A DNA stretch of 64,000 bases, taken from positions 1-64,000 of the forward strand of contig ONRP01000011.1 in assembly GCA_900320245.1 (NCBI GenBank), read 5' to 3'. The notes under the pieces are model-generated. The model saw nothing but the letters and a program-made list of their open reading frames with translations, was not told the origin of the DNA and made no database searches. The position numbers and the translations under genes are program-made. Shown piece by piece: positions 1 through 64,000 of this stretch. How positions within the stretch are numbered: position 1 is the stretch's first letter; each line of letters opens with the position of its first letter. The stretch comes from an uncultured Prevotellaceae bacterium (GTDB taxonomy: Bacteria > Bacteroidota > Bacteroidia > Bacteroidales > Muribaculaceae).

Positions 1-989
1 AAATCGAGAAACTGCTGCGCGCCGGTATGGCGGCCCCGTCGGCTGTCGACAAGCGCCCGTGGCACTTTGTTGTCGTAACCGACAAAGAGGTGCTGAACGG
101 ACTGGCCGAGGCCAATCCCAACGCCGGCATGGCAGCACGCGCACCACTGGCCATCGTCGTCTGTGGCGACAAGACCAAAGCCTTGACGCGTGTCCCCGAC
201 TATTGGGTGCAGGATGTAGCAGCCGCTACCGAGAACATTCTCCTTGCCGCCCAAGGCATGGGCCTGGGTGCCGTCTGGACGGGCACTTATCCCGTGACTG
301 AACGTGTCGAGAAAGTGGCCAAGGTGGTTAACCTGCCCGAGCACATCATCCCCTTCTGCACCATCGTCATCGGTTATCCCGAGCGTCCCCAGGCCCCTAA
401 GGACAAATGGGACGAGGGCAACATCAGTTACAACACCTATGGCGGCAAGAAGATGGAAACCGAGGAGCCGGCTCCCGCATTCCATGAGTTTAACGTCAAC
501 GAGGACTTCCTGCTGAATCCTTTCAACTACTTCTCGCAACCCGGCGGCATGCTCGTGTGTGCCGGCGACCGCAATGCGAGCAATGCGATGACCATCGGTT
601 GGGGCGGATTGGGCACCCTGTGGGGTCACAGCACCAACACGGTTACCGTCTACGTCGCCCAGGCGCGCTACACCCATGAGTTCATGGAGCGCAGCGACTA
701 CTTCACCATCATGACGTTCAAGGATCAGAACGTGCTGCGCTACATGGGCAGCCACAGCGGCCGCGACGGCGACAAAGCCGCAGCCCTTGGGTTGCACGTG
801 GCCTATACCGAGAACGGCACTCCCTACTATGAGGAAGCCGAATGCGTCATCGAGTGCAAGAAGATCTACTCCGACACATTCGATCCCGAGGACTTCAAGG
901 ACGATATTCCCCGCAACTTCTACGACGGCTTTGCTGCTGGCTATCACTCCTTCTACATCGGCAAGGTCGTCAAGGCAATGAAGAAGTAG
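1..989 (+). CDS. Nitroreductase-flavin reductase fusion protein, 5' end outside window
   Basis: The reading frame is already open at base 3 and reads IEKLLRAGMAAPSAVDKRPW, a typical nitroreductase FMN-binding stretch, so the gene starts before the window and the ATG at 27 is internal. About the first 150 visible residues are the nitroreductase fold, with a QGMGLGAVWTG segment. The last 160 or so (from EEPAPAFHEF onward) resemble a flavin-reductase-like FMN-binding split barrel, with a SNAMTIGWGG motif. Both domains bind FMN and suggest a soluble NAD(P)H-dependent redox enzyme; the substrate is not evident. It ends with TAG just before a large inverted repeat. I am confident of the two families and unsure of the physiological role. 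Confidence 0.85.
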   Translation, partial: IEKLLRAGMAAPSAVDKRPWHFVVVTDKEVLNGLAEANPNAGMAARAPLAIVVCGDKTKALTRVPDYWVQDVAAATENILLAAQGMGLGAVWTGTYPVTERVEKVAKVVNLPEHIIPFCTIVIGYPERPQAPKDKWDEGNISYNTYGGKKMETEEPAPAFHEFNVNEDFLLNPFNYFSQPGGMLVCAGDRNASNAMTIGWGGLGTLWGHSTNTVTVYVAQARYTHEFMERSDYFTIMTFKDQNVLRYMGSHSGRDGDKAAALGLHVAYTENGTPYYEEAECVIECKKIYSDTFDPEDFKDDIPRNFYDGFAAGYHSFYIGKVVKAMKK

Positions 990-1010
990 AAACCAACCAG
1001 CAAACATAAC

Positions 1011-1079
1011 CCCACGCTAAGGTGCTAAGCCGCTAAGAATGATTATTATAAACTTAGCGGCTTAGCGCCTTAGCGTGGG
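1011..1079. terminator. 27-bp inverted repeat between convergent genes (terminator or REP-like element)
   Basis: Arms 1011-1037 and 1053-1079 pair over 27 bp with one mismatch around a 15-nt AT-rich loop. The right arm is itself three successive octamers of the form CTTAGCGN. It lies between the ends of two convergent genes, so it can terminate in both directions, but there is no clear T-tract and the internal repetition suggests a dispersed palindromic element. Confidence 0.6.
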
Positions 1080-1095
1080 TATCGTATGGGGATGA

Positions 1096-1845
1096 TTACT
1101 GGCGGTGGATGACGCTGCCGCTGGCCTGGTGGGTGGCGAGGACGAGCAGTTCGGCCACCTGGACATGAGCGGGAGCACTCACGGCGAAAGCGACACACTC
1201 GGCAATATCGACTCCCGTCAACGGCTGGATACCCTTATATACGCCGTCGGCACGCTCCTTGTCACCATGGAAACGGGTTACCGAGAAATTGGTCTCGACC
1301 AAGCCGGGCTTGATATTGGTCACGCGCACACTGGTGTGTGCCACATCGATGCGCAGGCCGTCGCTCAAGGCCTTCACAGCCGACTTGGTAGCACAGTAGA
1401 CGTTGCCGCCTCCGTAGGCCGCATCGCCTGCCACGCTGCCGATGTTCACCACATGGCCGCGGTCACGCTGCACCATGCCGGGAACGATGAGGCGGGTCAT
1501 CGTCAGCAGTCCCTTGATGTTGGTGTCGATCATCGTGTCCCAGTCCTCGTAGTTGCCCTCATACTCAGGCTCAAGGCCCCATGCGCCACCGGCATTATTC
1601 ACCAGCACATCGATTTCCTGCCACTCGGCAGGCAGGCCCTGGATGGCCGCGGTGGCAGCATCGCGGTCACGCACATCGAACTCGAGCGTTACCACTCCAA
1701 CACCCATAGCAGACAACTCCTGGGCCAGAGCATCCAGACGGTCGGCCCTGCGGCCCGTAATAATCATATTGTAGCCAATCATGGCCAATTTGCGCGCGCA
1801 GGCCTCACCGATGCCACTTGTCGCGCCAGTCACTAAAGCAATCAT
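1096..1845 (-). CDS. Short-chain dehydrogenase/reductase (YdfG-like)
   Basis: Classical SDR of about 249 residues. An N-terminal TGATSGIG dinucleotide-binding motif, an arginine-rich segment after the second strand (GRRADR) suggesting NADP preference, a structural NNAG, and a catalytic Ser with YxxxK (YCATKSAVK) are all visible. The ATG at 1845 is preferred: it begins MIALVTGATSGIG directly at the first strand and is preceded by an AAGAGAAAGAGAA stretch, whereas the longer frame to 1884 adds 13 unconserved residues and overlaps the upstream gene. It is most like NADP-dependent 3-hydroxy acid (serine/allo-threonine) dehydrogenases; the substrate is not provable. It lies just downstream of, and is probably co-transcribed with, the transglutaminase-like gene. 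Confidence 0.85.
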   Translation of the reverse strand: MIALVTGATSGIGEACARKLAMIGYNMIITGRRADRLDALAQELSAMGVGVVTLEFDVRDRDAATAAIQGLPAEWQEIDVLVNNAGGAWGLEPEYEGNYEDWDTMIDTNIKGLLTMTRLIVPGMVQRDRGHVVNIGSVAGDAAYGGGNVYCATKSAVKALSDGLRIDVAHTSVRVTNIKPGLVETNFSVTRFHGDKERADGVYKGIQPLTGVDIAECVAFAVSAPAHVQVAELLVLATHQASGSVIHRQ

Positions 1846-1880
1846 GTTCTCTTTCTCTTGTAAAAACGTATTGGATTTTT

Positions 1881-3212
1881 TCAATTATCTTCGGTATTAT
1901 CGCCCTGCTGGGCATGGTCTATAGAAAGGCTGTAGAGATTAAACCGCTTGTCGAGGCGGGGCACCAACGGCGACTCTTCGGTTTCGGAAGCCAGCACCGG
2001 GACCAACGTCTTGACGACGGGCAGCACCGAACGGAACTCAGGCATACACTGCCCGATGGGCGCACCGATGTAGGAGGGGTCGCATATCAGGTAATAGTCT
2101 TTGCCATAGTAGTAGCCGTTGCCCCGGGTCAGGCAGTCGGTAAAGCGCACTGCCGTGCAATCGTGACCGGGAAACTGGATGAACTGCACATCCAGCCCGA
2201 GCAAGGCATGGACCAGATAGGCATAAAGGACGGAACGGTCCTCGCAGTCATTCTTGTCATAATAGAAGTTCTCCTCCACAAAGTTCACCTTTTCACGGCC
2301 ATATTGCTTCATGTCGTCCTCATAGCCGAACACGAACTGCACGAAATGCAGCAGCGCATCGGCAGCATCGCACTGGCTCATACCCTCAAGTTGCGGCATC
2401 AACTGCCCCTCGATGGCGTCACGGAACTGCGGCAGCACAACCGAGGACGCATAACACTCCAAGTCCATCAGCGGATAGTCACGCAGCATCTGCATCACGC
2501 GGGGATTGACCTTGCAGGCGACATGGATCATGCCGTCGTCAAAGTCACAGTCATATTCGTCATCGGTGGGGATATTCAACGCCGATTCCTCACTGAAAAG
2601 CAGACTCAAGGTCTTGCCCCCGGCCGTCCCTTTCTTGGACGGTTCACAGGGATAGAGCACCGATTTCTCGCCAGGGTCGGACTCCAGGTCATCGAACATC
2701 AGATAATAGTCCTTGCCTCCGATCTTGACGAAACACCGTTCATAGACCTCCTGCTCAAAGGGCACCAGCAGCAGCAACTGCTTGTTGGTGCGTGCCAGAC
2801 GCACGTCATAGCCCATGTTCACCAGCAGGCACTGCTCCAGCAAGACCCGCTCGACCGGAGTGCCACTGCTCAGCAACGCATCGGCATAACTCCTGACGAG
2901 CGCGAGGACCAGCCAATCGTTCAAGCCCATGTCATCACTGATTGCACGCAACGACGACAGCGCCTCAGACATGTCCAGACGCTGATAGTCACTCCAGGCC
3001 CGGAACACATCGTGCTCGCTTGCTGATTTCACCTTGACAGGCTGCAATATGGGCGCATGCAACGGCGTACCGAAGAAAACGAAGTCGACCGTGCCATCGG
3101 CCACCATGCCCGGTTCAGCCGTCAACTCACTGGCGTTCATGTTGCCCGACGGCAACCACAACGCAATGCAGGCGACCACCAAACCGACGATATATCGAAA
3201 GTTTTTTAGCAT
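1881..3212 (-). CDS. Secreted transglutaminase-like protein
   Basis: 443 residues with an N-terminal hydrophobic signal segment (about residues 5-22). The C-terminal third carries a transglutaminase-like Cys-His-Asp arrangement: Cys in KNDCEDRS, His in FPGHDCTAV and Asp in ICDPSYIG. The middle is rich in acidic and aromatic residues and matches nothing I recognise. Proteins of this layout in Bacteroidota are exported and presumed to be cysteine peptidase-like or structural. A good promoter lies just upstream (3241-3272), so this gene heads a two-gene transcript with the SDR gene. Substrate unknown. Confidence 0.7.
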   Translation of the reverse strand: MLKNFRYIVGLVVACIALWLPSGNMNASELTAEPGMVADGTVDFVFFGTPLHAPILQPVKVKSASEHDVFRAWSDYQRLDMSEALSSLRAISDDMGLNDWLVLALVRSYADALLSSGTPVERVLLEQCLLVNMGYDVRLARTNKQLLLLVPFEQEVYERCFVKIGGKDYYLMFDDLESDPGEKSVLYPCEPSKKGTAGGKTLSLLFSEESALNIPTDDEYDCDFDDGMIHVACKVNPRVMQMLRDYPLMDLECYASSVVLPQFRDAIEGQLMPQLEGMSQCDAADALLHFVQFVFGYEDDMKQYGREKVNFVEENFYYDKNDCEDRSVLYAYLVHALLGLDVQFIQFPGHDCTAVRFTDCLTRGNGYYYGKDYYLICDPSYIGAPIGQCMPEFRSVLPVVKTLVPVLASETEESPLVPRLDKRFNLYSLSIDHAQQGDNTEDN

Positions 3213-3240
3213 ATTTCAGCACGGTACTGGTACGACTCTG

Positions 3241-3272
3241 CAAATATAGCGTTCTTTCTGAATAAAAACAAA
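3241..3272 (-). promoter_or_regulatory. Bacteroidota-type promoter of the transglutaminase-like gene
   Basis: On the minus strand TTTG (3269-3272) is followed after 20 nt by TATATTTG (3241-3248), matching the -33/-7 consensus of the primary Bacteroidota sigma factor. It is placed about 30 nt upstream of the ATG at 3212. Confidence 0.75.
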
Positions 3273-3412
3273 TCATTTAGCCATAATTTTATCGGGATTT
3301 CACAAATACAACGACAAAGATATACCGTTTGGCCAACACCCCTGTCGGCTCCAAAATCCACGGCCGAAAGCCATATTCCGCTTGCCCGCAAAGCCATCGC
3401 CACCAAAATAAA

Positions 3413-3444
3413 TTTGGCAGTGTCATCGTCTTGCGCTATCTTTG
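3413..3444 (+). promoter_or_regulatory. typA promoter
   Basis: TTTG at 3413-3416 and TATCTTTG at 3437-3444 with a 20-nt spacer, ending 22 nt before the typA ATG. It is divergent from the promoter at 3241-3272. Confidence 0.75.
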
Positions 3445-3466
3445 CACCCAAATTTGATAAGGCACT

Positions 3467-5272
3467 ATGCAGAACATCCGTAACGTGGCCATCATCGCGC
3501 ACGTCGATCATGGCAAGACAACACTGGTAGACAAGATGTTAGCGGCAGGCAATCTGTTCCGCGACAACCAAAACATGGGCACGCAGATCCTGGACAGCAA
3601 TGACCTGGAGCGTGAGCGCGGCATCACCATCCTGTCCAAGAACGTGTCCATCTCCTACAATGGCTACAAAATCAACATCATCGACACCCCGGGGCACAGC
3701 GACTTCGGCGGTGAAGTAGAGCGTGTGCTCAACATGGCCGACGGCTGTCTGTTGCTGGTCGACGCCTTTGAAGGCCCGATGCCTCAGACGCGTTTCGTGC
3801 TGCAGAAAGCCCTGCAACTGGGACTGAAGCCTATCGTGGTCATCAACAAGGTTGACAAGCCTAATTGCCGCCCCGACGAGGTACAGGAGATGGTATTTGA
3901 CCTGATGTGCAACCTCGATGCCAGCGAGGACCAGTTGGACTTCCCCACCATCTTCGGCTCGGCCAAGGAAGGCTGGATGAGTGATGACTGGCAGCAGCCC
4001 ACCGACAATATCACCGCCGTGCTCGATGCCATCATCGAACACATCCCCGCCCCCGAGATGATTGAGGGCGATGCCCAGATGCTCATCACGTCGCTGGACT
4101 ACAGCAGTTACGTGGGTCGCATCGCTGTGGGCCGCGTGCACCGCGGTACTCTCAAGGACGGCATGGAAGTGGCCCTGTGCAAAAAGGATGGCGAGGTATC
4201 CAAGCAGAAGATCAAGGAACTGCGCACCTTTGAGGGCATGGGACAGAAACACGTCGAGAGCGTGAGCAGCGGCGACATCTGCGCCATTATCGGTCTTGAT
4301 GGCTTTGAAATCGGTGACACCGTCACCCTGCCCGGCAATCCCGAGGCACTGCCCCGCATTGCCATCGACGAGCCCACCATGTCGATGCGCTTCTGCATCA
4401 ACGACTCGCCCTTCTTCGGCAAGGACGGCAAGTATGTGACCTCACGCCACATCTGGGACCGCCTGCAGCGCGAGTTGGACAAGAACCTGGCCCTGCGTGA
4501 GAACGAGGACGCGTGGAACGTGTTCGGTCGCGGCGTGCTGCACCTGTCGGTGCTTATCGAGGAGATGCGCCGTGAGGGCTACGAACTGCAAGTGGGCCAG
4601 CCCCAGGTTATCATCAAGCAGATTGACGGTGTGAAGTGCGAGCCCATTGAGGAACTGAGCATCAACGTGCCCGAGGAATACTCCAGCAAGATGATTGACA
4701 TGGTAACGCGCCGCAAGGGCGAGATGACCATGATGGAGACCCAGAACGACCGCATCCACCTCGAGTTCAAGATTCCTTCGCGCGGCATCATCGGCCTGCG
4801 CACCAATGTGCTTACCGCCAGTGCCGGCGAGGCCATCATGTCGCACAGTTTCCTCGACTACGAGCCGTGGAAGTGCGAAATTTCGCGCCGCACCAACGGT
4901 TCGCTCGTTGCCATGGAAGGCGGCACAGCCTATGCCTACGCCATCGACAAACTGCAGGACCGCGGCCGCTTCTTTATCTTCCCGCAGGAGGACGTCTACG
5001 GTGGTCAGGTCGTGGGTGAGCACACCAAGGAGAAAGACCTGGTGATCAACGTCACCAAGTCCAAGAAACTGACCAACATGCGCGCCAGCGGTGCTGACGA
5101 CAAGGTGAAGATCGTACCTCCCATCGTCTTCAGCCTCGAAGAGGCCCTGGAGTACATCAAGGCCGACGAATATGTGGAAATCACCCCTAACCACATCCGC
5201 ATGCGCAAAATCATCCTTGACGAACTCGAGCGCAAGCGCATCGCCAAGCAGAACGGACAGGACGAGGATTAA
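3467..5272 (+). CDS. typA: Ribosome-binding GTPase TypA/BipA
   Basis: 601 residues, the usual TypA length. G1 AHVDHGKTT is near the N-terminus, the switch region has RERGITI, G3 is DTPGHSDF, and G4 is NKVD; the elongation-factor-like domains II, III and V and the TypA-specific C-terminal domain follow. TypA is a translational GTPase needed for ribosome assembly and stress or low-temperature growth; it acts in the cytosol on the 70S/50S ribosome. The gene is monocistronic: its own promoter lies upstream and a perfect palindrome lies downstream. Confidence 0.97.
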
Positions 5273-5306
5273 CTCCCCCACCCCTGATCTTGTGAAGACA
5301 TAATAT

Positions 5307-5344
5307 AAAAGTGGTGTCAAGCCTCGAGGCTTGACACCACTTTT
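5307..5344. terminator. Bidirectional terminator between typA and etfA
   Basis: A perfect 19+19 palindrome without loop bases: AAAAGTGGTGTCAAGCCTC at 5307-5325, then its complement ending in TTTT. Both strands show a GC stem followed by four T residues, and the element sits between convergent stop codons. Confidence 0.85.
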
Positions 5345-5365
5345 GTTTAGTTCCTGCGGGAAGGA

Positions 5366-6382
5366 TTACTTCTCGAGTTCCTTCTTGATGCGCTCGGTCA
5401 GCATGGGGACAATCTTATGGAGGTCACCCACGATACCCAGGTCAGCGACGCTGAAGATGGGAGCGAACTTGTCCTTGTTGATGGCGATGATGAAATCGCT
5501 CTCCTCCATACCGGCAAGGTGCTGGATGGCACCGCTGATACCACAAGCCATGTAGAGGTTGGGGCGAACGGTCTTACCCGTCTGACCCACCTGGCACTCG
5601 TGAGGCATCACGCCGTTATCGACCATGGCACGTGACGAAGCCACCTGTCCGCCGAGGACGTCGGCGAGAGCCTGCAACTTGTCAAAGCCTTCCTTGTCGT
5701 GAACACCGCGTCCACCACTGACGAGGATCTTGGCCTCGGCGATGTCGGCCATCTGCTTGTCGGCCTTGATGGTCTTGACGAGTTTCACCTTGAACTTGCT
5801 GGCATCGAACTTGGGAGCGAACTCAGTCACCACACCCTCGCGACCGGCCTGGCGCTGCATCTTCTGCATCACACCGGGACGCACGGTCGACATCTGCGGA
5901 CGGTTGTTGGGGCAGATGATGGTAGCCATCAGGTTGCCGCCGAATGCAGGACGCGTCATGCGGAATTCGGGTTCATTGTCCTTATCGGGCTCAATCTCGA
6001 GTTTGGTGCAGTCGGCCGTCAGACCCGTCTTGAGACGAGAAGCGATGCGGGGAGCCAGGTCGCGGCCGATGGTGGTGGCACCATAGAGCACGATGTTGGG
6101 CTTGCGCTCGGTGATAATCTGACCTACAGCCTGCGAGTACTGCTCGCTGAGGAAGTCCTTCAACTCGGGAGCGTCAACAACGATGACCTCGTCGGCACCG
6201 TACTCAATGAGCATTTGTGCCTGATCCTTGATACCTTCGCCGAGGAGCATGGCAACCACCTTCTCGCCGAGAGCATCGGCCAGGTCACGGGCCTTACCTA
6301 AAAGTTCGAGTGCAACGGACTGGATAACACCTTCGCGCTGCTCAGCAAAAACGAATACGTTCTTATAATCTTTCTTATCCAT
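5366..6382 (-). CDS. etfA: Electron transfer flavoprotein subunit alpha
   Basis: 338 residues. An N-terminal alpha/beta domain is followed by the FAD-binding C-terminal domain with SGGRG, then SRAMVDNG and CGISGAIQH motifs. With EtfB it forms the FAD-containing heterodimer that takes or delivers electrons for butyryl-CoA dehydrogenase. In lysine fermenters the Bcd-Etf complex can drive ferredoxin reduction by electron bifurcation; that role is inferred from context. It is the last gene of the lysine operon, 103 nt after etfB, and ends at the bidirectional terminator. Confidence 0.95.
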   Translation of the reverse strand: MDKKDYKNVFVFAEQREGVIQSVALELLGKARDLADALGEKVVAMLLGEGIKDQAQMLIEYGADEVIVVDAPELKDFLSEQYSQAVGQIITERKPNIVLYGATTIGRDLAPRIASRLKTGLTADCTKLEIEPDKDNEPEFRMTRPAFGGNLMATIICPNNRPQMSTVRPGVMQKMQRQAGREGVVTEFAPKFDASKFKVKLVKTIKADKQMADIAEAKILVSGGRGVHDKEGFDKLQALADVLGGQVASSRAMVDNGVMPHECQVGQTGKTVRPNLYMACGISGAIQHLAGMEESDFIIAINKDKFAPIFSVADLGIVGDLHKIVPMLTERIKKELEK

Positions 6383-6389
6383 AATATTC

Positions 6390-6483
6390 AGTTTTAAGTC
6401 TTTAGTTTTTAGTTGTAAGTATAATATGTATCGCCTGAAGAAGGTAATTGTACTTAAAACTTACAACTTAAAACTTAAAACTC
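6390..6483. repeat. Imperfect palindromic intergenic element, copy A
   Basis: An AT-rich imperfect inverted repeat between etfB and etfA: left arm around AGTTTTTAGTTGTAAGTA, right arm around ACTTACAACTTAAAACT. The same arms and a similar centre (ATATGTAT, GGTAAT) recur at 8431-8520. It may form an mRNA hairpin between cistrons. Confidence 0.6.
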
Positions 6484-6485
6484 TT

Positions 6486-7268
6486 TTAGATAATGTGTTT
6501 AACTTTCAGTTGATTAACAATGAGTTCAACAGCCTCTTCGGGGGTCACCTCGTGAACCTCACCGGGAGCCTTCATAGCCTTGGGGAACGATTTGAACACC
6601 TTGGTGGGCGAGCCGGCGAGACCCAACTTGCCTTCCTCGACATCAATCTTGTCGGCACTCCAGACCTCAACTTCCTTGTCGTAGGCCTCCATGATACCGC
6701 TCACGCTCATGTAACGGGCGTCAAATGCCGAAGCCAACACGGTCAGCAGGCACTTGCCCTCGACCTCGAGAACCTGGACACCGTCCTCGTTCTCCTTGTC
6801 CACCTGCAGGTTGCCGTTGTCAAGTACCTTGGCGTCGGCAACATAGGTAATCTGGGGCAGACCCAGATGCTCGGCGAGTTCAGGACCCACCTGTGCGGTG
6901 TCACCGTCGATAGCCTGGCGGCCAGCGATGATGAGGTCATAGTCCAGCACGCGGCACAGGCCTGACAGCGCGTAGGATGTTGCCAGCGTGTCGGCACCGG
7001 CAAACTTGCGGTCACTCAGGAGGATGGCACGGTCGGCACCCATAGCGAGGGCCTCACGCAGCATGACATCGGCTTGGGGCGGTCCCATCGAGATAACGGT
7101 GACATTGGCGCCAAACTGGTCTTTGAGTCTCAAAGCGAGTTCGAGGCCGCCCTTGTCATCGGGGTTCATGATGCTGGGAACACCTTCACGAATCAAAGTA
7201 CCCTTCACGGGGTCAATCTTGACAACGGTGGTATCGGGAACTTGTTTTACACAAACTATAATATTCAT
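6486..7268 (-). CDS. etfB: Electron transfer flavoprotein subunit beta
   Basis: 260 residues starting MNIIVCVKQVPDTT, the family hallmark, with a GGLELALRLKD segment and the adenine-nucleotide-binding loop GRQAIDGDTAQVGPELAEHL characteristic of EtfB. It pairs with EtfA and the acyl-CoA dehydrogenase. It starts 16 nt after bcd in the same transcript, the order bcd-etfB-etfA being the common clostridial and Bacteroidota arrangement for butyryl-CoA dehydrogenase complexes. Confidence 0.96.
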   Translation of the reverse strand: MNIIVCVKQVPDTTVVKIDPVKGTLIREGVPSIMNPDDKGGLELALRLKDQFGANVTVISMGPPQADVMLREALAMGADRAILLSDRKFAGADTLATSYALSGLCRVLDYDLIIAGRQAIDGDTAQVGPELAEHLGLPQITYVADAKVLDNGNLQVDKENEDGVQVLEVEGKCLLTVLASAFDARYMSVSGIMEAYDKEVEVWSADKIDVEEGKLGLAGSPTKVFKSFPKAMKAPGEVHEVTPEEAVELIVNQLKVKHII

Positions 7269-7284
7269 ATTCTGTCCTCCTTAT

Positions 7285-8424
7285 TTATTTAAATAAATGA
7301 CCGGCGATGACCATGCGCTGTACCTCGGACGTACCTTCGTAGATCTCGGTAATCTTGGCGTCACGCATCATGCGCTCAACAGGATACTCACGGGTGTAAC
7401 CATAACCACCATGGAACTGAACGGCCTTGGTCGTCACTTCCATTGCAGTCTCGGCGGCAAAGAGTTTAGCCATAGCGGCATCGGCGCTGTAGGGCAGGCC
7501 CATGTCCTTCTTCCAGGCAGCACTGCGCACGAGCAGACGGGCAGCCTCGACCTTGGTCTTGAGGTCAGCCATCTGGAACTGGGTGTTCTGGAACTTGGCG
7601 ATAGCGCGGCCGAACTGCTTGCGCTCCTTGGTGTACTTCACGGTCTCGTCCATGGCGCCCTGGGCGATGCCGAGGGCCTGGGAAGCGATACCGATGCGGC
7701 CGCCGTCCAGGGTCTTCATCGCGATGTTGAAACCCTTGCCGAGCGGGCCGAGGAGGTTCTCCTTAGGCACGATGCAGTTCTCAAAAATCAACTCACAGGT
7801 AGCACTGCCGCGGATACCCATCTTCAACTCCTTCTTGCCGATGGAGAAACCGGGCATGTCCCTCTCGACGATGAAGGCCGAGATACCCTTGGTTCCCAAC
7901 GACTTGTCGGTCATAGCCATCACGATGAACACGTTGGCATAGGAAGCATTGGTGATGAAGATCTTGGAGCCGTTGAGCACCCAGTGGTCACCGGCGTCAA
8001 CAGCGGTGGTCTGCTGCATGGCAGCATCGGTACCTGCATTGGGCTCGGTCAGACCGAAGGCGCCAATCCACTCACCCGAAGCGAGTTTGGGCAGATACTT
8101 CATCTTCTGCTCCTCGGTGCCGTTCTCCATGATGGGAGCGATGCACAACGAGGTGTGGGCCGAGAGGACAACACCCGTGGTGGCACACACGCGGGAGAGT
8201 TCCTCAACAGCCATGATATACATCTGCACGGTACCGCCGGCACCGCCATACTGCTTGGGGACAGGAATACCCATCATGCCGAGTTTGCCCATCTTCTGGA
8301 CAGTCTCGATGGGGAAACGCTCCTGCTCATCCACTTCGGCAGCAAGAGGCTTCACCTCGTTCTCTGCAAACGAGCGAACCATCTGCAGGAACAATTGTTC
8401 AGTCTTAGAATAACTAAAATCCAT
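7285..8424 (-). CDS. bcd: Butyryl-CoA dehydrogenase (short-chain acyl-CoA dehydrogenase)
   Basis: 379 residues, a full-length acyl-CoA dehydrogenase. It shows the FAD-binding GLTEPNAGTDA segment, the FITNA and GIRGSATCEL signatures and, near the end, the catalytic base Glu363 in EIYEGTSEVQR, equivalent to the glutamate of butyryl-CoA dehydrogenases. It reduces crotonyl-CoA to butyryl-CoA with electrons passed through EtfAB. Crotonyl-CoA would come either from 3-aminobutyryl-CoA (Kal) or from 3-hydroxybutyryl-CoA (Crt), so this is where both routes of the operon meet. Confidence 0.95.
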   Translation of the reverse strand: MDFSYSKTEQLFLQMVRSFAENEVKPLAAEVDEQERFPIETVQKMGKLGMMGIPVPKQYGGAGGTVQMYIMAVEELSRVCATTGVVLSAHTSLCIAPIMENGTEEQKMKYLPKLASGEWIGAFGLTEPNAGTDAAMQQTTAVDAGDHWVLNGSKIFITNASYANVFIVMAMTDKSLGTKGISAFIVERDMPGFSIGKKELKMGIRGSATCELIFENCIVPKENLLGPLGKGFNIAMKTLDGGRIGIASQALGIAQGAMDETVKYTKERKQFGRAIAKFQNTQFQMADLKTKVEAARLLVRSAAWKKDMGLPYSADAAMAKLFAAETAMEVTTKAVQFHGGYGYTREYPVERMMRDAKITEIYEGTSEVQRMVIAGHLFK

Positions 8425-8430
8425 ATTCTC

Positions 8431-8520
8431 TTTTTAAGTTTTTAGTTTTTAGTTTTTAGTTGTAGGTATGATATGTATAGGTAATACTACTTAAAACTCA
8501 CAACTTAAAACTATCAACTT
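8431..8520. repeat. Imperfect palindromic intergenic element, copy B
   Basis: Between hbd and bcd. Left side is built from AGTTTTT repeats ending AGTTGTAGGTA; right side reads TACTACTTAAAACTCACAACTTAAAACT. It is the same family as 6390-6483, including the ATATGTAT centre. Confidence 0.6.
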
Positions 8521-8525
8521 AATCA

Positions 8526-9362
8526 TTAATACTTGTAGAAACCTTCACCGGTCTTGCGGCCGAGCAGTCCAGCACGAACCATCTTGCGCAGCAGCGGGTG
8601 GGGACGATACTTGGGATCGCCAAACTCGTTGTAGAGCACTTCCATGATAGCCAGGTTCACGTCGTTACCGATGAGGTCGGCCAGTGCGAGGGGTCCCATG
8701 GGATGGTTGGCACCCAGCATCATGCACTTGTCGATGTCCTCGGCGCTGGCGATACCGTCGGCCAGGATGCCCACTGCCTCGTTGATCATCGGGATCAGGA
8801 TGCGGTTAACGACAAAGCCGGGAGCCTCGTTAACGGGCACGGGGGTCTTGCCGATTTCGGTGGTCAGGTCAACGATGCACTTGGCGGTCTCCTCGCTGGT
8901 GAGTTGGCCCTTGATGACCTCAACGAGCGCCATGCGGTCGGCGGGGTTGAAGAAGTGGCAGCCGATGAACTGTGCGGGGCGGCTGGTGCAAGCGGCAATC
9001 TCAGTGATTGAGAGCGACGACGAGTTGGTGGCGAAGATGGTCTCGGGCTTGCAGATCTTGTCAAGTTCCATAAACACATCCTTCTTCAACTGCATGTTCT
9101 CGACAGCAGCCTCGATAACGAGGTCGGCATCGGCAAAGTCGGCATAATCGGTCGTCGTGGTGATGTTAGCCAGGATAGCCTTCATGGCATCCTCGGTGAT
9201 TTTGCCCTTCTCGACGAGTTTGTTATAGCCCTTGGAGATTGAAGCCATTGCCTTGTCGAGGCTCTCCTGGGTGCGGCTCTTCATAACCACGGGCATCTTG
9301 GCTGCAAAAGCCTTGACGATACCCTTAGCCATTGTACCTGTTCCAATAACACAAATTTTCAT
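8526..9362 (-). CDS. hbd: 3-hydroxybutyryl-CoA dehydrogenase
   Basis: 278 residues. The N-terminal Rossmann motif is G7-T-G9-T-M-A-K-G14, followed by the family motifs [12 protein letters not shown] and a catalytic His in [16 protein letters not shown]; the C-terminal dimerisation domain has [14 protein letters not shown]. It interconverts acetoacetyl-CoA and 3-hydroxybutyryl-CoA with NAD(P). Its presence next to crt adds a reductive acetoacetyl-CoA to crotonyl-CoA arm to the lysine pathway, so acetoacetyl-CoA formed by the CoA-transferase can also be turned into butyrate. Confidence 0.95.
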
Positions 9363-9396
9363 AATAATCTGTTCTGTTTTTATTAATTAATGTTGT

Positions 9397-10173
9397 TTAT
9401 TCTCCTACGAAATCGGCCTTGCGCTTGTTGAGGAAAGCGTCCATGCCCTCCTTCTGGTCCTTGGTGGCGAAGCACTTGCCGAAAAGTTTGTTCTCCAGAC
9501 CGATGGCACCATCGGCATCGAGGTCATAGCCCTCGTTGATGCTCTGCTTGGCCAGGCTGATGGCCACGGGAGCGTTCTTGAGCATCATCTGGGCCATCTC
9601 CATGGCCTTGCCCATCAGTTCCTCGGGCTCATAAACAGCGTTGACCAGGCCGATGCGCAATGCCTCGTCGGCACGTATTACCTTGCCCGTGTAAATCATC
9701 TCCTTGGCATAGCCCTGGCCGATGAGTTTGGGCAGGCGATGGGTTCCCGAGAAGCCGGGAATGATGCCCAGGCCGACCTCGGGCTGGCCGAACTTGGCCT
9801 TGCTCGAAGCGATGCGGATGTCGCATGCCATCGCCAGTTCGCAGCCACCACCCAACGCAAAGCCGTTGACGGCAGCGATGACGGGGATGGGCAGCGTCTC
9901 GATAGCGCGGAACACCTGTGCACCCAGACGGCCGAACTCGAAGCCCTGGGGCTCGTCGAGGTGGGCCATCTCGGAAATGTCGGCACCGGCGACAAACGAT
10001 TTCTCGCCGTCGCCCGTGATGATGAGCACGCGGGTCTTGGCATCCAGAGAGCCGACGAAGTCGCCCATCTCCTTCAGAATCGTGGAGTTGAGCGCGTTGA
10101 GCGACTTGGGTGCCGAGACCTTCATGACGGTGATACCGTCGTTATGCTCAATCTTGAGAAAGTTGTATTCCAT
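9397..10173 (-). CDS. crt: Enoyl-CoA hydratase (crotonase)
   Basis: 258 residues with the crotonase oxyanion-hole regions AGADISEM and GFALGGGCEL. The two catalytic glutamates are visible: Glu112 (GGGCEL) and Glu132 (GQPEVGLGIIPG). It dehydrates 3-hydroxybutyryl-CoA to crotonyl-CoA. It lies 15 nt downstream of atoA and 34 nt upstream of hbd, clearly in one operon. Confidence 0.95.
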   Translation of the reverse strand: MEYNFLKIEHNDGITVMKVSAPKSLNALNSTILKEMGDFVGSLDAKTRVLIITGDGEKSFVAGADISEMAHLDEPQGFEFGRLGAQVFRAIETLPIPVIAAVNGFALGGGCELAMACDIRIASSKAKFGQPEVGLGIIPGFSGTHRLPKLIGQGYAKEMIYTGKVIRADEALRIGLVNAVYEPEELMGKAMEMAQMMLKNAPVAISLAKQSINEGYDLDADGAIGLENKLFGKCFATKDQKEGMDAFLNKRKADFVGE

Positions 10174-10188
10174 GACTTGCGGCAGGAA

Positions 10189-10848
10189 TTAAACGTCCAT
10201 GGGCTTGAGGTCGGGCGAGATGATGAGGTCGGCAGCGGTAGCGGCCTTCACATCCTCGACAGTGAACTCGGGATGGAGTTCGCGCAGGACGATGCCCTCG
10301 GGGGTGATGTCCATGACGCCCATCTCGGTGATGATCATGTTGACCTGTCCGGCAGCGGTCAGGGGCAGCGTGCACTCCTTCAAGATTTTGGGGTTACCCT
10401 TCTGGGTGTGCTCCATGGTGAGGATTACGCGCTTGGCACCCACAACGAGGTCCATAGCACCGCCCATACCGGGAGCCATCTTGCCGGGGATAATCCAGTT
10501 GGCCAGGTTACCCTTCTCGTCAACCTGCAGAGCGCCCAGGAACGACACGTTCACGTGGCCGCCGCGGATGATGGCGAACGAGGTAGCCGAGTCAAAGGTG
10601 CATGCACCGGGATTCAGGGTGATGGCACCGCCACCGGCGTTAATGAGGTTCTTGTCCTCCTTGCCTTCTTCGGGCGTGGGACCCATACCCATAGCACCGT
10701 TCTCGGTCTGCAGGGTTACGGAAACGCCTTCGGGCAGATAGTTGGGGATTAAGGTAGGGATACCAATACCCAGATTCACTACATCGCCGTCGTGCAACTC
10801 CTTGGCGGCACGTTTTGCGATGACTTCTCTCATTTGATATTTATCCAT
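10189..10848 (-). CDS. atoA: Butyrate-acetoacetate CoA-transferase subunit B
   Basis: 219 residues, a class I CoA-transferase beta subunit. The catalytic glutamate is in LQTENG (Glu49), with NLGIGIPT near the N-terminus and GGAMDLVVGA later. In lysine fermentation it moves CoA from butyryl-CoA to acetoacetate, giving butyrate plus acetoacetyl-CoA. The partner subunit, atoD, is not adjacent but about 9 kb upstream at the head of the same operon, so the two subunits bracket the kam/kdd/kce/kal genes. Confidence 0.93.
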   Translation of the reverse strand: MDKYQMREVIAKRAAKELHDGDVVNLGIGIPTLIPNYLPEGVSVTLQTENGAMGMGPTPEEGKEDKNLINAGGGAITLNPGACTFDSATSFAIIRGGHVNVSFLGALQVDEKGNLANWIIPGKMAPGMGGAMDLVVGAKRVILTMEHTQKGNPKILKECTLPLTAAGQVNMIITEMGVMDITPEGIVLRELHPEFTVEDVKAATAADLIISPDLKPMDV

Positions 10849-10974
10849 AATGTAAACAGTGATTTGAGATTAATTATATGTTTTTAAAAAGTTATTGTAT
10901 TCTATTATCTCAAGATGATCGACCAGAAATTCTCTAATCTCCAATCTCTAAACTTTAAACTCTATACTCTAAAC

Positions 10975-11000
10975 TTCAAGTTTTGTTACCAAAACTTGAA
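10975..11000 (-). other. Perfect hairpin directly after kamE stop codon
   Basis: TTCAAGTTTTG and its exact complement around a 4-nt loop, abutting the kamE stop at 11001. No T-tract follows on the minus strand. It lies in the longest gap inside the operon (10849-11000) and could be an mRNA processing or partial attenuation site; the rest of that gap is AT-rich with repeated CTCTAAAC-type words and holds no gene. Confidence 0.55.
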
Positions 11001-11789
11001 TTATTTCATTCCTCTCTTAACCATTTCCTGCACGACGAATGAAGCGACATCGTCGGCATAGGTGTTCATGCCGAATCCGGCATCGAAGCCCAATTCCTTG
11101 GCCAACTCGTGGGTGACACGTGCACCGCCGCAGCAGCAGATCATCTTGTCGCGCAGGCCCTCGGCCTCCATGAGTTCGATGAACTCGGTCATGTTCTTGA
11201 TGTGCACGTCCTTCTGGGTCACGGTCTGCGAGACGAGCAGCGCGTCGGCATGCAGTTCGATGCCCTTGGCGATGAACTCGTCGTTGGGCACCTGCGAGCC
11301 CAGGTTGTAGGCCTCGATCATCTCGTAGCGCTCCAGTCCGTAGTGGCCGGCATAGCCCTTCATGTTCATGATGGCATCGATGCCCACGGTGTGGGCGTCG
11401 GTACCGGTCGAAGCGCCCACGATGACAATCTTGCGGCCGATGTTCTCCTTGATGTACTCATCGGTCTCGTACATGTCCATCGTGTCACTTTCCACCTTGG
11501 GGACATAGATGGTGCTGTAGTCCACGGTGTGGGTGCAACTACCGTAGCAGTTGAAGAAGGTGAAACCAGGCGTCAACTCCTTGTAATACACCACGCTGGG
11601 GTTCTCAAGACCCATCTTGCGGAGCAACTGCTTGGCGGCCTCAACGGCCTCGGCGCCACAGGGCACGGGCAGCGTGAAACTCAACTGCACCTTGCCGTCG
11701 TTCATCGTGTCGCCATAGGGCTTTATCTTGGTGAAGTCTAAGGTTTTGTCAAAATCCTTGGCTTCCATGCTATATAATCCTTCGCTCAT
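11001..11789 (-). CDS. kamE: Lysine 5,6-aminomutase beta subunit
   Basis: 262 residues. A Rossmann-like cobalamin-binding domain carries the base-off motif D131-A-H133-T-V-G136. His133 would ligate cobalt, and Lys144 (MNMKG) is exactly 11 residues later, as in the characterised enzyme where it forms the PLP aldimine. With KamD it performs the adenosylcobalamin- and PLP-dependent shift of the terminal amino group, turning L-beta-lysine into 3,5-diaminohexanoate (or D-lysine into 2,5-diaminohexanoate). It starts 31 nt after kamD. Confidence 0.96.
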   Translation of the reverse strand: MSEGLYSMEAKDFDKTLDFTKIKPYGDTMNDGKVQLSFTLPVPCGAEAVEAAKQLLRKMGLENPSVVYYKELTPGFTFFNCYGSCTHTVDYSTIYVPKVESDTMDMYETDEYIKENIGRKIVIVGASTGTDAHTVGIDAIMNMKGYAGHYGLERYEMIEAYNLGSQVPNDEFIAKGIELHADALLVSQTVTQKDVHIKNMTEFIELMEAEGLRDKMICCCGGARVTHELAKELGFDAGFGMNTYADDVASFVVQEMVKRGMK

Positions 11790-11820
11790 AGTAATATAGT
11801 AACCTTAATGTTGTGTTGAA

Positions 11821-13377
11821 TTATCTCTTGCCTTTCATCAGTTCCACAAACGGGTTGTAATAGTTCTCACCCTTCATGGTGACGCCCTGCAGGCCCTTAC
11901 CGCCGTTCTTGGGACGTTTCACGTCGCCGAAGATACCCTTCTCGAGTGCGGTGAACAGGCCCTCCTTGGTGATTTCCTCGAGCAACTTAATGGTGTTGCC
12001 CAGTACTTCCTTGGCACGGTTGCGGCAGATACCGCCCTCGACAAACTCCATCTCCTCGCCGATGCTCTTCATGTTGTTGAAGATGTACTTGGCGTTCTCG
12101 ATCGAGAGGTAGCGGTCGCTCATGAACGGCGTGTGGATGGCCTCGGTGGGCATACCCAACAGTTGGATACCCTGATGGGTCCAAATGCCGATCATGTTGA
12201 ACAGGGCATCCTGGATGTGGCCTCGGAAGATGTTGCCCGTCATGAACTTGGTGGGGGGCATGTACTTCAAGGTTGCCTTGGGGAAGATTTCGCGGGTCAT
12301 CTGAGCCTGTGCCAACTCGAGCAGGAAACCGTTCTCGAGCATCGGGTCCATCTCGAAGGCGTGTCCCAGACCCATCTGCTCCTCGGGCAGACCGGCCATG
12401 AGTGCCAACTGCTCGTTGATGAGGTCCGAAGCGAGTACCGTGTGAGCGGCCTCGACAGCGTCGGCAGTGGTGAGGTAGTTGTCCTCACCAGTGTTGATGA
12501 TGACGCCGGCAAAGCCGTTGATAATACGGCTCATGTACTGGTCGATGAGCGTGCGCTGCATGTTGATGTCGCGGAACAGGATACCGTAGAGGGCATCGTT
12601 CAGCATCACATCCAGGCCCTCGAATGCACCCATGATGGCGATTTCGGGCATACACAGACCTGAACAGTAATTACACAGGCGGATGTAACGGCCTTGCTCC
12701 TCTCCTACCTCATCGAGCGCCTTGCGCATGATGCGGAAGTTCTCCTGAGTGGCGAAGGTGCCGCCGAAGCCCTCGGTTGTCGCGCCATAAGGCACGTAGT
12801 CGAGCAGGCTCTGTCCCGTGGTACGGATCACGGCGATGACGTCGGCGCCTTGACGGGCTCCTGCCTGAGCCTGCACCACGTCCTCGTAGATGTTACCCGT
12901 AGCCACAATGATGTAGAGGTAAGGTTTGGGTCCCTCGCCGATGGTCTCGAGGTAATGCTCACGACGTGCGCGGCGGGTGCGGATGCGTGTCATGCTCTCG
13001 TCGATGACGGGCTGCAGGGCATCGGCAATCTGCTTGGGGTCGCGGGTCACCACCTTGGTGATGTCCAACTCGTCCTTAGCAACTTTCTCGGCAATCTGCT
13101 GGGGGTTCAAGCCAGTCTGAATCATGGCATTGGCGATAAAGAACAAGGCACCCTCGTTCAAGACGCCCTTGTCCTTCAAGGCTTCCACTACCACGTTGGG
13201 CAGGGGCACGTCGTTGTCGTCTACACCGTCGATGCCCATCAAGCGGCACAGCGTGCGCTCGACGGCAACCGTCGTGTATTGCTCCACAAAGGACTGCACG
13301 TCCTCGGCGATGCCTTTGGCCAAGCCTCTAGCATACTCAACTTTTTCAAAATCTAATCCTAACTTGCTCTTTCGCAT
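11821..13377 (-). CDS. kamD: Lysine 5,6-aminomutase alpha subunit
   Basis: 518 residues, the normal length of the large TIM-barrel subunit that holds PLP and the adenosyl part of B12. Characteristic stretches include RTRRARREHYLET, GATTEGFGGT and NYCSGLCMPEIA. It acts as a heterotetramer with KamE. The gene sits between the KamC reactivase gene and kamE with short gaps, so stoichiometric expression is likely. Confidence 0.96.
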   Translation of the reverse strand: MRKSKLGLDFEKVEYARGLAKGIAEDVQSFVEQYTTVAVERTLCRLMGIDGVDDNDVPLPNVVVEALKDKGVLNEGALFFIANAMIQTGLNPQQIAEKVAKDELDITKVVTRDPKQIADALQPVIDESMTRIRTRRARREHYLETIGEGPKPYLYIIVATGNIYEDVVQAQAGARQGADVIAVIRTTGQSLLDYVPYGATTEGFGGTFATQENFRIMRKALDEVGEEQGRYIRLCNYCSGLCMPEIAIMGAFEGLDVMLNDALYGILFRDINMQRTLIDQYMSRIINGFAGVIINTGEDNYLTTADAVEAAHTVLASDLINEQLALMAGLPEEQMGLGHAFEMDPMLENGFLLELAQAQMTREIFPKATLKYMPPTKFMTGNIFRGHIQDALFNMIGIWTHQGIQLLGMPTEAIHTPFMSDRYLSIENAKYIFNNMKSIGEEMEFVEGGICRNRAKEVLGNTIKLLEEITKEGLFTALEKGIFGDVKRPKNGGKGLQGVTMKGENYYNPFVELMKGKR

Positions 13378-13404
13378 AGTGTTATAGTGTTATAGTATAT
13401 AGTG

Positions 13405-14769
13405 TCAATGATTACTGTTCCGATTCTCAGTAGCCGCGTCGATGAGTGACCTGGCTGTTTCAATCCATTCAGTGTCAATGCCCAGACTCTGCGCAATATT
13501 GAGTGCCTCATGGGGCACCTCGCCGTCATGCACCTCGACCAACTGATAATCCATCTCGCCGTTCTCGAAGCCTTTCACCCTGAGGCAACGGGCTTCGCCC
13601 GGCTCTATATCGTAATGCGTTGTCATGACCAGGCTCATATCCCTGCCGGCCAGCACCTGCAGCAAGGCTGTCACCAGTGCGGCACCCTCGGTGGGGTTGG
13701 TCGTGCGGGCGGGCTCGTCAATCAACGCCAGCAATTTCTTGTCTTCGCGCGATGCCTTGATGACGGCATCGATGTTCTTCATCTCGGCGGCGAACGACGA
13801 CAGCCCCTTCTCGACCGACTGCTCGTCACCGATGCAGAAGTGTATCTCGTCCTTCAATGCAATCCGTGCCGTGGCAGCGGGAATGCCGAAGCCAAACTGG
13901 AAGAGCAGTTGACACAGGGTCAACGTCTTCAGCACCACGGTCTTGCCGCCCATATTGGCACCCGTGATGAGTGTGGGATGCTGCCCGAAACCGATGTCCA
14001 CGGGCTGGAAGGCCTTGCCATGGTCGGCCAGGGCCGCTTTGACCTGCGGATGGAACATCGCCTCATAGCGGCTCGTCCCATCGGGTGACAGAACGGGGAA
14101 ACAAAGTCCCATCTGCCTCATCTGCATCGCCTTGGCTAGGTTCACATCGATACAAGCCAATGCGATTTGTGCCTGCTCAACAGCCGTTGCAAAGGGATGC
14201 AACTGCTGGCTCAGGTCCTTGCGCACACCTTCCTCAAGTTCACCCGCCGCGAGCATCAGGTCGTCCTGCTGCTCGGGATGCTGGCGCATGCGGGCGCGCA
14301 GTTCCTTGAGTTGTGCGCAATAGGAGTCATATATATAAAATGTGGCGATCTTCATGCCGTCGGGGTCAAGGATGTCGATGACCTCGTCGAGGGCGGGAAT
14401 CTCTACCACACGGTCCATTTCATGTTCATGTAGCAACCGTGCCACATCGGTTGCCAGGATGGCGAGGTGCTTGACCTCGAACAACTCGATGTCATCGAGC
14501 GTGGCATGGTTGTGCAGGTTCTTGATTGTGGTGCGTATGTCCTTCAAGCCCTGCAACTTGAAGAGCAAGGTGTCGAGGCGGGTCTTGTCGGCCTGCCCGA
14601 CAAAGTCGAAGAAACGGTGCAACACGTCATAGCACCGGGTGATGTCCTCGTCGGCCGTCATCATGGACGAGTCGAGGAGCCACCGCCGCGCAAAGCCCGA
14701 CTGCAATTCCAGTTGGTCGAGCATAAAGCGCAAGCCGCAAGGCGATTCTATGACATTCTTCAGTTGCAC
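13405..14769 (-). CDS. kamC: Lysine 5,6-aminomutase reactivase ATPase (MutS-like)
   Basis: 454 residues. The C-terminal half is a MutS-family ATPase domain: Walker A GANMGGKT, Walker B LALIDEPARTTNP, and a TTHYDIE switch. The N-terminal half is helical and lacks MutS mismatch-recognition features, so this is not a repair protein. Lysine-fermentation clusters carry such a gene next to kamDE, and the assigned role is ATP-driven replacement of damaged cobalamin in the aminomutase. The start is a GTG at 14769 that overlaps the end of kamB by 10 nt, implying translational coupling. Confidence 0.85.
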   Translation of the reverse strand: MQLKNVIESPCGLRFMLDQLELQSGFARRWLLDSSMMTADEDITRCYDVLHRFFDFVGQADKTRLDTLLFKLQGLKDIRTTIKNLHNHATLDDIELFEVKHLAILATDVARLLHEHEMDRVVEIPALDEVIDILDPDGMKIATFYIYDSYCAQLKELRARMRQHPEQQDDLMLAAGELEEGVRKDLSQQLHPFATAVEQAQIALACIDVNLAKAMQMRQMGLCFPVLSPDGTSRYEAMFHPQVKAALADHGKAFQPVDIGFGQHPTLITGANMGGKTVVLKTLTLCQLLFQFGFGIPAATARIALKDEIHFCIGDEQSVEKGLSSFAAEMKNIDAVIKASREDKKLLALIDEPARTTNPTEGAALVTALLQVLAGRDMSLVMTTHYDIEPGEARCLRVKGFENGEMDYQLVEVHDGEVPHEALNIAQSLGIDTEWIETARSLIDAATENRNSNH

Positions 14770-15854
14770 TGCTGATTGTTTTTCAATAAATCATAAACGG
14801 GAAGCCCGATGGCTTCGCTGAGCCGTCCGCACAGGGTGTCCGAGTCAAGGACATAGCCGCTGGGCGACGTGGGGTTGACGGTGACGGCGATGAGTTTGCT
14901 CTTCTGGAGCACCCTGACGCGTCCTCCCGCCTTGATAAATAGCCGGAACTGCTGCGGAGTGACGAAAATCTTGGTAAAATCCCTCACCACCAGTTCCACC
15001 TGCTTGAGTTGCCGGTTCTTTCTCACCTTCTCGAGGAAACCATCGACCAACGCGCCTGCCACATAGAGTGTCTCGCAGTTGTCCATGCCCTCGAAATGGA
15101 TGTCCCTTGACAACGATGTCATCGTGTCCAGGCTCGTGAGCGCGCCGTCCTTGTCGATGAACCACAGTCCCTTCTCGAGCGGAGTGAGCATCTCGAGGTT
15201 GCGCTCACCGGTCAGGTCCAGGTTGATGAGGTCCACCACGTGGGCCGTCTTGCTCACCAGCGTATTCAGGTTGGCCGAATAGGCGGCTCCAGTTGCCAGA
15301 ATCATCGACTGGCTCACGGCAGGCGATGCCGAACTCATGCGCGACAATGCGCCGTCGATGACCACGAGGTCGATGTTGAAGCGCTGCCTCATCTCGCCCA
15401 TCCACCGCCTGAGGCCCGTTGCCGATGACGGTCCCGAAAGGAGGATTTTGCCTCCCGTGCGGGCCTGGGCTGTCACCACCCGTCCCAGCGAGGTGCTCTC
15501 GTCGCTCACGTCGATGAGTTCCGATACGAGTCTGCGCTGGCGGTAGTGTGCCTCGCTGGTGGCGAAATAGGTTCCCTCACGCAGGACGATTTCGGGTTTC
15601 TGAGTGCGGGTCACCTGGTCAACAGTCTCTCCATCAATGCCTATCGAGGTCACCGCGATGCGTCGGGAATTGACGGGCAGGCGGTCGAGCACATATTTCA
15701 GACACTCTGTCTTTCCCGTGTTCTTCTCCAGTCCCACGATAGACAGGCTATCGTAGCGCAATATGTCATTGATGAAGGGCACTCCCTGAACGCGATGATT
15801 CCGCTGGCGGCTGTGAAGGCACCCTGGGGCGCCCTCACAGTCCAACGGAGACAT
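14760..15854 (-). CDS. kamB: Lysine 5,6-aminomutase reactivase subunit
   Basis: About 364 residues. A P-loop (GLEKNTGKTEC) lies near residue 45, followed by TSIGIDGE and an LVVIDGALSR acidic segment, so it is a nucleotide-binding protein of the KamB type found beside KamC. The first ATG is at 15854; a TTG at 15860 is also in frame, and the first 30 residues are unlike the family core, so the true start may be later. It begins at the kamA stop codon and overlaps kamC. Function is inferred from cluster conservation: it probably works with KamC to keep the B12 enzyme active. Confidence 0.78.
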   Translation of the reverse strand: MSPLDCEGAPGCLHSRQRNHRVQGVPFINDILRYDSLSIVGLEKNTGKTECLKYVLDRLPVNSRRIAVTSIGIDGETVDQVTRTQKPEIVLREGTYFATSEAHYRQRRLVSELIDVSDESTSLGRVVTAQARTGGKILLSGPSSATGLRRWMGEMRQRFNIDLVVIDGALSRMSSASPAVSQSMILATGAAYSANLNTLVSKTAHVVDLINLDLTGERNLEMLTPLEKGLWFIDKDGALTSLDTMTSLSRDIHFEGMDNCETLYVAGALVDGFLEKVRKNRQLKQVELVVRDFTKIFVTPQQFRLFIKAGGRVRVLQKSKLIAVTVNPTSPSGYVLDSDTLCGRLSEAIGLPVYDLLKNNQQCN

Positions 15855-15860
15855 TCTCAA

Positions 15861-17144
15861 TTATTTCTTGTTGCGAACCTCGTTACGCTCATGACGCTTC
15901 AGCGCCTTGGGCTCGATGTTCATGCGCTCGCCCTCAAGCAGCGAGATCACACCGTCCACAGCCTTGTCGGCGGCCACCTGCTCCTTGGCACGTGCGGCTT
16001 GGCACTCGGGGCAGTTGCAGTCGCTGTGGTAGTCGGTGGGCTCGGTGTAAGTGGTGATCACGCCCTCAAAGTTGCGCAATACCACCCTGCCGGGAGCCTG
16101 GGAGATGACGTACTGGGGCATGACGGGCGTCTTGCCGCCGCCACCGGGAGCGTCGACCACGAAGGTGGGCACGCAGTAGCCGCTGGTGTGGCCGCGCAGG
16201 CCCTCGATAATCTCGATGCCCTTGCTGACGGGGGTACGGAAGTGCTCCAGACCCATCGACAGGTCACACTGGTAGATGTAGTAAGGACGCACGCGGATCT
16301 TGACGATCTCATACACGAGTTTCTTCATCACGTGGACGCAGTCGTTCACGCCGCGCAGCAGCACGCTCTGGTTGCCCAGGGGGATACCGGCATTGGCCAG
16401 CATCTCGCAGGCACGGCTCGACTCGGCCGTCACCTCGTTGGGATGGTTGAAGTGGGTATTGATCCAGATGGGATGATACTTCTTCAACATGTCACACAAC
16501 TCGGGCGTGATGCGCTGCGGGCAAACCACGGGAACACGGGTGCCCAGACGGACGATTTCCACATGAGGAATCTTCCTCAACTCCGAGATGATGTATTCCA
16601 AGCGCTTGTCGCTCACCATGAGCGCGTCGCCACCGGAGAGGAGAACGTCGCGAACGGTGGGAGTGTTGCGGATATACTCCAACGCCTTTTCGATGCGGTC
16701 CATGCCGCACTCGTTATCGGTCTGGCCGGCAAAGCGGCGACGGGTGCAATGGCGGCAGTACATCGAGCACATGTCGGTGATGAGGAACAGCACGCGGTCG
16801 GGATAACGGTGTGTCAAACCGGGCGTGGGAGAATCCTCGTCCTCATGCAGCGGGTCGAGCAGGTCGGCAGCCGCCTGATGGGTCTCGGCACCGGTAGGAA
16901 TGCACTGACGGCGGATGGGATCGTGGGGATCATCGGGATTGATGAGGCTCAGGTAATAAGGAGTGATGGCCATACGCAGGGTCTTGAGGGTCTGCTTGAC
17001 GCCCTCTTCCTCCTCGGCGGTGAGGCTCACGTATTTCTTGAGTTGCTCGAGGGTCTCGATGCGGTTTTTCACCTGCCACTTCCAGTCATTCCACTGTTCG
17101 TCGGTAACTTCAGGAAATAATTGTTTTCTTCTTGATTCTACCAT
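15861..17144 (-). CDS. kamA: Lysine 2,3-aminomutase
   Basis: 427 residues. The radical-SAM cluster is C126-S-M-Y-C130-R-H-C133, and the PLP lysine is Lys338 in DAPGGGGKTPV. A C-terminal CNCPECQ motif fits the zinc site of the tetramer interface. It converts L-lysine to L-beta-lysine using S-adenosylmethionine, a 4Fe-4S cluster and PLP, and is oxygen-sensitive, consistent with an anaerobe. This is the entry step of the pathway encoded by this operon. Confidence 0.97.
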   Translation of the reverse strand: MVESRRKQLFPEVTDEQWNDWKWQVKNRIETLEQLKKYVSLTAEEEEGVKQTLKTLRMAITPYYLSLINPDDPHDPIRRQCIPTGAETHQAAADLLDPLHEDEDSPTPGLTHRYPDRVLFLITDMCSMYCRHCTRRRFAGQTDNECGMDRIEKALEYIRNTPTVRDVLLSGGDALMVSDKRLEYIISELRKIPHVEIVRLGTRVPVVCPQRITPELCDMLKKYHPIWINTHFNHPNEVTAESSRACEMLANAGIPLGNQSVLLRGVNDCVHVMKKLVYEIVKIRVRPYYIYQCDLSMGLEHFRTPVSKGIEIIEGLRGHTSGYCVPTFVVDAPGGGGKTPVMPQYVISQAPGRVVLRNFEGVITTYTEPTDYHSDCNCPECQAARAKEQVAADKAVDGVISLLEGERMNIEPKALKRHERNEVRNKK

Positions 17145-17210
17145 AATAATGATAAATGATTATGCCGCCGGGGCACGATGAGACGCGCCCCGCGGCATCA
17201 AATTCTTGAA

Positions 17211-18284
17211 TTAAGCGTAGAGTTCCTCAAAGATCTTGCGCAACTCGGGGCACTCGCGCAGTTCCTGCAAGGTAAAGTCGGCATGACCCTTGGTGTAGCC
17301 GTTACCGATGATCATGTTCACGTCGGCACCGATACCCTCAGCACCCAGGGCAGCCTTGGTGAAACTGGTGGCCATCGAGAAGAAGTAAACCACGCCGTCG
17401 TCCTTGGTGCACAATACTGCGGTCATCTCGCAATCGGGCACGTTCACGCAGTTGATGGTGGTGTCTGCCATATTGCCGTCGGTCAGTTTGTAAACCAACT
17501 CGTAAACCTCAACGGGAGTCATGCCGGCAACGCTCTCGACGACGTCACAGAAGCCGAGGTCCTTGATGCGCTGGGTGGATTTGGGGCTGTTGGCGAGGCC
17601 GATTACCTTACCGGTAACGCCTACGCGCTTCTTGGCCTCGTAGCAGCAGAGCATACCGCTCTTGCCACCGGCGCCCAGGATAACAACGTTCTGGCCATAC
17701 TGGCACAATTTGGCGGTCTGTGCGGGAGCACCAGCCACGTCGAGTGCGCTCAAAGCGAGTTTCTCGGGCATGTCATCGGGAATCTTGGCATAGATGCCGC
17801 TCTCGAACAGGATAGCCTTACCCTTGATGTCCACCTGGTCAACATCGGCACGGATCTCGAGAATCTCGTCGATGCGCAGCGGGGTCAGCGACAGCGACAC
17901 GAGGGTGGCGATGCGGTCGCCCTCCTTCAGATCGATTTTGCCCTTGAGGGCGTCGCCGATCTTCTCTACCTTACCCAGGAGCATACCGCCCGAACCGGTG
18001 CGACGGTTGCGGTGCTTGCCCTGCAACTCGACATTGAGGAGCATCTCCTTCTTGATTTCCTCCATCACCTCGGCCTCGTTGTTGGGGTCCTTGGCCTGCT
18101 GCTTGGCATAGTTGTGGATGTCGGTGAAAGATGCTGAGTCGATATTCAGTGTCTGTACATCGATGAGGATCTCGTTGTCGTAGATCTCGTCCATGTTGTT
18201 GTCCAACTTGTTGGCGGGCTGAGGAAGAATGCCCTTGGGCTCGATTACTCGGTGCGTACCGAATCTGTTTCCGTGTTTCTGCAT
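17211..18284 (-). CDS. kdd: L-erythro-3,5-diaminohexanoate dehydrogenase
   Basis: 357 residues with a GroES-like N-terminal part and a Rossmann domain (VVILGAGGKSG). It lacks the classical zinc ligands of alcohol dehydrogenases, matching the Kdd family. It oxidatively deaminates 3,5-diaminohexanoate to 3-keto-5-aminohexanoate with NAD. It lies 66 nt before kamA and 54 nt after kce in the transcript. Family and cluster position agree, so the assignment is firm. Confidence 0.94.
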   Translation of the reverse strand: MQKHGNRFGTHRVIEPKGILPQPANKLDNNMDEIYDNEILIDVQTLNIDSASFTDIHNYAKQQAKDPNNEAEVMEEIKKEMLLNVELQGKHRNRRTGSGGMLLGKVEKIGDALKGKIDLKEGDRIATLVSLSLTPLRIDEILEIRADVDQVDIKGKAILFESGIYAKIPDDMPEKLALSALDVAGAPAQTAKLCQYGQNVVILGAGGKSGMLCCYEAKKRVGVTGKVIGLANSPKSTQRIKDLGFCDVVESVAGMTPVEVYELVYKLTDGNMADTTINCVNVPDCEMTAVLCTKDDGVVYFFSMATSFTKAALGAEGIGADVNMIIGNGYTKGHADFTLQELRECPELRKIFEELYA

Positions 18285-18338
18285 TGTTTTAATTTGGTTT
18301 AAAGTGTTAAACGATTATTGATTATTAGTTTCTGTTTC

Positions 18339-19172
18339 TTATTTGCGCTTGGGCAGGCCCAAGATTTCGCGGGCCTCGTCGCTGGTGGCGATGGGACGGC
18401 CCAACTCCTTGGCGATGCGAACGACCTTCTCGACAAGTTCGCCGTTGCTCTTGGCGAGCACGCCCTTGGAGAGGTAAAGGTTGTCCTCGAAGCCCACACG
18501 CACGTTACCGCCCATGGCGATAGCGGCAGCGGCCATCGGGAAGGCATGGCGGCCTACGCCCGTCACGGTCCAGGTTGAACCGGCGGGAATGCCGTTAACG
18601 AGCCAGCACAGGTTGGCCACGGTAGCGGGGGTGCAACCGGGAACGCCCAGCACGAAGTTGAACTGCATGGGAGCACCGGGAGCCTCGCCCTTGCGGGCCA
18701 TGTTGAGGATGGTGTCGAGGTGACCCATCTCGAAGCACTCGTACTCGGGCTTGATGCCACGCTCCATCATGCGCTTGCCGAAGGCACGCATCGTGGGCAT
18801 CGTGTTGTCAAAGATCTCGTCGCCGAAGTTGCAGGTACCGCAGTCGAGCGTTGCCATCTCGGGCAGCGGGGTCGTGTCGGTGGACTGCAGGCGCTCATCG
18901 GGCGTCATGCCCACGGCACCGCCGGTCGAGGGGATGAGGATGACATCGGGGCACACCTTCAGGATGGCCTCTTCACACTCCTGGAAGCGGGCGCGGTCCT
19001 GGGTGGGCGTGCCGTCGTCCCAGCGCACGTGCAGGTGGACGATAGCAGCACCGGCATCAACGGCCGACTTGGCTTCACGAACGATTTCCTCGACGGTATA
19101 GGGCACATTGGGATTCTGCTCCTTGGTGACCTCGGCGCCGCAGATGGCGGCAGTGATAATCAGTTTATCCAT
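18339..19172 (-). CDS. kce: 3-keto-5-aminohexanoate cleavage enzyme
   Basis: 277 residues, the BKACE family. The zinc-binding HLHVR motif (His46, His48) follows Glu14, and the barrel segments ECFEMGHLD and TVTGVGRHAF are typical. It condenses 3-keto-5-aminohexanoate with acetyl-CoA and cleaves it to acetoacetate and L-3-aminobutyryl-CoA. The acetoacetate is the acceptor for the CoA-transferase encoded by atoD and atoA of the same operon. Confidence 0.95.
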   Translation of the reverse strand: MDKLIITAAICGAEVTKEQNPNVPYTVEEIVREAKSAVDAGAAIVHLHVRWDDGTPTQDRARFQECEEAILKVCPDVILIPSTGGAVGMTPDERLQSTDTTPLPEMATLDCGTCNFGDEIFDNTMPTMRAFGKRMMERGIKPEYECFEMGHLDTILNMARKGEAPGAPMQFNFVLGVPGCTPATVANLCWLVNGIPAGSTWTVTGVGRHAFPMAAAAIAMGGNVRVGFEDNLYLSKGVLAKSNGELVEKVVRIAKELGRPIATSDEAREILGLPKRK

Positions 19173-19246
19173 TTATTGAGTTGAAAGTTTTTTAGTTTGT
19201 TTTAAAACGGCCGCGGCTGAACCACGGCACAGTGAACCATTTATAC

Positions 19247-19633
19247 TTACTTGCGCTGGCAATCCTTGGGGGTCACGCAGGTGCCCGAAGCACGACAAAC
19301 CACCACGGGCTCGTCGAGGATGTCGGCAGCCGATGCCGAGATGTCAGGGCGGGCCTGGGCCACCTTGCGGGCCTCGAATACCATGTGGCGCGAGGTGTTG
19401 CCCTCACGGTCGATCCAGCCCTCGGCCTCGATGAAGTCGCCGGCATAGACAGGTGCCAGGAACTCGATATTGTCATAGGCGCAGAACAGGCCTTCATCGC
19501 CGTCACGCATAATCAACAACTCTGTTGCCACGTCACCGAAGAGGTGTACCATGTGTGCTCCGTCTACCAGGTTGCCACCATAGTGGGCATCCTTTGCGCT
19601 CATGCGCAGTCTGATCATTGTCTTGTATTCCAT
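19247..19633 (-). CDS. kal: 3-aminobutyryl-CoA ammonia-lyase
   Basis: 128 residues, a single hot-dog domain with [17 protein letters not shown] near the N-terminus, the Kal signature. It removes ammonia from L-3-aminobutyryl-CoA to give crotonyl-CoA, which Bcd then reduces. It is encoded between atoD and kce with gaps of about 70 nt. The downstream gap contains several CTAGAT-type words but no clear signal. Confidence 0.93.
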
Positions 19634-19705
19634 TTCAGTTTTTTAGGTTTTTACTAGATGGTTTAGATGCTCTAGATTGCCTAGATATTCTAGAGCGGTT
19701 AACTA

Positions 19706-20356
19706 TTACTTCTCCACGTAGATGCCATCAACATAGATGCCCGATGCGTGCACGTGCTCGGGAGCAATCTCGCCCACAGGAACGAGTTTCTCGGCCTCGA
19801 CAACGACATAGTCGGCAGCGGTGGCCATCAGCGGGTTGAAGTTGTTGGTGGTGCCCAGGAATACCATGTTACCGAACTCGTCAACGATGTTGGCGCGCAG
19901 GAAAGCGATATCGGCACGCAGGGGCTTCTCCAGCAAGAAGTCCTTGCCGTCAACCTTGACGATTTCCTTGCCGTCGGCCATGATGGTGCCCAGACCGGTG
20001 GGGGTCAGCACGCCACCCAGGCCTGCACCTGCCGCACGGATGCGCTCTGCCAGCGTTCCCTGGGGAACATACTCCACGATGAGGGTGCCCTCATTCTTCT
20101 GCAAGGCCGTCTGCTTGTTGGTACCCGTGTGGGACACGATAGCCTTCTTCACCTGGTGGTTGGAAACCAACTTGCCGTGAGCCACCTCGTCATAGGCGGT
20201 GTCGTTGGCAATGATAGTGAGGTCTTTAACACCTTTTTCTACAATGGCGTCGATAATCTGGGTGGCACTGCCGTTGCCCAGGAAGCCGCCAAACATAATA
20301 GTCATGCCGTCCTGTACTTTCTCGACGGCTTGTTGCAATGTGATTTGTTTGTTCAT
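19706..20356 (-). CDS. atoD: Butyrate-acetoacetate CoA-transferase subunit A
   Basis: 216 residues, class I CoA-transferase alpha subunit with the glycine-rich MFGGFLGNGS loop and the family segments VPQGTLAERIRAAGAGLGG and LRADIAFLRA. It would assemble with AtoA (10189-10848) although the two genes are far apart. It is the first gene of the lysine fermentation operon, and the only promoter-like sequence found for the operon lies just upstream. Confidence 0.93.
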   Translation of the reverse strand: MNKQITLQQAVEKVQDGMTIMFGGFLGNGSATQIIDAIVEKGVKDLTIIANDTAYDEVAHGKLVSNHQVKKAIVSHTGTNKQTALQKNEGTLIVEYVPQGTLAERIRAAGAGLGGVLTPTGLGTIMADGKEIVKVDGKDFLLEKPLRADIAFLRANIVDEFGNMVFLGTTNNFNPLMATAADYVVVEAEKLVPVGEIAPEHVHASGIYVDGIYVEK

Positions 20357-20401
20357 AATGTTTATATTTTGGAATTATCGGTTTATGTCTATAATAGGCT
20401 G

Positions 20402-20409
20402 CAAATATA
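20402..20409 (-). promoter_or_regulatory. Likely -7 element of the lysine fermentation operon
   Basis: On the minus strand TATATTTG lies 46 nt before the atoD ATG. No exact TTTG is found at the -33 distance, so an activator may be needed. A perfect palindrome, ATCTAC-TT-GTAGAT, at 20452-20465 upstream of it is a possible regulator site. Confidence 0.55.
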
Positions 20410-20506
20410 GAAATTTTTCACCAATTTCGGGCCATTTTTCCTCAACTTTTTATCTACTTGTAGATAACTGCTCACTCCACAGCCCGTTGCAGGTACGTTT
20501 TTCATC

Positions 20507-20550
20507 AAAAAAGCCCGTGCCGCGCCGCCTAAACAGCGACACGGCACAGC
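20507..20550 (-). terminator. Terminator of the kinase/SUMF1 cluster
   Basis: On the minus strand a GC-rich hairpin with GTGCCG/CGGCAC outer stem (20517-20547) is followed by GGGC and six T residues. It lies about 65 nt past the stop of the last kinase gene and upstream of the lysine operon promoter. Confidence 0.75.
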
Positions 20551-20614
20551 AAAAACCACTACAGGTATTGATTAGCAAACAATAATTAGGACTATCTTCG
20601 AGGTGAAATCACAG

Positions 20615-22159
20615 TTATTTCGCGGGCTGTTCTTCTGCGGGCGGCCGGATGCTTGATGCGTCGAAAGGCGTGGAAGCATTCTGTTCTATCAAACTCAGCA
20701 ATTCAGACTCTACTTGTTCCCATACATGGTGTTTTACAAGCCCCTGCAGGTCATAGATGCTACCACTATCGTCCTCTTTGGACTGAAATTGCTTGTATAT
20801 TTTTTCCCATTTCTGCCCTTGGTCACTATACACCTCATTCAAGTCGTTGAGAGTAAAACCATTGGGATAACGATCATGGATTACATCATTTCGCTTATCA
20901 AAACCACGATCTACAGCCGTATAGTAGGCACAGATGGCCACACCGTGTTGCCAAAAAAACGGATGTAACTTCTCATTATAACTTGCTGGGGGCTGGAACA
21001 ATTCAACTGTATCCTCTGGCTGTGTTACCGTTAATGAGTCGGTAGGAGTTTCAATCGGTTTTTCTATAGACGGTTGGGTCGACCTATTGAATGCCCATAT
21101 TGCTGCGCCCACGATGCAGAGTGTTGCCAAGGCTCCTAAAATCATAGCCAACGACTTGCCTTTTTTCTTGGTGGGTGGCTCAAGAGTCCCAGAAGGTGCG
21201 TCATCACCGGGCAAACGGGTGGTCTCGTCATCGAGTGCATCGGCAACTTTTGTGTCATCATTATTGGCGAGCGCTTGACGGTTGATCGCGTCGCGTATCT
21301 GCTGAACGCTTTGAGGTCGCTCTTTGCGATGCGTCTTCATGAGCCAGAGCACCAACTCACGCATGCGTGGGCTAACACCGCTCGGCATGGGCAAGGCCAC
21401 GCGCTTGTCGGGCGTCGTGTCGTCGTCAATCTCGCTTGGGATGGGCGGATGAACGCCCGTGAGCAGGTTAAACAAAGTCGCCCCGAGTGCATAAAAGTCG
21501 GTCCATGGGCCAAATATCTCATATCGCATCTCGATCTGTTCGCGGGGAGCATAACCATTGGTATAGGTCACCGCCGAGGTTGACATGGCACCGCCCTTGT
21601 CAGCATCTAACTGCTTGCTGGCACCGAAGTCGATGAGCCTGACCGTGCCGCCTCGATCCTGCATGATGTTGGCGGGCTTGAGGTCGAGGTGCCACAGCCC
21701 CTTGGCATGAACCGTCTGCAGGGCATCAAGCACCTGGTCAAGAACGTCAAGCACCTGTGCCTCGCTCATCGGCTGACCCGTGCGTTTGAGCCGCTCCTTG
21801 AGGCTCTCGCCGTCGATGTAGTCCATCACATAGTAAGTCGTGCCGTTCTCGTCAAACAGGTCGTGCACCTTGACAATGTGCTGATTGGTAAGCCGGTACA
21901 GCCTCATGGCCTCTTTCTTGAACTTCTCACGCTGTTTCTCATAGTCGGCCATGTTGCTGGAATTGCTCACGCGCACCATCGTGCTGTGTTCATCCCGCTC
22001 GTTAATGCCTTTCATGAAAAACTCCTTCACCGCGCAAGTCTCGTTAAAAGAGGTGTGGGTAGCCACATAGGTGTTGCCGAAGCCACCCTGCCCCAACACC
22101 TGCTTTATCACATACTTGCCGCCCTGCAGCGGCGTCCCTGGTTGTAATGCCTGTACCAT
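20615..22159 (-). CDS. Membrane Ser/Thr protein kinase with C-terminal periplasmic region
   Basis: 514 residues. Kinase domain about 15-290: glycine loop GQGGFG, catalytic Lys45 in AVKEFF, catalytic Asp159 in HLDLKPAN and DFG at 177-179. The residue before the catalytic Asp is Leu, not Arg, so it is a non-RD kinase. A Lys-rich stretch then a membrane helix (about 337-356) leads to a 158-residue C-terminal region with no recognised domain, probably periplasmic. It is the last gene of the cluster. Its first about 28 residues are nearly identical to those of the kinase at 25578-27101, suggesting duplication. Targets are unknown. Confidence 0.9.
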   Translation of the reverse strand: MVQALQPGTPLQGGKYVIKQVLGQGGFGNTYVATHTSFNETCAVKEFFMKGINERDEHSTMVRVSNSSNMADYEKQREKFKKEAMRLYRLTNQHIVKVHDLFDENGTTYYVMDYIDGESLKERLKRTGQPMSEAQVLDVLDQVLDALQTVHAKGLWHLDLKPANIMQDRGGTVRLIDFGASKQLDADKGGAMSTSAVTYTNGYAPREQIEMRYEIFGPWTDFYALGATLFNLLTGVHPPIPSEIDDDTTPDKRVALPMPSGVSPRMRELVLWLMKTHRKERPQSVQQIRDAINRQALANNDDTKVADALDDETTRLPGDDAPSGTLEPPTKKKGKSLAMILGALATLCIVGAAIWAFNRSTQPSIEKPIETPTDSLTVTQPEDTVELFQPPASYNEKLHPFFWQHGVAICAYYTAVDRGFDKRNDVIHDRYPNGFTLNDLNEVYSDQGQKWEKIYKQFQSKEDDSGSIYDLQGLVKHHVWEQVESELLSLIEQNASTPFDASSIRPPAEEQPAK

Positions 22160-22185
22160 ATTGTTATTTCGTTAATATTCAATCA

Positions 22186-22240
22186 TTAAAGTGAACTCGC
22201 AGCGAGGCGCAAGGCCTAATCAGCGACGTTCAGTCGATAG
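22186..22240 (-). pseudogene. Remnant of a SUMF1-domain C-terminus
   Basis: The minus strand encodes LRLAASSL and a stop at 22186-22212, the same ending and the same following sequence (TGATTGAATATTAAC) as the SUMF1 gene at 27128-28399, which also precedes a kinase gene. Upstream of it a shifted LGL and an in-frame TAG break the reading frame. It appears to be the tail of a lost SUMF1 paralogue. Confidence 0.6.
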
Positions 22241-22254
22241 GGTAAAAATCTATT

Positions 22255-23337
22255 TTATTTAGATTCAGATAAACCGAAATTGATAACGCTCTGATTCTGT
22301 ACCTTACTGCTTAAAGATTTATAGCCTACACATCTTACTTCAAGCCACTCACCACTGCTAACCTCAATAGAATATTCGCCATAAATTCCAGTTGTTGTCA
22401 CCCTATCTGTCCCTTTTACCCACACCTGCGCTCCAATTAACGGGTTCCCTTCGGTATCATGGACTGTTCCTGTTAATGTTACATTTGAGCGTTTCTTAAT
22501 CATTTTTGACTTATCAATGATGATATCAAGGCTGGACTGCCCAGGCTGGATAATAAAACTTTCATTATACTGGTAAATATTTCCATAAATTCCATCTATA
22601 GCACTCTTAATTGTCTCGTAGTTTACAATGAGTTCATCACCATCCTTAATATTCTCTATTGTGAAAACACCACCATAACCAGTATTGTGTATCTCGTTTG
22701 TGCGACTAACTTGAATAGTAACCCCAAAATTAAGAGGTTCTCCGCTATTATCAACAACCCTTCCCGATATAAATTTACGGGACATGGAGAATTTAAAATT
22801 GGTGTTATTCTCATTAACGGTTATTGTCGTGTCTAAATCGTGGTAGCACTTTGCAGTGAGTTTAACTGAATGAAGGCCAGGTTTAAGCATACGAGAGCCG
22901 CTCGCAGTTCCATAGTTAACACCATCAATAAACATCGTGGCATCACTCAAGTTGCTCGATAACGACACCTCAAAAGCCGTGGGATGATTACCATTGAATT
23001 TGCAAGAGTCGACGACTTGGCCGCAGGTTGGGCACTTGGGATGAGTGCCGTTATACTGGCATTTGTTGACAGGCAGTCCACAGGTGGAGCAGTTTTTGAC
23101 GGGGGCAGGATGCTTACCGCCGTATGGGCAGTTATCAATGGTCTTGCCACAGGTATGGCATTTTGCCTTGGGCTTGGAGGTCTCTTTCTTGGGCTTCGGG
23201 TGTTTGCCTTTGTACTGGCAGCGGCCAATGGGGAGGCCGCAGGTCGCGCATTTGTCGACCTTGACGGGGGGCAGCGCCATCGTTGTGGTGCTTGTCACCA
23301 GCACCATCATCAATAAGAGTACAAGATATTTTTTCAT
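22255..23337 (-). CDS. Secreted Cys/His-repeat protein with PEGA-like and carboxypeptidase-regulatory-like domains
   Basis: 360 residues. Signal peptide about 1-21. Then four copies of a Cys/His module with pattern CxxCGxxxxxCxYxGxHP (residues about 30-118). Next comes a PEGA-like beta segment (FIDGVNYGTASGS) and two beta-sandwich units, the second reading GTVHDTEGNPLIGAQVWVKG like the carboxypeptidase regulatory-like domain of SusC/TonB receptors. It is probably periplasmic or surface-exposed. The first 180 bp are nearly identical to the starts of the next two upstream genes, so the signal peptide and first module were copied. It lacks a SUMF1 domain. Confidence 0.75.
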   Translation of the reverse strand: MKKYLVLLLMMVLVTSTTTMALPPVKVDKCATCGLPIGRCQYKGKHPKPKKETSKPKAKCHTCGKTIDNCPYGGKHPAPVKNCSTCGLPVNKCQYNGTHPKCPTCGQVVDSCKFNGNHPTAFEVSLSSNLSDATMFIDGVNYGTASGSRMLKPGLHSVKLTAKCYHDLDTTITVNENNTNFKFSMSRKFISGRVVDNSGEPLNFGVTIQVSRTNEIHNTGYGGVFTIENIKDGDELIVNYETIKSAIDGIYGNIYQYNESFIIQPGQSSLDIIIDKSKMIKKRSNVTLTGTVHDTEGNPLIGAQVWVKGTDRVTTTGIYGEYSIEVSSGEWLEVRCVGYKSLSSKVQNQSVINFGLSESK

Positions 23338-23340
23338 AAG

Positions 23341-24354
23341 TCAACTTTTTTTCACAGGGTAGAAACTAAAGGGCAAGGCGCAAGCCGAGGTCGCTGCTGC
23401 GGCGAATCGGCGAGTCGACGATGCGGTTAGACACGCGGCAGAACCTGGCGGGTTCCAAAAGCCACCACGGCGCACACGGCGAGAGCCCGTTGAGGGGCCC
23501 GTCGGGTTGGTCTGAGAGCCGCTGCCGTAATCGCCATACCAGTCCTGACACCACTCCAACACGTTGCCGCTCATATCATATAGGCCCAACTCGTTGGGTG
23601 ACTTTTGTCCCACGGGATGGGTCGTGCTGCCGCTGTTGGATTTATACCACGCCACATCGCCCAGCGTGTTGCTGCCAGCATACTTGTAACCGCCGCCCTT
23701 GTTGCCGCCGCGGGCGGCATACTCCCACTCGGCTTCGGTGGGCAGGCGGTATTGCTTGCCAGTCATGTGGTTCAGTTTATTGATAAACATCTGGCAATCT
23801 TCCCAAGAAATGTAATACATGGGATAATTCGAGCCCTCACCGTGAAGCGGCCAAGATGGATTCCCCTTGTCGCTCTGCTGGCGGACTGTCGTCCCCATCA
23901 CGGCCTGCCACAGTTCCTGGGTCACCTCATATTTGCACAGGTAGAACCCCGACAAGGTCACCTGATGGGAGGGCCGTTCAGTTTCGGAAGCATCGCTGCC
24001 CTGCTCGCTCGTCGCGCCCATTGTGAACGTGCCGCCCTCGACCCACACCATGTTGGCCTCAAGGTCACGCAGTACTTGGTCACGCTGAGCCTGCGTCATG
24101 CCAGCAGAGCGGGTGGTTGTCGATTGGTTGCTGCTGCCACGATTGGGCTTAGAAGTCTCCTTCTTGGGTTTCGAAGTCTCCTTCTTGGGTTTCGAGGTCT
24201 CTTTCTTGGGCTTCGGGTGTTTGCCTTTGTACTGGCAGCGGCCAATGGGGAGGCCGCAGGTGGCGCATTTGTCGACCTTGACGGGGGGCAGCGCCATCGT
24301 TGTGGTGCTTGCCACCAGCACCATCATCAATAAGAGTACAAGATATTTTTTCAT
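23341..24354 (-). CDS. Secreted SUMF1/FGE-like protein with one Cys/His module; C-terminus frameshifted
   Basis: 337 residues as read. Signal peptide, one Cys/His module, then three KPKKETS repeats and a SUMF1/formylglycine-generating-enzyme-like domain (VEGGTFTMG, YEVTQELWQAVMG, YRLPTEAEWEYAARGG, LGLYDMSGNVLEWCQDW). After RRGGFW the frame changes: the family ending FCRVSNR...LGLRLAL is present in another frame and would stop at 23366, while this frame runs on to 23341. Compared with the paralogue at 24383, four bases are missing between TGG and TTC. The SUMF1 fold here is unlikely to be a sulfatase activator, since the paired copper-binding cysteines of true FGE are not evident. It may be a ligand-binding (C-type-lectin-like) domain. 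Confidence 0.7.
   Translation of the reverse strand: MKKYLVLLLMMVLVASTTTMALPPVKVDKCATCGLPIGRCQYKGKHPKPKKETSKPKKETSKPKKETSKPNRGSSNQSTTTRSAGMTQAQRDQVLRDLEANMVWVEGGTFTMGATSEQGSDASETERPSHQVTLSGFYLCKYEVTQELWQAVMGTTVRQQSDKGNPSWPLHGEGSNYPMYYISWEDCQMFINKLNHMTGKQYRLPTEAEWEYAARGGNKGGGYKYAGSNTLGDVAWYKSNSGSTTHPVGQKSPNELGLYDMSGNVLEWCQDWYGDYGSGSQTNPTGPSTGSRRVRRGGFWNPPGSAACLTASSTRRFAAAATSACALPFSFYPVKKS
23366..23478 (-). other. Variable C-terminal region of SUMF1 copy 1 (DGR-like)
   Basis: Compared codon by codon with 24383-24496, the stretch after CRVS differs mainly at codon positions 1 and 2 while the third base is kept, for example AAC/ATC, ATC/GAC, GTC/CGC, ATT/GTT, CGC/AGC, AGC/CTC and GAC/TAC. Flanking framework codons (CGT GGT GGC, TTC TGC CGC GTG TCT, GGC TTG CGC) are unchanged. 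This is the pattern of adenine-templated mutagenesis. Confidence 0.55.
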
Positions 24355-24382
24355 AAGTCAACTTTATTTCACAGGGTAGAAA

Positions 24383-24496
24383 CTAAAGGGCGAGGCGCAA
24401 GCCGAGGTAGCTGAGGCGGCTAACCGGCGCATAGCGGTCGCGGATAGACACGCGGCAGAACCCGGCGATGCTGCCCCAACTGCCACCACGGCTCAC
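24383..24496 (-). other. Variable C-terminal region of SUMF1 copy 2 (DGR-like)
   Basis: Counterpart of 23366-23478 in the second tandem gene; in frame here. Encodes RGG-S-W-xxxxx-FCRVS-x-R-(variable)-LGLRLAL, the layout of C-terminal variable regions in SUMF1/lectin-fold targets of diversity-generating retroelements. Confidence 0.55.
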
Positions 24497-25354
24497 ACGG
24501 AGAGAGCCCGTTGAGGGGCCCGTCGGGTTGGTCTGAGAGCCGCTGCCGTAATCGCCAAACCAGTCCTGACACCACTCCCCCACGTTGCCGCTCATGTCGT
24601 ACAGGCCCAAATCGTTGGGTAACTTTTGGCCCACGGGATGGGTCGTGCTGCCGCTGTTGGATTCATACCACGCCACATCGCCCAGCGTGTTGCTGCCAGC
24701 ATACTTGTAACCGCGGCTCTTGTTGCCGCCACGGGCGGCATACTCCCACTCGGCCTCGGTGGGCAGGCGGTATTGCTTGCCCGTCAACCGGTTCAGTTTA
24801 CCGATAAACGTCTGGCATTCCTCCCACGAGATGCAATACATGGGATAGTTTGCGCCCTCGCCGCGAAGCGGCCAAGATGGATTCGCCTTGTCGCGCTGCT
24901 GGCGGACTGTCGTCCCCATCACGGCCTGCCACAGTTCTTGGGTCACCTCATATTTGCACATGTAGAACCCCGACAAGGTCACCTGATGGGAGGGTTTCTC
25001 GTTACTAAAGGCATCGCTGCCCTGTTCGCTCGTCGCGCCCATCATGAGTGTGCCGCCCTCGACCCTCACCATGTTGGCCTCAAGGTCACGCAGTACTTGG
25101 TCACGCTGAGCCTGCGTCATGCCAGCAGAGCGGGTGGGGGTCGATTGGTTGCCGCTGCCACGATTGGGCTTAGAAGTCTCCTTCTTGGGTTTCGAAGTCT
25201 CTTTCTTGGGCTTCGGGTGTTTGCCTTTGTACTGGCAGCGGCCAATGGGGAGGCCGCAGGTGGCACATTTGGTGACCTTGACGGGGGGCAGCGCCATCGT
25301 TGTGGTGCTTGCCACCAGCACCATCATCAATAAGAGTACAAGATATTTTTTCAT
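24383..25354 (-). CDS. Secreted SUMF1/FGE-like protein with one Cys/His module
   Basis: 323 residues from the ATG at 25354 (a second ATG lies directly before it). Signal peptide MKKYLVLLLMMVL, one Cys/His module, two KPKKETS repeats, then an intact SUMF1 domain ending RVSRGGSW...FCRVSIR...LGLRLAL. This is the intact member of the tandem pair and about 90 percent identical to the other copy before the variable end. By family it could be an oxidase-like or, more likely here, a binding domain displayed outside the cytoplasm. It lies downstream of a kinase gene and upstream of its duplicate in the same direction. Confidence 0.8.
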   Translation of the reverse strand: MKKYLVLLLMMVLVASTTTMALPPVKVTKCATCGLPIGRCQYKGKHPKPKKETSKPKKETSKPNRGSGNQSTPTRSAGMTQAQRDQVLRDLEANMVRVEGGTLMMGATSEQGSDAFSNEKPSHQVTLSGFYMCKYEVTQELWQAVMGTTVRQQRDKANPSWPLRGEGANYPMYCISWEECQTFIGKLNRLTGKQYRLPTEAEWEYAARGGNKSRGYKYAGSNTLGDVAWYESNSGSTTHPVGQKLPNDLGLYDMSGNVGEWCQDWFGDYGSGSQTNPTGPSTGSLRVSRGGSWGSIAGFCRVSIRDRYAPVSRLSYLGLRLAL

Positions 25355-25577
25355 CATTTCAATTGTTTAATTTAAGTTTCGCGAGTAGATAACTTGCTCA
25401 CTGCTTAATGTTTAAGGGTTAAAGGATAATGACTTGTCTCTTGAAAAACCGAAAAATTTCCAGCAAGTGCTATCATCAGTCGTTTCACTGTCCATCTTTA
25501 ACCATTAAACTTTATCCTTTAACCTCAGGTTTTTAAAGTGGTTCGGCCACTTTAGAAACTTGAATAAATTGCCAAAT
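25355..25577. other. Intergenic region with inverted repeats, no gene seen
   Basis: Contains a perfect 13-bp inverted pair GGTTAAAGGATAA (25417-25429) and its complement (25512-25524), and a short hairpin TAAAGTGG/CCACTTTA at 25534-25554 just past the kinase stop. It also holds GTAGATAACTTGCTCACT at 25384-25401, which recurs with one base missing at 20460-20476. Confidence 0.6.
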
Positions 25578-27101
25578 CTACAGTTTGTTGCCGTTTTTGT
25601 CATACCAGGTGGTCTTGCCGGCATTGATGTCGGAGAACAAGCCCCTGGTATAAGAGCCGTCGGCGGCAAGGGTGAAACGTCCCTCGTAGGGCTCATCATT
25701 CTTGAACGAGCCGACGAAGGTGTCGCCGTTGGCATAGGTGTAACGGATGTTGTCTCCCGAGATCTTGCCGGTCTCAAACGTGCCCTCGCATTTGTCGCCG
25801 TTATCAAAAAATGCGGAGCCCTTTCCATCAGGCAAGTTGTCTTCATTAATCTCACCCGTATAAGTATAACTACCATTGGATGATTCCACATGCATCGAAG
25901 TCACCTTGAGTTCGCTTGTTGAAGGGCTCTCAGTGGCCTCGGTCTCGAAGGCGGCAACCGGCTCGTCGGGGTGATTGTTGCTGCTGTGATAGATGGCGTA
26001 TCCACCCCCTATCAGTACCAGCCCCGCACAGGCCGATAGGAGCATCACCTTGAGGTTGCTTTTGGGCTTAGGATCGATGACGGTCTCAACCTGCTTCTCG
26101 CGGGCGGACTTAGGCTTCTCGCGGGCGGGTTTTGTCTTCTCGCCCTTGGGTTTTGTTTTCTCGGGGACAGGCTGGAGGGGAACGGTCTCCTCGTCGACAA
26201 GCAGAGCCATCTCGGGGCGAGGCTCTGTCTGCTCATCGAGCGGGGCCTTGGGGTCGGCCAGGAACATGGCTACGCTTGAGGGCCTGTCGGCTATGCTGAT
26301 GGTCATGGCGCGCTCGATGAGAGCCCGCCCAGGCTGCGGAACGGGCACGGGATAATCCATCCTGGTGCCACTCACGCGAGAGACGGCGGTGGGAGGCCGC
26401 TGCCCCTCAAGCAGATAGTAGAGCGTGGCCCCAAGGGCATACACGTCGCTTGCGGGCGAGTAGCCCTCGATGCCCTGGTACTGCTCGACGGGCGCAAAGC
26501 CCTGGCTCAGGCCTATCGGGGTCGTGCTCGTGGCATTACCCTGGGCGTCATAGTTCTTGCTGATGCCAAAGTCGATGAGCACGGCATTGCCGTTGCGGTC
26601 AAGCAGGATATTGTCGGGCTTGATGTCGTAGTGGCAGATGTGGCACTTGTCGTGCATATACTGCAAGGCACTGGAAATCTGACGGATGTAGCGCATCGCG
26701 CTATCCATGTCCAACACACCCTCGCGCTCCACCAGGGCCTTGAGCGACCCACCCGGCATATAGGGCATCGAGTAATAGACGGTCTTGTTCTCCTCAAACA
26801 CGTCGATCACACCGATGATGTGCGGGTGGTCGAGGCCGGCCAGCGTGCGTGCCTCCTTGTGGAACTTCTTGCGGAACTGCGCCACCTGGGCGGCACTGCC
26901 CGTCGTGGGCACAGTCATCGCACTGGTCTGACCGTCACGCAGGCAGTTGTCACGCATGAAGAACTCCTTGATGGCAACGTCGCGGCCGAGCGAAACCTGC
27001 TCGGCCAGGTAAGTGATGCCGAAGCCACCCTGCCCCAGCACCTGCTTAATCACATACTTGCCGCCCTGCAGCGGCGTCCCCGGTTGTAATGTCTGTGCCA
27101 T
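25578..27101 (-). CDS. Membrane Ser/Thr protein kinase with C-terminal MORN repeats
   Basis: 507 residues. Kinase domain with GQGGFG, Lys45, HYDIKPDN (Asp159) and DFG at 177-179; again a non-RD kinase. A Lys/Pro/Arg-rich linker with KPKGEKTKPAREKP-type repeats (about 314-336) precedes one membrane helix (about 351-371). The C-terminal part holds MORN-like repeats (YTGEINEDNLPDGKG, DKCEGTF, GDTFVGSF), which would lie outside the cytoplasm. MORN repeats often bind lipids or proteins, so this could be the sensor or effector half. It sits between two SUMF1 genes. Confidence 0.9.
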   Translation of the reverse strand: MAQTLQPGTPLQGGKYVIKQVLGQGGFGITYLAEQVSLGRDVAIKEFFMRDNCLRDGQTSAMTVPTTGSAAQVAQFRKKFHKEARTLAGLDHPHIIGVIDVFEENKTVYYSMPYMPGGSLKALVEREGVLDMDSAMRYIRQISSALQYMHDKCHICHYDIKPDNILLDRNGNAVLIDFGISKNYDAQGNATSTTPIGLSQGFAPVEQYQGIEGYSPASDVYALGATLYYLLEGQRPPTAVSRVSGTRMDYPVPVPQPGRALIERAMTISIADRPSSVAMFLADPKAPLDEQTEPRPEMALLVDEETVPLQPVPEKTKPKGEKTKPAREKPKSAREKQVETVIDPKPKSNLKVMLLSACAGLVLIGGGYAIYHSSNNHPDEPVAAFETEATESPSTSELKVTSMHVESSNGSYTYTGEINEDNLPDGKGSAFFDNGDKCEGTFETGKISGDNIRYTYANGDTFVGSFKNDEPYEGRFTLAADGSYTRGLFSDINAGKTTWYDKNGNKL

Positions 27102-27127
27102 ATCGTTATTCAGTTAACATTCAATCA

Positions 27128-28399
27128 TTAAAGTGAACTGGCAGCAAGCCGGAAACCAAGGTTACCAAACTGATGTTCCGGACGCCGGATGTTACTTCTA
27201 TACGACACACGGCAGAGCCATGCGGAATCCGACCAGCCTCCACCACGGTTCACACGATAAGTGCCAGTAGCGGGGCCAGTAGGATTCGTCTGCGATTTAT
27301 TACTATAGCTATCATAGCAGTCCTGAACCCATTCCCATACATTACCCGACATGTCATACAGGCCCAACTCGTTAGCCTTCTTAGTGCCAACGGGGTGCGT
27401 TATACCACCATCGCTATCCTTGCACCATGCCACATCATCGATTTTATCGCTACCACTGTACATGTAGCCATTGCTGCGGTTACCGCCACGAGCAGCATAC
27501 TCCCATTCCGCATCAGTCGGAAGGCGGTAATGTTTACCCGTCAACTGGTTCAGTTTGGTAATGAATTTTTGGCAATCATACCACGAAACAAATGTCACAG
27601 GACGGCTCAAGTTGCCCGTGAAATTGCTTGGGTTGTTGCCCATTACCGCCTGCCATAATTCCTGTGTCACCTCATACTTGCAGATGTAGAAACTACTTAG
27701 TGTTACCTGATGAGCGGGTTTCTCAGTATATCCCGCATTTTTATCATCAGAGCCCATCATAAACGTTCCGCCATCAACTTTCACCATATTATCTTCGAGT
27801 TTACTAAGCATCCGGTTGAGTCGCAATTCTTGCTCGGATGGGTGATTGCCACCGTATTGACAATTCTCGATAACTTTGCCGCAAGTTGAGCATTTCGGAT
27901 GTGCGCCCCGATATTGACAATCATCGATTATTTTGCCACAGGTTGAGCATCTCGGATGATAACCTCCATATTGGCATTGTTCTATGACCTCGCCGCAAGT
28001 TGAGCACTTGGGATGCTTGCCACCGTACTGGCATTTGTCCACTGTCTTGCCGCAGGTACTGCATTTAGCCGGGTGCTTGCCTTTATATTGGCATTTGTCG
28101 ATGGTTTTGCCACAAGTCTTACATTTAGCCGGGTGCTTGCCTTTGTATTGGCATTTGTCGATGGTTTTGCCACAAGTCTTACATTTAGCCGGGTGCTTGC
28201 CTTTGTATTGGCACTTGTCGATGGTCTTGCCACAAGTTGAGCACTTCTTTGGCGCTGTAGGGTGCTCGAATTTGTAAGGGCATTCGCTGTATGGCTTGCC
28301 GCAAGTGGGGCATTTCTGCTGCGGAACTTGGGCTGTAGCCACCATGGATGCTGATGCCAGCACCAACAGCGACAATAGGATATGTAACGTCTTTTTCAT
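27128..28399 (-). CDS. Secreted protein with eight Cys/His modules and a SUMF1-like domain
   Basis: About 423 residues from the ATG at 28399 (another ATG two codons earlier). Signal peptide, then eight consecutive modules CxTCGxxxxxCxYxGxHP of 19-23 residues (about residues 30-190), the middle ones nearly identical. A SUMF1 domain follows (VDGGTFMMGSDDKN, YEVTQELWQAVMGNNP, YRLPTDAEWEYAARGG, MSGNVWEWVQDC, LCRVSYR...NLGFRLA). Three Cys and one His per module, evenly spaced, suggest one metal per module or disulfide-stabilised beads. Function is unknown; the array probably works as an extended stalk or metal-binding region outside the cytoplasm. Confidence 0.8.
   Translation of the reverse strand: MKKTLHILLSLLVLASASMVATAQVPQQKCPTCGKPYSECPYKFEHPTAPKKCSTCGKTIDKCQYKGKHPAKCKTCGKTIDKCQYKGKHPAKCKTCGKTIDKCQYKGKHPAKCSTCGKTVDKCQYGGKHPKCSTCGEVIEQCQYGGYHPRCSTCGKIIDDCQYRGAHPKCSTCGKVIENCQYGGNHPSEQELRLNRMLSKLEDNMVKVDGGTFMMGSDDKNAGYTEKPAHQVTLSSFYICKYEVTQELWQAVMGNNPSNFTGNLSRPVTFVSWYDCQKFITKLNQLTGKHYRLPTDAEWEYAARGGNRSNGYMYSGSDKIDDVAWCKDSDGGITHPVGTKKANELGLYDMSGNVWEWVQDCYDSYSNKSQTNPTGPATGTYRVNRGGGWSDSAWLCRVSYRSNIRRPEHQFGNLGFRLAASSL
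27843..28320. repeat. Coding tandem repeat, about 57-60 bp period
   Basis: Encodes the eight Cys/His modules. Units 28081-28140 and 28141-28200 differ at only one base, so the array has recently expanded or been homogenised; outer units are more diverged. Confidence 0.85.
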
Positions 28400-28500
28400 T
28401 GTCATTCTTATGGTTCTATCTTTAACTGGAGTAGTCTTAAATCAACCTGATAAGAGACTGAAGCATTGGCGGCACAGTTGTCAGCCACATGACATTAAAT

Positions 28501-29220
28501 TTAGTTGGTGCCCTGAAGCTTGAAGGTCACAGGCAGGGTGTACCATACACGCACGACCTGACCATTCTGGCGGCCCGGGGTAAACTTGGGCAACGACTTA
28601 ACGACACGGATTGCTTCCTGATCGAGGTCCTTGTCCACTGAACGGGCAACCTTCACCTCACCTACTCGACCATCTTTTTCTACAACGAATTGCAGGATGA
28701 CCTTACCTTGAATATTCTTTTTGGCTGCCTCTGGCGGATATTGGAGGTGTGAACCCAAATACCTCATCAGTGCAGCATCGCCACCAGGGAACTGGGGCAT
28801 CTGCTCTACTGAAGAGTATATCCTCTCGGAGTCATTCTTCTTGGCGGGCTTTTGCTCAGCGGGCTTTTGCTCAACAGGCTTTTGCTCAATGGACCTCTCC
28901 ATGACGGTTTCCTCTTTTTGAGGTTTGGTCTCGTGACGGTCTTCATTACCGGTCTTGTTATCTTTCTGACCAGAAACTCTCTTGGATTTCTGACTACCGC
29001 CTGTGACCTTGCCATTGGTTGAGTTTTTCTTCGATACAGCCTGCTTCTTGCCTTTATTGCTTGTCGGGGTCGATTGCTTTGGGTGCTTGAATTTGTTCGG
29101 GCACTCGCTGTATGACTTGCCACAAGTGGGGCATTTCTGCTGCTTGACTTGGGCCGTAGCCAACATGGCTGCTGATGCCAACACCAGCAGTGCCAATAGG
29201 ACAAATATTGTCTTTTTCAT
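28501..29220 (-). CDS. TonB C-terminal-domain protein with N-terminal Cys/His module
   Basis: 239 residues. Signal peptide, one Cys/His module (CPTCGKSYSECPNKFKHP), a basic low-complexity linker, three EQKP repeats (about 113-127), then a TonB C-terminal domain (FPGGDAALMRYL, LQYPPEAAKKNIQGKVILQFVVEKDGRVG, FTPGRQNGQVVRVWYTLPVTF). Unlike usual TonB it has a cleavable-looking signal peptide rather than a plain membrane anchor, so it may be a periplasmic TonB-like protein. It begins 20 nt after the kinase at 29241. Its first 45 residues match the start of the eight-module protein. Confidence 0.8.
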   Translation of the reverse strand: MKKTIFVLLALLVLASAAMLATAQVKQQKCPTCGKSYSECPNKFKHPKQSTPTSNKGKKQAVSKKNSTNGKVTGGSQKSKRVSGQKDNKTGNEDRHETKPQKEETVMERSIEQKPVEQKPAEQKPAKKNDSERIYSSVEQMPQFPGGDAALMRYLGSHLQYPPEAAKKNIQGKVILQFVVEKDGRVGEVKVARSVDKDLDQEAIRVVKSLPKFTPGRQNGQVVRVWYTLPVTFKLQGTN

Positions 29221-29240
29221 TGTTCTTTCTACTTATTAGG

Positions 29241-32186
29241 TTATCCTATTTTATTGATTACCTTACCGTTCTTGTTATACCATGTTCCGTATTTTGGGCG
29301 ATTGTTCTCAAATGTGCCATCGAAGTAGGATCCATCAGGTAGGGAGTAACGCCCCTTCACAAACACATTATTCTGTATCGTACCCTCAAACTTGTCACCG
29401 CTCTTGAAGTAGTACTTGCAATTATCACCGTCGGCATTGCCATTCTTGAAACTGCCTTCGAGCCTTTCACCGTTATCAAACTCCACCGTGCCGTCACCGT
29501 CGGGCATCCCGTCAGCATCGACAGAACCAGAGTAGGTGCAGGATGTACCATCGGCACAAAGCGGAATAACGACTTGCTTGTTCTCCACAACGACCTTCGA
29601 CTGCTCGGCAACCTCTTCGGCGGCAGCCTCGACAGCCTCTTTGTTGACCTCCTCATCTGACTGAGTTGGCGTTGGATCGCTATTGTGTAACAGCGCATAA
29701 CCACCCACCACGAGCAGCAAACCGGCACAAGCAGCAAGAATGACAGGCCATAACTTGCGGGGTTTGGATTCGGTTTGAGAGTCAGTTTCGTATTCGTGGA
29801 CGACTTTTACAGGTTCAGGTTTAACCACGGTTACAGGCTCATTCGTAGGTTCCGGCTGGAGTTTGGTTGCGGCTTGGGACTCGGTCTTGACCTGGGTCTC
29901 GTCGGTAGCAGGCAGCACGACCACAGCGGCAGGAACACTGACCTGAAGTGTTGCCGTCTCGCTCCTCAGTTCATCTTTATCCTGAGCCGTTGCGGTAACT
30001 TGATAGGTCATCGCACGCTTCTGCCGTTTGAACGTGTAGGGCACTTGAATCTTCTTGCCGTCGAGCAATACTTGAACTGCGCCCTTTCCTGTCACGTTGA
30101 GCGAGAACGTCTTCGCGTCATAGTTGATGACAGGGACGGCAGTCTGACGCAGTGCAGGAACGACCACACGCAGGCGGGCCTCTTCGCTTATCAACTCACC
30201 GTTGACCTGGGCGGTAGCGGTGACATTGAAGGACTGTTCCTCGCGTTGCTGCTTGAACGTGTAAGGTACTTGAATCTTCTTGCCGTCGAGCAATACTTGA
30301 ACTGAGCCCTTTCCTGTCACGTTGAGTGTGAATGTCTTCGGGTCAAAGTTGATGGATGGAGCGGCAGTTTGGCGTAATGCAGGAACGACCACACGCAGGC
30401 GGGCCTCTTCGCTCATCAACTCACCGTTGACTTGGGCGGTAGCGGTGACATTGAAGGACTGTTCCTGGCGTTGCTGCTTGAACGTGTACGGCACTTGAAT
30501 CTTCTTGCCGTCGAGTAACACTTGAACTGAGCCCTTTCCTGTCACGTTGAGCGTGAAGGCTTTTGCATCATAATTGATGGAGGGTGCGGCCGTTTGGCGC
30601 AGTGCGGGAACGACCACACGCAGATGCGCTTCTTCGCTTTTTTCTTCACCATCGACCTGGGCGGTAGCAGTGACATTGAAGGACTGTTCCTGGCGTTGCT
30701 GCTTGAATGTATAAGGTACTTGAATCTTCTTGCCGTCGAGCAGCACTTGAAGTTCTCCCTTTCCTGTCACGTTGAGCGTGAACGTCTTCGCATCGTAGTT
30801 AATGGATGGAGCGGCCGTCTGACGCAGTGCAGGAACAACCACACGCAGGTGCGCTTCTTCGCTTTTCACTTCACCATCGACCTGGGCGGTAGCGGTGACA
30901 TTGAAGGACTGTTCCCGCATCTGTTGCGGGAAGGTGCAGGGCACTTCTATCTCCCTGCCGTCAAGATAGACCTTAACCGTCCCTTTGCCCGACGCATTGA
31001 GCGTAAAACTTTTAGGATCGAAACTGATGGTTGGTGCAGCAGTCTGTTTAAGGGCCGGCACCACTATCATCATTCCCACTTCCTCGCTTCTTACTGCTCC
31101 ATTAGCCTGGGCCGTGGCAGTGACATGGTAGGTCATCTCACGCATCTGCGGCTGGAGTTTGCAGGGCACTTGAATCGGTCTACCATCGAGAAACACCATA
31201 ATTGTTCCTTTGCCCATCACATTAAGCACCAAGGCTTTCTGGTCAAAGTCAATGACTGGTGGCGGAGTCTGGTTGGGAGTGGGAGGATTCAGGAACTCCT
31301 TGATCTGCTGTACATTCTGCGGTCGCTGCTTGCGGTTGGTCTTGATGAGCCAAAGCACCAAGCCACGCATCAGCGGACTCACTTTGGCAGGCATGGGCAA
31401 GGCCTCATGCTTGTCGGGGCTGGTATCGTCATCGATGTCACCAGGCATGGGCGGATGCTTGAGTGTGAGCAGGTTGTAAAGCATGGCACCCAAGGCATAA
31501 AAGTCGGTCCAAGGGCCAAATTTATCATAACTCCTCTCCATCTGCTCACGGGGCGCATAGCCGTTGGTATAGGCCACGGCCGAAGTAGAGATGGCTCCTC
31601 CCGTGTCAGAATTGAACTGCTTGCTGGCACCGAAGTCGATGAGTTTGACGACGCCCGACTTATCCACCATCACATTGGCAGGCTTGAGGTCCATGTGCCA
31701 CAATCCCTGGCCATGCACCTCCTGGAGCGCATCAAGCACCTGGTCGAGCACTTTACGGATTTCTGACTCAGCCATGGGTTGGCCGGTACGCTGGAGGCGC
31801 TCCTTGAGGTTCTCGCCATTGATGAAATCCATAACATAATAGGATGTACCGTTCTCATTGAACAGGTCATACACCCTGACAATATGCACGTTATGGAGTT
31901 TACGCAGGCGCAGTGCCTCCTTTCTGAACTTCTCCAGTTGCGCATTGAATTCTTCGGTCTTTCCTGCATTGCTCACCCTGACGCTGCTGCTGTCGCTGCC
32001 GCGTTCAGAGATATCCTTCATAAAGAACTCCTTGATGGCATAGGTCTCATTGAAAAGGATGTGAGTTGCCACGTAGGTGTTGCCGAAGCCGCCACTGGAC
32101 AGATAGCCGTCTATACGGTAGTTGCCGTGCAGGATAGATCCTGTCGGCAACATTGATTCTAGGTTGATATGTTTATCACTCGCCAT
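29241..32186 (-). CDS. Large membrane Ser/Thr kinase with six 75-residue repeats and MORN repeats
   Basis: 981 residues. Kinase domain about 20-298 (SSGGFGNTY, AIKEFF, HMDLKPAN, LIDFGASK; non-RD). Six tandem 75-residue repeats follow (about 310-759), each with LNVTGKG, VLLDGKKIQVPYTF, NVTATAQ and LRVVVPALRQTAA, predicted beta-sandwich units. One membrane helix is at about 809-831 and C-terminal MORN-like repeats follow (YSGSVDADGMPDGDG, RLEGSFKNG, KFEGTIQNN). With a single membrane helix after the repeats, the repeats would lie on the cytoplasmic side, which is unusual for such domains. It is followed by the TonB-like gene and preceded by the PP2C phosphatase gene. Confidence 0.9.
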   Translation of the reverse strand: MASDKHINLESMLPTGSILHGNYRIDGYLSSGGFGNTYVATHILFNETYAIKEFFMKDISERGSDSSSVRVSNAGKTEEFNAQLEKFRKEALRLRKLHNVHIVRVYDLFNENGTSYYVMDFINGENLKERLQRTGQPMAESEIRKVLDQVLDALQEVHGQGLWHMDLKPANVMVDKSGVVKLIDFGASKQFNSDTGGAISTSAVAYTNGYAPREQMERSYDKFGPWTDFYALGAMLYNLLTLKHPPMPGDIDDDTSPDKHEALPMPAKVSPLMRGLVLWLIKTNRKQRPQNVQQIKEFLNPPTPNQTPPPVIDFDQKALVLNVMGKGTIMVFLDGRPIQVPCKLQPQMREMTYHVTATAQANGAVRSEEVGMMIVVPALKQTAAPTISFDPKSFTLNASGKGTVKVYLDGREIEVPCTFPQQMREQSFNVTATAQVDGEVKSEEAHLRVVVPALRQTAAPSINYDAKTFTLNVTGKGELQVLLDGKKIQVPYTFKQQRQEQSFNVTATAQVDGEEKSEEAHLRVVVPALRQTAAPSINYDAKAFTLNVTGKGSVQVLLDGKKIQVPYTFKQQRQEQSFNVTATAQVNGELMSEEARLRVVVPALRQTAAPSINFDPKTFTLNVTGKGSVQVLLDGKKIQVPYTFKQQREEQSFNVTATAQVNGELISEEARLRVVVPALRQTAVPVINYDAKTFSLNVTGKGAVQVLLDGKKIQVPYTFKRQKRAMTYQVTATAQDKDELRSETATLQVSVPAAVVVLPATDETQVKTESQAATKLQPEPTNEPVTVVKPEPVKVVHEYETDSQTESKPRKLWPVILAACAGLLLVVGGYALLHNSDPTPTQSDEEVNKEAVEAAAEEVAEQSKVVVENKQVVIPLCADGTSCTYSGSVDADGMPDGDGTVEFDNGERLEGSFKNGNADGDNCKYYFKSGDKFEGTIQNNVFVKGRYSLPDGSYFDGTFENNRPKYGTWYNKNGKVINKIG
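29910..31259. repeat. Six tandem 225-bp coding repeats
   Basis: Encodes the six 75-residue units of the 981-residue kinase. Units 3-5 are highly similar at DNA level; the outer ones are more diverged. Such an array can change copy number by recombination. Confidence 0.85.
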
Positions 32187-32198
32187 AGGCTTTTAAGG

Positions 32199-33719
32199 TT
32201 AAGCAGATGTTGTATCTGAAGTTTCGTCACTACGCACTGGGGGTGTGGAAGGTTGCAGTCGCGGCTTTCCCATCTGTTTCCCTCCTCTTCTTATAATATT
32301 GGGATCTGTTTGGCCTTGTTGACCAGCAGGATTCTCAACCTGTTGCTGTTGCGGCTGAGGTTGATTAGCCTGTTGCTGTTGTTGCGGCTGAGGTTGCTCG
32401 CGTTGCTGACTCTCTTGCTGGATGTGGCGCTCGATGTTTTTGGGAGGTTCAGGTTTCACTTCCCACACTTCATTACGTTTGGGTTCGACGGGCATGGTAA
32501 TCGTGTCGTTGCCAGTATTGGCGGCATCTTCCTTTTTGTTGCGGTCGCTCAACATCAGATAAGCGACCACGGCAACTGCTGCCAACGCAAGCAGCACTAG
32601 GATCCACACACGCGATGAAGGCTTGCGAGACGGCACGGTCTCGGCAGCAGGTTGTTGACTGGCAGGCTGCGATTCCTTGACCACAGGCTCGGGTTGCTGC
32701 TGAGCAATTGGTTCAGGCTGCTGTGGAGCAACGGGTTCGGACTGCAGGGGAATGACGGGCTCGGGTTTTGACTCGTTAACAGGCTGTGAAGGCACCGGGG
32801 TTGCCTGAACAGGGGCAACAGGTTCTGCCTGAACGGGGGCCTGCTGCACCACAACAACACCCTCGTTAGACGGCACGGCATCAATCACAGCGGGTTTGAT
32901 GTTAAGGGCGTTATATCGCGACGTCTTCTCCTCATTACCGGTAATCAGACTATCGGCCTGCTCACGCTGCACATCCTCGACCTGAATCAGATAGGCGCTG
33001 TGATTGTCACTGTTGCCCTTAGTGGCATCAATCAGTTGCTGACGCTTGACCTCGTTACTCTCATTCGATGAGAACAGACGCAGAATCTCGTCATCTTCCA
33101 TCTGCTCAAGCATGCCGTCGCTGCACAGATAGAAGTAATCGCCCTTTTCGATATCGGTAATGTGGATAACATCGGGCCTGACACGGTTTTCTTCACCAGG
33201 CTGAACGGCGCGGGTGATGACATTCTTGCGGGGATAGTTCTTCATCTCCTCAAGGGAAATCTCACCACTCTGGTAAAGGTCGAAAACGAGCGAGTGGTCA
33301 CGGCTGACGTAGAGGATTTCCTTGCCGGGGCGAATGTGATAGATGCGACTGTCGCCAATGTGCGCCGCCGTCACGCCACCATGGTGGATATAGATGAGCG
33401 TGAGCGTCGTGCCCATCTTCTTGTAGTTGCCGTCATCGGCCTTATCAAGGATCTGATAGGCATAGGCGATGGCGTTGGCAAGCATCTCATCGCGGAACGG
33501 CTCGGCGGGGTCAATGTTACGAGCAAAGTAGTCGGCAATGCCCTTGGTAAACTCACCGCTGGCTACCTCGCCGTGCTCATGGCCGCCCATACCATCACAC
33601 ACGACGAACAGGCGGTCATCGGAAGTGGCTTTGCCCAACGCGGGGAAGATGGTATCCTCTTGATTGCCTCGCTGGCCCTCATCCCAAATGGCCTGCGGCT
33701 GTTTAATCTTGATAATCAT
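32199..33719 (-). CDS. Membrane PP2C-type Ser/Thr phosphatase
   Basis: 506 residues. The PP2C domain occupies about 1-250, with the metal-binding signatures RGNQEDTIF, VCDGMGGHEHGE, HIGDSRIY and LCSDGM. A Pro/Gln/Glu-rich linker then leads to a membrane helix (about 367-386) and a Gln/Pro-rich C-terminal tail (QQQQQ, PQPQQQQ) outside the cytoplasm. It lies 12 nt upstream of the large kinase gene and would be its natural counterpart, removing phosphates from kinase or FHA partners. Confidence 0.92.
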   Translation of the reverse strand: MIIKIKQPQAIWDEGQRGNQEDTIFPALGKATSDDRLFVVCDGMGGHEHGEVASGEFTKGIADYFARNIDPAEPFRDEMLANAIAYAYQILDKADDGNYKKMGTTLTLIYIHHGGVTAAHIGDSRIYHIRPGKEILYVSRDHSLVFDLYQSGEISLEEMKNYPRKNVITRAVQPGEENRVRPDVIHITDIEKGDYFYLCSDGMLEQMEDDEILRLFSSNESNEVKRQQLIDATKGNSDNHSAYLIQVEDVQREQADSLITGNEEKTSRYNALNIKPAVIDAVPSNEGVVVVQQAPVQAEPVAPVQATPVPSQPVNESKPEPVIPLQSEPVAPQQPEPIAQQQPEPVVKESQPASQQPAAETVPSRKPSSRVWILVLLALAAVAVVAYLMLSDRNKKEDAANTGNDTITMPVEPKRNEVWEVKPEPPKNIERHIQQESQQREQPQPQQQQQANQPQPQQQQVENPAGQQGQTDPNIIRRGGKQMGKPRLQPSTPPVRSDETSDTTSA

Positions 33720-33811
33720 AGTGGTAATGTTAATGAGTAGTGGTCAGGTTTTCCCTTGAGGTTGTGCTAACGAAAAGCAGTTCCCTCAAAGGTCGCCTAA
33801 ATCTATTGTTA

Positions 33812-34384
33812 TCACATCGTGGTGTTCTGCCAACTGGGAGCCATGGGCTCGATGACAAAAACCACCGTGGTGTCACCCATCTGGATGCGGTCTCCGTGAT
33901 GAAGGACGATAGAGTCGCCCGCCTTTAAGGGCACACCGTTGACCAGCGTAGCATTCTTGTTCTTGTAGTTGGCGATATCGGCCTTCATGTGGCCTTGCAG
34001 GTTTGCGACATTGATGATCACGTGTTCACGGCTCATGTACATGTCGTTGGTGTTGAGGGGGACATCGGCCTGCTGGGTCTGAGCCCTGCGACCGACACGG
34101 TTAGCACCCACCTTCAAGGGATACTTCATTCCATTGCACGTGAGCGCACAACACATCTGCAAGGTCTCCTTGTAATCAGCGAGTTGGGTATGGTACTCGT
34201 TGCGTTTGGGGCTGGATGACAGTTCAGTGGGCGCTTCGTTATCATTCTTCACCACATAGAAGGGCACCAGCAGGTTCTTGCCACAGTTGGGGCACTGGAT
34301 TTGGCGCTGTGGTTCATTATTAACGTTGGTGACCTCGAGGATGACTCCACATCCCGGGCATTTGGCTTTAATCGTCTTGCTCAT
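33812..34384 (-). CDS. FHA-domain protein with N-terminal zinc ribbon
   Basis: 190 residues without membrane segment. N-terminal zinc ribbon CPGCG...CPNCG (residues 9-34). C-terminal FHA domain (about 84-180): GANRVGRRAQ, MSREHVIINV and TLVNGVPLKAGDSIVLHHGDRIQMGDT, carrying the conserved Gly-Arg, Ser-x-x-His and Asn-Gly elements needed for phosphothreonine binding. It would read out phosphorylation by the kinases of the cluster. It overlaps the caspase-like gene by 17 nt. Confidence 0.9.
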   Translation of the reverse strand: MSKTIKAKCPGCGVILEVTNVNNEPQRQIQCPNCGKNLLVPFYVVKNDNEAPTELSSSPKRNEYHTQLADYKETLQMCCALTCNGMKYPLKVGANRVGRRAQTQQADVPLNTNDMYMSREHVIINVANLQGHMKADIANYKNKNATLVNGVPLKAGDSIVLHHGDRIQMGDTTVVFVIEPMAPSWQNTTM

Positions 34385-35123
34385 TGTTGTATTCTTTGGT
34401 GTTCTGGTTCCAGGTAATAATTGGCATATTGCCGTTGAATTTGCCCCACATTACTGGATGCTGGGCTCCGTTAGTCGACTTGATGACACCGTCGTGGCAG
34501 AAGTCGTAGATCTCGCGAGCCGATATCGAGCGGTCACGGTTGACATCAGCACCGCCGCGCAGGCCTCGCTCCAAGTAGATGGTAAACATGCTGTTGCTAT
34601 AACGCGACTCTCGCGACTTCTCATCGGAGCGCGACGAGAGGAAGAACATCACGTCCTCGTTCTTCACGGCACGCTGCCATGATTTGGAGCCGCGCATCTT
34701 GCCCGCGTAGCAGGCGTCGGCAATAACTACCTTGGTGCGTGCGGGGCACTTCTTCATAATCTCGAGGATGCGGTCGAAGGACAGCACGCCGTCATAGCAA
34801 GCGAGGCCCTTTTTGGTTCCATGACCACTGAAGAAGAAAATCACTGCATCGTTGGGGCCTGCGTTAGCAAAGGCTCGTGACATCGCCGATATCACCGCAT
34901 CGCGAGTGGCGTCGCCATCGGTGATAATCGAGACGGTGCTGTTGCCGTTCTTGTCATAGACGTTGGCTATCGTGCGGGCGTCATTAGCACTCACGCGCAG
35001 CGAATTTACGCCCTTGGGGTACTTGCTAAGCCCCACACACATCACGTAGTTGCGTGCATCGGCCACGAACGGCATTACGGTCACCGCGAGCAGCAGCATT
35101 AGGCTGATGATACTTCGTTTCAT
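34368..35123 (-). CDS. Secreted caspase-like cysteine peptidase (C14 family)
   Basis: 251 residues. Signal peptide about 1-23. The caspase/metacaspase fold is clear: YVMCVGLSKY at the first strand, catalytic His101 in FFFSGHGTK and Cys138 in VIADACYAGK. Secretion distinguishes it from most bacterial caspase-like proteins, which are cytosolic effectors. It overlaps the FHA gene and follows the His-rich gene by 23 nt, so it belongs to the same transcript. Substrates are unknown. Confidence 0.88.
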   Translation of the reverse strand: MKRSIISLMLLLAVTVMPFVADARNYVMCVGLSKYPKGVNSLRVSANDARTIANVYDKNGNSTVSIITDGDATRDAVISAMSRAFANAGPNDAVIFFFSGHGTKKGLACYDGVLSFDRILEIMKKCPARTKVVIADACYAGKMRGSKSWQRAVKNEDVMFFLSSRSDEKSRESRYSNSMFTIYLERGLRGGADVNRDRSISAREIYDFCHDGVIKSTNGAQHPVMWGKFNGNMPIITWNQNTKEYNNEQDD

Positions 35124-35146
35124 CGTCTTGGGTGCGTTATTGTGAA

Positions 35147-36073
35147 TTAGGCCTCTGCCATACCATCGTCCATGTAATCAGGCATACCGTCAGGAGCCAC
35201 ATCGGGATTCTGGGCAAGGATTTCTTCGTCACCGGCGCCAGGAACATCGCCGTCATCCAGTTTCACAAGTTCCTCGACCGTGATCTGATTGCCCTCGGGA
35301 TCCACCAACACGTCGGGGCCACTGATTCCATGGCTGTCATCAACGTCTACGAGTACAAGGTCGGCCTGGTTGTCACCGTCAGCATCATAGGCTACGACCA
35401 CGTGGCCCTCGTCGGTCGTGGCATGACCAACGATGCGCACACCGTCCTGCTCAAAGCCCGACACGTCGTCATCGTTGGCGTGCTGGTTGTGAGCAACCTC
35501 GTGCTCGTGTTGGTTGCTGTGATGTTCATTGTCGGCAGGGGCATCATGGTGATGGTGGTGCTCAACGTGACCTGTGTGGTGAACCGTGGTCACGTGGGCG
35601 GTCTCGATATGGTCGGTATTCACGTCATGGGCAGGGATCTCGGGACGAACAAGTTCAGCAAAATCATGCTTCTCAGCGTCGGTCATAGCATCCCATTCCT
35701 CCGCATAATAGGTGTTGAATATGCCACCGTGCCAATGGAAGACGCCACCAGGGCCCACCTCGGCGCGTGCAGCGGCGAAGGCTTCGGAGAAGGACATGTC
35801 ATCACTCACGTGAGCCACTTTGAGATGAGCGGCCTCATCGGTAGCCTGCTGGCCAACTGCGGGTTGCTCGCCAGCAATGGCCTCCATGCCCAATACACTG
35901 CCAGCACCCATCAGGATACCGGTCACGCCACCAATGGCCACGGGTTTCCATAAACTGCCGGCTGCTGCGCCTGCGGTCTTACTTGTTACGTTGCTTGCTG
36001 CGTTACCTGCTACATTGCCTGCTACGTTTGCATTCTGCATGTTGCCTCCGATAATAGTTTCTTCGTTTGCCAT
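35147..36073 (-). CDS. His-rich acidic protein of unknown function
   Basis: 308 residues. The N-terminus is rich in Asn/Ala repeats (NVAGNVAGNAASN), then a hydrophobic Gly/Ala stretch (about 46-66, PVAIGGVTGILMGAGSVLG) that may be a membrane helix or a glycine-zipper. A middle motif reads GGVFHWHGGIFNTYYAEEWDAM, then a His-rich tract with five consecutive His and an acidic C-terminus with DGDNQAD-type calcium-loop-like segments. I do not recognise the family. It is the first gene of the main signalling transcript, behind a good promoter, so it may be a target or sensor of the kinase system. Confidence 0.7.
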   Translation of the reverse strand: MANEETIIGGNMQNANVAGNVAGNAASNVTSKTAGAAAGSLWKPVAIGGVTGILMGAGSVLGMEAIAGEQPAVGQQATDEAAHLKVAHVSDDMSFSEAFAAARAEVGPGGVFHWHGGIFNTYYAEEWDAMTDAEKHDFAELVRPEIPAHDVNTDHIETAHVTTVHHTGHVEHHHHHDAPADNEHHSNQHEHEVAHNQHANDDDVSGFEQDGVRIVGHATTDEGHVVVAYDADGDNQADLVLVDVDDSHGISGPDVLVDPEGNQITVEELVKLDDGDVPGAGDEEILAQNPDVAPDGMPDYMDDGMAEA

Positions 36074-36123
36074 AATAGTAAAGTTTTAAAGAATGAATAA
36101 TTTATTGTTTTGATTTGATGATG

Positions 36124-36156
36124 CAAAGTTAACACATCGGGAAAACTTATGCCAAA
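36124..36156 (-). promoter_or_regulatory. Promoter of the main kinase/phosphatase/SUMF1 transcript
   Basis: Minus strand: TTTG (36153-36156), 21-nt spacer, TAACTTTG (36124-36131), 50 nt before the ATG at 36073. No gene is seen in 36074-36332. Confidence 0.7.
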
Positions 36157-36332
36157 TTTTCCAGCCCTTTTTGGATGAAATACCCCGATTAATGTATGAA
36201 ATGTTCTGACAGCATGAAAACCCACAAAAAATCCTCAAAAACAAACGCCTAGTATCACACAATAAACACCCATGGCCACTCATGCAGTTCCTCTCGCATG
36301 AATGGCCACGAGTGATAACTTTTATTCATTAT

Positions 36333-38015
36333 CTATAAGGCTAAACGGAAGCCAATTTTGTTAAAAATCCTGTCTGGAAAAAAATATCCTCTCGATGAGA
36401 CTTTACAAAAGAACTTTTCGGACAACCAACACCCACCACGGTAAATCTTGAACTCTCCCTCTTTGGGTCCTGTTGGATTATTTTGCTCTTTAGGACTATA
36501 GTCATCATACCAGTCTTGACACCACTCATATACATTGCCCGACATATCGTAAAGGCCCAACTCATTCGGCATCTTCAAACCGACAGGTTTTGTACCTTTG
36601 TTCTTCTGGCCATACCATGCTTTTTCACCAGAATTACCGACATACCAAGCGACATCGTCACACGAATCACTACCGGCAAATCTATAACCTTTACTCTTAT
36701 TTCCTCCTCGAGCCGCAAATTCCCATTCAGCCTCGGTCGGTAACCTAAAAGCCTTTCCTGTGAGAGCGTTCAGTCTCTTAATGAAGTCTTGACAATCGCC
36801 CCAGGTGACAGATTCCACAGGGTGTTTTACCTCACCCCTAAAATGGCTCGGATTACTGCCCATGACGGCTTGCCACAATTCTTGTGTAACAGGATAGTTG
36901 CACAAATAAAAAGAAGAAACAGTAACTTTATGTATTGGCCTATTTAAGCCATCAAGAGAGTATCCCTGCTCTTTAGTTTCACCCATCGTGAAAGTGCCTC
37001 CCTCGACATGAACCATTGTGAACGTCACGCCCATGACTGTAAATGATTCCTTAGGTTTATTTAAAAGCCCAAGGTCTGATGACTGCTGCGGAATGCCTTG
37101 TGGCACCACAGTTTCTTCGGAAGGCGTCTCAGTGTGTATGGGGTCTTGGGAGGGAACTTCCCGAACAACATAGTTCAAAAACAAATCCACATCTTGCGGG
37201 CGGTTTTTAACGCCAATGGTCATAGCGCTCTCAATGAGTTGCCGCAACGAGGGCGATAGTTCGCCACCGAGGTCAAGGTCCTCGCCGGCAACTCGTGAAA
37301 CTGCCGTGGGCGGCGTCTTGCCCGTGACCAGGTAGTAAAGCGTGGCACCTAGGGCATAGACATCACTGGCCGGAGAGAACTCGTTGACCAATTGCTGATA
37401 CTGCTCAATAGGGGCATACCCCACGCTCATGCCAATAGGGGTGCTGCTGGTCTCGTTGCCGTTGCTGTCGTAGTTCTTGCTGATGCCGAAATCAATGAGC
37501 ATGGCATTGCCCTTAGAATCGAGCAAGATATTGGCAGGCTTGATATCGTAGTGGCAGACGTGTTTCTCGTTATGCATGTATTTCAGGGCAGTAGCAATCT
37601 GGTGGATGTATCGCATGGCCGTATCTTCGGGTAAACGGCCTTGAGCCTTAACCAAATCACTAAGCGAACCGCCATTCAGGTAGAGCATGACATAATATAC
37701 CGTACCGTTCTGCTCAAACACATCGAAGACTTCCACGATATGGGCATGATCGAGCGAGGCCAGTGTCTTCGCCTCCTTGAGGAACTTGGCACGGTAGCGT
37801 TCCACTTGGATGGCGCTACCCGTCGATGGCACCGATACCATGCCCGTTTCATCGTCACGCAGGCAGTTGTCCTTCATAAAGAACTCCTTGATGGCGACTT
37901 CGCGCTCGAGCATGACTTGTTCGGCAAGATAGGTGATGCCAAATCCACCCTGCCCCAATTTGCGCTTGATAATGTATTTTCCACTCTGGAGTAGAGTGCC
38001 CTGCTTGAGTTCCAT
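36333..38015 (-). CDS. Ser/Thr kinase fused to a SUMF1/FGE-like domain
   Basis: 560 residues. Kinase domain about 10-285 (GQGGFG, VAIKEFF, HYDIKPAN, IDFGISK; non-RD) joined by a Pro/Glu/Gln linker to a SUMF1 domain (about 335-560: VEGGTFTMGETKEQG, YPVTQELWQAVMGSNP, FRLPTEAEWEFAARGG, LGLYDMSGNVYEWCQDW, FFCKVSSR...IGFRLAL). There is no membrane helix or signal peptide, so the SUMF1 domain is cytosolic here, in contrast to the secreted SUMF1 proteins nearby. The direct fusion is the best evidence that the SUMF1 domains and kinases work together. Confidence 0.9.
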   Translation of the reverse strand: MELKQGTLLQSGKYIIKRKLGQGGFGITYLAEQVMLEREVAIKEFFMKDNCLRDDETGMVSVPSTGSAIQVERYRAKFLKEAKTLASLDHAHIVEVFDVFEQNGTVYYVMLYLNGGSLSDLVKAQGRLPEDTAMRYIHQIATALKYMHNEKHVCHYDIKPANILLDSKGNAMLIDFGISKNYDSNGNETSSTPIGMSVGYAPIEQYQQLVNEFSPASDVYALGATLYYLVTGKTPPTAVSRVAGEDLDLGGELSPSLRQLIESAMTIGVKNRPQDVDLFLNYVVREVPSQDPIHTETPSEETVVPQGIPQQSSDLGLLNKPKESFTVMGVTFTMVHVEGGTFTMGETKEQGYSLDGLNRPIHKVTVSSFYLCNYPVTQELWQAVMGSNPSHFRGEVKHPVESVTWGDCQDFIKRLNALTGKAFRLPTEAEWEFAARGGNKSKGYRFAGSDSCDDVAWYVGNSGEKAWYGQKNKGTKPVGLKMPNELGLYDMSGNVYEWCQDWYDDYSPKEQNNPTGPKEGEFKIYRGGCWLSEKFFCKVSSRGYFFPDRIFNKIGFRLAL

Positions 38016-38021
38016 GCCAGC

Positions 38022-38702
38022 CTATTTGATGTATTTTGCCTTGCAGTAAGGGCACTGGTCGTTGTGAATCAATACATCATAGTCCTGAAAGCCCATAAAG
38101 TGATGGCACTTGGGACAGACGTAACGCTTCTGGAGATCTTTTTTCAAGGCCTCCTGTTCATCGATGCTCTTGTCTCGGGCAATGAGCAGGAACCCATAAA
38201 GCATGATTAACAGGGCAACTACCGTGAAGGCAATCGAGAACGGGCGAATGCTCTCGTTGATAGCCGAGACTACTGTTCCAAGCATGGTGAATGCGATGGG
38301 CACTCGAGCCAACAGGTTGTTGCGCTGCTGGCGCTTACGGATAGCCACCAAGCCACTATTGTAGCCTTCCCACACTTGGCGCAAGGGGCGTATGTCCACC
38401 TCATTAGGCTGGAACACGGTCAGCACCTCGGCCAACGGTAGAGAATAACTGCGGCTGGGTCCTAATTCAATCTTGTCGGTAGGGGCAATCTGCTTTGCAT
38501 TCACTTCCAAGCCGTTGACCCAAGTCACGTTTTGGGCCTTGATGTTCTTAATGGTGATGTTGCCGCCTGCGATGGTCAACTGGCAATGCTGTCGGCTCAC
38601 GTCCATGGGTACACTCGACGGGGCGCCCAGAAACTTGACCTCGCTTCCATTGACCACTTTTAATCTGCCCGCATTGCTGTCTCTTCCAATAATGAGTTCC
38701 AT
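38022..38702 (-). CDS. FHA-domain membrane protein with C-terminal zinc ribbon
   Basis: 226 residues. N-terminal FHA domain (LIIGRDSNAG, DVSRQHCQLTI, NVTWVNGLEV), two hydrophobic segments (about 134-177) and a C-terminal Cys ribbon (CPKCHHFMGF...CPYCKAKY). It would place a phosphothreonine reader at the membrane. It starts 21 nt after the LytTR gene and ends 6 nt before the kinase-SUMF1 fusion, so the three form one operon. Confidence 0.87.
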   Translation of the reverse strand: MELIIGRDSNAGRLKVVNGSEVKFLGAPSSVPMDVSRQHCQLTIAGGNITIKNIKAQNVTWVNGLEVNAKQIAPTDKIELGPSRSYSLPLAEVLTVFQPNEVDIRPLRQVWEGYNSGLVAIRKRQQRNNLLARVPIAFTMLGTVVSAINESIRPFSIAFTVVALLIMLYGFLLIARDKSIDEQEALKKDLQKRYVCPKCHHFMGFQDYDVLIHNDQCPYCKAKYIK

Positions 38703-38723
38703 ATCTATCGTTATGAATTATTC

Positions 38724-39089
38724 TTAAATCTTCATCTTCACCATAAGTTCCTTCAACGTCTTGAGAGCCTCTCGCGAGATCTCCAACTGATAGGCAAAAT
38801 TTGTGAAATCGGTAAGGATGAGTTGTTTCTTCAATGGATTGATTTTGTACACATAGTTCAGATTGACGATGTACTTCTTACCGATACGTGCAAAGATGCT
38901 CTTTCGCTCCTTGAGGCGGTTGGCCAAGACGTCCTCGACCTGCCCAAGGTTCATGCACACGGCTCCTTTCAGTTTGTTGCAGGTCACGATGTAACTGTAG
39001 TTGCCATCGGCTTCAAAATAGACGATGCGTTGCACATCGAGTCGCAGCAGTTCATCACGGGAATTAAATTCTATCAATTGACGTTCCAT
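38724..39089 (-). CDS. Stand-alone LytTR DNA-binding regulator
   Basis: 121 residues, almost entirely a LytTR domain (RIVYFEADGNYSYIV, FARIGKKYIVNLNYV). There is no receiver domain and no membrane segment, so it is not a classical response regulator. It heads the LytTR-FHA-kinase-SUMF1 operon and could be the transcriptional output of the phosphorylation system, possibly autoregulatory. Confidence 0.88.
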   Translation of the reverse strand: MERQLIEFNSRDELLRLDVQRIVYFEADGNYSYIVTCNKLKGAVCMNLGQVEDVLANRLKERKSIFARIGKKYIVNLNYVYKINPLKKQLILTDFTNFAYQLEISREALKTLKELMVKMKI

Positions 39090-39133
39090 AACACTTCGGT
39101 TTATGTTAATTCAGTGCGTTGCAAAAAGCACTG

Positions 39134-39165
39134 CAAAGATAAACATTCTTTTTGAAATTATCAAA
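39134..39165 (-). promoter_or_regulatory. Promoter of the LytTR-FHA-kinase operon
   Basis: Minus strand TTTG (39162-39165), 20-nt spacer, TATCTTTG (39134-39141), 44 nt before the LytTR ATG. Nothing else is seen in 39166-39282. Confidence 0.75.
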
Positions 39166-39282
39166 TTTCAAATCATCAGGAACGGACTTTGGAGAGAAAG
39201 TACTGATTTTCAAGGGTTGTGTACAGGCCGAATGTTTGTATCCAGATACACTATTTCCTTTAACAGGGATTGAGTTCCAGGG

Positions 39283-39711
39283 TTATTTGGTGGTGGCTTG
39301 GTCGTGTTTTTCTTTTAGTTTTTTCTGGATGATGCTTTCGACCTCGAAGAAGCGGTCGACCTGCTCGGCGTTGAGCACGGTTGCGAGTTTGTCGATGTAC
39401 TTCATCCTGATGCCCTGGGCGCGCTGCTGCATCTCCATCTTGCGCTTGGCAATGGCTGCGGCGTCGCTGCTGGTGCTGGGCTTGATGGGGCGTTTGCGCT
39501 CGGCCCACAGGGCGCTCATCTCCTCGCAGTAACTGCGGTAAATGGGTTCAAACTTCTTCTGCTGGTCGGCGGTGATGTGGTGCCGGTAAACGAGTTCGCG
39601 CACCTTGGCCTTGTAGAGTCTCTCGTTGAGGGAGCCATTGTTGCTGCCGGTTGCCGCCGACGTGAGGCCAATGAGCATGAGCGTGAACAGTATCATCAAT
39701 TTTTTCATCAT
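39283..39711 (-). CDS. Periplasmic Spy/CpxP-like helical protein
   Basis: 142 residues, signal peptide about 1-19, then a charged helical protein with ITADQQKKFEPIYRSYCEEM and LATVLNAEQVDRFFEVE. These LTxxQ-like turns resemble Spy/CpxP-type periplasmic proteins often encoded after a sigma factor and its membrane-bound regulator in Bacteroidota. The expected sigma factor gene is missing because the locus is broken just upstream. Confidence 0.65.
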   Translation of the reverse strand: MMKKLMILFTLMLIGLTSAATGSNNGSLNERLYKAKVRELVYRHHITADQQKKFEPIYRSYCEEMSALWAERKRPIKPSTSSDAAAIAKRKMEMQQRAQGIRMKYIDKLATVLNAEQVDRFFEVESIIQKKLKEKHDQATTK

Positions 39712-39729
39712 TATGGTCTAATTAAGGGT

Positions 39730-39954
39730 TTAGTATTCTGGGATTTCTTCGATCTCGTAAAATGTCAGTTGGGCGGCTTCCTCGTCGCTTAACGTATTGA
39801 GGAACTCGTCCAGCGGGCCCTGGCTGTTCTCTGGCATCGGCTGAGATGACTTTCCGTTGAAAAAACCTATGCCGAAGCAAACAATGAGCGCTGCTACCGC
39901 AGCGGCCGAGGCGGCCAACTTCCTGTTGAACGGGTATCGTGGGAAGACTGCCAA
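39730..39954 (-). pseudogene. 5'-truncated small membrane (anti-sigma-like) protein
   Basis: The visible 74-residue frame has one membrane helix (RKLAASAAAVAALIVCFGIGFF) and an acidic tail. Only the part from about 39933 downward is native; its first residues (MAVFP) are antisense to the SUMF1 fragment that begins at about 39934. The true N-terminus and the upstream gene are lost. Next to a Spy/CpxP-like gene, this fits the membrane regulator of an extracytoplasmic sigma factor operon. Confidence 0.55.
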
Positions 39955-40407
39955 GCGTTCATCGCTGCGCTGAACGCTATGACCGGACAGAATTTCCGTC
40001 TCCCGACCGAAGCAGAATGGGAATTTGCCGCCCGTGGCGGCAATGACAGCCAGGGATACAAATATGCCGGCAGCAACGACCTTCCTCTGGTGGCATGGTA
40101 TTCCTATAATGACTCATGGGAATTGCGCGGCAGCGGCTACTACGGCCCTCATGCCGTGGCCACACGTGAGCCCAACGAACTGCAACTCTACGACATGAGC
40201 GGCAACGTTCACGAGTGGTGCCATGACCGGTACGGGGATTATGCCAGCGGCAGCCAGACCGACCCCACCGGTCCAGCAACAGGAACGACGCGCGTCTACC
40301 GTGGCGGCAACTGGTACTTTGATGACTGGTTCTGTCGTGTGTCATTCCGCAACGGGCTGTCGCCCACCAGCAGCAATTACGGCATCGGCTTCAGGCTGGC
40401 ATTGTAG
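39934..40407 (+). pseudogene. N-terminally truncated SUMF1-domain gene
   Basis: The plus-strand frame reads VSWEDCQAFIAALNAMTG from 39934, the middle of a SUMF1 domain, and continues through FRLPTEAEWEFAARGG, LQLYDMSGNVHEWCHDR and RGGNWYFDDWFCRVSFR...GIGFRLAL to a stop at 40407. About the first half of the domain and any signal peptide are missing. It abuts, head to head, a truncated minus-strand gene. The end has many NNC/NNT codons like the variable ends at 23.4 and 24.4 kb. Confidence 0.75.
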
Positions 40408-40430
40408 GGCCGCAAGGCAAGGAGCCCACC

Positions 40431-41249
40431 CTACCCCCTTGGCTGCAGGCTCTTGCGGTAGTCGCTGGGCGACTGGCCGAGGTGCTTGGTGCAATAGCGG
40501 CTGAAGTAACTCAACGACGCGAAATTCATGCGTTCTGCTATCTGGGTGAGCGACAAACGCTCGTCACCCAGATAGTCTTTTAATATAGGCATCGTGTGGC
40601 GGTCGATATAGGAAGTGACGCTGTGACCCGTCAGCCGCTTGATGGTGGCCGAGAGGTACTTGGGTGACACGTTCAGGCGTTCGGCATAGTAACTCACGTC
40701 GCGCTCGGTGCGACTGACGCCAGTTGCGAGCAGTGCCATCAACTGTTTGACGATGTAGGCCGTGCGGTCGGTGTGCGTGTCGGTGGCTTCACGCTGCGCG
40801 TGCGGCTCAAAGATGTCATACATCATCGTCAGGCACAGGCTGCCCATCATTTCATTGTAGAACAACAGGTTGCGGTCATCTATGCGTTCACCCAGACGAT
40901 GGAAATCCTCGAGCAAACGGCTGGCCTGGGCGTCGGTGAGCGAGATGATGGGATTCCTGTTCAGACTGATGCTGCCGCCGATGCTGTAATTGTTGGACGG
41001 CAACAGATTCTGCAGGAAACGGTAGTCGGCAGCGAACCACTCCACCTGCATGCCTGGGGCAGCCGCGAGATTCTTGGTCCTGTGGGGTGACGGCATCACG
41101 ACAAGGTCGTTCTTCACGATGTGGTAACAGCGCTCGTTGAACACAAAACTCCCCTCGCCTGCTGTGCAGATCAGATGCATACAGGTATTACTGAGTTCCC
41201 GGGCATTCATCCCGTAGAAGTCGGTGGAAAAAAGAAAATCTACCTTCAT
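40431..41249 (-). CDS. AraC-family transcriptional regulator (redox module 1)
   Basis: About 272 residues with a C-terminal AraC DNA-binding domain (two HTH: SYYAERLNVSPKYLSATIKRLTG and LSLTQIAERMNFASLSYFSRYCTKHLGQSPSDYR). The N-terminal part resembles a cupin-like sensor. The ATG at 41249 (MKVDFLFSTDF) is preferred over a GTG at 41309 that would add 20 unlike residues. It is transcribed away from the acetyltransferase-flavodoxin genes and probably controls them. Confidence 0.88.
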   Translation of the reverse strand: MKVDFLFSTDFYGMNARELSNTCMHLICTAGEGSFVFNERCYHIVKNDLVVMPSPHRTKNLAAAPGMQVEWFAADYRFLQNLLPSNNYSIGGSISLNRNPIISLTDAQASRLLEDFHRLGERIDDRNLLFYNEMMGSLCLTMMYDIFEPHAQREATDTHTDRTAYIVKQLMALLATGVSRTERDVSYYAERLNVSPKYLSATIKRLTGHSVTSYIDRHTMPILKDYLGDERLSLTQIAERMNFASLSYFSRYCTKHLGQSPSDYRKSLQPRG

Positions 41250-41431
41250 GGCTGCAAAATCAATATTAAATTGATGCCGAGCGCAGTACACACCCGCCCT
41301 GCCGAACACAAGTGTCCCGGCACCTTTTCCAACGCAAAATTATGCAATAAAAAAGAGCCCGGCAAAAGATTTGTGCAAAAAGTGAAAATTATAGTGCTTT
41401 TTGTGAAATACCACTACTGCATAAATCTTTG

Positions 41432-41439
41432 TAACTTTG
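41432..41439 (+). promoter_or_regulatory. -7 element of redox module 1
   Basis: TAACTTTG 29 nt before the ATG at 41469; no exact -33 TTTG at standard distance, consistent with activator (AraC) dependence. Confidence 0.5.
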
Positions 41440-41468
41440 CATCGGAAATCAAAACAATTTATACAGAT

Positions 41469-41852
41469 ATGGATATTTTCAAGCAATTGAGTTCTGGTGC
41501 CGACGTCGATATGGCAACGCCAGAGTATGCAGTGGCTATCAAGGAAATGGGGCGCTGCAGCCAAATCTGTTTCCGCATCAACACCACCGAACCCGACATG
41601 GCGAAGATGCGCCCGATGGAAGAGGAACTGTTCAATGGCGGTCTCGACGAGACGAGTTACATCATGCCGCCGTTGCAGATTGACTTCGGCTGCCAGATGA
41701 AGATTGGCAAGAGCGTGTTTGTGAACCACTCGCTGACGTGCATGGCGGCTGGCGGCATCACCATCGACGACGGCGCGATGATCGGCCCCGACCTGCTCAT
41801 CGATGGCGGTGTCATCGCCAGCATCCGCACAGGGGAATATCAATTAGGATAA
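41469..41852 (+). CDS. Truncated sugar O-acetyltransferase-like protein
   Basis: 127 residues. It begins like a maltose/galactoside O-acetyltransferase, with hexapeptide coils (FGCQMKIGKSVFVNHSLTCMAAGGITIDDGAMIGP). It stops soon after and lacks the His-containing loop and the rest of the left-handed beta-helix seen in the full-length relative at 46641-47213. The last 20 residues (DLLIDGGVIASIRTGEYQLG) do not fit the family. Probably a degraded gene that still heads the module; acetyl transfer is unlikely. Confidence 0.7.
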   Translation: MDIFKQLSSGADVDMATPEYAVAIKEMGRCSQICFRINTTEPDMAKMRPMEEELFNGGLDETSYIMPPLQIDFGCQMKIGKSVFVNHSLTCMAAGGITIDDGAMIGPDLLIDGGVIASIRTGEYQLG

Positions 41853-41867
41853 AAAAAACGAATAATT

Positions 41868-42473
41868 ATGAATATCAAGTTTATCATTACAATCGCAGTG
41901 GCACTGCTTGTTTCGACGGCATGCAGCGGCCAGGCAAAACAAGAAAAGAATATGGAAGCAAAAGGCAAAGCATTGGTAGTGTTTTTCTCGCATGCGGGAG
42001 ACAACTACGCAGTAGGAAACATCGAGGTGGGCAACACGAAAATCGTCGCCGACTACATCAGCGAACTAACGGGTGCCGACCAGTTTGAGATCGTGACGCA
42101 CAAGTATGACGGCATGGCTTACACGCCGCTCATCAACCTCGCACAAGAAGAGGCCAACAACGGCGAACTGCCCGAATATGAGGGCGATGTGGACTTGAGC
42201 CAGTATGACACCGTGTTTATCGGCGGCCCCGTGTGGTGGGGCACCTACCCTCAGGTGATGTTCACCTTCTTCAAGAAACACGAAGGTGACCTGCAGGGCA
42301 AGACTGTCATCCCCTTCACCACCCACGAAGGCAGCGGGCTGGCCAACTGCGTCGAGGACGTGAAAGCGGCCTTCAACGGAGCCAACGTCACCAAGGGTTT
42401 CAGCATCTACGGCCACGACGTGCGCACCGGCAAGGCCAAGGTGGAAAAGTGGTTAAAAGGACTTGGATATTAA
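41868..42473 (+). CDS. Exported flavodoxin-like protein
   Basis: 201 residues. Signal sequence with Cys19 (LLVSTAC), so probably a lipoprotein, followed by a flavodoxin fold: FFSHAGDNYAVG at the FMN phosphate loop and IGGPVWWGTYPQVMFTF. It probably binds FMN and carries electrons or acts as a quinone/nitro reductase partner outside the inner membrane. It starts 15 nt after the truncated acetyltransferase. Confidence 0.85.
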   Translation: MNIKFIITIAVALLVSTACSGQAKQEKNMEAKGKALVVFFSHAGDNYAVGNIEVGNTKIVADYISELTGADQFEIVTHKYDGMAYTPLINLAQEEANNGELPEYEGDVDLSQYDTVFIGGPVWWGTYPQVMFTFFKKHEGDLQGKTVIPFTTHEGSGLANCVEDVKAAFNGANVTKGFSIYGHDVRTGKAKVEKWLKGLGY

Positions 42474-42497
42474 TGCTTAACAACAATAATAAATATT

Positions 42498-43661
42498 ATG
42501 CAGAACTTTGATTACAGGACACCGACCCGCCTGGTATTTGGCGAGAACGTTATCGAGAAACTGCCCGCAGTGATGGCTGCAATCGGCAAGCACGTGTTGC
42601 TGACCTATGGTGGCGGCAGCATCAAGAAAATCGGCCTCTACGACCGCGTTAAAGAACTCCTGAAGGATTTCGAAATCACTGAACTCCCGGGCATCCAGCC
42701 CAACCCGAAGTATGACCCCAGCGTGCTCGACGGTGTGCGCCTGTGCAAGGAGAACGACATCGACGTAATCCTGGCCGTGGGCGGCGGCAGCGTCCTCGAC
42801 TGCTCCAAGGCCATCGCCGCCGGAGCAAAATACGACGGCGACCCTTGGGACCTAATCACTTACAAGGTAAAAGCCCAGGCCGCACTGCCCATCGTGGACA
42901 TCCTGACGCTGGCAGCAACCGGCAGCGAGTATGACAGCGGCGGCGTTATCTCACGCACCGAGACCAACGACAAAGTCGCCTATCTGGACCCGCTGCTGTA
43001 CCCCGTGTGCTCTTTCCTTGACCCGCGCTACACGTTCACCGTGTCCAAGAAGCAGACGGCAGCAGGTTGTGCCGATGCGATGAACCACATCATGGAGCAG
43101 TACTTCTGCGAGGATGCCACCCTGCTGAACGACGGTTTCTGCGAGGCTGGACTGAAGAGCCTGATGGCAAATGCCAAGGCTTGCCTGGAGAACCCTGAGG
43201 ACTATCGTGCCCGTGCCGAGATGATGTTTGCCTGCACACTGGGCTGTAACGGCATCTACTCCCTGGGTAACAGCCCCAGCGGCTGGCCCTGCCATGCCAT
43301 CGAGCACGCCCTGAGCGCCTATTACGACATCACCCACGGCGAAGGGCTGGCCATCATCACGCCGCGCTGGATGCGCCACATCCTGAGCGAGCGCACTATC
43401 GACCGCTTCGTGAAATACGGCATCAATGTGTTCGGCATCGACGCGACGCTGCCTAAGCAGGAGATTGCCGAGAAGGCCATCGACTCCACCTACGCATTCT
43501 TTGAGAGTATCAACATCCCGATGCACCTGCGCGAAGTGGGCATCGGCGAGGAGCGCATCGACGAGATGGCTCACCACATCGCCGTGAACGAGGGCCTGGA
43601 AAATGCCTACGTGCCCCTGTTGGAGCAGGACATCAAGGAAATCCTTGTAGCATCACTGTAA
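42498..43661 (+). CDS. Iron-containing alcohol dehydrogenase (butanol dehydrogenase-like)
   Basis: 387 residues, type III alcohol dehydrogenase of the YqhD/BdhA group. AVGGGSVLDCSKAIAAG forms the NAD(P) loop, and metal ligands lie in DAMNHIMEQY and the His residues of PCHAIEHALSAYYDITHGEGLA. It reduces aldehydes to alcohols with NADPH. It lies in the AraC-controlled module between flavodoxin and aldo/keto reductase genes, suggesting a role in carbonyl or electrophile detoxification. Confidence 0.93.
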   Translation: MQNFDYRTPTRLVFGENVIEKLPAVMAAIGKHVLLTYGGGSIKKIGLYDRVKELLKDFEITELPGIQPNPKYDPSVLDGVRLCKENDIDVILAVGGGSVLDCSKAIAAGAKYDGDPWDLITYKVKAQAALPIVDILTLAATGSEYDSGGVISRTETNDKVAYLDPLLYPVCSFLDPRYTFTVSKKQTAAGCADAMNHIMEQYFCEDATLLNDGFCEAGLKSLMANAKACLENPEDYRARAEMMFACTLGCNGIYSLGNSPSGWPCHAIEHALSAYYDITHGEGLAIITPRWMRHILSERTIDRFVKYGINVFGIDATLPKQEIAEKAIDSTYAFFESINIPMHLREVGIGEERIDEMAHHIAVNEGLENAYVPLLEQDIKEILVASL

Positions 43662-43676
43662 AAAAGCAAACCGATT

Positions 43677-44522
43677 ATGGAGTACATCAAGTTATCTAAC
43701 GGTGTGGAAATGCCCGCTTTGGGCTACGGCGTGTTTCAGGTTGGTCCCGACGAGTGTGAACGCTGCGTGGCCGATGCATTGAGCGTGGGCTACCGCCTGA
43801 TTGACACGGCACAGGCGTACCAGAACGAGGAAGGCGTGGGCAATGCCTGGCGCAAGAGCGGCATCCCCCGCGAAGAACTCTTCCTGACCACGAAGGTATG
43901 GATTTCCAACTCTGGCGAGGTAAAGGCCGCACAGAGCATCGACGAGAGCCTGCACAAGTTGCAGACCGAGTATATCGACCTGCTGCTCATCCACCAGGCC
44001 TACGGCGACGTGTTCGGCACTTGGCGGGCCATGGAACGGGCCTATCGCGACGGCAAGGTGCGCGCCATCGGCGTGAGCAACTTCCAGGCAGGCCGTTTCT
44101 TCGACTTTGCCCACTATGTGGAGGTGAAGCCGATGGTCAACCAGTTGCAGTGCAACACGCTCATCCAGCAGACAGGCATCGAGCCGCTGCTTGCCGAATT
44201 CGGCACACGGATGATGGCGTGGGGCCCGCTGGGAGGCCAGGGCGTTGACGGCATCGTCAAGAGCGAGGAACTGGCTGCCATCGGCGCTCAGTACGGCAAG
44301 AGTGCCGCCCAAGTGGCCCTGCGCTGGCTCACGCAGCGCGGCATTGTGGCTATCCCCAAGTCGAGCCACAAGGAGCGTATGGCACAGAACTTCGACGTCA
44401 TGGACTTCACTTTGAGCGACGACGACATGGCCCAGATTGCCAAGTTGAACCAGCACGACACGGGCACCATTAACTTCGGCGACCCGCAGTTTGTGAAGTA
44501 CCTGATTGAGAACTACGGATAA
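43677..44522 (+). CDS. Aldo/keto reductase
   Basis: 281 residues. The catalytic tetrad is visible: Asp in LIDTAQAYQNE, Tyr in the same AQAY, Lys in FLTTKVW and His in DLLLIHQAYG; NADPH-binding IPKSSHKERMAQN lies near the C-terminus. Soluble NADPH-dependent carbonyl reductase of the 2,5-diketo-gluconate reductase type. It begins 15 nt after the alcohol dehydrogenase gene. Confidence 0.94.
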   Translation: MEYIKLSNGVEMPALGYGVFQVGPDECERCVADALSVGYRLIDTAQAYQNEEGVGNAWRKSGIPREELFLTTKVWISNSGEVKAAQSIDESLHKLQTEYIDLLLIHQAYGDVFGTWRAMERAYRDGKVRAIGVSNFQAGRFFDFAHYVEVKPMVNQLQCNTLIQQTGIEPLLAEFGTRMMAWGPLGGQGVDGIVKSEELAAIGAQYGKSAAQVALRWLTQRGIVAIPKSSHKERMAQNFDVMDFTLSDDDMAQIAKLNQHDTGTINFGDPQFVKYLIENYG

Positions 44523-44537
44523 AACCATAAACCCTTC

Positions 44538-45494
44538 ATGATGAAAACAGTAAGATTATTATTATCAGCGCTGCTGATGCTGGCATCGGCAGCAGTGACA
44601 GCCCAGCCTCTGGTATATTTCACCAGTGATATCACCCCCGAGTCGTTGGTAAGAATCTACAAGGCACTGGGCGTGGAAGCCACTGGCCGCGTGGCTGTGA
44701 AAATCTCAACGGGCGAAGGAGGCAATACGCACTACCTGAAGCCGACGTTGATCCGTCAACTGGTTGAAGAGGTCAACGGCACCATTGTTGAGTGCTGCAC
44801 CGCCTATCCCGGCACCCGCATGGATCCCCAAAAGCACTGGGAGACCATCCACGAGCATGGCTTTGACAGCATCTTTGCCGTGGACTTGATGGATGAGTAT
44901 GGCCAGATACGCATCCCCGTGCAGGACCACAAGCACCTGCGTTACAACATCGTAGGCAACCATCTGCCCAACTATGACTTCATGATCAATCTGGCTCACT
45001 TCAAGGGCCATGCTATGGGCGGCTTTGGCGGCGTGCTCAAGAACGCGAGCATCGGTGTGGCGTCAACGGCCGGTAAGGCCAACATCCATTCGGTGGGCAT
45101 TACCGAGGATGCAGGCGAGATGTGGAACCACATTGACGACCAAGACGGATTCCTCGAGTCGATGGCCGCGGCGGCACAGGCGGTTCACAACTATTTCAAC
45201 GGGCGCGTCATCTACATCAACGTGATGAACAACATGTCAGTTGATTGTGACTGCGATGGCCATCCCGCCAAACCTGAACTCCAGGATATGGGTATTATGG
45301 CTTCGCTTGACCCGGTTGCTGTGGACCAAGCCTGTCTTGACATGGTGTTCAACTACAAGGGCAAGCCTGGCGATGACAACAAGCCCCTGATTGAGCGTAT
45401 CAACCGCCAGCATGGCACCTATATCACCGAATATGCCGAACAGATAGGCCTCGGTTCAAAGGCCTATACGCTGGTGAACCTTGATGAAAGGTGA
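44538..45494 (+). CDS. Exported DUF362-family protein
   Basis: 318 residues with a signal peptide (about 1-22). The DUF362 core is recognisable: VAVKISTGEGGNTHYLKP, MINLAHFKGHAMGGFGGVLKN and ASLDPVAVDQACLDMVF. The iron-sulfur cluster cysteines present in some relatives are not obvious. Function in the family is unclear; the redox context suggests an accessory reductase role. Last gene of module 1. Confidence 0.8.
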   Translation: MMKTVRLLLSALLMLASAAVTAQPLVYFTSDITPESLVRIYKALGVEATGRVAVKISTGEGGNTHYLKPTLIRQLVEEVNGTIVECCTAYPGTRMDPQKHWETIHEHGFDSIFAVDLMDEYGQIRIPVQDHKHLRYNIVGNHLPNYDFMINLAHFKGHAMGGFGGVLKNASIGVASTAGKANIHSVGITEDAGEMWNHIDDQDGFLESMAAAAQAVHNYFNGRVIYINVMNNMSVDCDCDGHPAKPELQDMGIMASLDPVAVDQACLDMVFNYKGKPGDDNKPLIERINRQHGTYITEYAEQIGLGSKAYTLVNLDER

Positions 45495-45534
45495 TTCAAG
45501 CCAGTCCTGAAGGGTTTACACTGGTGTGACAGGC

Positions 45535-46428
45535 CTATCTGCCCAGGTACTGGCTGGGCGTGAGGCCTGTCACCCTCTTGAAGAGACGGGTGAAGTGGTG
45601 GGGATAATCAAAACCCAGCAGATGTGAAGTCTCGCTGACGTTATGTCCGTGCATCAGCAGGCCCTTGGCCTGGTTGATGATGTAGGCGTGAATGTAGCCG
45701 ATGGCCGTGCCGCCTGTAGCCTTGTGGATGATGTCGCCGAAATAATGCGGCGAATAGGCCAGTTCAGAGGCACAATAGGCGACGGTGGGAAGGCCGTGCT
45801 CAAGTTGGCGCCCCTCGCTGAAATACTGCTGAAGCAGGCTATGGAACCGTTTCAGCACGTCGCTGCCACCCAAATCCTCCTGAGAGAGTTGACGCTGATA
45901 GATGCGATTGCAGTATTCCAGCAACAGACGCAGGTAACCCACCAGGATGCTACGCAGCATGGGCGAGTCGTCGTGCCCGATGAGTTCCTGCCGCATCTGG
46001 GCGAGCAGTTGTGTGATGCTGAGCCATTCGTCCGGCTCCATCTGCAAGGAGTCGGTATAGAAATAAGAGAAAAACTGATAGCGGTCCATGTGGTGGTACA
46101 GTTCCGAGCCATGCAGCAGTTCGGGCGACCACAACAGCACCCACCCGCTCAACGAGATGCGTTCGCCATTATCCTCCAAACCGCCGAGTTGTCCCGGGGC
46201 GACGGCAATAATCGATGCATCGCCGACTTGCACGGTCTTCATACCATAAGAGAGCGACTTGGGGAACTGGCGCTGGATGAAAAGCCCGTAGACGCCGTAG
46301 TTGTTCAGGCTGTGGCGGAAAGGCGGCAGTTCGTCATAATGTATGATGCTGACCAGCGGATGCAGCAAGGGGGCATCCACAAACCGGGCATAATCGTTGG
46401 GCGTCTCGACTTTCAGAATATTCTTCAT
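45535..46428 (-). CDS. AraC-family transcriptional regulator (redox module 2)
   Basis: About 297 residues: N-terminal sensor domain and C-terminal AraC HTH pair (VAYCASELAYSPHYFGDIIHKATG and NVSETSHLLGFDYPHHFTRLFKRVTGLTPSQYLG). The start at 46428 is supported by the promoter at 46459-46491, which lies downstream of the alternative start at 46476. It is divergent from the acetyltransferase gene at 46641 and probably regulates it. Confidence 0.9.
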   Translation of the reverse strand: MKNILKVETPNDYARFVDAPLLHPLVSIIHYDELPPFRHSLNNYGVYGLFIQRQFPKSLSYGMKTVQVGDASIIAVAPGQLGGLEDNGERISLSGWVLLWSPELLHGSELYHHMDRYQFFSYFYTDSLQMEPDEWLSITQLLAQMRQELIGHDDSPMLRSILVGYLRLLLEYCNRIYQRQLSQEDLGGSDVLKRFHSLLQQYFSEGRQLEHGLPTVAYCASELAYSPHYFGDIIHKATGGTAIGYIHAYIINQAKGLLMHGHNVSETSHLLGFDYPHHFTRLFKRVTGLTPSQYLGR

Positions 46429-46458
46429 CACAAAAGCGGTTCTCCGGGACTTGTGCTG

Positions 46459-46491
46459 CAAAGGTATAAAAAACACGGCAAATTAGACAAA
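46459..46491 (-). promoter_or_regulatory. Promoter of the second AraC gene
   Basis: Minus strand TTTG (46488-46491), 21-nt spacer, TACCTTTG (46459-46466). It fixes the AraC start codon at 46428. Confidence 0.65.
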
Positions 46492-46583
46492 AATGGTATC
46501 ATAAATTGAAAATTATGCCTATTATCTGCGAAATTGGTATATTGTCAGCCAATATGTGTAATGTCGCTGCCAAATAGTTTGAT

Positions 46584-46591
46584 TAATTTTG
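46584..46591 (+). promoter_or_regulatory. -7 element of redox module 2
   Basis: TAATTTTG 49 nt before the ATG at 46641, without a clear -33 element, as in module 1. Confidence 0.45.
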
Positions 46592-46640
46592 CACTGATTA
46601 AAAAAGGTTATACATCAGGAATTCAAAAAAAAGCGGTTTT

Positions 46641-47213
46641 ATGACAATACAAGAGTTCAGGGACTATATGGCATCGGGCAAGCCCATCGAGGGCGGCTCG
46701 GAGGTCCACATGATGTTCCACAAACTGTCGCAGGAGGCCTTGCAAATCACGGCCGAGATCAACGGCAAGTACCATACGCCCGAAGAACTGCACGACCTGC
46801 TCGAGAGGCTCTGGGGGCGCGATGTGCCCCACAGCGTCGGGATGTTCCCGCCGTTCCATACCGACTGCGGCAAAAACACCGTTGTGGGCGAACGCGTTTT
46901 CATCAACATGGGTTGCAAATTCCAGGATCAGGGCGGCATCACCATCGACGAGGGAGCACTCATCGGCCACAACGTGGTGCTGGCGACACTCAACCACATG
47001 ATTGACCCGGACAAGCGCGCCGGAATGACCTACGCGCCCATCCACATCGGCAAAAACGTCTGGGTCGGAGCCAATGCCACCGTCCTTGCCGGTGTCACCA
47101 TTGGCGATGGCGCCATTGTTGCCGCCGGTGCGGTCGTCACTAAAGATGTAGCGCCCAACACGGTTGTTGGCGGCATTCCGGCCAAAGTGATCAAGAAAAT
47201 TGAAGTACAATAA
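46641..47213 (+). CDS. Sugar O-acetyltransferase (hexapeptide repeat, maltose acetyltransferase-like)
   Basis: 190 residues, full length. Left-handed beta-helix with hexapeptide coils ([52 protein letters not shown]), catalytic-type His in [10 protein letters not shown] and the ending [13 protein letters not shown]. It acetylates a hydroxyl of a sugar or similar small molecule from acetyl-CoA. First gene of module 2. Confidence 0.92.
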
Positions 47214-47231
47214 GTAAATCAGTCAGATATT

Positions 47232-47768
47232 ATGAAGAAAGTTATCGTCATTTCCACGAGCCTGCGTCAAGGCTCAAACAGCGACATGCTCGCCGACAAG
47301 TTTGCCGAAGGCGCCAAGGCTGCCGGACACGAGGTGGAGAAGATTTCGCTCGCAGGCAAGAACATCCAGTTCTGCAAGGGCTGCCTCGCCTGTCAGAAAC
47401 TGGACCGATGCGTCATCGATGATGACGTGAACGACATGATGGCCAAGGTGCTGAAAGCCGATGTCGTGGCATGGGCAACACCCATCTACTATTATGAGAT
47501 GAGCGGACAGATGAAGACGCTCATCGACCGCATGAATGCCATGTACCCGCTGGACTACCAGTTCCGCGACATCTATCTGCTGACCACTGCGGCCGAAGAT
47601 GAAGAGTCGACGCCAAAGCGTGCCGAGAGCGGCTTGACCGGTTGGATTGATTGCTATCCCAAGAGCCGTTTGGCTGGCACACTCTTTTGCGGAGGCGTGA
47701 ACGGGTCGCGCGACATCGACGGCAATCCCAAACTTCAAGAGGCATTTGAATTAGGCAGCAAAATATAA
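47232..47768 (+). CDS. NADPH-dependent FMN reductase/flavodoxin-fold protein
   Basis: 178 residues. FMN phosphate loop STSLRQGSNSDMLA, an iron-sulfur-flavoprotein-like FCKGCLACQKLDRC segment with four Cys, and WATPIYYYEMSGQMKTLIDR. The family reduces quinones, azo or nitro compounds; the Cys-rich loop could be redox-active. It lies 18 nt after the acetyltransferase gene. Confidence 0.9.
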   Translation: MKKVIVISTSLRQGSNSDMLADKFAEGAKAAGHEVEKISLAGKNIQFCKGCLACQKLDRCVIDDDVNDMMAKVLKADVVAWATPIYYYEMSGQMKTLIDRMNAMYPLDYQFRDIYLLTTAAEDEESTPKRAESGLTGWIDCYPKSRLAGTLFCGGVNGSRDIDGNPKLQEAFELGSKI

Positions 47769-47772
47769 TCAG

Positions 47773-48870
47773 ATGAAGAAAATCTTATTAGCAGCAGTAA
47801 TGCTGGGCGCAATGCTTGCAGGCTGCACACAACAGGGTAACAAAAAACAAAACGAAGAGGATATGAATACGACACTGCAACTGACACAGGAGTGGGACAA
47901 GACGTTCCCCAAGAGTGACAAGGTTGACCACAAGAAGGTCACGTTCAAGAACCGCTACGGCATCGAACTGGCAGCGGACATGTACATACCCAAGGGGGCT
48001 ACCGGAAAGTTGCCCGCAATTGCCGTGAGCGGCCCGTTTGGCGCCGTGAAGGAGCAATCGAGCGGCCTCTATGCCCAGCACATGGCCGAGAGAGGGTTCC
48101 TGACCATCGCCTTCGATCCGTCATTCACCGGCGAGAGCGGTGGCGAACCGCGCCGCATGGCATCGCCCGACATCAATACCGAGGACTTCCTTGCCGCCGT
48201 CGATTTCCTCTCGACACAGGACAATGTAGACCCTGAACGCATCGGCATCATCGGCATCTGCGGATTTGGCGGTATGGCTGTAAACGCCGCAGCCCTCGAC
48301 CCGCGCATCAAGGCCACCGTGGCCTCGACCATGTATGACATGAGCAAAGTGAATGTGGAGGGCTATTTCAAGAGCGAGGACACCAAGGAGCAGCGTATGG
48401 AGAAACGCAAGGCAATCGCAGCCCAGCGCACCGAGGACTACCGCAACGGGACATACAAGCGTGCAGGCGGTGTCATCGATCCGCTGCCCGAGGATGCCCC
48501 GTTCTTTGTGAAGGACTACTATGACTACTACAAGACCAAACGCGGCTATCATGAGCGCAGCGGCAATTCCACCGACGGATGGAACGTCACCGGTTGCCAA
48601 TCGTTCATGAACCAGCCGCTGCTCGCCTGGGCGCACGAAATCGACAATCCCGTGCTGCTCATCCATGGCGAGAAAGCCCATTCGCGCTACTTCAGCGAAT
48701 ACGCCTTCGAGAAAATGACCGGAGTGAAAGTCGAGGGTCAGAGCAAGACCGTGGGCAACAAGGAACTCTTCATCATTCCTAGAGCGGTGCACACCGACCT
48801 CTATGACGACAAGAACGGGAAAATCCCTTACGACAAGATGGAACAGTTTTTCAAAGATAATCTGAAATGA
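47773..48870 (+). CDS. Lipoprotein alpha/beta hydrolase with Cys at the nucleophile elbow
   Basis: 365 residues. Lipoprotein signal with LAGC (Cys18). Alpha/beta-hydrolase fold: nucleophile elbow GICGFGG has Cys where Ser is usual, as in dienelactone hydrolases; His in PRAVHTDLYDD and an acidic residue in the HGEKAHS region complete a triad. YcjY/dienelactone-hydrolase-like. Its substrate may be an ester or lactone produced by the neighbouring redox enzymes. The stop overlaps the next start (ATGA). Confidence 0.87.
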   Translation: MKKILLAAVMLGAMLAGCTQQGNKKQNEEDMNTTLQLTQEWDKTFPKSDKVDHKKVTFKNRYGIELAADMYIPKGATGKLPAIAVSGPFGAVKEQSSGLYAQHMAERGFLTIAFDPSFTGESGGEPRRMASPDINTEDFLAAVDFLSTQDNVDPERIGIIGICGFGGMAVNAAALDPRIKATVASTMYDMSKVNVEGYFKSEDTKEQRMEKRKAIAAQRTEDYRNGTYKRAGGVIDPLPEDAPFFVKDYYDYYKTKRGYHERSGNSTDGWNVTGCQSFMNQPLLAWAHEIDNPVLLIHGEKAHSRYFSEYAFEKMTGVKVEGQSKTVGNKELFIIPRAVHTDLYDDKNGKIPYDKMEQFFKDNLK

Positions 48871-49871
48871 GAACCATAGCATTAATCATAGCACTATTGA
48901 CAATGACAACAATAAACGGACAGTTGCTGACCGAGCGTCAGCAGGGATTGGCAACATGTGCCTGCCTGATGGCACAGGGCGACCTGGAACGATTGGAACC
49001 GGCAGTGCGGTATGCACTCGACAACGGAGTCACCGTCAACGAACTGAAAGAGGCATTCTCGCAACTCTATGCCTACACGGGATTCCCCCGCTCGCTGAAT
49101 GCCCTCGGCGTGTTGGGAAAGGTTTTGGAGAACCCCGATCCCAACTGGCAGGAAGGCAAGCCCTGGACACGGCCTGCCGAATGGGACGACGCCCGCAAGG
49201 CCTACGAACTGGGAGTGAAAAACCAGACCCAACTCTCAGGGCAGCCGTTTGACTACACCTTCTGTCCCCAGGACGACTATTACCTGAAGGCACACCTCTT
49301 TGGGGACATCTTCGCCGGCGACCAACTGAGTGCCGCCGACCGCGAAATCGTGACCGTAGCCGCACTGAGCGGCCTGGTGGGTGTAGCCCCGCAACTCGCA
49401 GCCCACAAGCAGGGCGCCGTGAACATGGGCAACTCTCCTGAACTGGTAGACGAACTCTGTGCCTGGCTCAGCCAGGAGGGTTACACCTTGCAGAGCAAAT
49501 GGCCCAAGGGCGAGCCGAATACCGCCTACGCGCAATACTTCGTTGGCAACAGTTACCTGGCAAACATGGGCGGCGGCCTGTTCAACGTCACCTTCGAGCC
49601 CCGCTGCCGCAACAACTGGCACATCCACCACGGAGCAGTGCAGGTACTCATCTGCGTCGCCGGCCGAGGCTGGTATCAGCAATGGGGCCAGGAGGCCGTC
49701 GAGATGACCCCCGGCACCGTCATCGCCATCCCCGCCGAAGCCAAACACTGGCACGGAGCCGCCAAAGACTCCTGGTTCCAGCACCTGACCTACAACACAG
49801 ATGTGCAAGAGGGAGCATCCAACGAATGGCTGGAGCCCGTCACCGACGAAATCTACAACAACCTCAAGTAA
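48867..49871 (+). CDS. Carboxymuconolactone decarboxylase-like/cupin fusion, exported
   Basis: 334 residues. Short signal-like N-terminus, two carboxymuconolactone-decarboxylase/AhpD-like helical segments (AFSQLYAYTGFPRSLNAL; REIVTVAALSGLVGVAPQLAAH) and a C-terminal cupin with metal ligands in NWHIHHGAVQVLIC and AEAKHWHGA. Such fusions occur with flavin and aldo/keto reductases; the exact reaction is unknown. Last gene of module 2, followed by a strong terminator. Confidence 0.88.
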   Translation: MRTIALIIALLTMTTINGQLLTERQQGLATCACLMAQGDLERLEPAVRYALDNGVTVNELKEAFSQLYAYTGFPRSLNALGVLGKVLENPDPNWQEGKPWTRPAEWDDARKAYELGVKNQTQLSGQPFDYTFCPQDDYYLKAHLFGDIFAGDQLSAADREIVTVAALSGLVGVAPQLAAHKQGAVNMGNSPELVDELCAWLSQEGYTLQSKWPKGEPNTAYAQYFVGNSYLANMGGGLFNVTFEPRCRNNWHIHHGAVQVLICVAGRGWYQQWGQEAVEMTPGTVIAIPAEAKHWHGAAKDSWFQHLTYNTDVQEGASNEWLEPVTDEIYNNLK

Positions 49872-49897
49872 CACCCTCCCCCTACAATCACAAACAA

Positions 49898-49938
49898 CCC
49901 CATAGCCTTCTCACCCAAGGCTATGGGGTTATCTTTTA
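49898..49938 (+). terminator. Rho-independent terminator of redox module 2
   Basis: CCCCATAGCCTT (49898-49909), 7-nt loop, perfect complement to 49928, then TTATCTTTT. Confidence 0.9.
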
Positions 49939-50210
49939 TAATCCCTATTGAACCCCACAAAAAAACGGCTGCCAACCGATTGCCGCCACCAGCAACCCAT
50001 CGCCAACCATCCTGCTAATAATCAAATGCTTATAACAAAAATATTGTGAACCCGTGGGGTTAATAGAGATAGTCTTGTGCTTTTATAGGGCAGAAATTGG
50101 CTTATATTCGATGATATATTTAGTTATTTGATTATCAACATATTGTTACAAGATATTGTTTCAATAAATCCACACCAAATTTCTTCAAGAAACCACAAAT
50201 ATCAAAATAT

Positions 50211-50234
50211 ATGTCCAATTTTATGTCCAATTTT
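50211..50234. repeat. Two tandem copies of a 12-bp sequence upstream of the integrase
   Basis: ATGTCCAATTTT occurs twice in direct succession, ending 25 nt before the integrase -7 element. Position and spacing suit an arm-type integrase/excisionase site or a repressor site. Confidence 0.6.
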
Positions 50235-50258
50235 ATTGGTTGTTATCTCAATTATGTG

Positions 50259-50266
50259 TACCTTTG
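50259..50266 (+). promoter_or_regulatory. Integrase -7 promoter element
   Basis: TACCTTTG 28 nt before the integrase ATG; only a weak TTGG-like -33. Confidence 0.55.
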
Positions 50267-50294
50267 CATCGAAGAAACATAACACAACAAGACT

Positions 50295-51656
50295 ATGGCT
50301 TACGAAATCACTCTATCAAAGAAAACAGACAAGGCTGGGCGCGCAGAACTGCTCATTAGGATGAGACTTAACGGCATCAGTCAAAGGGCAAAAAGTGGAC
50401 TACACATCTACACGAAACATGTAAGAGAAGAATCATACATTAGCAGCAAGGGGAGGCCATCAACCCGGCTAGTCATCACAGTACCGAGATCAAAATTCCC
50501 TGAGGCCATTCACACCGAGGAAGTAAAAAAACAACTTGATGAGCTCATCAAATTCATTGACGAGCAAGTAGTAACTTATGGCCAAAACAACATCAGCAAA
50601 GGGTGGCTCGATCAAGTAATAAAATCATTCTTTTCAAAGGAATCCCCCACCCCACAACCCGAAGAGCCAAAGGCATTATCTATTTTCGACTACTTCGACA
50701 TGTTTTTAGAGAACAAGCCGCAGACACCTGGCACTTACAGGCAGTATATGGTGTTCTATCGGATATTTCAACGGTTTGAAATGTACAAGCAAGTTGAGGA
50801 CTCCGAGTTCCACATCACGTTCTCAAACATTGATGTCAATCTACTGAATGAGCTGGACCACTACATGAAGCATGAATTCAAACTGCTCAAGAAGTTCCCC
50901 AAGATTCTTAAGGCCGTTCCCGAGAGCCGAATGCCCGGGGAACGTGGCCAAAATACGGTCAACGGCTATTTCAAGAAACTGAGAGCGTTTGTTATGTGGG
51001 CAATAGACCAAGAGCTCATGGACAAGAGTCCGTTCCGCAAATTCAAAATATCCAAAGAGGTCTATGGCACCCCCTACATGCTCACCCATGATGAACTTTA
51101 CCAACTCCGTGATACAGATCTTAGCCGTCGGCCGGCTTTGGCAGTGCAACGCGACATCTTCCTGTTCCATTGCTGCATTGGCTGCCGTGTGAGCGATTTG
51201 AAGACGATGACACGGGCCAACGTCATCAATGGCGAGGTGCATTACATTGCCCGCAAGACGAGCACTGGGCACCCTCTCACACTTAAAATTCCTCTCAACA
51301 AAATGGCAACGGCTATACTGGAACGTTATGCCGATGAAGATCGCAAGGCACTGCTGCCCTTCATCAGCGACCAGAAATACAACGAGGCCATTAAAGAGAT
51401 CATGACCATTGCCGGAATAACCCGAAACGTGGTCATTCGCAACTCTCTCACTGGCGAGCAAGAGATACGTCCCATCAACGAAATTGCCAGCAGCCACATG
51501 GCAAGAAGGACGTTCACTCACATCATCTATAAGACGTTCAAAGACCAGGCTCTTGTGAGCGAGCTGACTGGTCATGCTCCTAATAGCGCGGCCTTCGCAC
51601 GCTATCGTGAGGTCGATCAAGAGCTGAAACGCGACATGGTCTCCGCTTTGGACTGA
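50295..51656 (+). CDS. Tyrosine recombinase (integrase)
   Basis: 453 residues. N-terminal arm-binding part, core-binding SAM-like domain (about 125-245) and C-terminal catalytic domain with Arg298 (GCRVSDL), Lys321 (ARKTS), His401-x-x-Arg404 (HMARRTF), His427 (TGHAPN) and Tyr437 (FARYREVD). All catalytic residues are present. It is the Bacteroidota transposon type that integrates mobilisable islands. From here on the sequence is more AT-rich than the left part, supporting acquisition of this region. Confidence 0.95.
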   Translation: MAYEITLSKKTDKAGRAELLIRMRLNGISQRAKSGLHIYTKHVREESYISSKGRPSTRLVITVPRSKFPEAIHTEEVKKQLDELIKFIDEQVVTYGQNNISKGWLDQVIKSFFSKESPTPQPEEPKALSIFDYFDMFLENKPQTPGTYRQYMVFYRIFQRFEMYKQVEDSEFHITFSNIDVNLLNELDHYMKHEFKLLKKFPKILKAVPESRMPGERGQNTVNGYFKKLRAFVMWAIDQELMDKSPFRKFKISKEVYGTPYMLTHDELYQLRDTDLSRRPALAVQRDIFLFHCCIGCRVSDLKTMTRANVINGEVHYIARKTSTGHPLTLKIPLNKMATAILERYADEDRKALLPFISDQKYNEAIKEIMTIAGITRNVVIRNSLTGEQEIRPINEIASSHMARRTFTHIIYKTFKDQALVSELTGHAPNSAAFARYREVDQELKRDMVSALD

Positions 51657-51711
51657 CCTTCATATCATCATATTTCTTCTGGCAGGCGCAAAGTATTTCT
51701 CAGATATTGTG

Positions 51712-51719
51712 TATATTTG
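51712..51719 (+). promoter_or_regulatory. -7 element of the HTH gene leader transcript
   Basis: TATATTTG, about 215 nt before the first HTH gene start, giving a long leader; the -33 region is weak. Confidence 0.5.
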
Positions 51720-51771
51720 CCACGTCATTCCACTGCGAGTGACAAAACATTGTGGGTTATACAGAAACATT

Positions 51772-51810
51772 ATGCTCCTGTTTAAAGTCGAAAACTTAGG
51801 AACTTTTTGA
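51772..51810 (+). CDS. Putative 12-residue leader peptide
   Basis: ATG at 51772 encodes MLLFKVENLGTF and stops at TGA 51808-51810. The frame covers exactly the first two left arms of the long hairpin that starts at 51783, as in translation-controlled attenuators. No clear ribosome site is visible, which is usual in Bacteroidota. Confidence 0.4.
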   Translation: MLLFKVENLGTF

Positions 51811-51927
51811 ATTATCGACAGGGCTGCATAGTGGTTCTCGCTTCATAGGCGTGAACCGCTTTTGCATCGTCGATAAGGCTATCCTAAGTGCCTCGACTTT
51901 AGGTGCAACGGTTCACGTTTTTATTTT
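51783..51927 (+). promoter_or_regulatory. Attenuator-like leader with two mutually exclusive folds
   Basis: Fold 1 (51783-51901): successive paired arms TAAAGTCGA/TCGACTTTA, ACTTAGGA/TCCTAAGT, TTATCGAC/GTCGATAA, TGCA/TGCA and GGTTC/GAACC. Fold 2: CGTGAACCG plus TTGCA (51850-51866) pairs with TGCAACGGTTCACG (51904-51917) and is followed by TTTTTATTTT, an intrinsic terminator shape. GAACC and TGCA are used in both folds, so they exclude each other. The first HTH gene starts 8 nt after the T-tract. Confidence 0.65.
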
Positions 51928-51934
51928 AATTATT

Positions 51935-52246
51935 ATGAAGTACTTTAGTTTACACTCATTAATTGAAGAATATCCAGACGTCATTCTTCAGGTTTCTGGC
52001 AAAGAATTGAAAGCATTTGCTGAGGAAATCCTTCTCGGGGCCAAGTCTATCGCTATGTTTGAGGCAGAAGCTGCCGCAAAAGCTGATGTGTTAATGACTC
52101 TTGACGAAGCCTCAAAACTACTACATGTGTCCAAAATGACACTTTATCGCTGGGACAAGGCTGGCGTACTCAAGAAAGTAGAGATAGGTGGTAAACGTCG
52201 CTATCGCAAGAGCGACATCGAACGGCTTGTGGGCACCAGATTATAA
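51935..52246 (+). CDS. Excisionase/MerR-type helix-turn-helix protein
   Basis: 103 residues from the ATG at 51935. The C-terminal half is an excisionase-family HTH (LMTLDEASKLLHVSKMTLYRWDKAGVLKKVEIGGKRR, then YRKSDIERL). The N-terminal half is helical (KELKAFAEEILLGAKSIAMFEAEAA). Bacteroidota integrative elements usually encode such a protein beside the integrase to control excision. The frame remains open upstream to a GTG at 51851 but that lies inside the leader hairpin. Confidence 0.85.
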   Translation: MKYFSLHSLIEEYPDVILQVSGKELKAFAEEILLGAKSIAMFEAEAAAKADVLMTLDEASKLLHVSKMTLYRWDKAGVLKKVEIGGKRRYRKSDIERLVGTRL

Positions 52247-52271
52247 TAACGAAGATAGGAGATATAACGAC

Positions 52272-52469
52272 ATGGTAAACGAAGAGCCTAAAGTATCAGA
52301 TTTCGCACGCTATTCCTCAGGAGAAGCGTGCAAGCTTCTTGGCATTCATCGCAATACACTTTTACGGTGGGTGAACGAAGGAAAAGTCAAATTTGGCATC
52401 AGAAGAGCCAACACACGCAAGTTTTATTTGGGGAGAGAAATCAAGCGCATTTGGAGAGCACAATACTAA
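52272..52469 (+). CDS. Small excisionase-type helix-turn-helix protein
   Basis: 65 residues from the ATG at 52272: YSSGEACKLLGIHRNTLLRWVNEGKVKFGIRRANTRKFYLGREIKRIW, essentially only a MerR/Xis-like HTH. It starts 25 nt after the previous HTH gene, forming a pair typical of Bacteroidota mobile elements. It could act on the palindromes at 52501 and 52613 just downstream. Confidence 0.82.
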   Translation: MVNEEPKVSDFARYSSGEACKLLGIHRNTLLRWVNEGKVKFGIRRANTRKFYLGREIKRIWRAQY

Positions 52470-52500
52470 AATTCTCAGATTTTTAAGTTTTTTCCATTTT

Positions 52501-52539
52501 CCAGTGCCAGGATTTTGGCACTGGCTTGGTCTATCTTTG
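52501..52539 (+). promoter_or_regulatory. Promoter with palindromic operator, first
   Basis: Palindrome CCAGTGCC-N8-GGCACTGG at 52501-52524, then TATCTTTG at 52532-52539. The palindrome covers the region from about -40 to -15, so binding there would block RNA polymerase. Confidence 0.6.
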
Positions 52540-52595
52540 CAGCATGAAACTAATTTTCATCCGGATTTTTTAGAGCGGATTTCTAAAAAAGGTTG

Positions 52596-52630
52596 TAAAT
52601 TTGCGTTCACCATTATACCTATTGGTATAA
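52596..52630 (+). promoter_or_regulatory. Promoter with palindromic operator, second
   Basis: TAAATTTG at 52596-52603 and, just downstream at the expected start of transcription, TTATACC-N4-GGTATAA (52613-52630). Both promoters drive the defence operon starting at 52741. Nothing else is seen in 52631-52740. Confidence 0.55.
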
Positions 52631-52740
52631 ACCTGCATAAGACCAATGGACAAAGACAAAACAAACTCCTTTGCAGTTATTTGAGCTTTGGTCGGCTCGC
52701 AGGGACTGCTTAGGAGTCTTGTTATTATAGCAAGCATCCC

Positions 52741-55700
52741 ATGCCTATGGAGATTGGAATATATGAGCAGATAATTAACCAACTATTCGAGGAGAAAATC
52801 TCTTCGATGGATCGAACGCGATTCTATATTGGTGAGAGAGTCATTGAAAGAAAAGAGGTAGCTAAACTTCTTTCGATGTACCTGACAAATATATTTGAGC
52901 AAATGCTCTCGAATGTTGCAGATACAAGTGATGACGGCGAAGATGATAATCAACAGATCAACGCTGTAAAGAAAGGTATAGAGTTAGCTAATGCGATTAT
53001 CCGTAAGCTAGTCAAGGAGTTTCATCTGGAGTCAGGAAACCTGTTGTCAGCCCAGGCTAAGATACTGACAGCAGTTATTGATAAAACCCAATCTGACTAT
53101 CCCGATTTGGCAAAAAGGCTCGAAGAAATCATGCCCATGAAAGGCCTGATAAATGGTGCGCTGTTTACTGGCAAGGGGATGAAAATGTACACTGAGCTTC
53201 AGAAAGAGATTGCTTCTGCGGATGAAATTTATTTGATGGTATCTTTCATCAAGAAACGTGGTCTTGCCCTTATCCTGCCTCAGTTGAAGGAATTCACCAA
53301 TAGAGGTGGGAAACTTAAGGTGATTACCACCACCTACATGCAGGCGACCGACTTTGATGCAATCATCCAGTTGTCGGCTTTGAAAAACACTGAAATCAAG
53401 ATCACCTACGACACGACTTCTGAACGTCTGCACGCTAAAGCATATATCTTCCTTCGCAAAACAGGCTTCAATACTGCTTATATCGGTTCATCCAACCTCT
53501 CAGAACAGGCTCTTGACACCGGCGCTGAGTGGAATGTCAAGGTAACCCAGATGGAGCAACCCAAGATGATGAAAACCATTCTGGGCGCATTTGATGCATC
53601 ATGGTGGGCCGAAGGCTACGAAACGTTTATTAAGGGGGAAGATGATGAGCGATTAAAGGTCGCACTCAATGGTCCATCAGACAAAGAAATAGACTTCAGT
53701 TTACTGAAATTGATTCATCCCTTTGATTATCAACAGGAGATACTGGAGCGCCTACAGGTTGAGCGTGAAATCAGAGGCCATTGGCGGAATCTGGTCGTTG
53801 CTGCGACTGGTACAGGCAAGACCGTGATGGCGGCAAGCGATTACAAAGCATTTGCTGATAGCCATAACAGGGCTCGGTTGTTATTTGTTGCCCATCGTGA
53901 AGAGATTCTCAGGCAAAGTCTTAAAACATTCAGGCAGGTACTCAATGACTACAACTTTGGCGAGAAGTGGTTCGGAGGTGAAGAGCCCACCAATTATGAA
54001 TACGTATTTGCTTCCAAGGATACGCTAAACAATCGCTTAGATGGTTTGCAGTTGCCAGAAGACTATTATGATTACATTGTCATTGATGAGGTTCATCATG
54101 CAGCCGCTTCAAGCTATCGCAAGATCATCAATTATTTCAAGCCGAAAATCCTTCTTGGTCTGACGGCAACCCCCGAGCGCATGGATGGTGAGGATATCAC
54201 CCTGGATTTTGATGGAAGCATTTCTGCAGAAATTCGGCTTGATGATGCATTGAACAAGAAGCTGCTTGCACCATTCTACTATTACGGCATCACAGACTCT
54301 GTGGATTATTCAGAGGTGGCTTGGGATAAAGGGCACTATGTAGCATCAGAATTGTCTCGTATCTATACCTACAATGATGCACGTACAGCCGTAATTCTGA
54401 AGTCACTTGAGAGATATCTGCCAGATGTAAGGGATGTCAGGGCCTTGTGCTTCTGTGTAGACCAGCAGCACGCAAAGTTCATGGCTTCAAAATTCACGCT
54501 TTGCGGTTTGGAAGCAGATTACTTAACAAGTGATAATGCCCAAATGAGAACCGTCTTGTACAATCGGTTGAAGAACAAGGAAATCAACTACCTGTTTGTG
54601 GTGGACATGTTTAATGAGGGTGTTGATATTCCTGAAGTTGATACGATATTGTTCCTTCGCCCAACAGAGAGTCTTACGGTGTTCATCCAGCAATTTGGTC
54701 GAGGCCTGCGTAAAGCGGAAGGCAAGACGCATGTGGATATCTTCGACTATGTGGGAAACAGCCGAGCTGAGTTCAACTATACCGACCGCATGAGAGTGAT
54801 GTTGGGCCGAACATCGATGAGCGTTGTTGAGGAGATGGAGCGTGATTGTCCTCATTTGCCGTTAGGGTGCCGCATTATGCTTGAGCCAAAGGCTAAAGAG
54901 TATATCATGAGTAACATCAGAGGTGCCGTTCAACGCTTCACAGCAAGGCGAATTAATTCTCTAGTGCAGAATTTCGAAAGGAACCACTCTGTACCTCTCA
55001 CGCTCACCAACTTCGTCAAGATTTATCAAATCCCGTTGGATAAGTTATATCGTGGCAGGACATGGAACCAGCTCATGTTTGATAATGAAATTGAACACGA
55101 GAAATCTCAGTTCAATGAAGAATTAGGGCGCGCTGTGTTCCGTAAATGGCTGGCAACTGACTCATATAGTTATCTGAGTTTTATTGAGCAGCTGGCTCAA
55201 AGAAACTTTAGGATGCATGTTGATCAGTTGAATCGCATCGACCAAAAGCGTTTGTTGATGCTCTACTATGATTTGTTTGAAAACGCTGGCCGCTTCTCTA
55301 GTCTTCAAGAAATGGTGGATGCATTGGCGGATGATCGCTGCTTCTGCGAAGAACTGAAGGAGGTGATGCCATTGCTGCTACAAGACAAGACTGCATTAGA
55401 GAAACCGGATAATTCTCAACTGGCTGATTTCCCGCTCAAACTGCATGGCGTTTATACAAAGGCTCAGATTCAAGTGGCTATTGGAACTTCAACACTCGGC
55501 AAAAAATCTTCATCTCGAGAAGGTGTGGAACGTAATAGAAAAATAAATGTTGAGGCAATGTTCGTCGACATCATCAAAAATCGAGAGGAAGGATCGACGA
55601 CCGATTATGATGACAAGGCGCTTACACCATATTTGTTCCAATGGGACACTCAGAATCGAGTGCGACCCGATTCAAATGAAGGGCAGGCTTATATCAACCA

Positions 55701-55914
55701 GACACAAACCATGCTGCTATTTGTTCGTGAACAGAAGAACTTTGTTGAGGACAAATCACGTACAATGGGTTACGTCTACCTGGGCCGCGTAACATTGAGT
55801 AGTTGGGATTATAAAGATCTTGGAACCCGGAAGCAAATGCAGATCATTTGGAATATGATAGAACCTATTCCTGGCAGTGTAATGCACTTTGCCCGAATAC
55901 GAGAAATCGCATAG
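52741..55914 (+). CDS. PLD-nuclease-like/superfamily 2 helicase/DUF3427 protein
   Basis: 1057 residues. An N-terminal phospholipase-D-like domain with one HKD-type motif (His231-x-Lys233 in LHAKAYIFL, then GSSNLS at 249-254). A superfamily 2 helicase follows: Walker A ATGTGKT (355-361), DEVH (449-452), GLTATPERMD, and motif VI QFGRGLRKAEGK. The C-terminal part resembles DUF3427 (LHGVYTKAQIQVAIGTSTLGKKSSSREGV). Such proteins are found in defence islands and are presumed DNA-processing or restriction enzymes. It ends 9 nt before jetA, so it is part of the same operon. Confidence 0.87.
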   Translation: MPMEIGIYEQIINQLFEEKISSMDRTRFYIGERVIERKEVAKLLSMYLTNIFEQMLSNVADTSDDGEDDNQQINAVKKGIELANAIIRKLVKEFHLESGNLLSAQAKILTAVIDKTQSDYPDLAKRLEEIMPMKGLINGALFTGKGMKMYTELQKEIASADEIYLMVSFIKKRGLALILPQLKEFTNRGGKLKVITTTYMQATDFDAIIQLSALKNTEIKITYDTTSERLHAKAYIFLRKTGFNTAYIGSSNLSEQALDTGAEWNVKVTQMEQPKMMKTILGAFDASWWAEGYETFIKGEDDERLKVALNGPSDKEIDFSLLKLIHPFDYQQEILERLQVEREIRGHWRNLVVAATGTGKTVMAASDYKAFADSHNRARLLFVAHREEILRQSLKTFRQVLNDYNFGEKWFGGEEPTNYEYVFASKDTLNNRLDGLQLPEDYYDYIVIDEVHHAAASSYRKIINYFKPKILLGLTATPERMDGEDITLDFDGSISAEIRLDDALNKKLLAPFYYYGITDSVDYSEVAWDKGHYVASELSRIYTYNDARTAVILKSLERYLPDVRDVRALCFCVDQQHAKFMASKFTLCGLEADYLTSDNAQMRTVLYNRLKNKEINYLFVVDMFNEGVDIPEVDTILFLRPTESLTVFIQQFGRGLRKAEGKTHVDIFDYVGNSRAEFNYTDRMRVMLGRTSMSVVEEMERDCPHLPLGCRIMLEPKAKEYIMSNIRGAVQRFTARRINSLVQNFERNHSVPLTLTNFVKIYQIPLDKLYRGRTWNQLMFDNEIEHEKSQFNEELGRAVFRKWLATDSYSYLSFIEQLAQRNFRMHVDQLNRIDQKRLLMLYYDLFENAGRFSSLQEMVDALADDRCFCEELKEVMPLLLQDKTALEKPDNSQLADFPLKLHGVYTKAQIQVAIGTSTLGKKSSSREGVERNRKINVEAMFVDIIKNREEGSTTDYDDKALTPYLFQWDTQNRVRPDSNEGQAYINQTQTMLLFVREQKNFVEDKSRTMGYVYLGRVTLSSWDYKDLGTRKQMQIIWNMIEPIPGSVMHFARIREIA

Positions 55915-55923
55915 TTTTATAAT

Positions 55924-57117
55924 ATGGCAACCTATAAATCCATAAAAGAACTGACTCGTGCGCTTCAACTAGGCTCGAAATTGCTCCATGACATGTTCAT
56001 GAAGCGGAAGACGGTTGCCGTGAAATATGATGATGCGCTCGAGACCCTTGACGGTGACGAGAACCGCCTGAAACATCTCATCAGCCATGGAGTGATCATC
56101 CAAACGGGCGATACACTAGAGCTTGAGGACGCTTATCAACGATTCTTTGAGGAAGTGTTGATAGTCAACGAGGACATTAACATTGCCTCGGTGCAGATGT
56201 ATATCAATAAGCTGAAGCTTGGAATTAATTCCTATTTGGCTTCGGATGGCCCCGTGAGGCGTGCTCAACTCATGCGTGAAATCAGACACACGTTCAAGAG
56301 CATCGACAACGCAACTCGCCGCAATGTAATGGACTTGAAGCGCAACGTCGATGACACCTACAAGCAGGAGCCAAACTTCAAAATCAAGGAACTGCGTTTA
56401 AAGGACTTTGATGAGAAGGCCCACTTGATCCTAGAACTTATTCACCAAACCGAGAAGTTCATGGACGAGCAGACTATTTTCTTCTCAAGCGCAATGGACG
56501 TAGGCCTAAAGCAGACCACAGGCGAAGTGAGAGACGGATTGCGGGAATCAGCGCACGGACTGATTGCCATCACAGCACAGATCATCGATTACTTGAATCG
56601 CATCGAGTATCAGAGCCGGTTGGTAAAGAAGGTGAGGCAGCTCAAATACTTGAGAGACCAGTTCCTCATTGAGCAAAACACCGATGTGAAAGCCGTCCTG
56701 ATGAGAATTGACGACACCTGGATGGAGCCACAACCCAAATATGTCACCAGGGTATCACTCGATTTCTTGCGCAACGAAGACGCTGCACTAGAGATCCTCA
56801 ACAATATCCGTCGTCGTTTGTCCAAGAAGTCGAAAATCAAATCCCGCTTGGCAGGTAAAATCGACAAGAGCTACCTGGTCGAGCGAGAGGAATCAACCCA
56901 TGCGTTTAACCATCAGGAAGTGATGAACGCTTTCATGGCACAGGGGACCGACTTGTTTTCATTTGTGTGGAACTATTCGTTCCACACAGCGACTGACGAA
57001 GAGTCACGCCTAGTGCTATTCTTGCAGCTTGTGTCACAGTACATTGATAGGCTGCAAATCACATCCGAGGTCAGGCAAACCAAGAAATATGAATATCCCA
57101 TCATCTATCCATTATGA
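55924..57117 (+). CDS. jetA: Wadjet-like JetA (MukF/kleisin-like) subunit
   Basis: 397 residues, mostly helical, with an N-terminal winged-helix-like part and a central coiled-coil region (EQTIFFSSAMDVGLKQTTGEVRDGL; IEYQSRLVKKVRQLKYLRDQF). I do not recognise a specific domain, and it is shorter than the best-known type I JetA. The assignment rests on order and coupling: it precedes a MukE-like gene, an SMC gene and a Toprim gene. By analogy it is the kleisin linking the SMC heads. It overlaps jetB by 4 nt (ATGA). Confidence 0.75.
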   Translation: MATYKSIKELTRALQLGSKLLHDMFMKRKTVAVKYDDALETLDGDENRLKHLISHGVIIQTGDTLELEDAYQRFFEEVLIVNEDINIASVQMYINKLKLGINSYLASDGPVRRAQLMREIRHTFKSIDNATRRNVMDLKRNVDDTYKQEPNFKIKELRLKDFDEKAHLILELIHQTEKFMDEQTIFFSSAMDVGLKQTTGEVRDGLRESAHGLIAITAQIIDYLNRIEYQSRLVKKVRQLKYLRDQFLIEQNTDVKAVLMRIDDTWMEPQPKYVTRVSLDFLRNEDAALEILNNIRRRLSKKSKIKSRLAGKIDKSYLVEREESTHAFNHQEVMNAFMAQGTDLFSFVWNYSFHTATDEESRLVLFLQLVSQYIDRLQITSEVRQTKKYEYPIIYPL

Positions 57118-57665
57118 AGTATTCCAAAGAAGTATTCCAGCGACTTAGCCATGGACAATTTATATCCAATAACAGCATTGATGCTGAGACTCGCTCAATC
57201 TATAATGACATTGAAGAAAATCAAAAGGAGTACGAAGATTTCTTCAAGCAGATAGATTTCAAGTTATCGTCGGGCAATGGTTTTTTCTATTTTAGCCGAT
57301 CAGAGCCAAAGGTGAACATTGAGAACAAATTACAATCTCTGTTCACTTGGATTGACTATGTCGATTTCTTGAAAGCCTATGACACATCCTTTGATGCGGG
57401 TACCCTATTTAGCCTGGCACAGATGGAGGTGCAAGCCGACATGAACCTGGAATTGAAGGAGAAGCTCTCCAACCTGTTTCCCGACAAGCAAGGAAATCGC
57501 GAAAAGTTGAAGGCACTTGCTGCAGCAATGACAAGGATGGGATTTGCCGAAGAGGTGAATTCCGACGAAGGCAAGTATCAGGTCACATCGGCTTTCCATT
57601 ACATTGAGCAAATGATCATGTGTATTCATATTGATGACGAAATGAAAGATGAGATACCTCAATAA
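57114..57665 (+). CDS. jetB: Wadjet-like JetB (MukE-like) subunit
   Basis: 183 residues, winged-helix-rich protein with no catalytic motifs (SGNGFFYFSRSEPKVNIENKL, LAAAMTRMGFAEEVNSDEGKYQVTSAFHYIEQM), as expected for the KITE-type subunit of a MukBEF-like condensin. It overlaps jetA by 4 nt and jetC by 17 nt. Assigned from size, fold impression and operon position. Confidence 0.75.
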   Translation: MKYSKEVFQRLSHGQFISNNSIDAETRSIYNDIEENQKEYEDFFKQIDFKLSSGNGFFYFSRSEPKVNIENKLQSLFTWIDYVDFLKAYDTSFDAGTLFSLAQMEVQADMNLELKEKLSNLFPDKQGNREKLKALAAAMTRMGFAEEVNSDEGKYQVTSAFHYIEQMIMCIHIDDEMKDEIPQ

Positions 57666-60600
57666 AATCGTATTCATAAACAGCGCGCACATACCCTATG
57701 CAGAAGTCCGTCTCGACGGGAATGTGCATTTTATTGGCAATCAAGGGGCAGGCAAATCGACACTGCTTCGCGCCATTTTGTTTTTCTACAATGTTGACAA
57801 GAGCAAGTTGGGCATCAAAACACAATTTGGACAAAAAAGTTTTGACGATTTTTATCTACCCACACAAGATTCGTTCATTATCTATGAGGTGTGCCGTGAG
57901 ACTGGCGATTTCTTTGTCATGGCATTCTTGTCGCGTGGGCGATTGGCTTTCCGCATTGTGGATTGTCCCTATCAGAAGTGTTTCTTTGTTGACGATGACG
58001 GGAATGTGAGCTATGAATGGGGAAAAATCAGCGAGCAAATAGGAGCTAAGACATTCAAGAGCAGCATCATACGCGGCTATCAGGAGTTCAGTGACATCCT
58101 TTATGGCAATAGCCAGAATGTGGCTAAGGAGTTGAGGCGCTTTTCATTGATGGAGAGCACAAGATACCGCCAAGTTCCACTCACGATCCAGAACATTTTC
58201 TTGAATCAGAGTTTGGAATCCCGTGTCATCAAGGACACAATTATTGATTCGATGGATTTCGCCGGAGACTGCATCAGCCTGAATCGTTATCGTGAGGAAG
58301 TAAAAAATTTCCGACAGCAGTATGACGATATCTGGAAATGGTACAAGATTGAGAAAAACGGTCAGGTAAAGGTCAAGGTGGAAGCCGAAAAGGCTATCGA
58401 GAAGTTTACGCAATATGAATATACCCGAAACATGATCAAAGAGCTGTGCGGACACCTCAAGTATGCCTTGAACCGTGACACCAATCGTCTGCCTCAACTG
58501 TCGGTTCAAGAGGACGATTGCTCGACAGAACTCGCACGGCAAAATCGCCTGCTTGAAGAAGAGCAGGGCAAATACAATAGCGAAAGGGACCGCCTCAACA
58601 AGGAAGAAGGAAGCTTAAAGGGCTTTCTGGAACAAGTCGACAAGAAAAAGCGCCACTATGATGAAATCGGCATTAAACAAATAGCTGAGATCATGTCAAA
58701 AGAAGATGAGCTCAAAACGAAACACAAAAGTTTAAGCCACCAAGAAGCCACCTTGACGAGCAAGAACCAGGATGTAAAGTCAAGATATGACGCATTGCAG
58801 GATGAGGAAGATCGCCGCAAACGAGATTATGAAAATCTGGCAAAAGAGCAAATCACTAGCCTTGATCAAGAGCGATTGAAAGCTCTTGAAGAGCTGCGAT
58901 CCCAACGCGACAAGAAACTTGATGACATTAGAGCCGATTACCAAGCTAAACTTGATGACAACCAAGTGCGTCTCGATGAAACGGGCCAAATCAAGCATGG
59001 GCTTCGCCTTGATGAACAAAACATCCGTCACGGCAACCCCTATCAAGAAGAAATGGACCAATACAGTCAACAGATAGATGCGTTGAGGCAGCGACAACAA
59101 CTGCTGTTGCAGCAATCGGCTCAGATGCAGCAGGAAATAGACACCATCAATCATGATATAGAGATGAGCCGACTGAACCTTGAAACGACATGTGGCAAAG
59201 AGGTCTCAGCAATTGACAATAACATGTCTCGACTAAAGGATGAAATTCTGCAATATGAAGACTTGTTGAGCCGCCAAGAGGGGTCGTTGATTGAGTGGCT
59301 GGGAGAACATGTCGATGGTTGGGAGCACACCATTGGCAAAATGCTTGATGAGGATGCAGTGCTCTATAACACATCACTCAATCCCAGGCTGGTCGATTCG
59401 TCAGACTCCATCTATGGCGTTGGGCTTGATATCGAAAACATCGACAAGGACATTCGCACGCCCAAAGATATCAAGATGCTAAAGAGTCAGCTTGAAGCGC
59501 AGCACAGTGAATTAGAAGAACAGAAGAAAAATCGCCAACTGTTGTTGCTGACCGAGATTGAAGATCTTGAGCAAAAACATGCAGCCAGATTGAAGCAACT
59601 GCGCCAAGATAAGATGGCTGCTGATGTGGAACGCGAAAATATCCCCCGCCGCATCGAGAAGATCAATAAGGACTTGTCGGGAGCCAACAGCCGTTTGAAG
59701 GAGTGGAGAAAATCAGAATTAGAGAAACTCCAGCATCGATTAGGGGAAATAGAAAGGTCTCTTGAAAACCTTACTCATCAGAAAAAGTCATTGACCAGTA
59801 GCCGTGAAAAAAACCTTGAGGCAGAGCGCAAGGCCTTTGCTAAACGTGAAAATGAGCTTGCAAGTGACCACACCAGGAAATCTGATGAGATCAAGCAACA
59901 GCTAGCTGGAAATCTGCAAGCAATCGATCGTCATAAAAAAGATCTCCTGGCACAAATGGATGCCGAGCTCAAGGGTCAGGGTGTTGATGTTGACCAGTTA
60001 ACCGCAATACGACGACAACGAGACGCGGTCATGACTCAATTAAAGTATATCGAGGAGCATCGTCCAGACTTCATTTCATGGCAAAACGACATCCGTGAAT
60101 ATTTCAATGTTGAGCAGCAAAAGAGAGACGAACGCAAGCTCATCCGGCAACAACTAGAAAACCTGAAAGAAAAATTTGATAAGCGCAGAGTGCATTATGA
60201 AGAAAAGATTAAGGGCCTAGCCAAAGATTTGAATTCATTGCGAGAAGAGCAGCACAGGTTGCAGGATGCCATCAAGCGCACCACCGACTTCATGAGCAAT
60301 TCATCGTCGCCAGATGAGCTCAATACAGCAGACCAAGAGGAGACTATCGCATCCCTAGCCGACATCTTGGACGACCTGCGCAACCACGTCAGTGACCGTC
60401 AACAAAAGATGGAAGAATTCAAGCATGCAGTGATCAGTTTCAAGAACAACTTCTCACAGCAGAATACATTCCACTTTCGTGTTGAGTTCAACACTGATAG
60501 CGATTACACTGATTTCGCTATCGAACTGAACGAGTTCATCCAGAACAATAAGATCGAACAATATAGGGTGCGCACGTCCCAGCAATATGCCACGATCATC

Positions 60601-61308
60601 AAGCGCATCGCTCATGATGTAAGCGACCTGAGCCAGCACAAAAGCGATATCGAGAAGACCATTCTCGATATTAATCGGGACTTCCGCGAGAATAACTTTG
60701 CCGGGGTCATCAAAGACATTGAGTTGAGAGCCGTTGAAAGCAATGACCGCTTGATGCAACAGATGTTGAACATCAAGCGGTTTGATGACGAGCATGGCTT
60801 CAACATCGGGCAACTAAATCTTTTCACCAATGAGGTAGATCTGGACCGCACCAATGAAAAAGCGGTCAAGCTGCTCATGACACTCGTTGACATGATGGAC
60901 GCAGAGCAAAAGCGAGAACAAATCACACTGTCCGACACCTTTAAGCTGGAATTCAAGGTCAAAGAGAATGACAATGACACCAACTGGGTAGAGAAGCTGT
61001 CCAATGTGGGCTCTGACGGCACAGACATTCTGGTAAAGGCCATGGTAAACATCATGCTCATCAATGTCTTTAAACAAAAGATATCACGCAAATTCGGAGA
61101 CTTTAAACTGCATTGCATGATGGATGAAATCGGTAAATTGCATCCCATCAATGTGGAAGGGATCTTGAAATTTGCCAACGTGCGAAACATTTACCTGATT
61201 AATTCCTCGCCAACGGCATATAATGCCAACCCGTATCGCTATACTTACATGTTGACGAAAGACGATAAAAGCAATACGAAAATCGACCGAATTCTGACTA
61301 TTTTATGA
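57649..61308 (+). CDS. jetC: Wadjet-like JetC SMC ATPase
   Basis: 1219 residues. Walker A GNQGAGKST (30-38), very long coiled coil with Arg/Glu/Gln-rich heptads (about 260-1000) interrupted by a non-coiled hinge-like section, C-terminal ABC signature region LSNVGSDGTD (from 1117) and Walker B MMDEIGKLHP (Asp1159, Glu1160). This is the SMC motor that, in characterised Wadjet systems, extrudes DNA loops and senses small circular DNA. It overlaps jetB at the start and jetD at the end (ATGA), so the operon is translationally coupled. Confidence 0.92.
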   Translation: MRYLNKIVFINSAHIPYAEVRLDGNVHFIGNQGAGKSTLLRAILFFYNVDKSKLGIKTQFGQKSFDDFYLPTQDSFIIYEVCRETGDFFVMAFLSRGRLAFRIVDCPYQKCFFVDDDGNVSYEWGKISEQIGAKTFKSSIIRGYQEFSDILYGNSQNVAKELRRFSLMESTRYRQVPLTIQNIFLNQSLESRVIKDTIIDSMDFAGDCISLNRYREEVKNFRQQYDDIWKWYKIEKNGQVKVKVEAEKAIEKFTQYEYTRNMIKELCGHLKYALNRDTNRLPQLSVQEDDCSTELARQNRLLEEEQGKYNSERDRLNKEEGSLKGFLEQVDKKKRHYDEIGIKQIAEIMSKEDELKTKHKSLSHQEATLTSKNQDVKSRYDALQDEEDRRKRDYENLAKEQITSLDQERLKALEELRSQRDKKLDDIRADYQAKLDDNQVRLDETGQIKHGLRLDEQNIRHGNPYQEEMDQYSQQIDALRQRQQLLLQQSAQMQQEIDTINHDIEMSRLNLETTCGKEVSAIDNNMSRLKDEILQYEDLLSRQEGSLIEWLGEHVDGWEHTIGKMLDEDAVLYNTSLNPRLVDSSDSIYGVGLDIENIDKDIRTPKDIKMLKSQLEAQHSELEEQKKNRQLLLLTEIEDLEQKHAARLKQLRQDKMAADVERENIPRRIEKINKDLSGANSRLKEWRKSELEKLQHRLGEIERSLENLTHQKKSLTSSREKNLEAERKAFAKRENELASDHTRKSDEIKQQLAGNLQAIDRHKKDLLAQMDAELKGQGVDVDQLTAIRRQRDAVMTQLKYIEEHRPDFISWQNDIREYFNVEQQKRDERKLIRQQLENLKEKFDKRRVHYEEKIKGLAKDLNSLREEQHRLQDAIKRTTDFMSNSSSPDELNTADQEETIASLADILDDLRNHVSDRQQKMEEFKHAVISFKNNFSQQNTFHFRVEFNTDSDYTDFAIELNEFIQNNKIEQYRVRTSQQYATIIKRIAHDVSDLSQHKSDIEKTILDINRDFRENNFAGVIKDIELRAVESNDRLMQQMLNIKRFDDEHGFNIGQLNLFTNEVDLDRTNEKAVKLLMTLVDMMDAEQKREQITLSDTFKLEFKVKENDNDTNWVEKLSNVGSDGTDILVKAMVNIMLINVFKQKISRKFGDFKLHCMMDEIGKLHPINVEGILKFANVRNIYLINSSPTAYNANPYRYTYMLTKDDKSNTKIDRILTIL

Positions 61309-62168
61309 AAAAGACCAAAACCCTCATAAAGCTGCTTATGAAGCTGGCTGATGGGAAATCTATTCCCGCAAGTAGCCTAAATACAGAGATGGCCCAACAG
61401 ATGCAACAGGATCGCATCCTCATCGTGGTTCCACATGGCAGTTACCAAAGCTTGAGAGCAACAGATGTGAACACATTTAGGCATTATCTTGCTAGCCAAT
61501 ATGATATCCGTGACTTGGAAGCGCAGTTATCTCTCATGGAAAATGAACAGTTCGATAGAGCGTCCCAAGTCAGGGTGTCCGGTAACAGCAAAATGATTCG
61601 TCACCGCACTTTTCAGGGTTTCCTGGTCAACAGTTTTCAACCAATTCCGGCCATTTTGAATGACGTTCCTATTACAGTTTCTCCGCCTGATGGTAGTTAC
61701 CTTTTTATCAGTGATTTTCACAATTTCTCAATACCACAAGATGTAATTGTTGTAGGGGTTGAGAATTCAGAGAATTTCAGGCATGTGAAGCGCCAACAGC
61801 ACCTCTTTGAAAGACTCCTTTCCGAGACCGCTCGCTTGCTGTTTGTTAACCGATATCCACAAGACCAACACAGGGACCTCATCAACTGGCTCAAGTCTAT
61901 TCCCAATCATTACGTTCATTTCGGCGACCTCGACCTAGCTGGTATTGCCATATACCAGAATGAATACTATCACTACCTCGGCGATAAATGTTCTTTCCTC
62001 ATTCCCGAAGACTATGAGGAAAGAATATCTCAAGGAAATAGAAAACGGTATGATGACCAACTCCACCAATATGGAAAGTTGAAAGCAGAAGATAAAAGAA
62101 TAGCAGAGGTCTTGTCTTGCATCCATCGTTATCATCGAGGTTACGACCAAGAAGGTTTCATAATTTAA
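61305..62168 (+). CDS. jetD: Wadjet-like JetD Toprim nuclease
   Basis: 287 residues. The C-terminal Toprim domain shows Glu153 (VVGVENSENF) and the DxD pair Asp208/Asp210 (HFGDLDLAGIAIY), the layout of JetD/topoisomerase VI-like nucleases. The N-terminal part is short, so this is a compact JetD compared with the best-known type. In Wadjet it makes the double-strand cut in closed circular DNA stalled by JetABC. This gene is the strongest single reason to call the locus Wadjet rather than a housekeeping MukBEF. Confidence 0.88.
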   Translation: MKKTKTLIKLLMKLADGKSIPASSLNTEMAQQMQQDRILIVVPHGSYQSLRATDVNTFRHYLASQYDIRDLEAQLSLMENEQFDRASQVRVSGNSKMIRHRTFQGFLVNSFQPIPAILNDVPITVSPPDGSYLFISDFHNFSIPQDVIVVGVENSENFRHVKRQQHLFERLLSETARLLFVNRYPQDQHRDLINWLKSIPNHYVHFGDLDLAGIAIYQNEYYHYLGDKCSFLIPEDYEERISQGNRKRYDDQLHQYGKLKAEDKRIAEVLSCIHRYHRGYDQEGFII

Positions 62169-62179
62169 TCCATTAATGT

Positions 62180-63262
62180 ATGATGTTTAAACACTTACCA
62201 AAATCCGATAGATTGACAACTAATTGTCTTGGAAAGGTATTCTCAAAGACTGTGGCCACGTACAAATATTTCTGGTTTTTATCAATATTGCAGATACATG
62301 CCAAAACAGATAACCCGCGTATCAATGTATGGGATATTGTGATTCGCATGGTGGCTAATGCTTGGTATCCAATTCACTATTTCCGTTTGTCATTTGGTAA
62401 GAGTGACTCTCTTTTTGATATTGTGATGGAGTTGCAAGAAATCACTCAAATTCCGATTGATGCTAATGCTGGGTCTATCATCGAGGCTCTTACTGACAGA
62501 TTGGAAGACCGACAGATTCAGCGGTTATTAAGGACACTCACTTTGAATGTACCTTACCGTTTTCTTCGTCCATGGATTGACACTGGGGATAATAGGGAAA
62601 TGGTACGCCGCTCACAGGTCTTTGAAAATGGATGTCTTTATTCTTTATACAAGGAGATTGGTGATTTTTATATTATACTCAATCCCAATTGGAATGAATA
62701 TCTTCATAATCACTTTAACATTTTGGTGGATTTCGCCTATTGGAATTTGACATTGTTTTTGCAGGTTCGCAATCCTAATGTGCCCGCCATTCCCAACAAA
62801 TTGATTCGGCCCGAAGTCAGGAACGCGTTGACCAAACAGCATAATTACTGGAATATGGTGATGAATATTGGTGGACCCATCCATTGCATTTATACAGATA
62901 AGGAACTACATCCATCAGACTATGAACTCGACCATTTCATTCCGTGGAGCTTTGTTTCTCATGATTTGTTGTGGAATTTGATACCTTCAGATGGAAGCAT
63001 CAACTCATCAAAAAGCAATAAACTGCCTGATTTGGATTTCTATTTGCCCAAATTGGCATCTCTACAGCATCATTCTTTATGTTTGATACTTAATGCACAT
63101 AAGGAGCCCAAAGTCATGGAGGACTTTATTTCTCTCGGTTATACTCCACGAGAATTGGCTGACATGAGTGATGAACGGTTCAGAGAATTGTACGAAAGAA
63201 CGTTTAACCCAATGAGTCAAATAGCCCTTAACATGGGCTTTGAAACTTGGAAATATCAATAA
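62180..63262 (+). CDS. HNH endonuclease-domain protein
   Basis: 360 residues. The C-terminal part has an HNH motif: YELDHFIPWSF, then LLWNLIPSDGSINSSKSNKLP, with the His of LDH and the two Asn in the expected spacing; no zinc-ligand Cys. The N-terminal 230 residues are aromatic-rich and unrecognised. It starts 11 nt after jetD and is likely to be co-transcribed with it. It could be a restriction nuclease. Confidence 0.82.
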   Translation: MMFKHLPKSDRLTTNCLGKVFSKTVATYKYFWFLSILQIHAKTDNPRINVWDIVIRMVANAWYPIHYFRLSFGKSDSLFDIVMELQEITQIPIDANAGSIIEALTDRLEDRQIQRLLRTLTLNVPYRFLRPWIDTGDNREMVRRSQVFENGCLYSLYKEIGDFYIILNPNWNEYLHNHFNILVDFAYWNLTLFLQVRNPNVPAIPNKLIRPEVRNALTKQHNYWNMVMNIGGPIHCIYTDKELHPSDYELDHFIPWSFVSHDLLWNLIPSDGSINSSKSNKLPDLDFYLPKLASLQHHSLCLILNAHKEPKVMEDFISLGYTPRELADMSDERFRELYERTFNPMSQIALNMGFETWKYQ

Positions 63263-63269
63263 TAGCAAC

Positions 63270-63605
63270 ATGAGTGTCGTTGATGAATTAATCCCCAATG
63301 CAAATGATCGAATCATTTGTGTTAAAGTCGGAAAAATCGCACGTGAAAATTTCTATGAGATGGCACGTAAATACTGGACTGTGAGGCTCAACAGAGCAAA
63401 GGAAGCCACACATGTACTCGCTATCGTAAACGGTTGCGTAGAAGCAGTTTTTATACCTCAAGAATGGGTGTTTACTGATAATCCTCAGTACAAGGGACGA
63501 TGCGAGTTTATTGGTGAAGAAGATACTCATTCTGAGTATATAGGAAAGAGTGTCGCCAGTTATTATGGCAAGAGCCAAAACCCTGTAAAGTACATTAATT
63601 TGTAA
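63270..63605 (+). CDS. Small protein of unknown function
   Basis: 111 residues from the ATG at 63270. Compact alpha/beta protein with KIARENFYEMARKYWTVRL and VLAIVNGCVEAVFIPQEWV, ending YYGKSQNPVKYINL. The alternation of AIVNG-type strands with an aromatic-rich end is reminiscent of small domains near restriction enzymes, but no family is recognised. It lies 7 nt after the HNH gene and 5 nt before the methyltransferase gene. Confidence 0.7.
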   Translation: MSVVDELIPNANDRIICVKVGKIARENFYEMARKYWTVRLNRAKEATHVLAIVNGCVEAVFIPQEWVFTDNPQYKGRCEFIGEEDTHSEYIGKSVASYYGKSQNPVKYINL

Positions 63606-63610
63606 AACCA

Positions 63611-64000
63611 ATGGAACCTGAAATGATTAATCACCCATACTTAACGGCAATCAAAAGAACAGACTTATCCGTTCCGACCCGGTATCTTCTTCAACATGAT
63701 TTGTTGAAAGGGCGGATTTTGGACTTCGGTTGTGGGTTCGGATTTGACACAGACGAACTGAAACGTCAAGGCTTCGATATAACAGGTTATGACTATTACT
63801 ACCGTCCCGAGTTTCCTGAGGGTAAGTTCGACACTATAATCTGTAACTATGTACTGAATGTCCTTGAGCCTTATGCCCAGGCAGAAGTGATGATGAATGT
63901 TACTAATTTACTCTCGCCTAAAGGAACAGCCTTTTTTGCGGTTCGTCGAGATTTAGCAGAGGAAGGTTTTAGACTTCATGCTATCCATAAGCAGTACACG
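63611..64000 (+). CDS. Class I SAM-dependent methyltransferase, 3' end outside window
   Basis: 130 residues visible from the ATG at 63611. Motif I ILDFGCGFGFDTDELKRQG, motif II ITGYDYYYRPEFPEGKFDTIICNYVLNVL and a later LLSPKGTAFFAVRRDL. Because the catalytic NPPY/DPPY motif of DNA adenine methyltransferases does not appear where expected, its target may not be DNA. It sits with the HNH and small gene in one operon, suggesting a linked modification or toxin-antitoxin-like role. Confidence 0.85.
   Translation, partial: MEPEMINHPYLTAIKRTDLSVPTRYLLQHDLLKGRILDFGCGFGFDTDELKRQGFDITGYDYYYRPEFPEGKFDTIICNYVLNVLEPYAQAEVMMNVTNLLSPKGTAFFAVRRDLAEEGFRLHAIHKQYT

Follow-up and report, generated by a model that had tools for sequence, protein, structure and literature searches.

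Target genes of a diversity-generating retroelement (DGR) that persist without the element are known from Treponema denticola. According to the accessible part of that report, strains lacking both the reverse transcriptase (RT) and the template repeat (TR) keep targets with an FGE-sulfatase domain, the variable regions (VRs) of which differ from the TRs of other strains mostly at adenines; the authors consider these RT-less targets likely leftovers, and the system includes an HRDC gene (PMC4891356). As such leftover targets have already been described, the kind of system discussed here is known. In the available sections of the corresponding papers, cyanobacterial remote variable proteins are CLec targets dispersed in the genome, often together with Ser/Thr kinases (PMC7517822), incomplete loci and targets of the Thiohalocapsa PB-PSB1 DGRs are explained by action in trans or by loss (PMC10907252), and the DGRs of Bacteroides are prevalent and act on tip pilins (PMC12632263). 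The tandem SUMF1 genes analysed in the present study and their relatives share with the T. denticola DGR the FGE-sulfatase targets, the HRDC accessory gene, the remote targets and the VR carriers without RT and TR. However, as far as the accessible text of that report allows the comparison, they differ from it in belonging to a Bacteroidales genus close to Prevotellaceae MAGs, in their kinase and PP2C neighbourhoods, and in a pattern that spans species and not strains (PMC4891356). Judged from the same partial sources, the remote targets of cyanobacteria are linked to DGRs within the genome that carries them, whereas none was found here (PMC7517822), and Thiohalocapsa belongs to another phylum and has targets that include STAND NTPase and further conflict-system architectures (PMC10907252). 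Our literature search of titles and abstract openings, with preprints and most subscription journals outside its scope, brought up no description of orphan SUMF1 targets for this group, and within that same scope it is the spread over a whole genus that lacks a precedent.

The window, that is, the whole stretch of 64,000 nucleotides that was analysed, comprises bases 1-64000 of contig C34 in an assembly of 3.02 Mb (73 contigs, 90.4% complete) from a gut-type Bacteroidales bacterium. The closest named loci are those of the uncultured Prevotellaceae MAGs RUG755 and RUG367, with 72% protein identity. Two SUMF1 genes, here copy 1 and copy 2, are arranged head to tail on the minus strand:

24383 to 25357, minus strand: SUMF1 copy 2, 324 aa, an intact open reading frame (PF03781, E 7.6e-50; TvpA, 2y3c, E 1.5e-39), with a signal-peptide-like start, a CxxC...C..H zinc-ribbon-like repeat, the FGE-sulfatase domain and an intact C-terminal variable region
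24383 to 24508, minus strand: VR of copy 2, 126 nt, in register with the relatives' TRs (both aligned)
23341 to 24354, minus strand: SUMF1 copy 1, 337 aa, frameshifted in the VR, the reading frame continuing to an unrelated tail; the PF03781 match ends at residue 302
23366 to 23487, minus strand: VR of copy 1, 122 nt, out of frame past the deletion
about 23451 to 23452, minus strand: 4-nt deletion in copy 1 relative to copy 2, between TGGAAC and CCGCC, its exact placement ambiguous

Copy 1 also has a signal-peptide-like start, a CxxC-type repeat and the Pfam FGE-sulfatase domain. The same CxxC-type repeat occurs in the gene at 22255-23337, the first 171 bp of which are 95% identical to copy 2 at the DNA level and the C-terminal part of which is PEGA/carboxypeptidase-regulatory-like, pointing to shuffling of a 5' module. 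Judged from sequence comparison, we consider it likely that copies 1 and 2 are paralogous orphan or remote targets of a DGR of the SUMF1/HRDC kind.

A first-pass annotation of this DNA had described the two genes as near-identical with divergent tails. The divergence of the tails is confirmed; the bodies, however, are not identical and differ at 63 positions. Its count for the tails was exact: of the 13 differences within the 14 codons after CRVS, 12 affect codon positions 1 or 2 and a single one affects position 3, and the frame codons, reported as unchanged, are indeed identical between the copies. From RGG to the end, the 33 comparable codons show 11, 6 and 2 differences at positions 1, 2 and 3, respectively, versus 17, 16 and 30 in the 288 aligned body codons before RGG (Fisher p 0.0034). 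Overall, the two VRs are 79% identical. The copy-1 codons of that count are in register with copy 2 and are untranslated, the 4-nt deletion having been overlooked. Because copy 1 as assembled lacks these 4 nt, its reading frame departs from CRVS...GLRLAL and ends at 23341 with an unrelated tail. The codon pattern in copy 1 is best understood as having arisen before the frameshift or together with it.

Complete DGRs with SUMF1 targets were found in the same genus. An RVT_1 search of 61 genomes, the host genome included, gave two matches near SUMF1 matches, on contig C30 of genome G005 and contig C23 of genome G009, and a script for repeats whose mismatches fall on adenines detected a TR directly behind the RT in both. 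The order of genes in G005 (locus L090) is PP2C, Ser/Thr kinase, SUMF1 with VR, HRDC gene, RT and TR; that in G009 (locus L091) is SUMF1, HRDC gene, RT, TR and a second SUMF1, the RT and HRDC identities being given by Pfam RVT_1 and HRDC. In the three VRs examined from these genomes, 90/90 non-A sites and 15-17 of the 33 adenines agree with their own TR, departures from which are thus limited to its adenines. From their codons, the TRs translate as SNRVNRGGSWNNNARNCRVSNRNNN...NRNNNLGLRLA. Behind the second SUMF1 gene of G009 there is a second, truncated HRDC fragment (C23, about 15253-15399; 1254-1397 of L355), about 92% identical over 48 residues, as if the cassette had been duplicated and had decayed. 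Directly behind the second G009 VR (L091, 7111-7200) lies an inverted repeat of 41 nt (76% complementary), possibly a homing hairpin; no inverted repeat was found directly behind the VR of copy 1 or copy 2, and one of three control VRs has a large one.

The copies of the window were read on these templates. Since the adenine sites are taken from TRs of other species, confinement of the differences to adenines is approximate. On the G005 TR, copies 1 and 2 differ at 18/31 A sites versus 4/91 others (p 6e-10); on the G009 TR, the figures are 17/31 versus 5/91 (p 1.4e-8). The four exceptions among the 22 differences on the G005 TR are two third-position C/T changes and two changes on G sites, and the latter would fit if we assume that a lost template had adenine there. 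Copy 2 itself matches the G005 TR at 78/90 non-A sites and 10/33 A sites (p 4e-9). By blastn, the window copies match the G005 TR at 1.4e-8 and fail E 1e-6 against the G009 TR.

Codons made by a DGR derive from AAY, so that the pyrimidine third base is kept and K, E, Q, M and W are never produced. Many binding-site residues have such codons anyway, and the tests were therefore run with amino acids held fixed, the third-base test of the template-Asn columns using the window's own codon usage. The third base is C in 19/20 codons of the 10 template-Asn columns common to both copies (p 9e-5), and these 10 comparable columns hold a single third-position difference (p 0.0096 for at most one). Residues with a free third base have pyrimidines in 13/13 cases in the window copies versus 9.3 expected (p 0.008); for copy 2 alone, the degenerate-codon test gave p 0.05. 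The template columns of copy 2 contain no K, E, Q, M or W, and neither do those codons of copy 1 that are in register. Across the genomes other than G005 and G009, the host genome included, 207/240 third bases were pyrimidines versus 168 expected (p 1e-10), and the frame columns, as a control, gave 253/452 versus 252 expected (p 0.48). Pooling seven tails of the host genome gave 26/35 versus 24.3 expected, which is not significant (p 0.32); the signature in this genome thus belongs to few genes. The adenine-templated signature proposed at first pass is supported by the TRs of the same genus, by these amino-acid-controlled codon statistics and by the best matches to TvpA. Without any retroelement, duplicated SUMF1 paralogues could also diverge through ordinary positive selection on their ligand-binding loops, as the C-terminus of the fold is a natural variable face and some tails of the host genome hold residues unreachable from AAC. 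However, the variable codons of the window copies keep C as the third base while the residues change, the five residues that a DGR never produces are missing from the template columns of either copy, and the differences fall on adenines of true TRs, so that we regard selection as highly improbable.

The host genome contains 19 FGE matches, and tails could have been swapped among these SUMF1 paralogues by recombination or gene conversion without fresh mutagenesis. Recombination does occur, since three adjacent genes share their 5' ends with about 95% identity over 171 bp. However, no near-identical donor tail was found in the host genome: copy 2, apart from its match to copy 1, reaches at best 80% identity over 64 nt and 66% identity over 154 nt, and copy 1, apart from its match to copy 2, reaches 74% over about 60 nt. 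Moreover, the differences affect single, dispersed codons with identical frame codons in between, and a swapped tail would itself bear the DGR signature. We therefore consider tail swapping very unlikely as the source of the pattern.

In the 90%-complete assembly, there were no RVT_1 matches at E 0.001 and no matches to the RT of the relatives used as query; the HRDC protein likewise gave no match at E 0.001, the one tblastn match to HRDC, on contig C38, having E 0.14. DNA searches of the same assembly with both VRs and the two relatives' TRs found no template-like copy, and no tblastn match to any of two RTs and two HRDC proteins fell in the 64-kb window at E up to 1. The absence of RT and template from the window, reported at first pass, agrees with the tblastn and DNA searches, and the genome-wide check proposed there likewise found neither in the 73 contigs. 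Three candidates were rejected: an RT adjoining genes within the window, as tblastn was empty; a template at C60:1622, which lies inside a methylmalonyl-CoA-mutase-like gene according to its translation and is a chance match; and a template at C57:20964, which is a truncated SUMF1. The last is a 97-aa SUMF1 remnant without most of the domain (contig C57 of the host genome G000, about 20955-21248; 6956-7249 of L096). Because RT and template are absent from the assembled genome, the copies look like leftovers or distant targets. An active DGR in the host genome is not supported, as the assembled 90% contains no RT, HRDC gene or TR and as copy 1 carries a frameshift; that the retroelement has been lost or is absent from the genome is, in our judgement, somewhat the more probable case.

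Alternatively, a complete and possibly active DGR might act in trans from the tenth of the genome that is missing from the assembly, or from a plasmid or phage left outside the bin. The incompleteness of the assembly (90.4%, 73 contigs) and the near identity of the two VRs at non-A sites would be in keeping with this. DGR loci may also break assemblies: in 6/9 fetched family loci of the RT clade, no more than about 2.1 kb separate the RT from a contig end, and assembly drop-out is thus a real possibility. However, the RTs of G005 and G009 are farther than 2.1 kb from a contig end. Furthermore, the RT clade occurs in 2/101 genomes of the genus, namely the genome that supplied the query and one with a match of 53% identity; the further matches listed are at most 38% identical. 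Among the 48 genus genomes that are at least 90% complete, the RT clade is present in two (G005 and G009) and TR-like DNA in 16, those two included; the contrast between 2/48 and 16/48 is hardly explained by chance drop-out alone. The nearest phage and plasmid RTs are all less than 60% identical, the viral-contig relatives found are at most 33% identical, and no relative of copy 2 was found on viral contigs. On balance, an unassembled DGR seems to us possible though not probable. In G096 and G109, where the 8 kb fetched contain no RT match, a truncated HRDC gene stands behind a SUMF1 gene, and G114 has a third truncated HRDC fragment near a contig start, without RT. These look like decay of the cassette.

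The signature extends across the genus. We parsed 69 SUMF1 genes, drawn from best-match lists and not at random; 15 with tails not 35 codons long were excluded from the tail-codon tests, and the out-of-frame tail of copy 1 kept this gene out of the 69. A pyrimidine stands in all 12 template-Asn columns in 25 of the 54 tails of 35 codons (15 genomes), 4 of these 25 coming from G005 or G009, versus 0.1 expected from body usage without amino-acid control. In a per-genome table of paralogues (36 of 94 equal-length pairs, with body identity at least 0.70; pairs not independent), the third-position share of differences was lower in the tail than in the body in 11/11 genomes with usable pairs, and overall amounted to 366/1229 in tails versus 2433/4496 in bodies (36 pairs). 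The paralogue tails of related species thus show the opposite of third-position-dominated change. Per codon, not all genomes have a lower third-position rate in the tail (in G015, 0.37 in the tail and 0.34 in the body), so that it is the excess at positions 1 and 2 that stands out.

When the G009 TR was used as a blastn query, 30/101 genus genomes matched, G005 and G009 included, and the host genome gave no match at E 1e-6. In the 28 matching genomes without the RT clade, each represented by its best TR-like locus, mismatches were more frequent at A sites than elsewhere in 28/28 (503/924 versus 531/2520 in total). These loci were placed by non-A matches, which could favour the DGR reading, and the result holds when they are placed by total score (497/924 versus 537/2520). 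In the 14 template-Asn codons of the 28 loci, mismatches were found at 412/784 of positions 1 and 2 and at 58/392 of position 3. VR-type tails only were found at L340-L345, which were rejected as templates without RT. Tails common to several species, namely those of C38 in the host genome and G016, of G019, G114 and G120, and of G035 and G036, are inherited and not undergoing rewriting. The 35-residue tails at C38:70639-71289 of the host genome and on C77 of G016 (L201) are one residue apart and have the full pyrimidine signature (12/12 in the C38 tail), as expected of a frozen VR. DGR-made variable regions are accordingly recognisable without the retroelement, and searches keyed to the RT may undercount DGR-shaped proteins, as is suggested by the 2/101 genomes with the RT clade versus the 30/101 with TR-like DNA. 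The genus-wide spread and the truncated cassettes make gain, loss and freezing of DGR targets testable.

The likely course of events at the window locus is that an RT, either a past one or one from a cassette outside the assembly, copied an A-rich template while misreading adenines, and that the mutated cDNA took the place of roughly the final 125 bp in both genes. Around twelve NNC codons on the FGE/C-type-lectin binding face would thereby have been rewritten, while the frame codons stayed as in the template. The loss of 4 nt in copy 1 may have come from the same event. Such mutagenic homing, and the subsequent loss of the retroelement, are what we infer from the traces left in the tails and in the relatives. 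On a wider scale, and as a tentative and rather doubtful proposal, the SUMF1 genes of the genus may form a standing pool of receptor-like proteins, in which a rare mobile RT-HRDC-TR cassette arrives, rewrites many dispersed tails in trans and is lost again, leaving frozen variants, some conserved between species, wired to kinase/PP2C signalling; diversification would then be episodic and not continuous.

The best PDB match of copy 2, by sequence and by fold, is the variable protein TvpA (variable protein 1) of T. denticola (2y3c), the predicted model having a mean pLDDT of 68. The C-terminal stretch of the window protein aligns with TvpA; however, identity in the fold alignment is 34%, and the window proteins add N-terminal zinc-ribbon-like repeats. 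The genes upstream of the pair include the following:

25578 to 27101, minus strand: Ser/Thr kinase (Pkinase) with C-terminal repeats, directly upstream of copy 2
27128 to 28405, minus strand: third SUMF1 gene, with zinc-ribbon-like repeats and a tail of other length, the codons of which by eye are not obviously DGR-like
29241 to 32186, minus strand: Ser/Thr kinase, sharing 53% identity over the kinase domain with the kinase that neighbours the G005 DGR
32199 to 33719, minus strand: PP2C-type phosphatase, sharing 61% identity over 275 aa with the PP2C that precedes the G005 target by two genes
36333 to 38015, minus strand: kinase-SUMF1 fusion, its tail not DGR-like

The kinase at 25578 to 27101 is related to the kinase upstream of the G005 DGR target (33% identity over its length). 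The tail of the kinase-SUMF1 fusion has 6/12 pyrimidine third bases and two K/E/Q/M/W residues at template-Asn columns. Placed beside Ser/Thr kinases and a PP2C phosphatase, the products of copies 1 and 2 may be exported ligand sensors that feed kinase signalling. The island at 20615-38702 is reminiscent of eukaryote-like signalling or conflict islands: it combines Ser/Thr kinases and a PP2C phosphatase with four SUMF1 genes and a caspase-like peptidase (34368-35123). A fifth FGE match lies at 39859-40401, and an FHA-like gene was recognised in the neighbourhood by reading its translation.

Other RTs of the genus and of the wider family were also inspected for repeat pairs. No adenine-biased repeat pair was found at L092 and L093, the loci of RTs in G033 and G006, respectively, or at L094. 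In the family loci of the SUMF1-DGR RT clade (L260-L268, from G209, G163, G432, G384, G155, G200, G353, G361 and G264, respectively), an adenine-biased TR/VR pair was present in 9/9 fetched. A second kind of DGR exists in the genus, at L271 (G013:C1), L272 (G015:C9), L273 (G001:C141) and L274 (G004:C272), with RTs of about 440-460 aa and TR/VR pairs mismatched at adenines. The VR of L272 ends a protein of 1485 aa, in which by eye there is no SUMF1-like tail motif.
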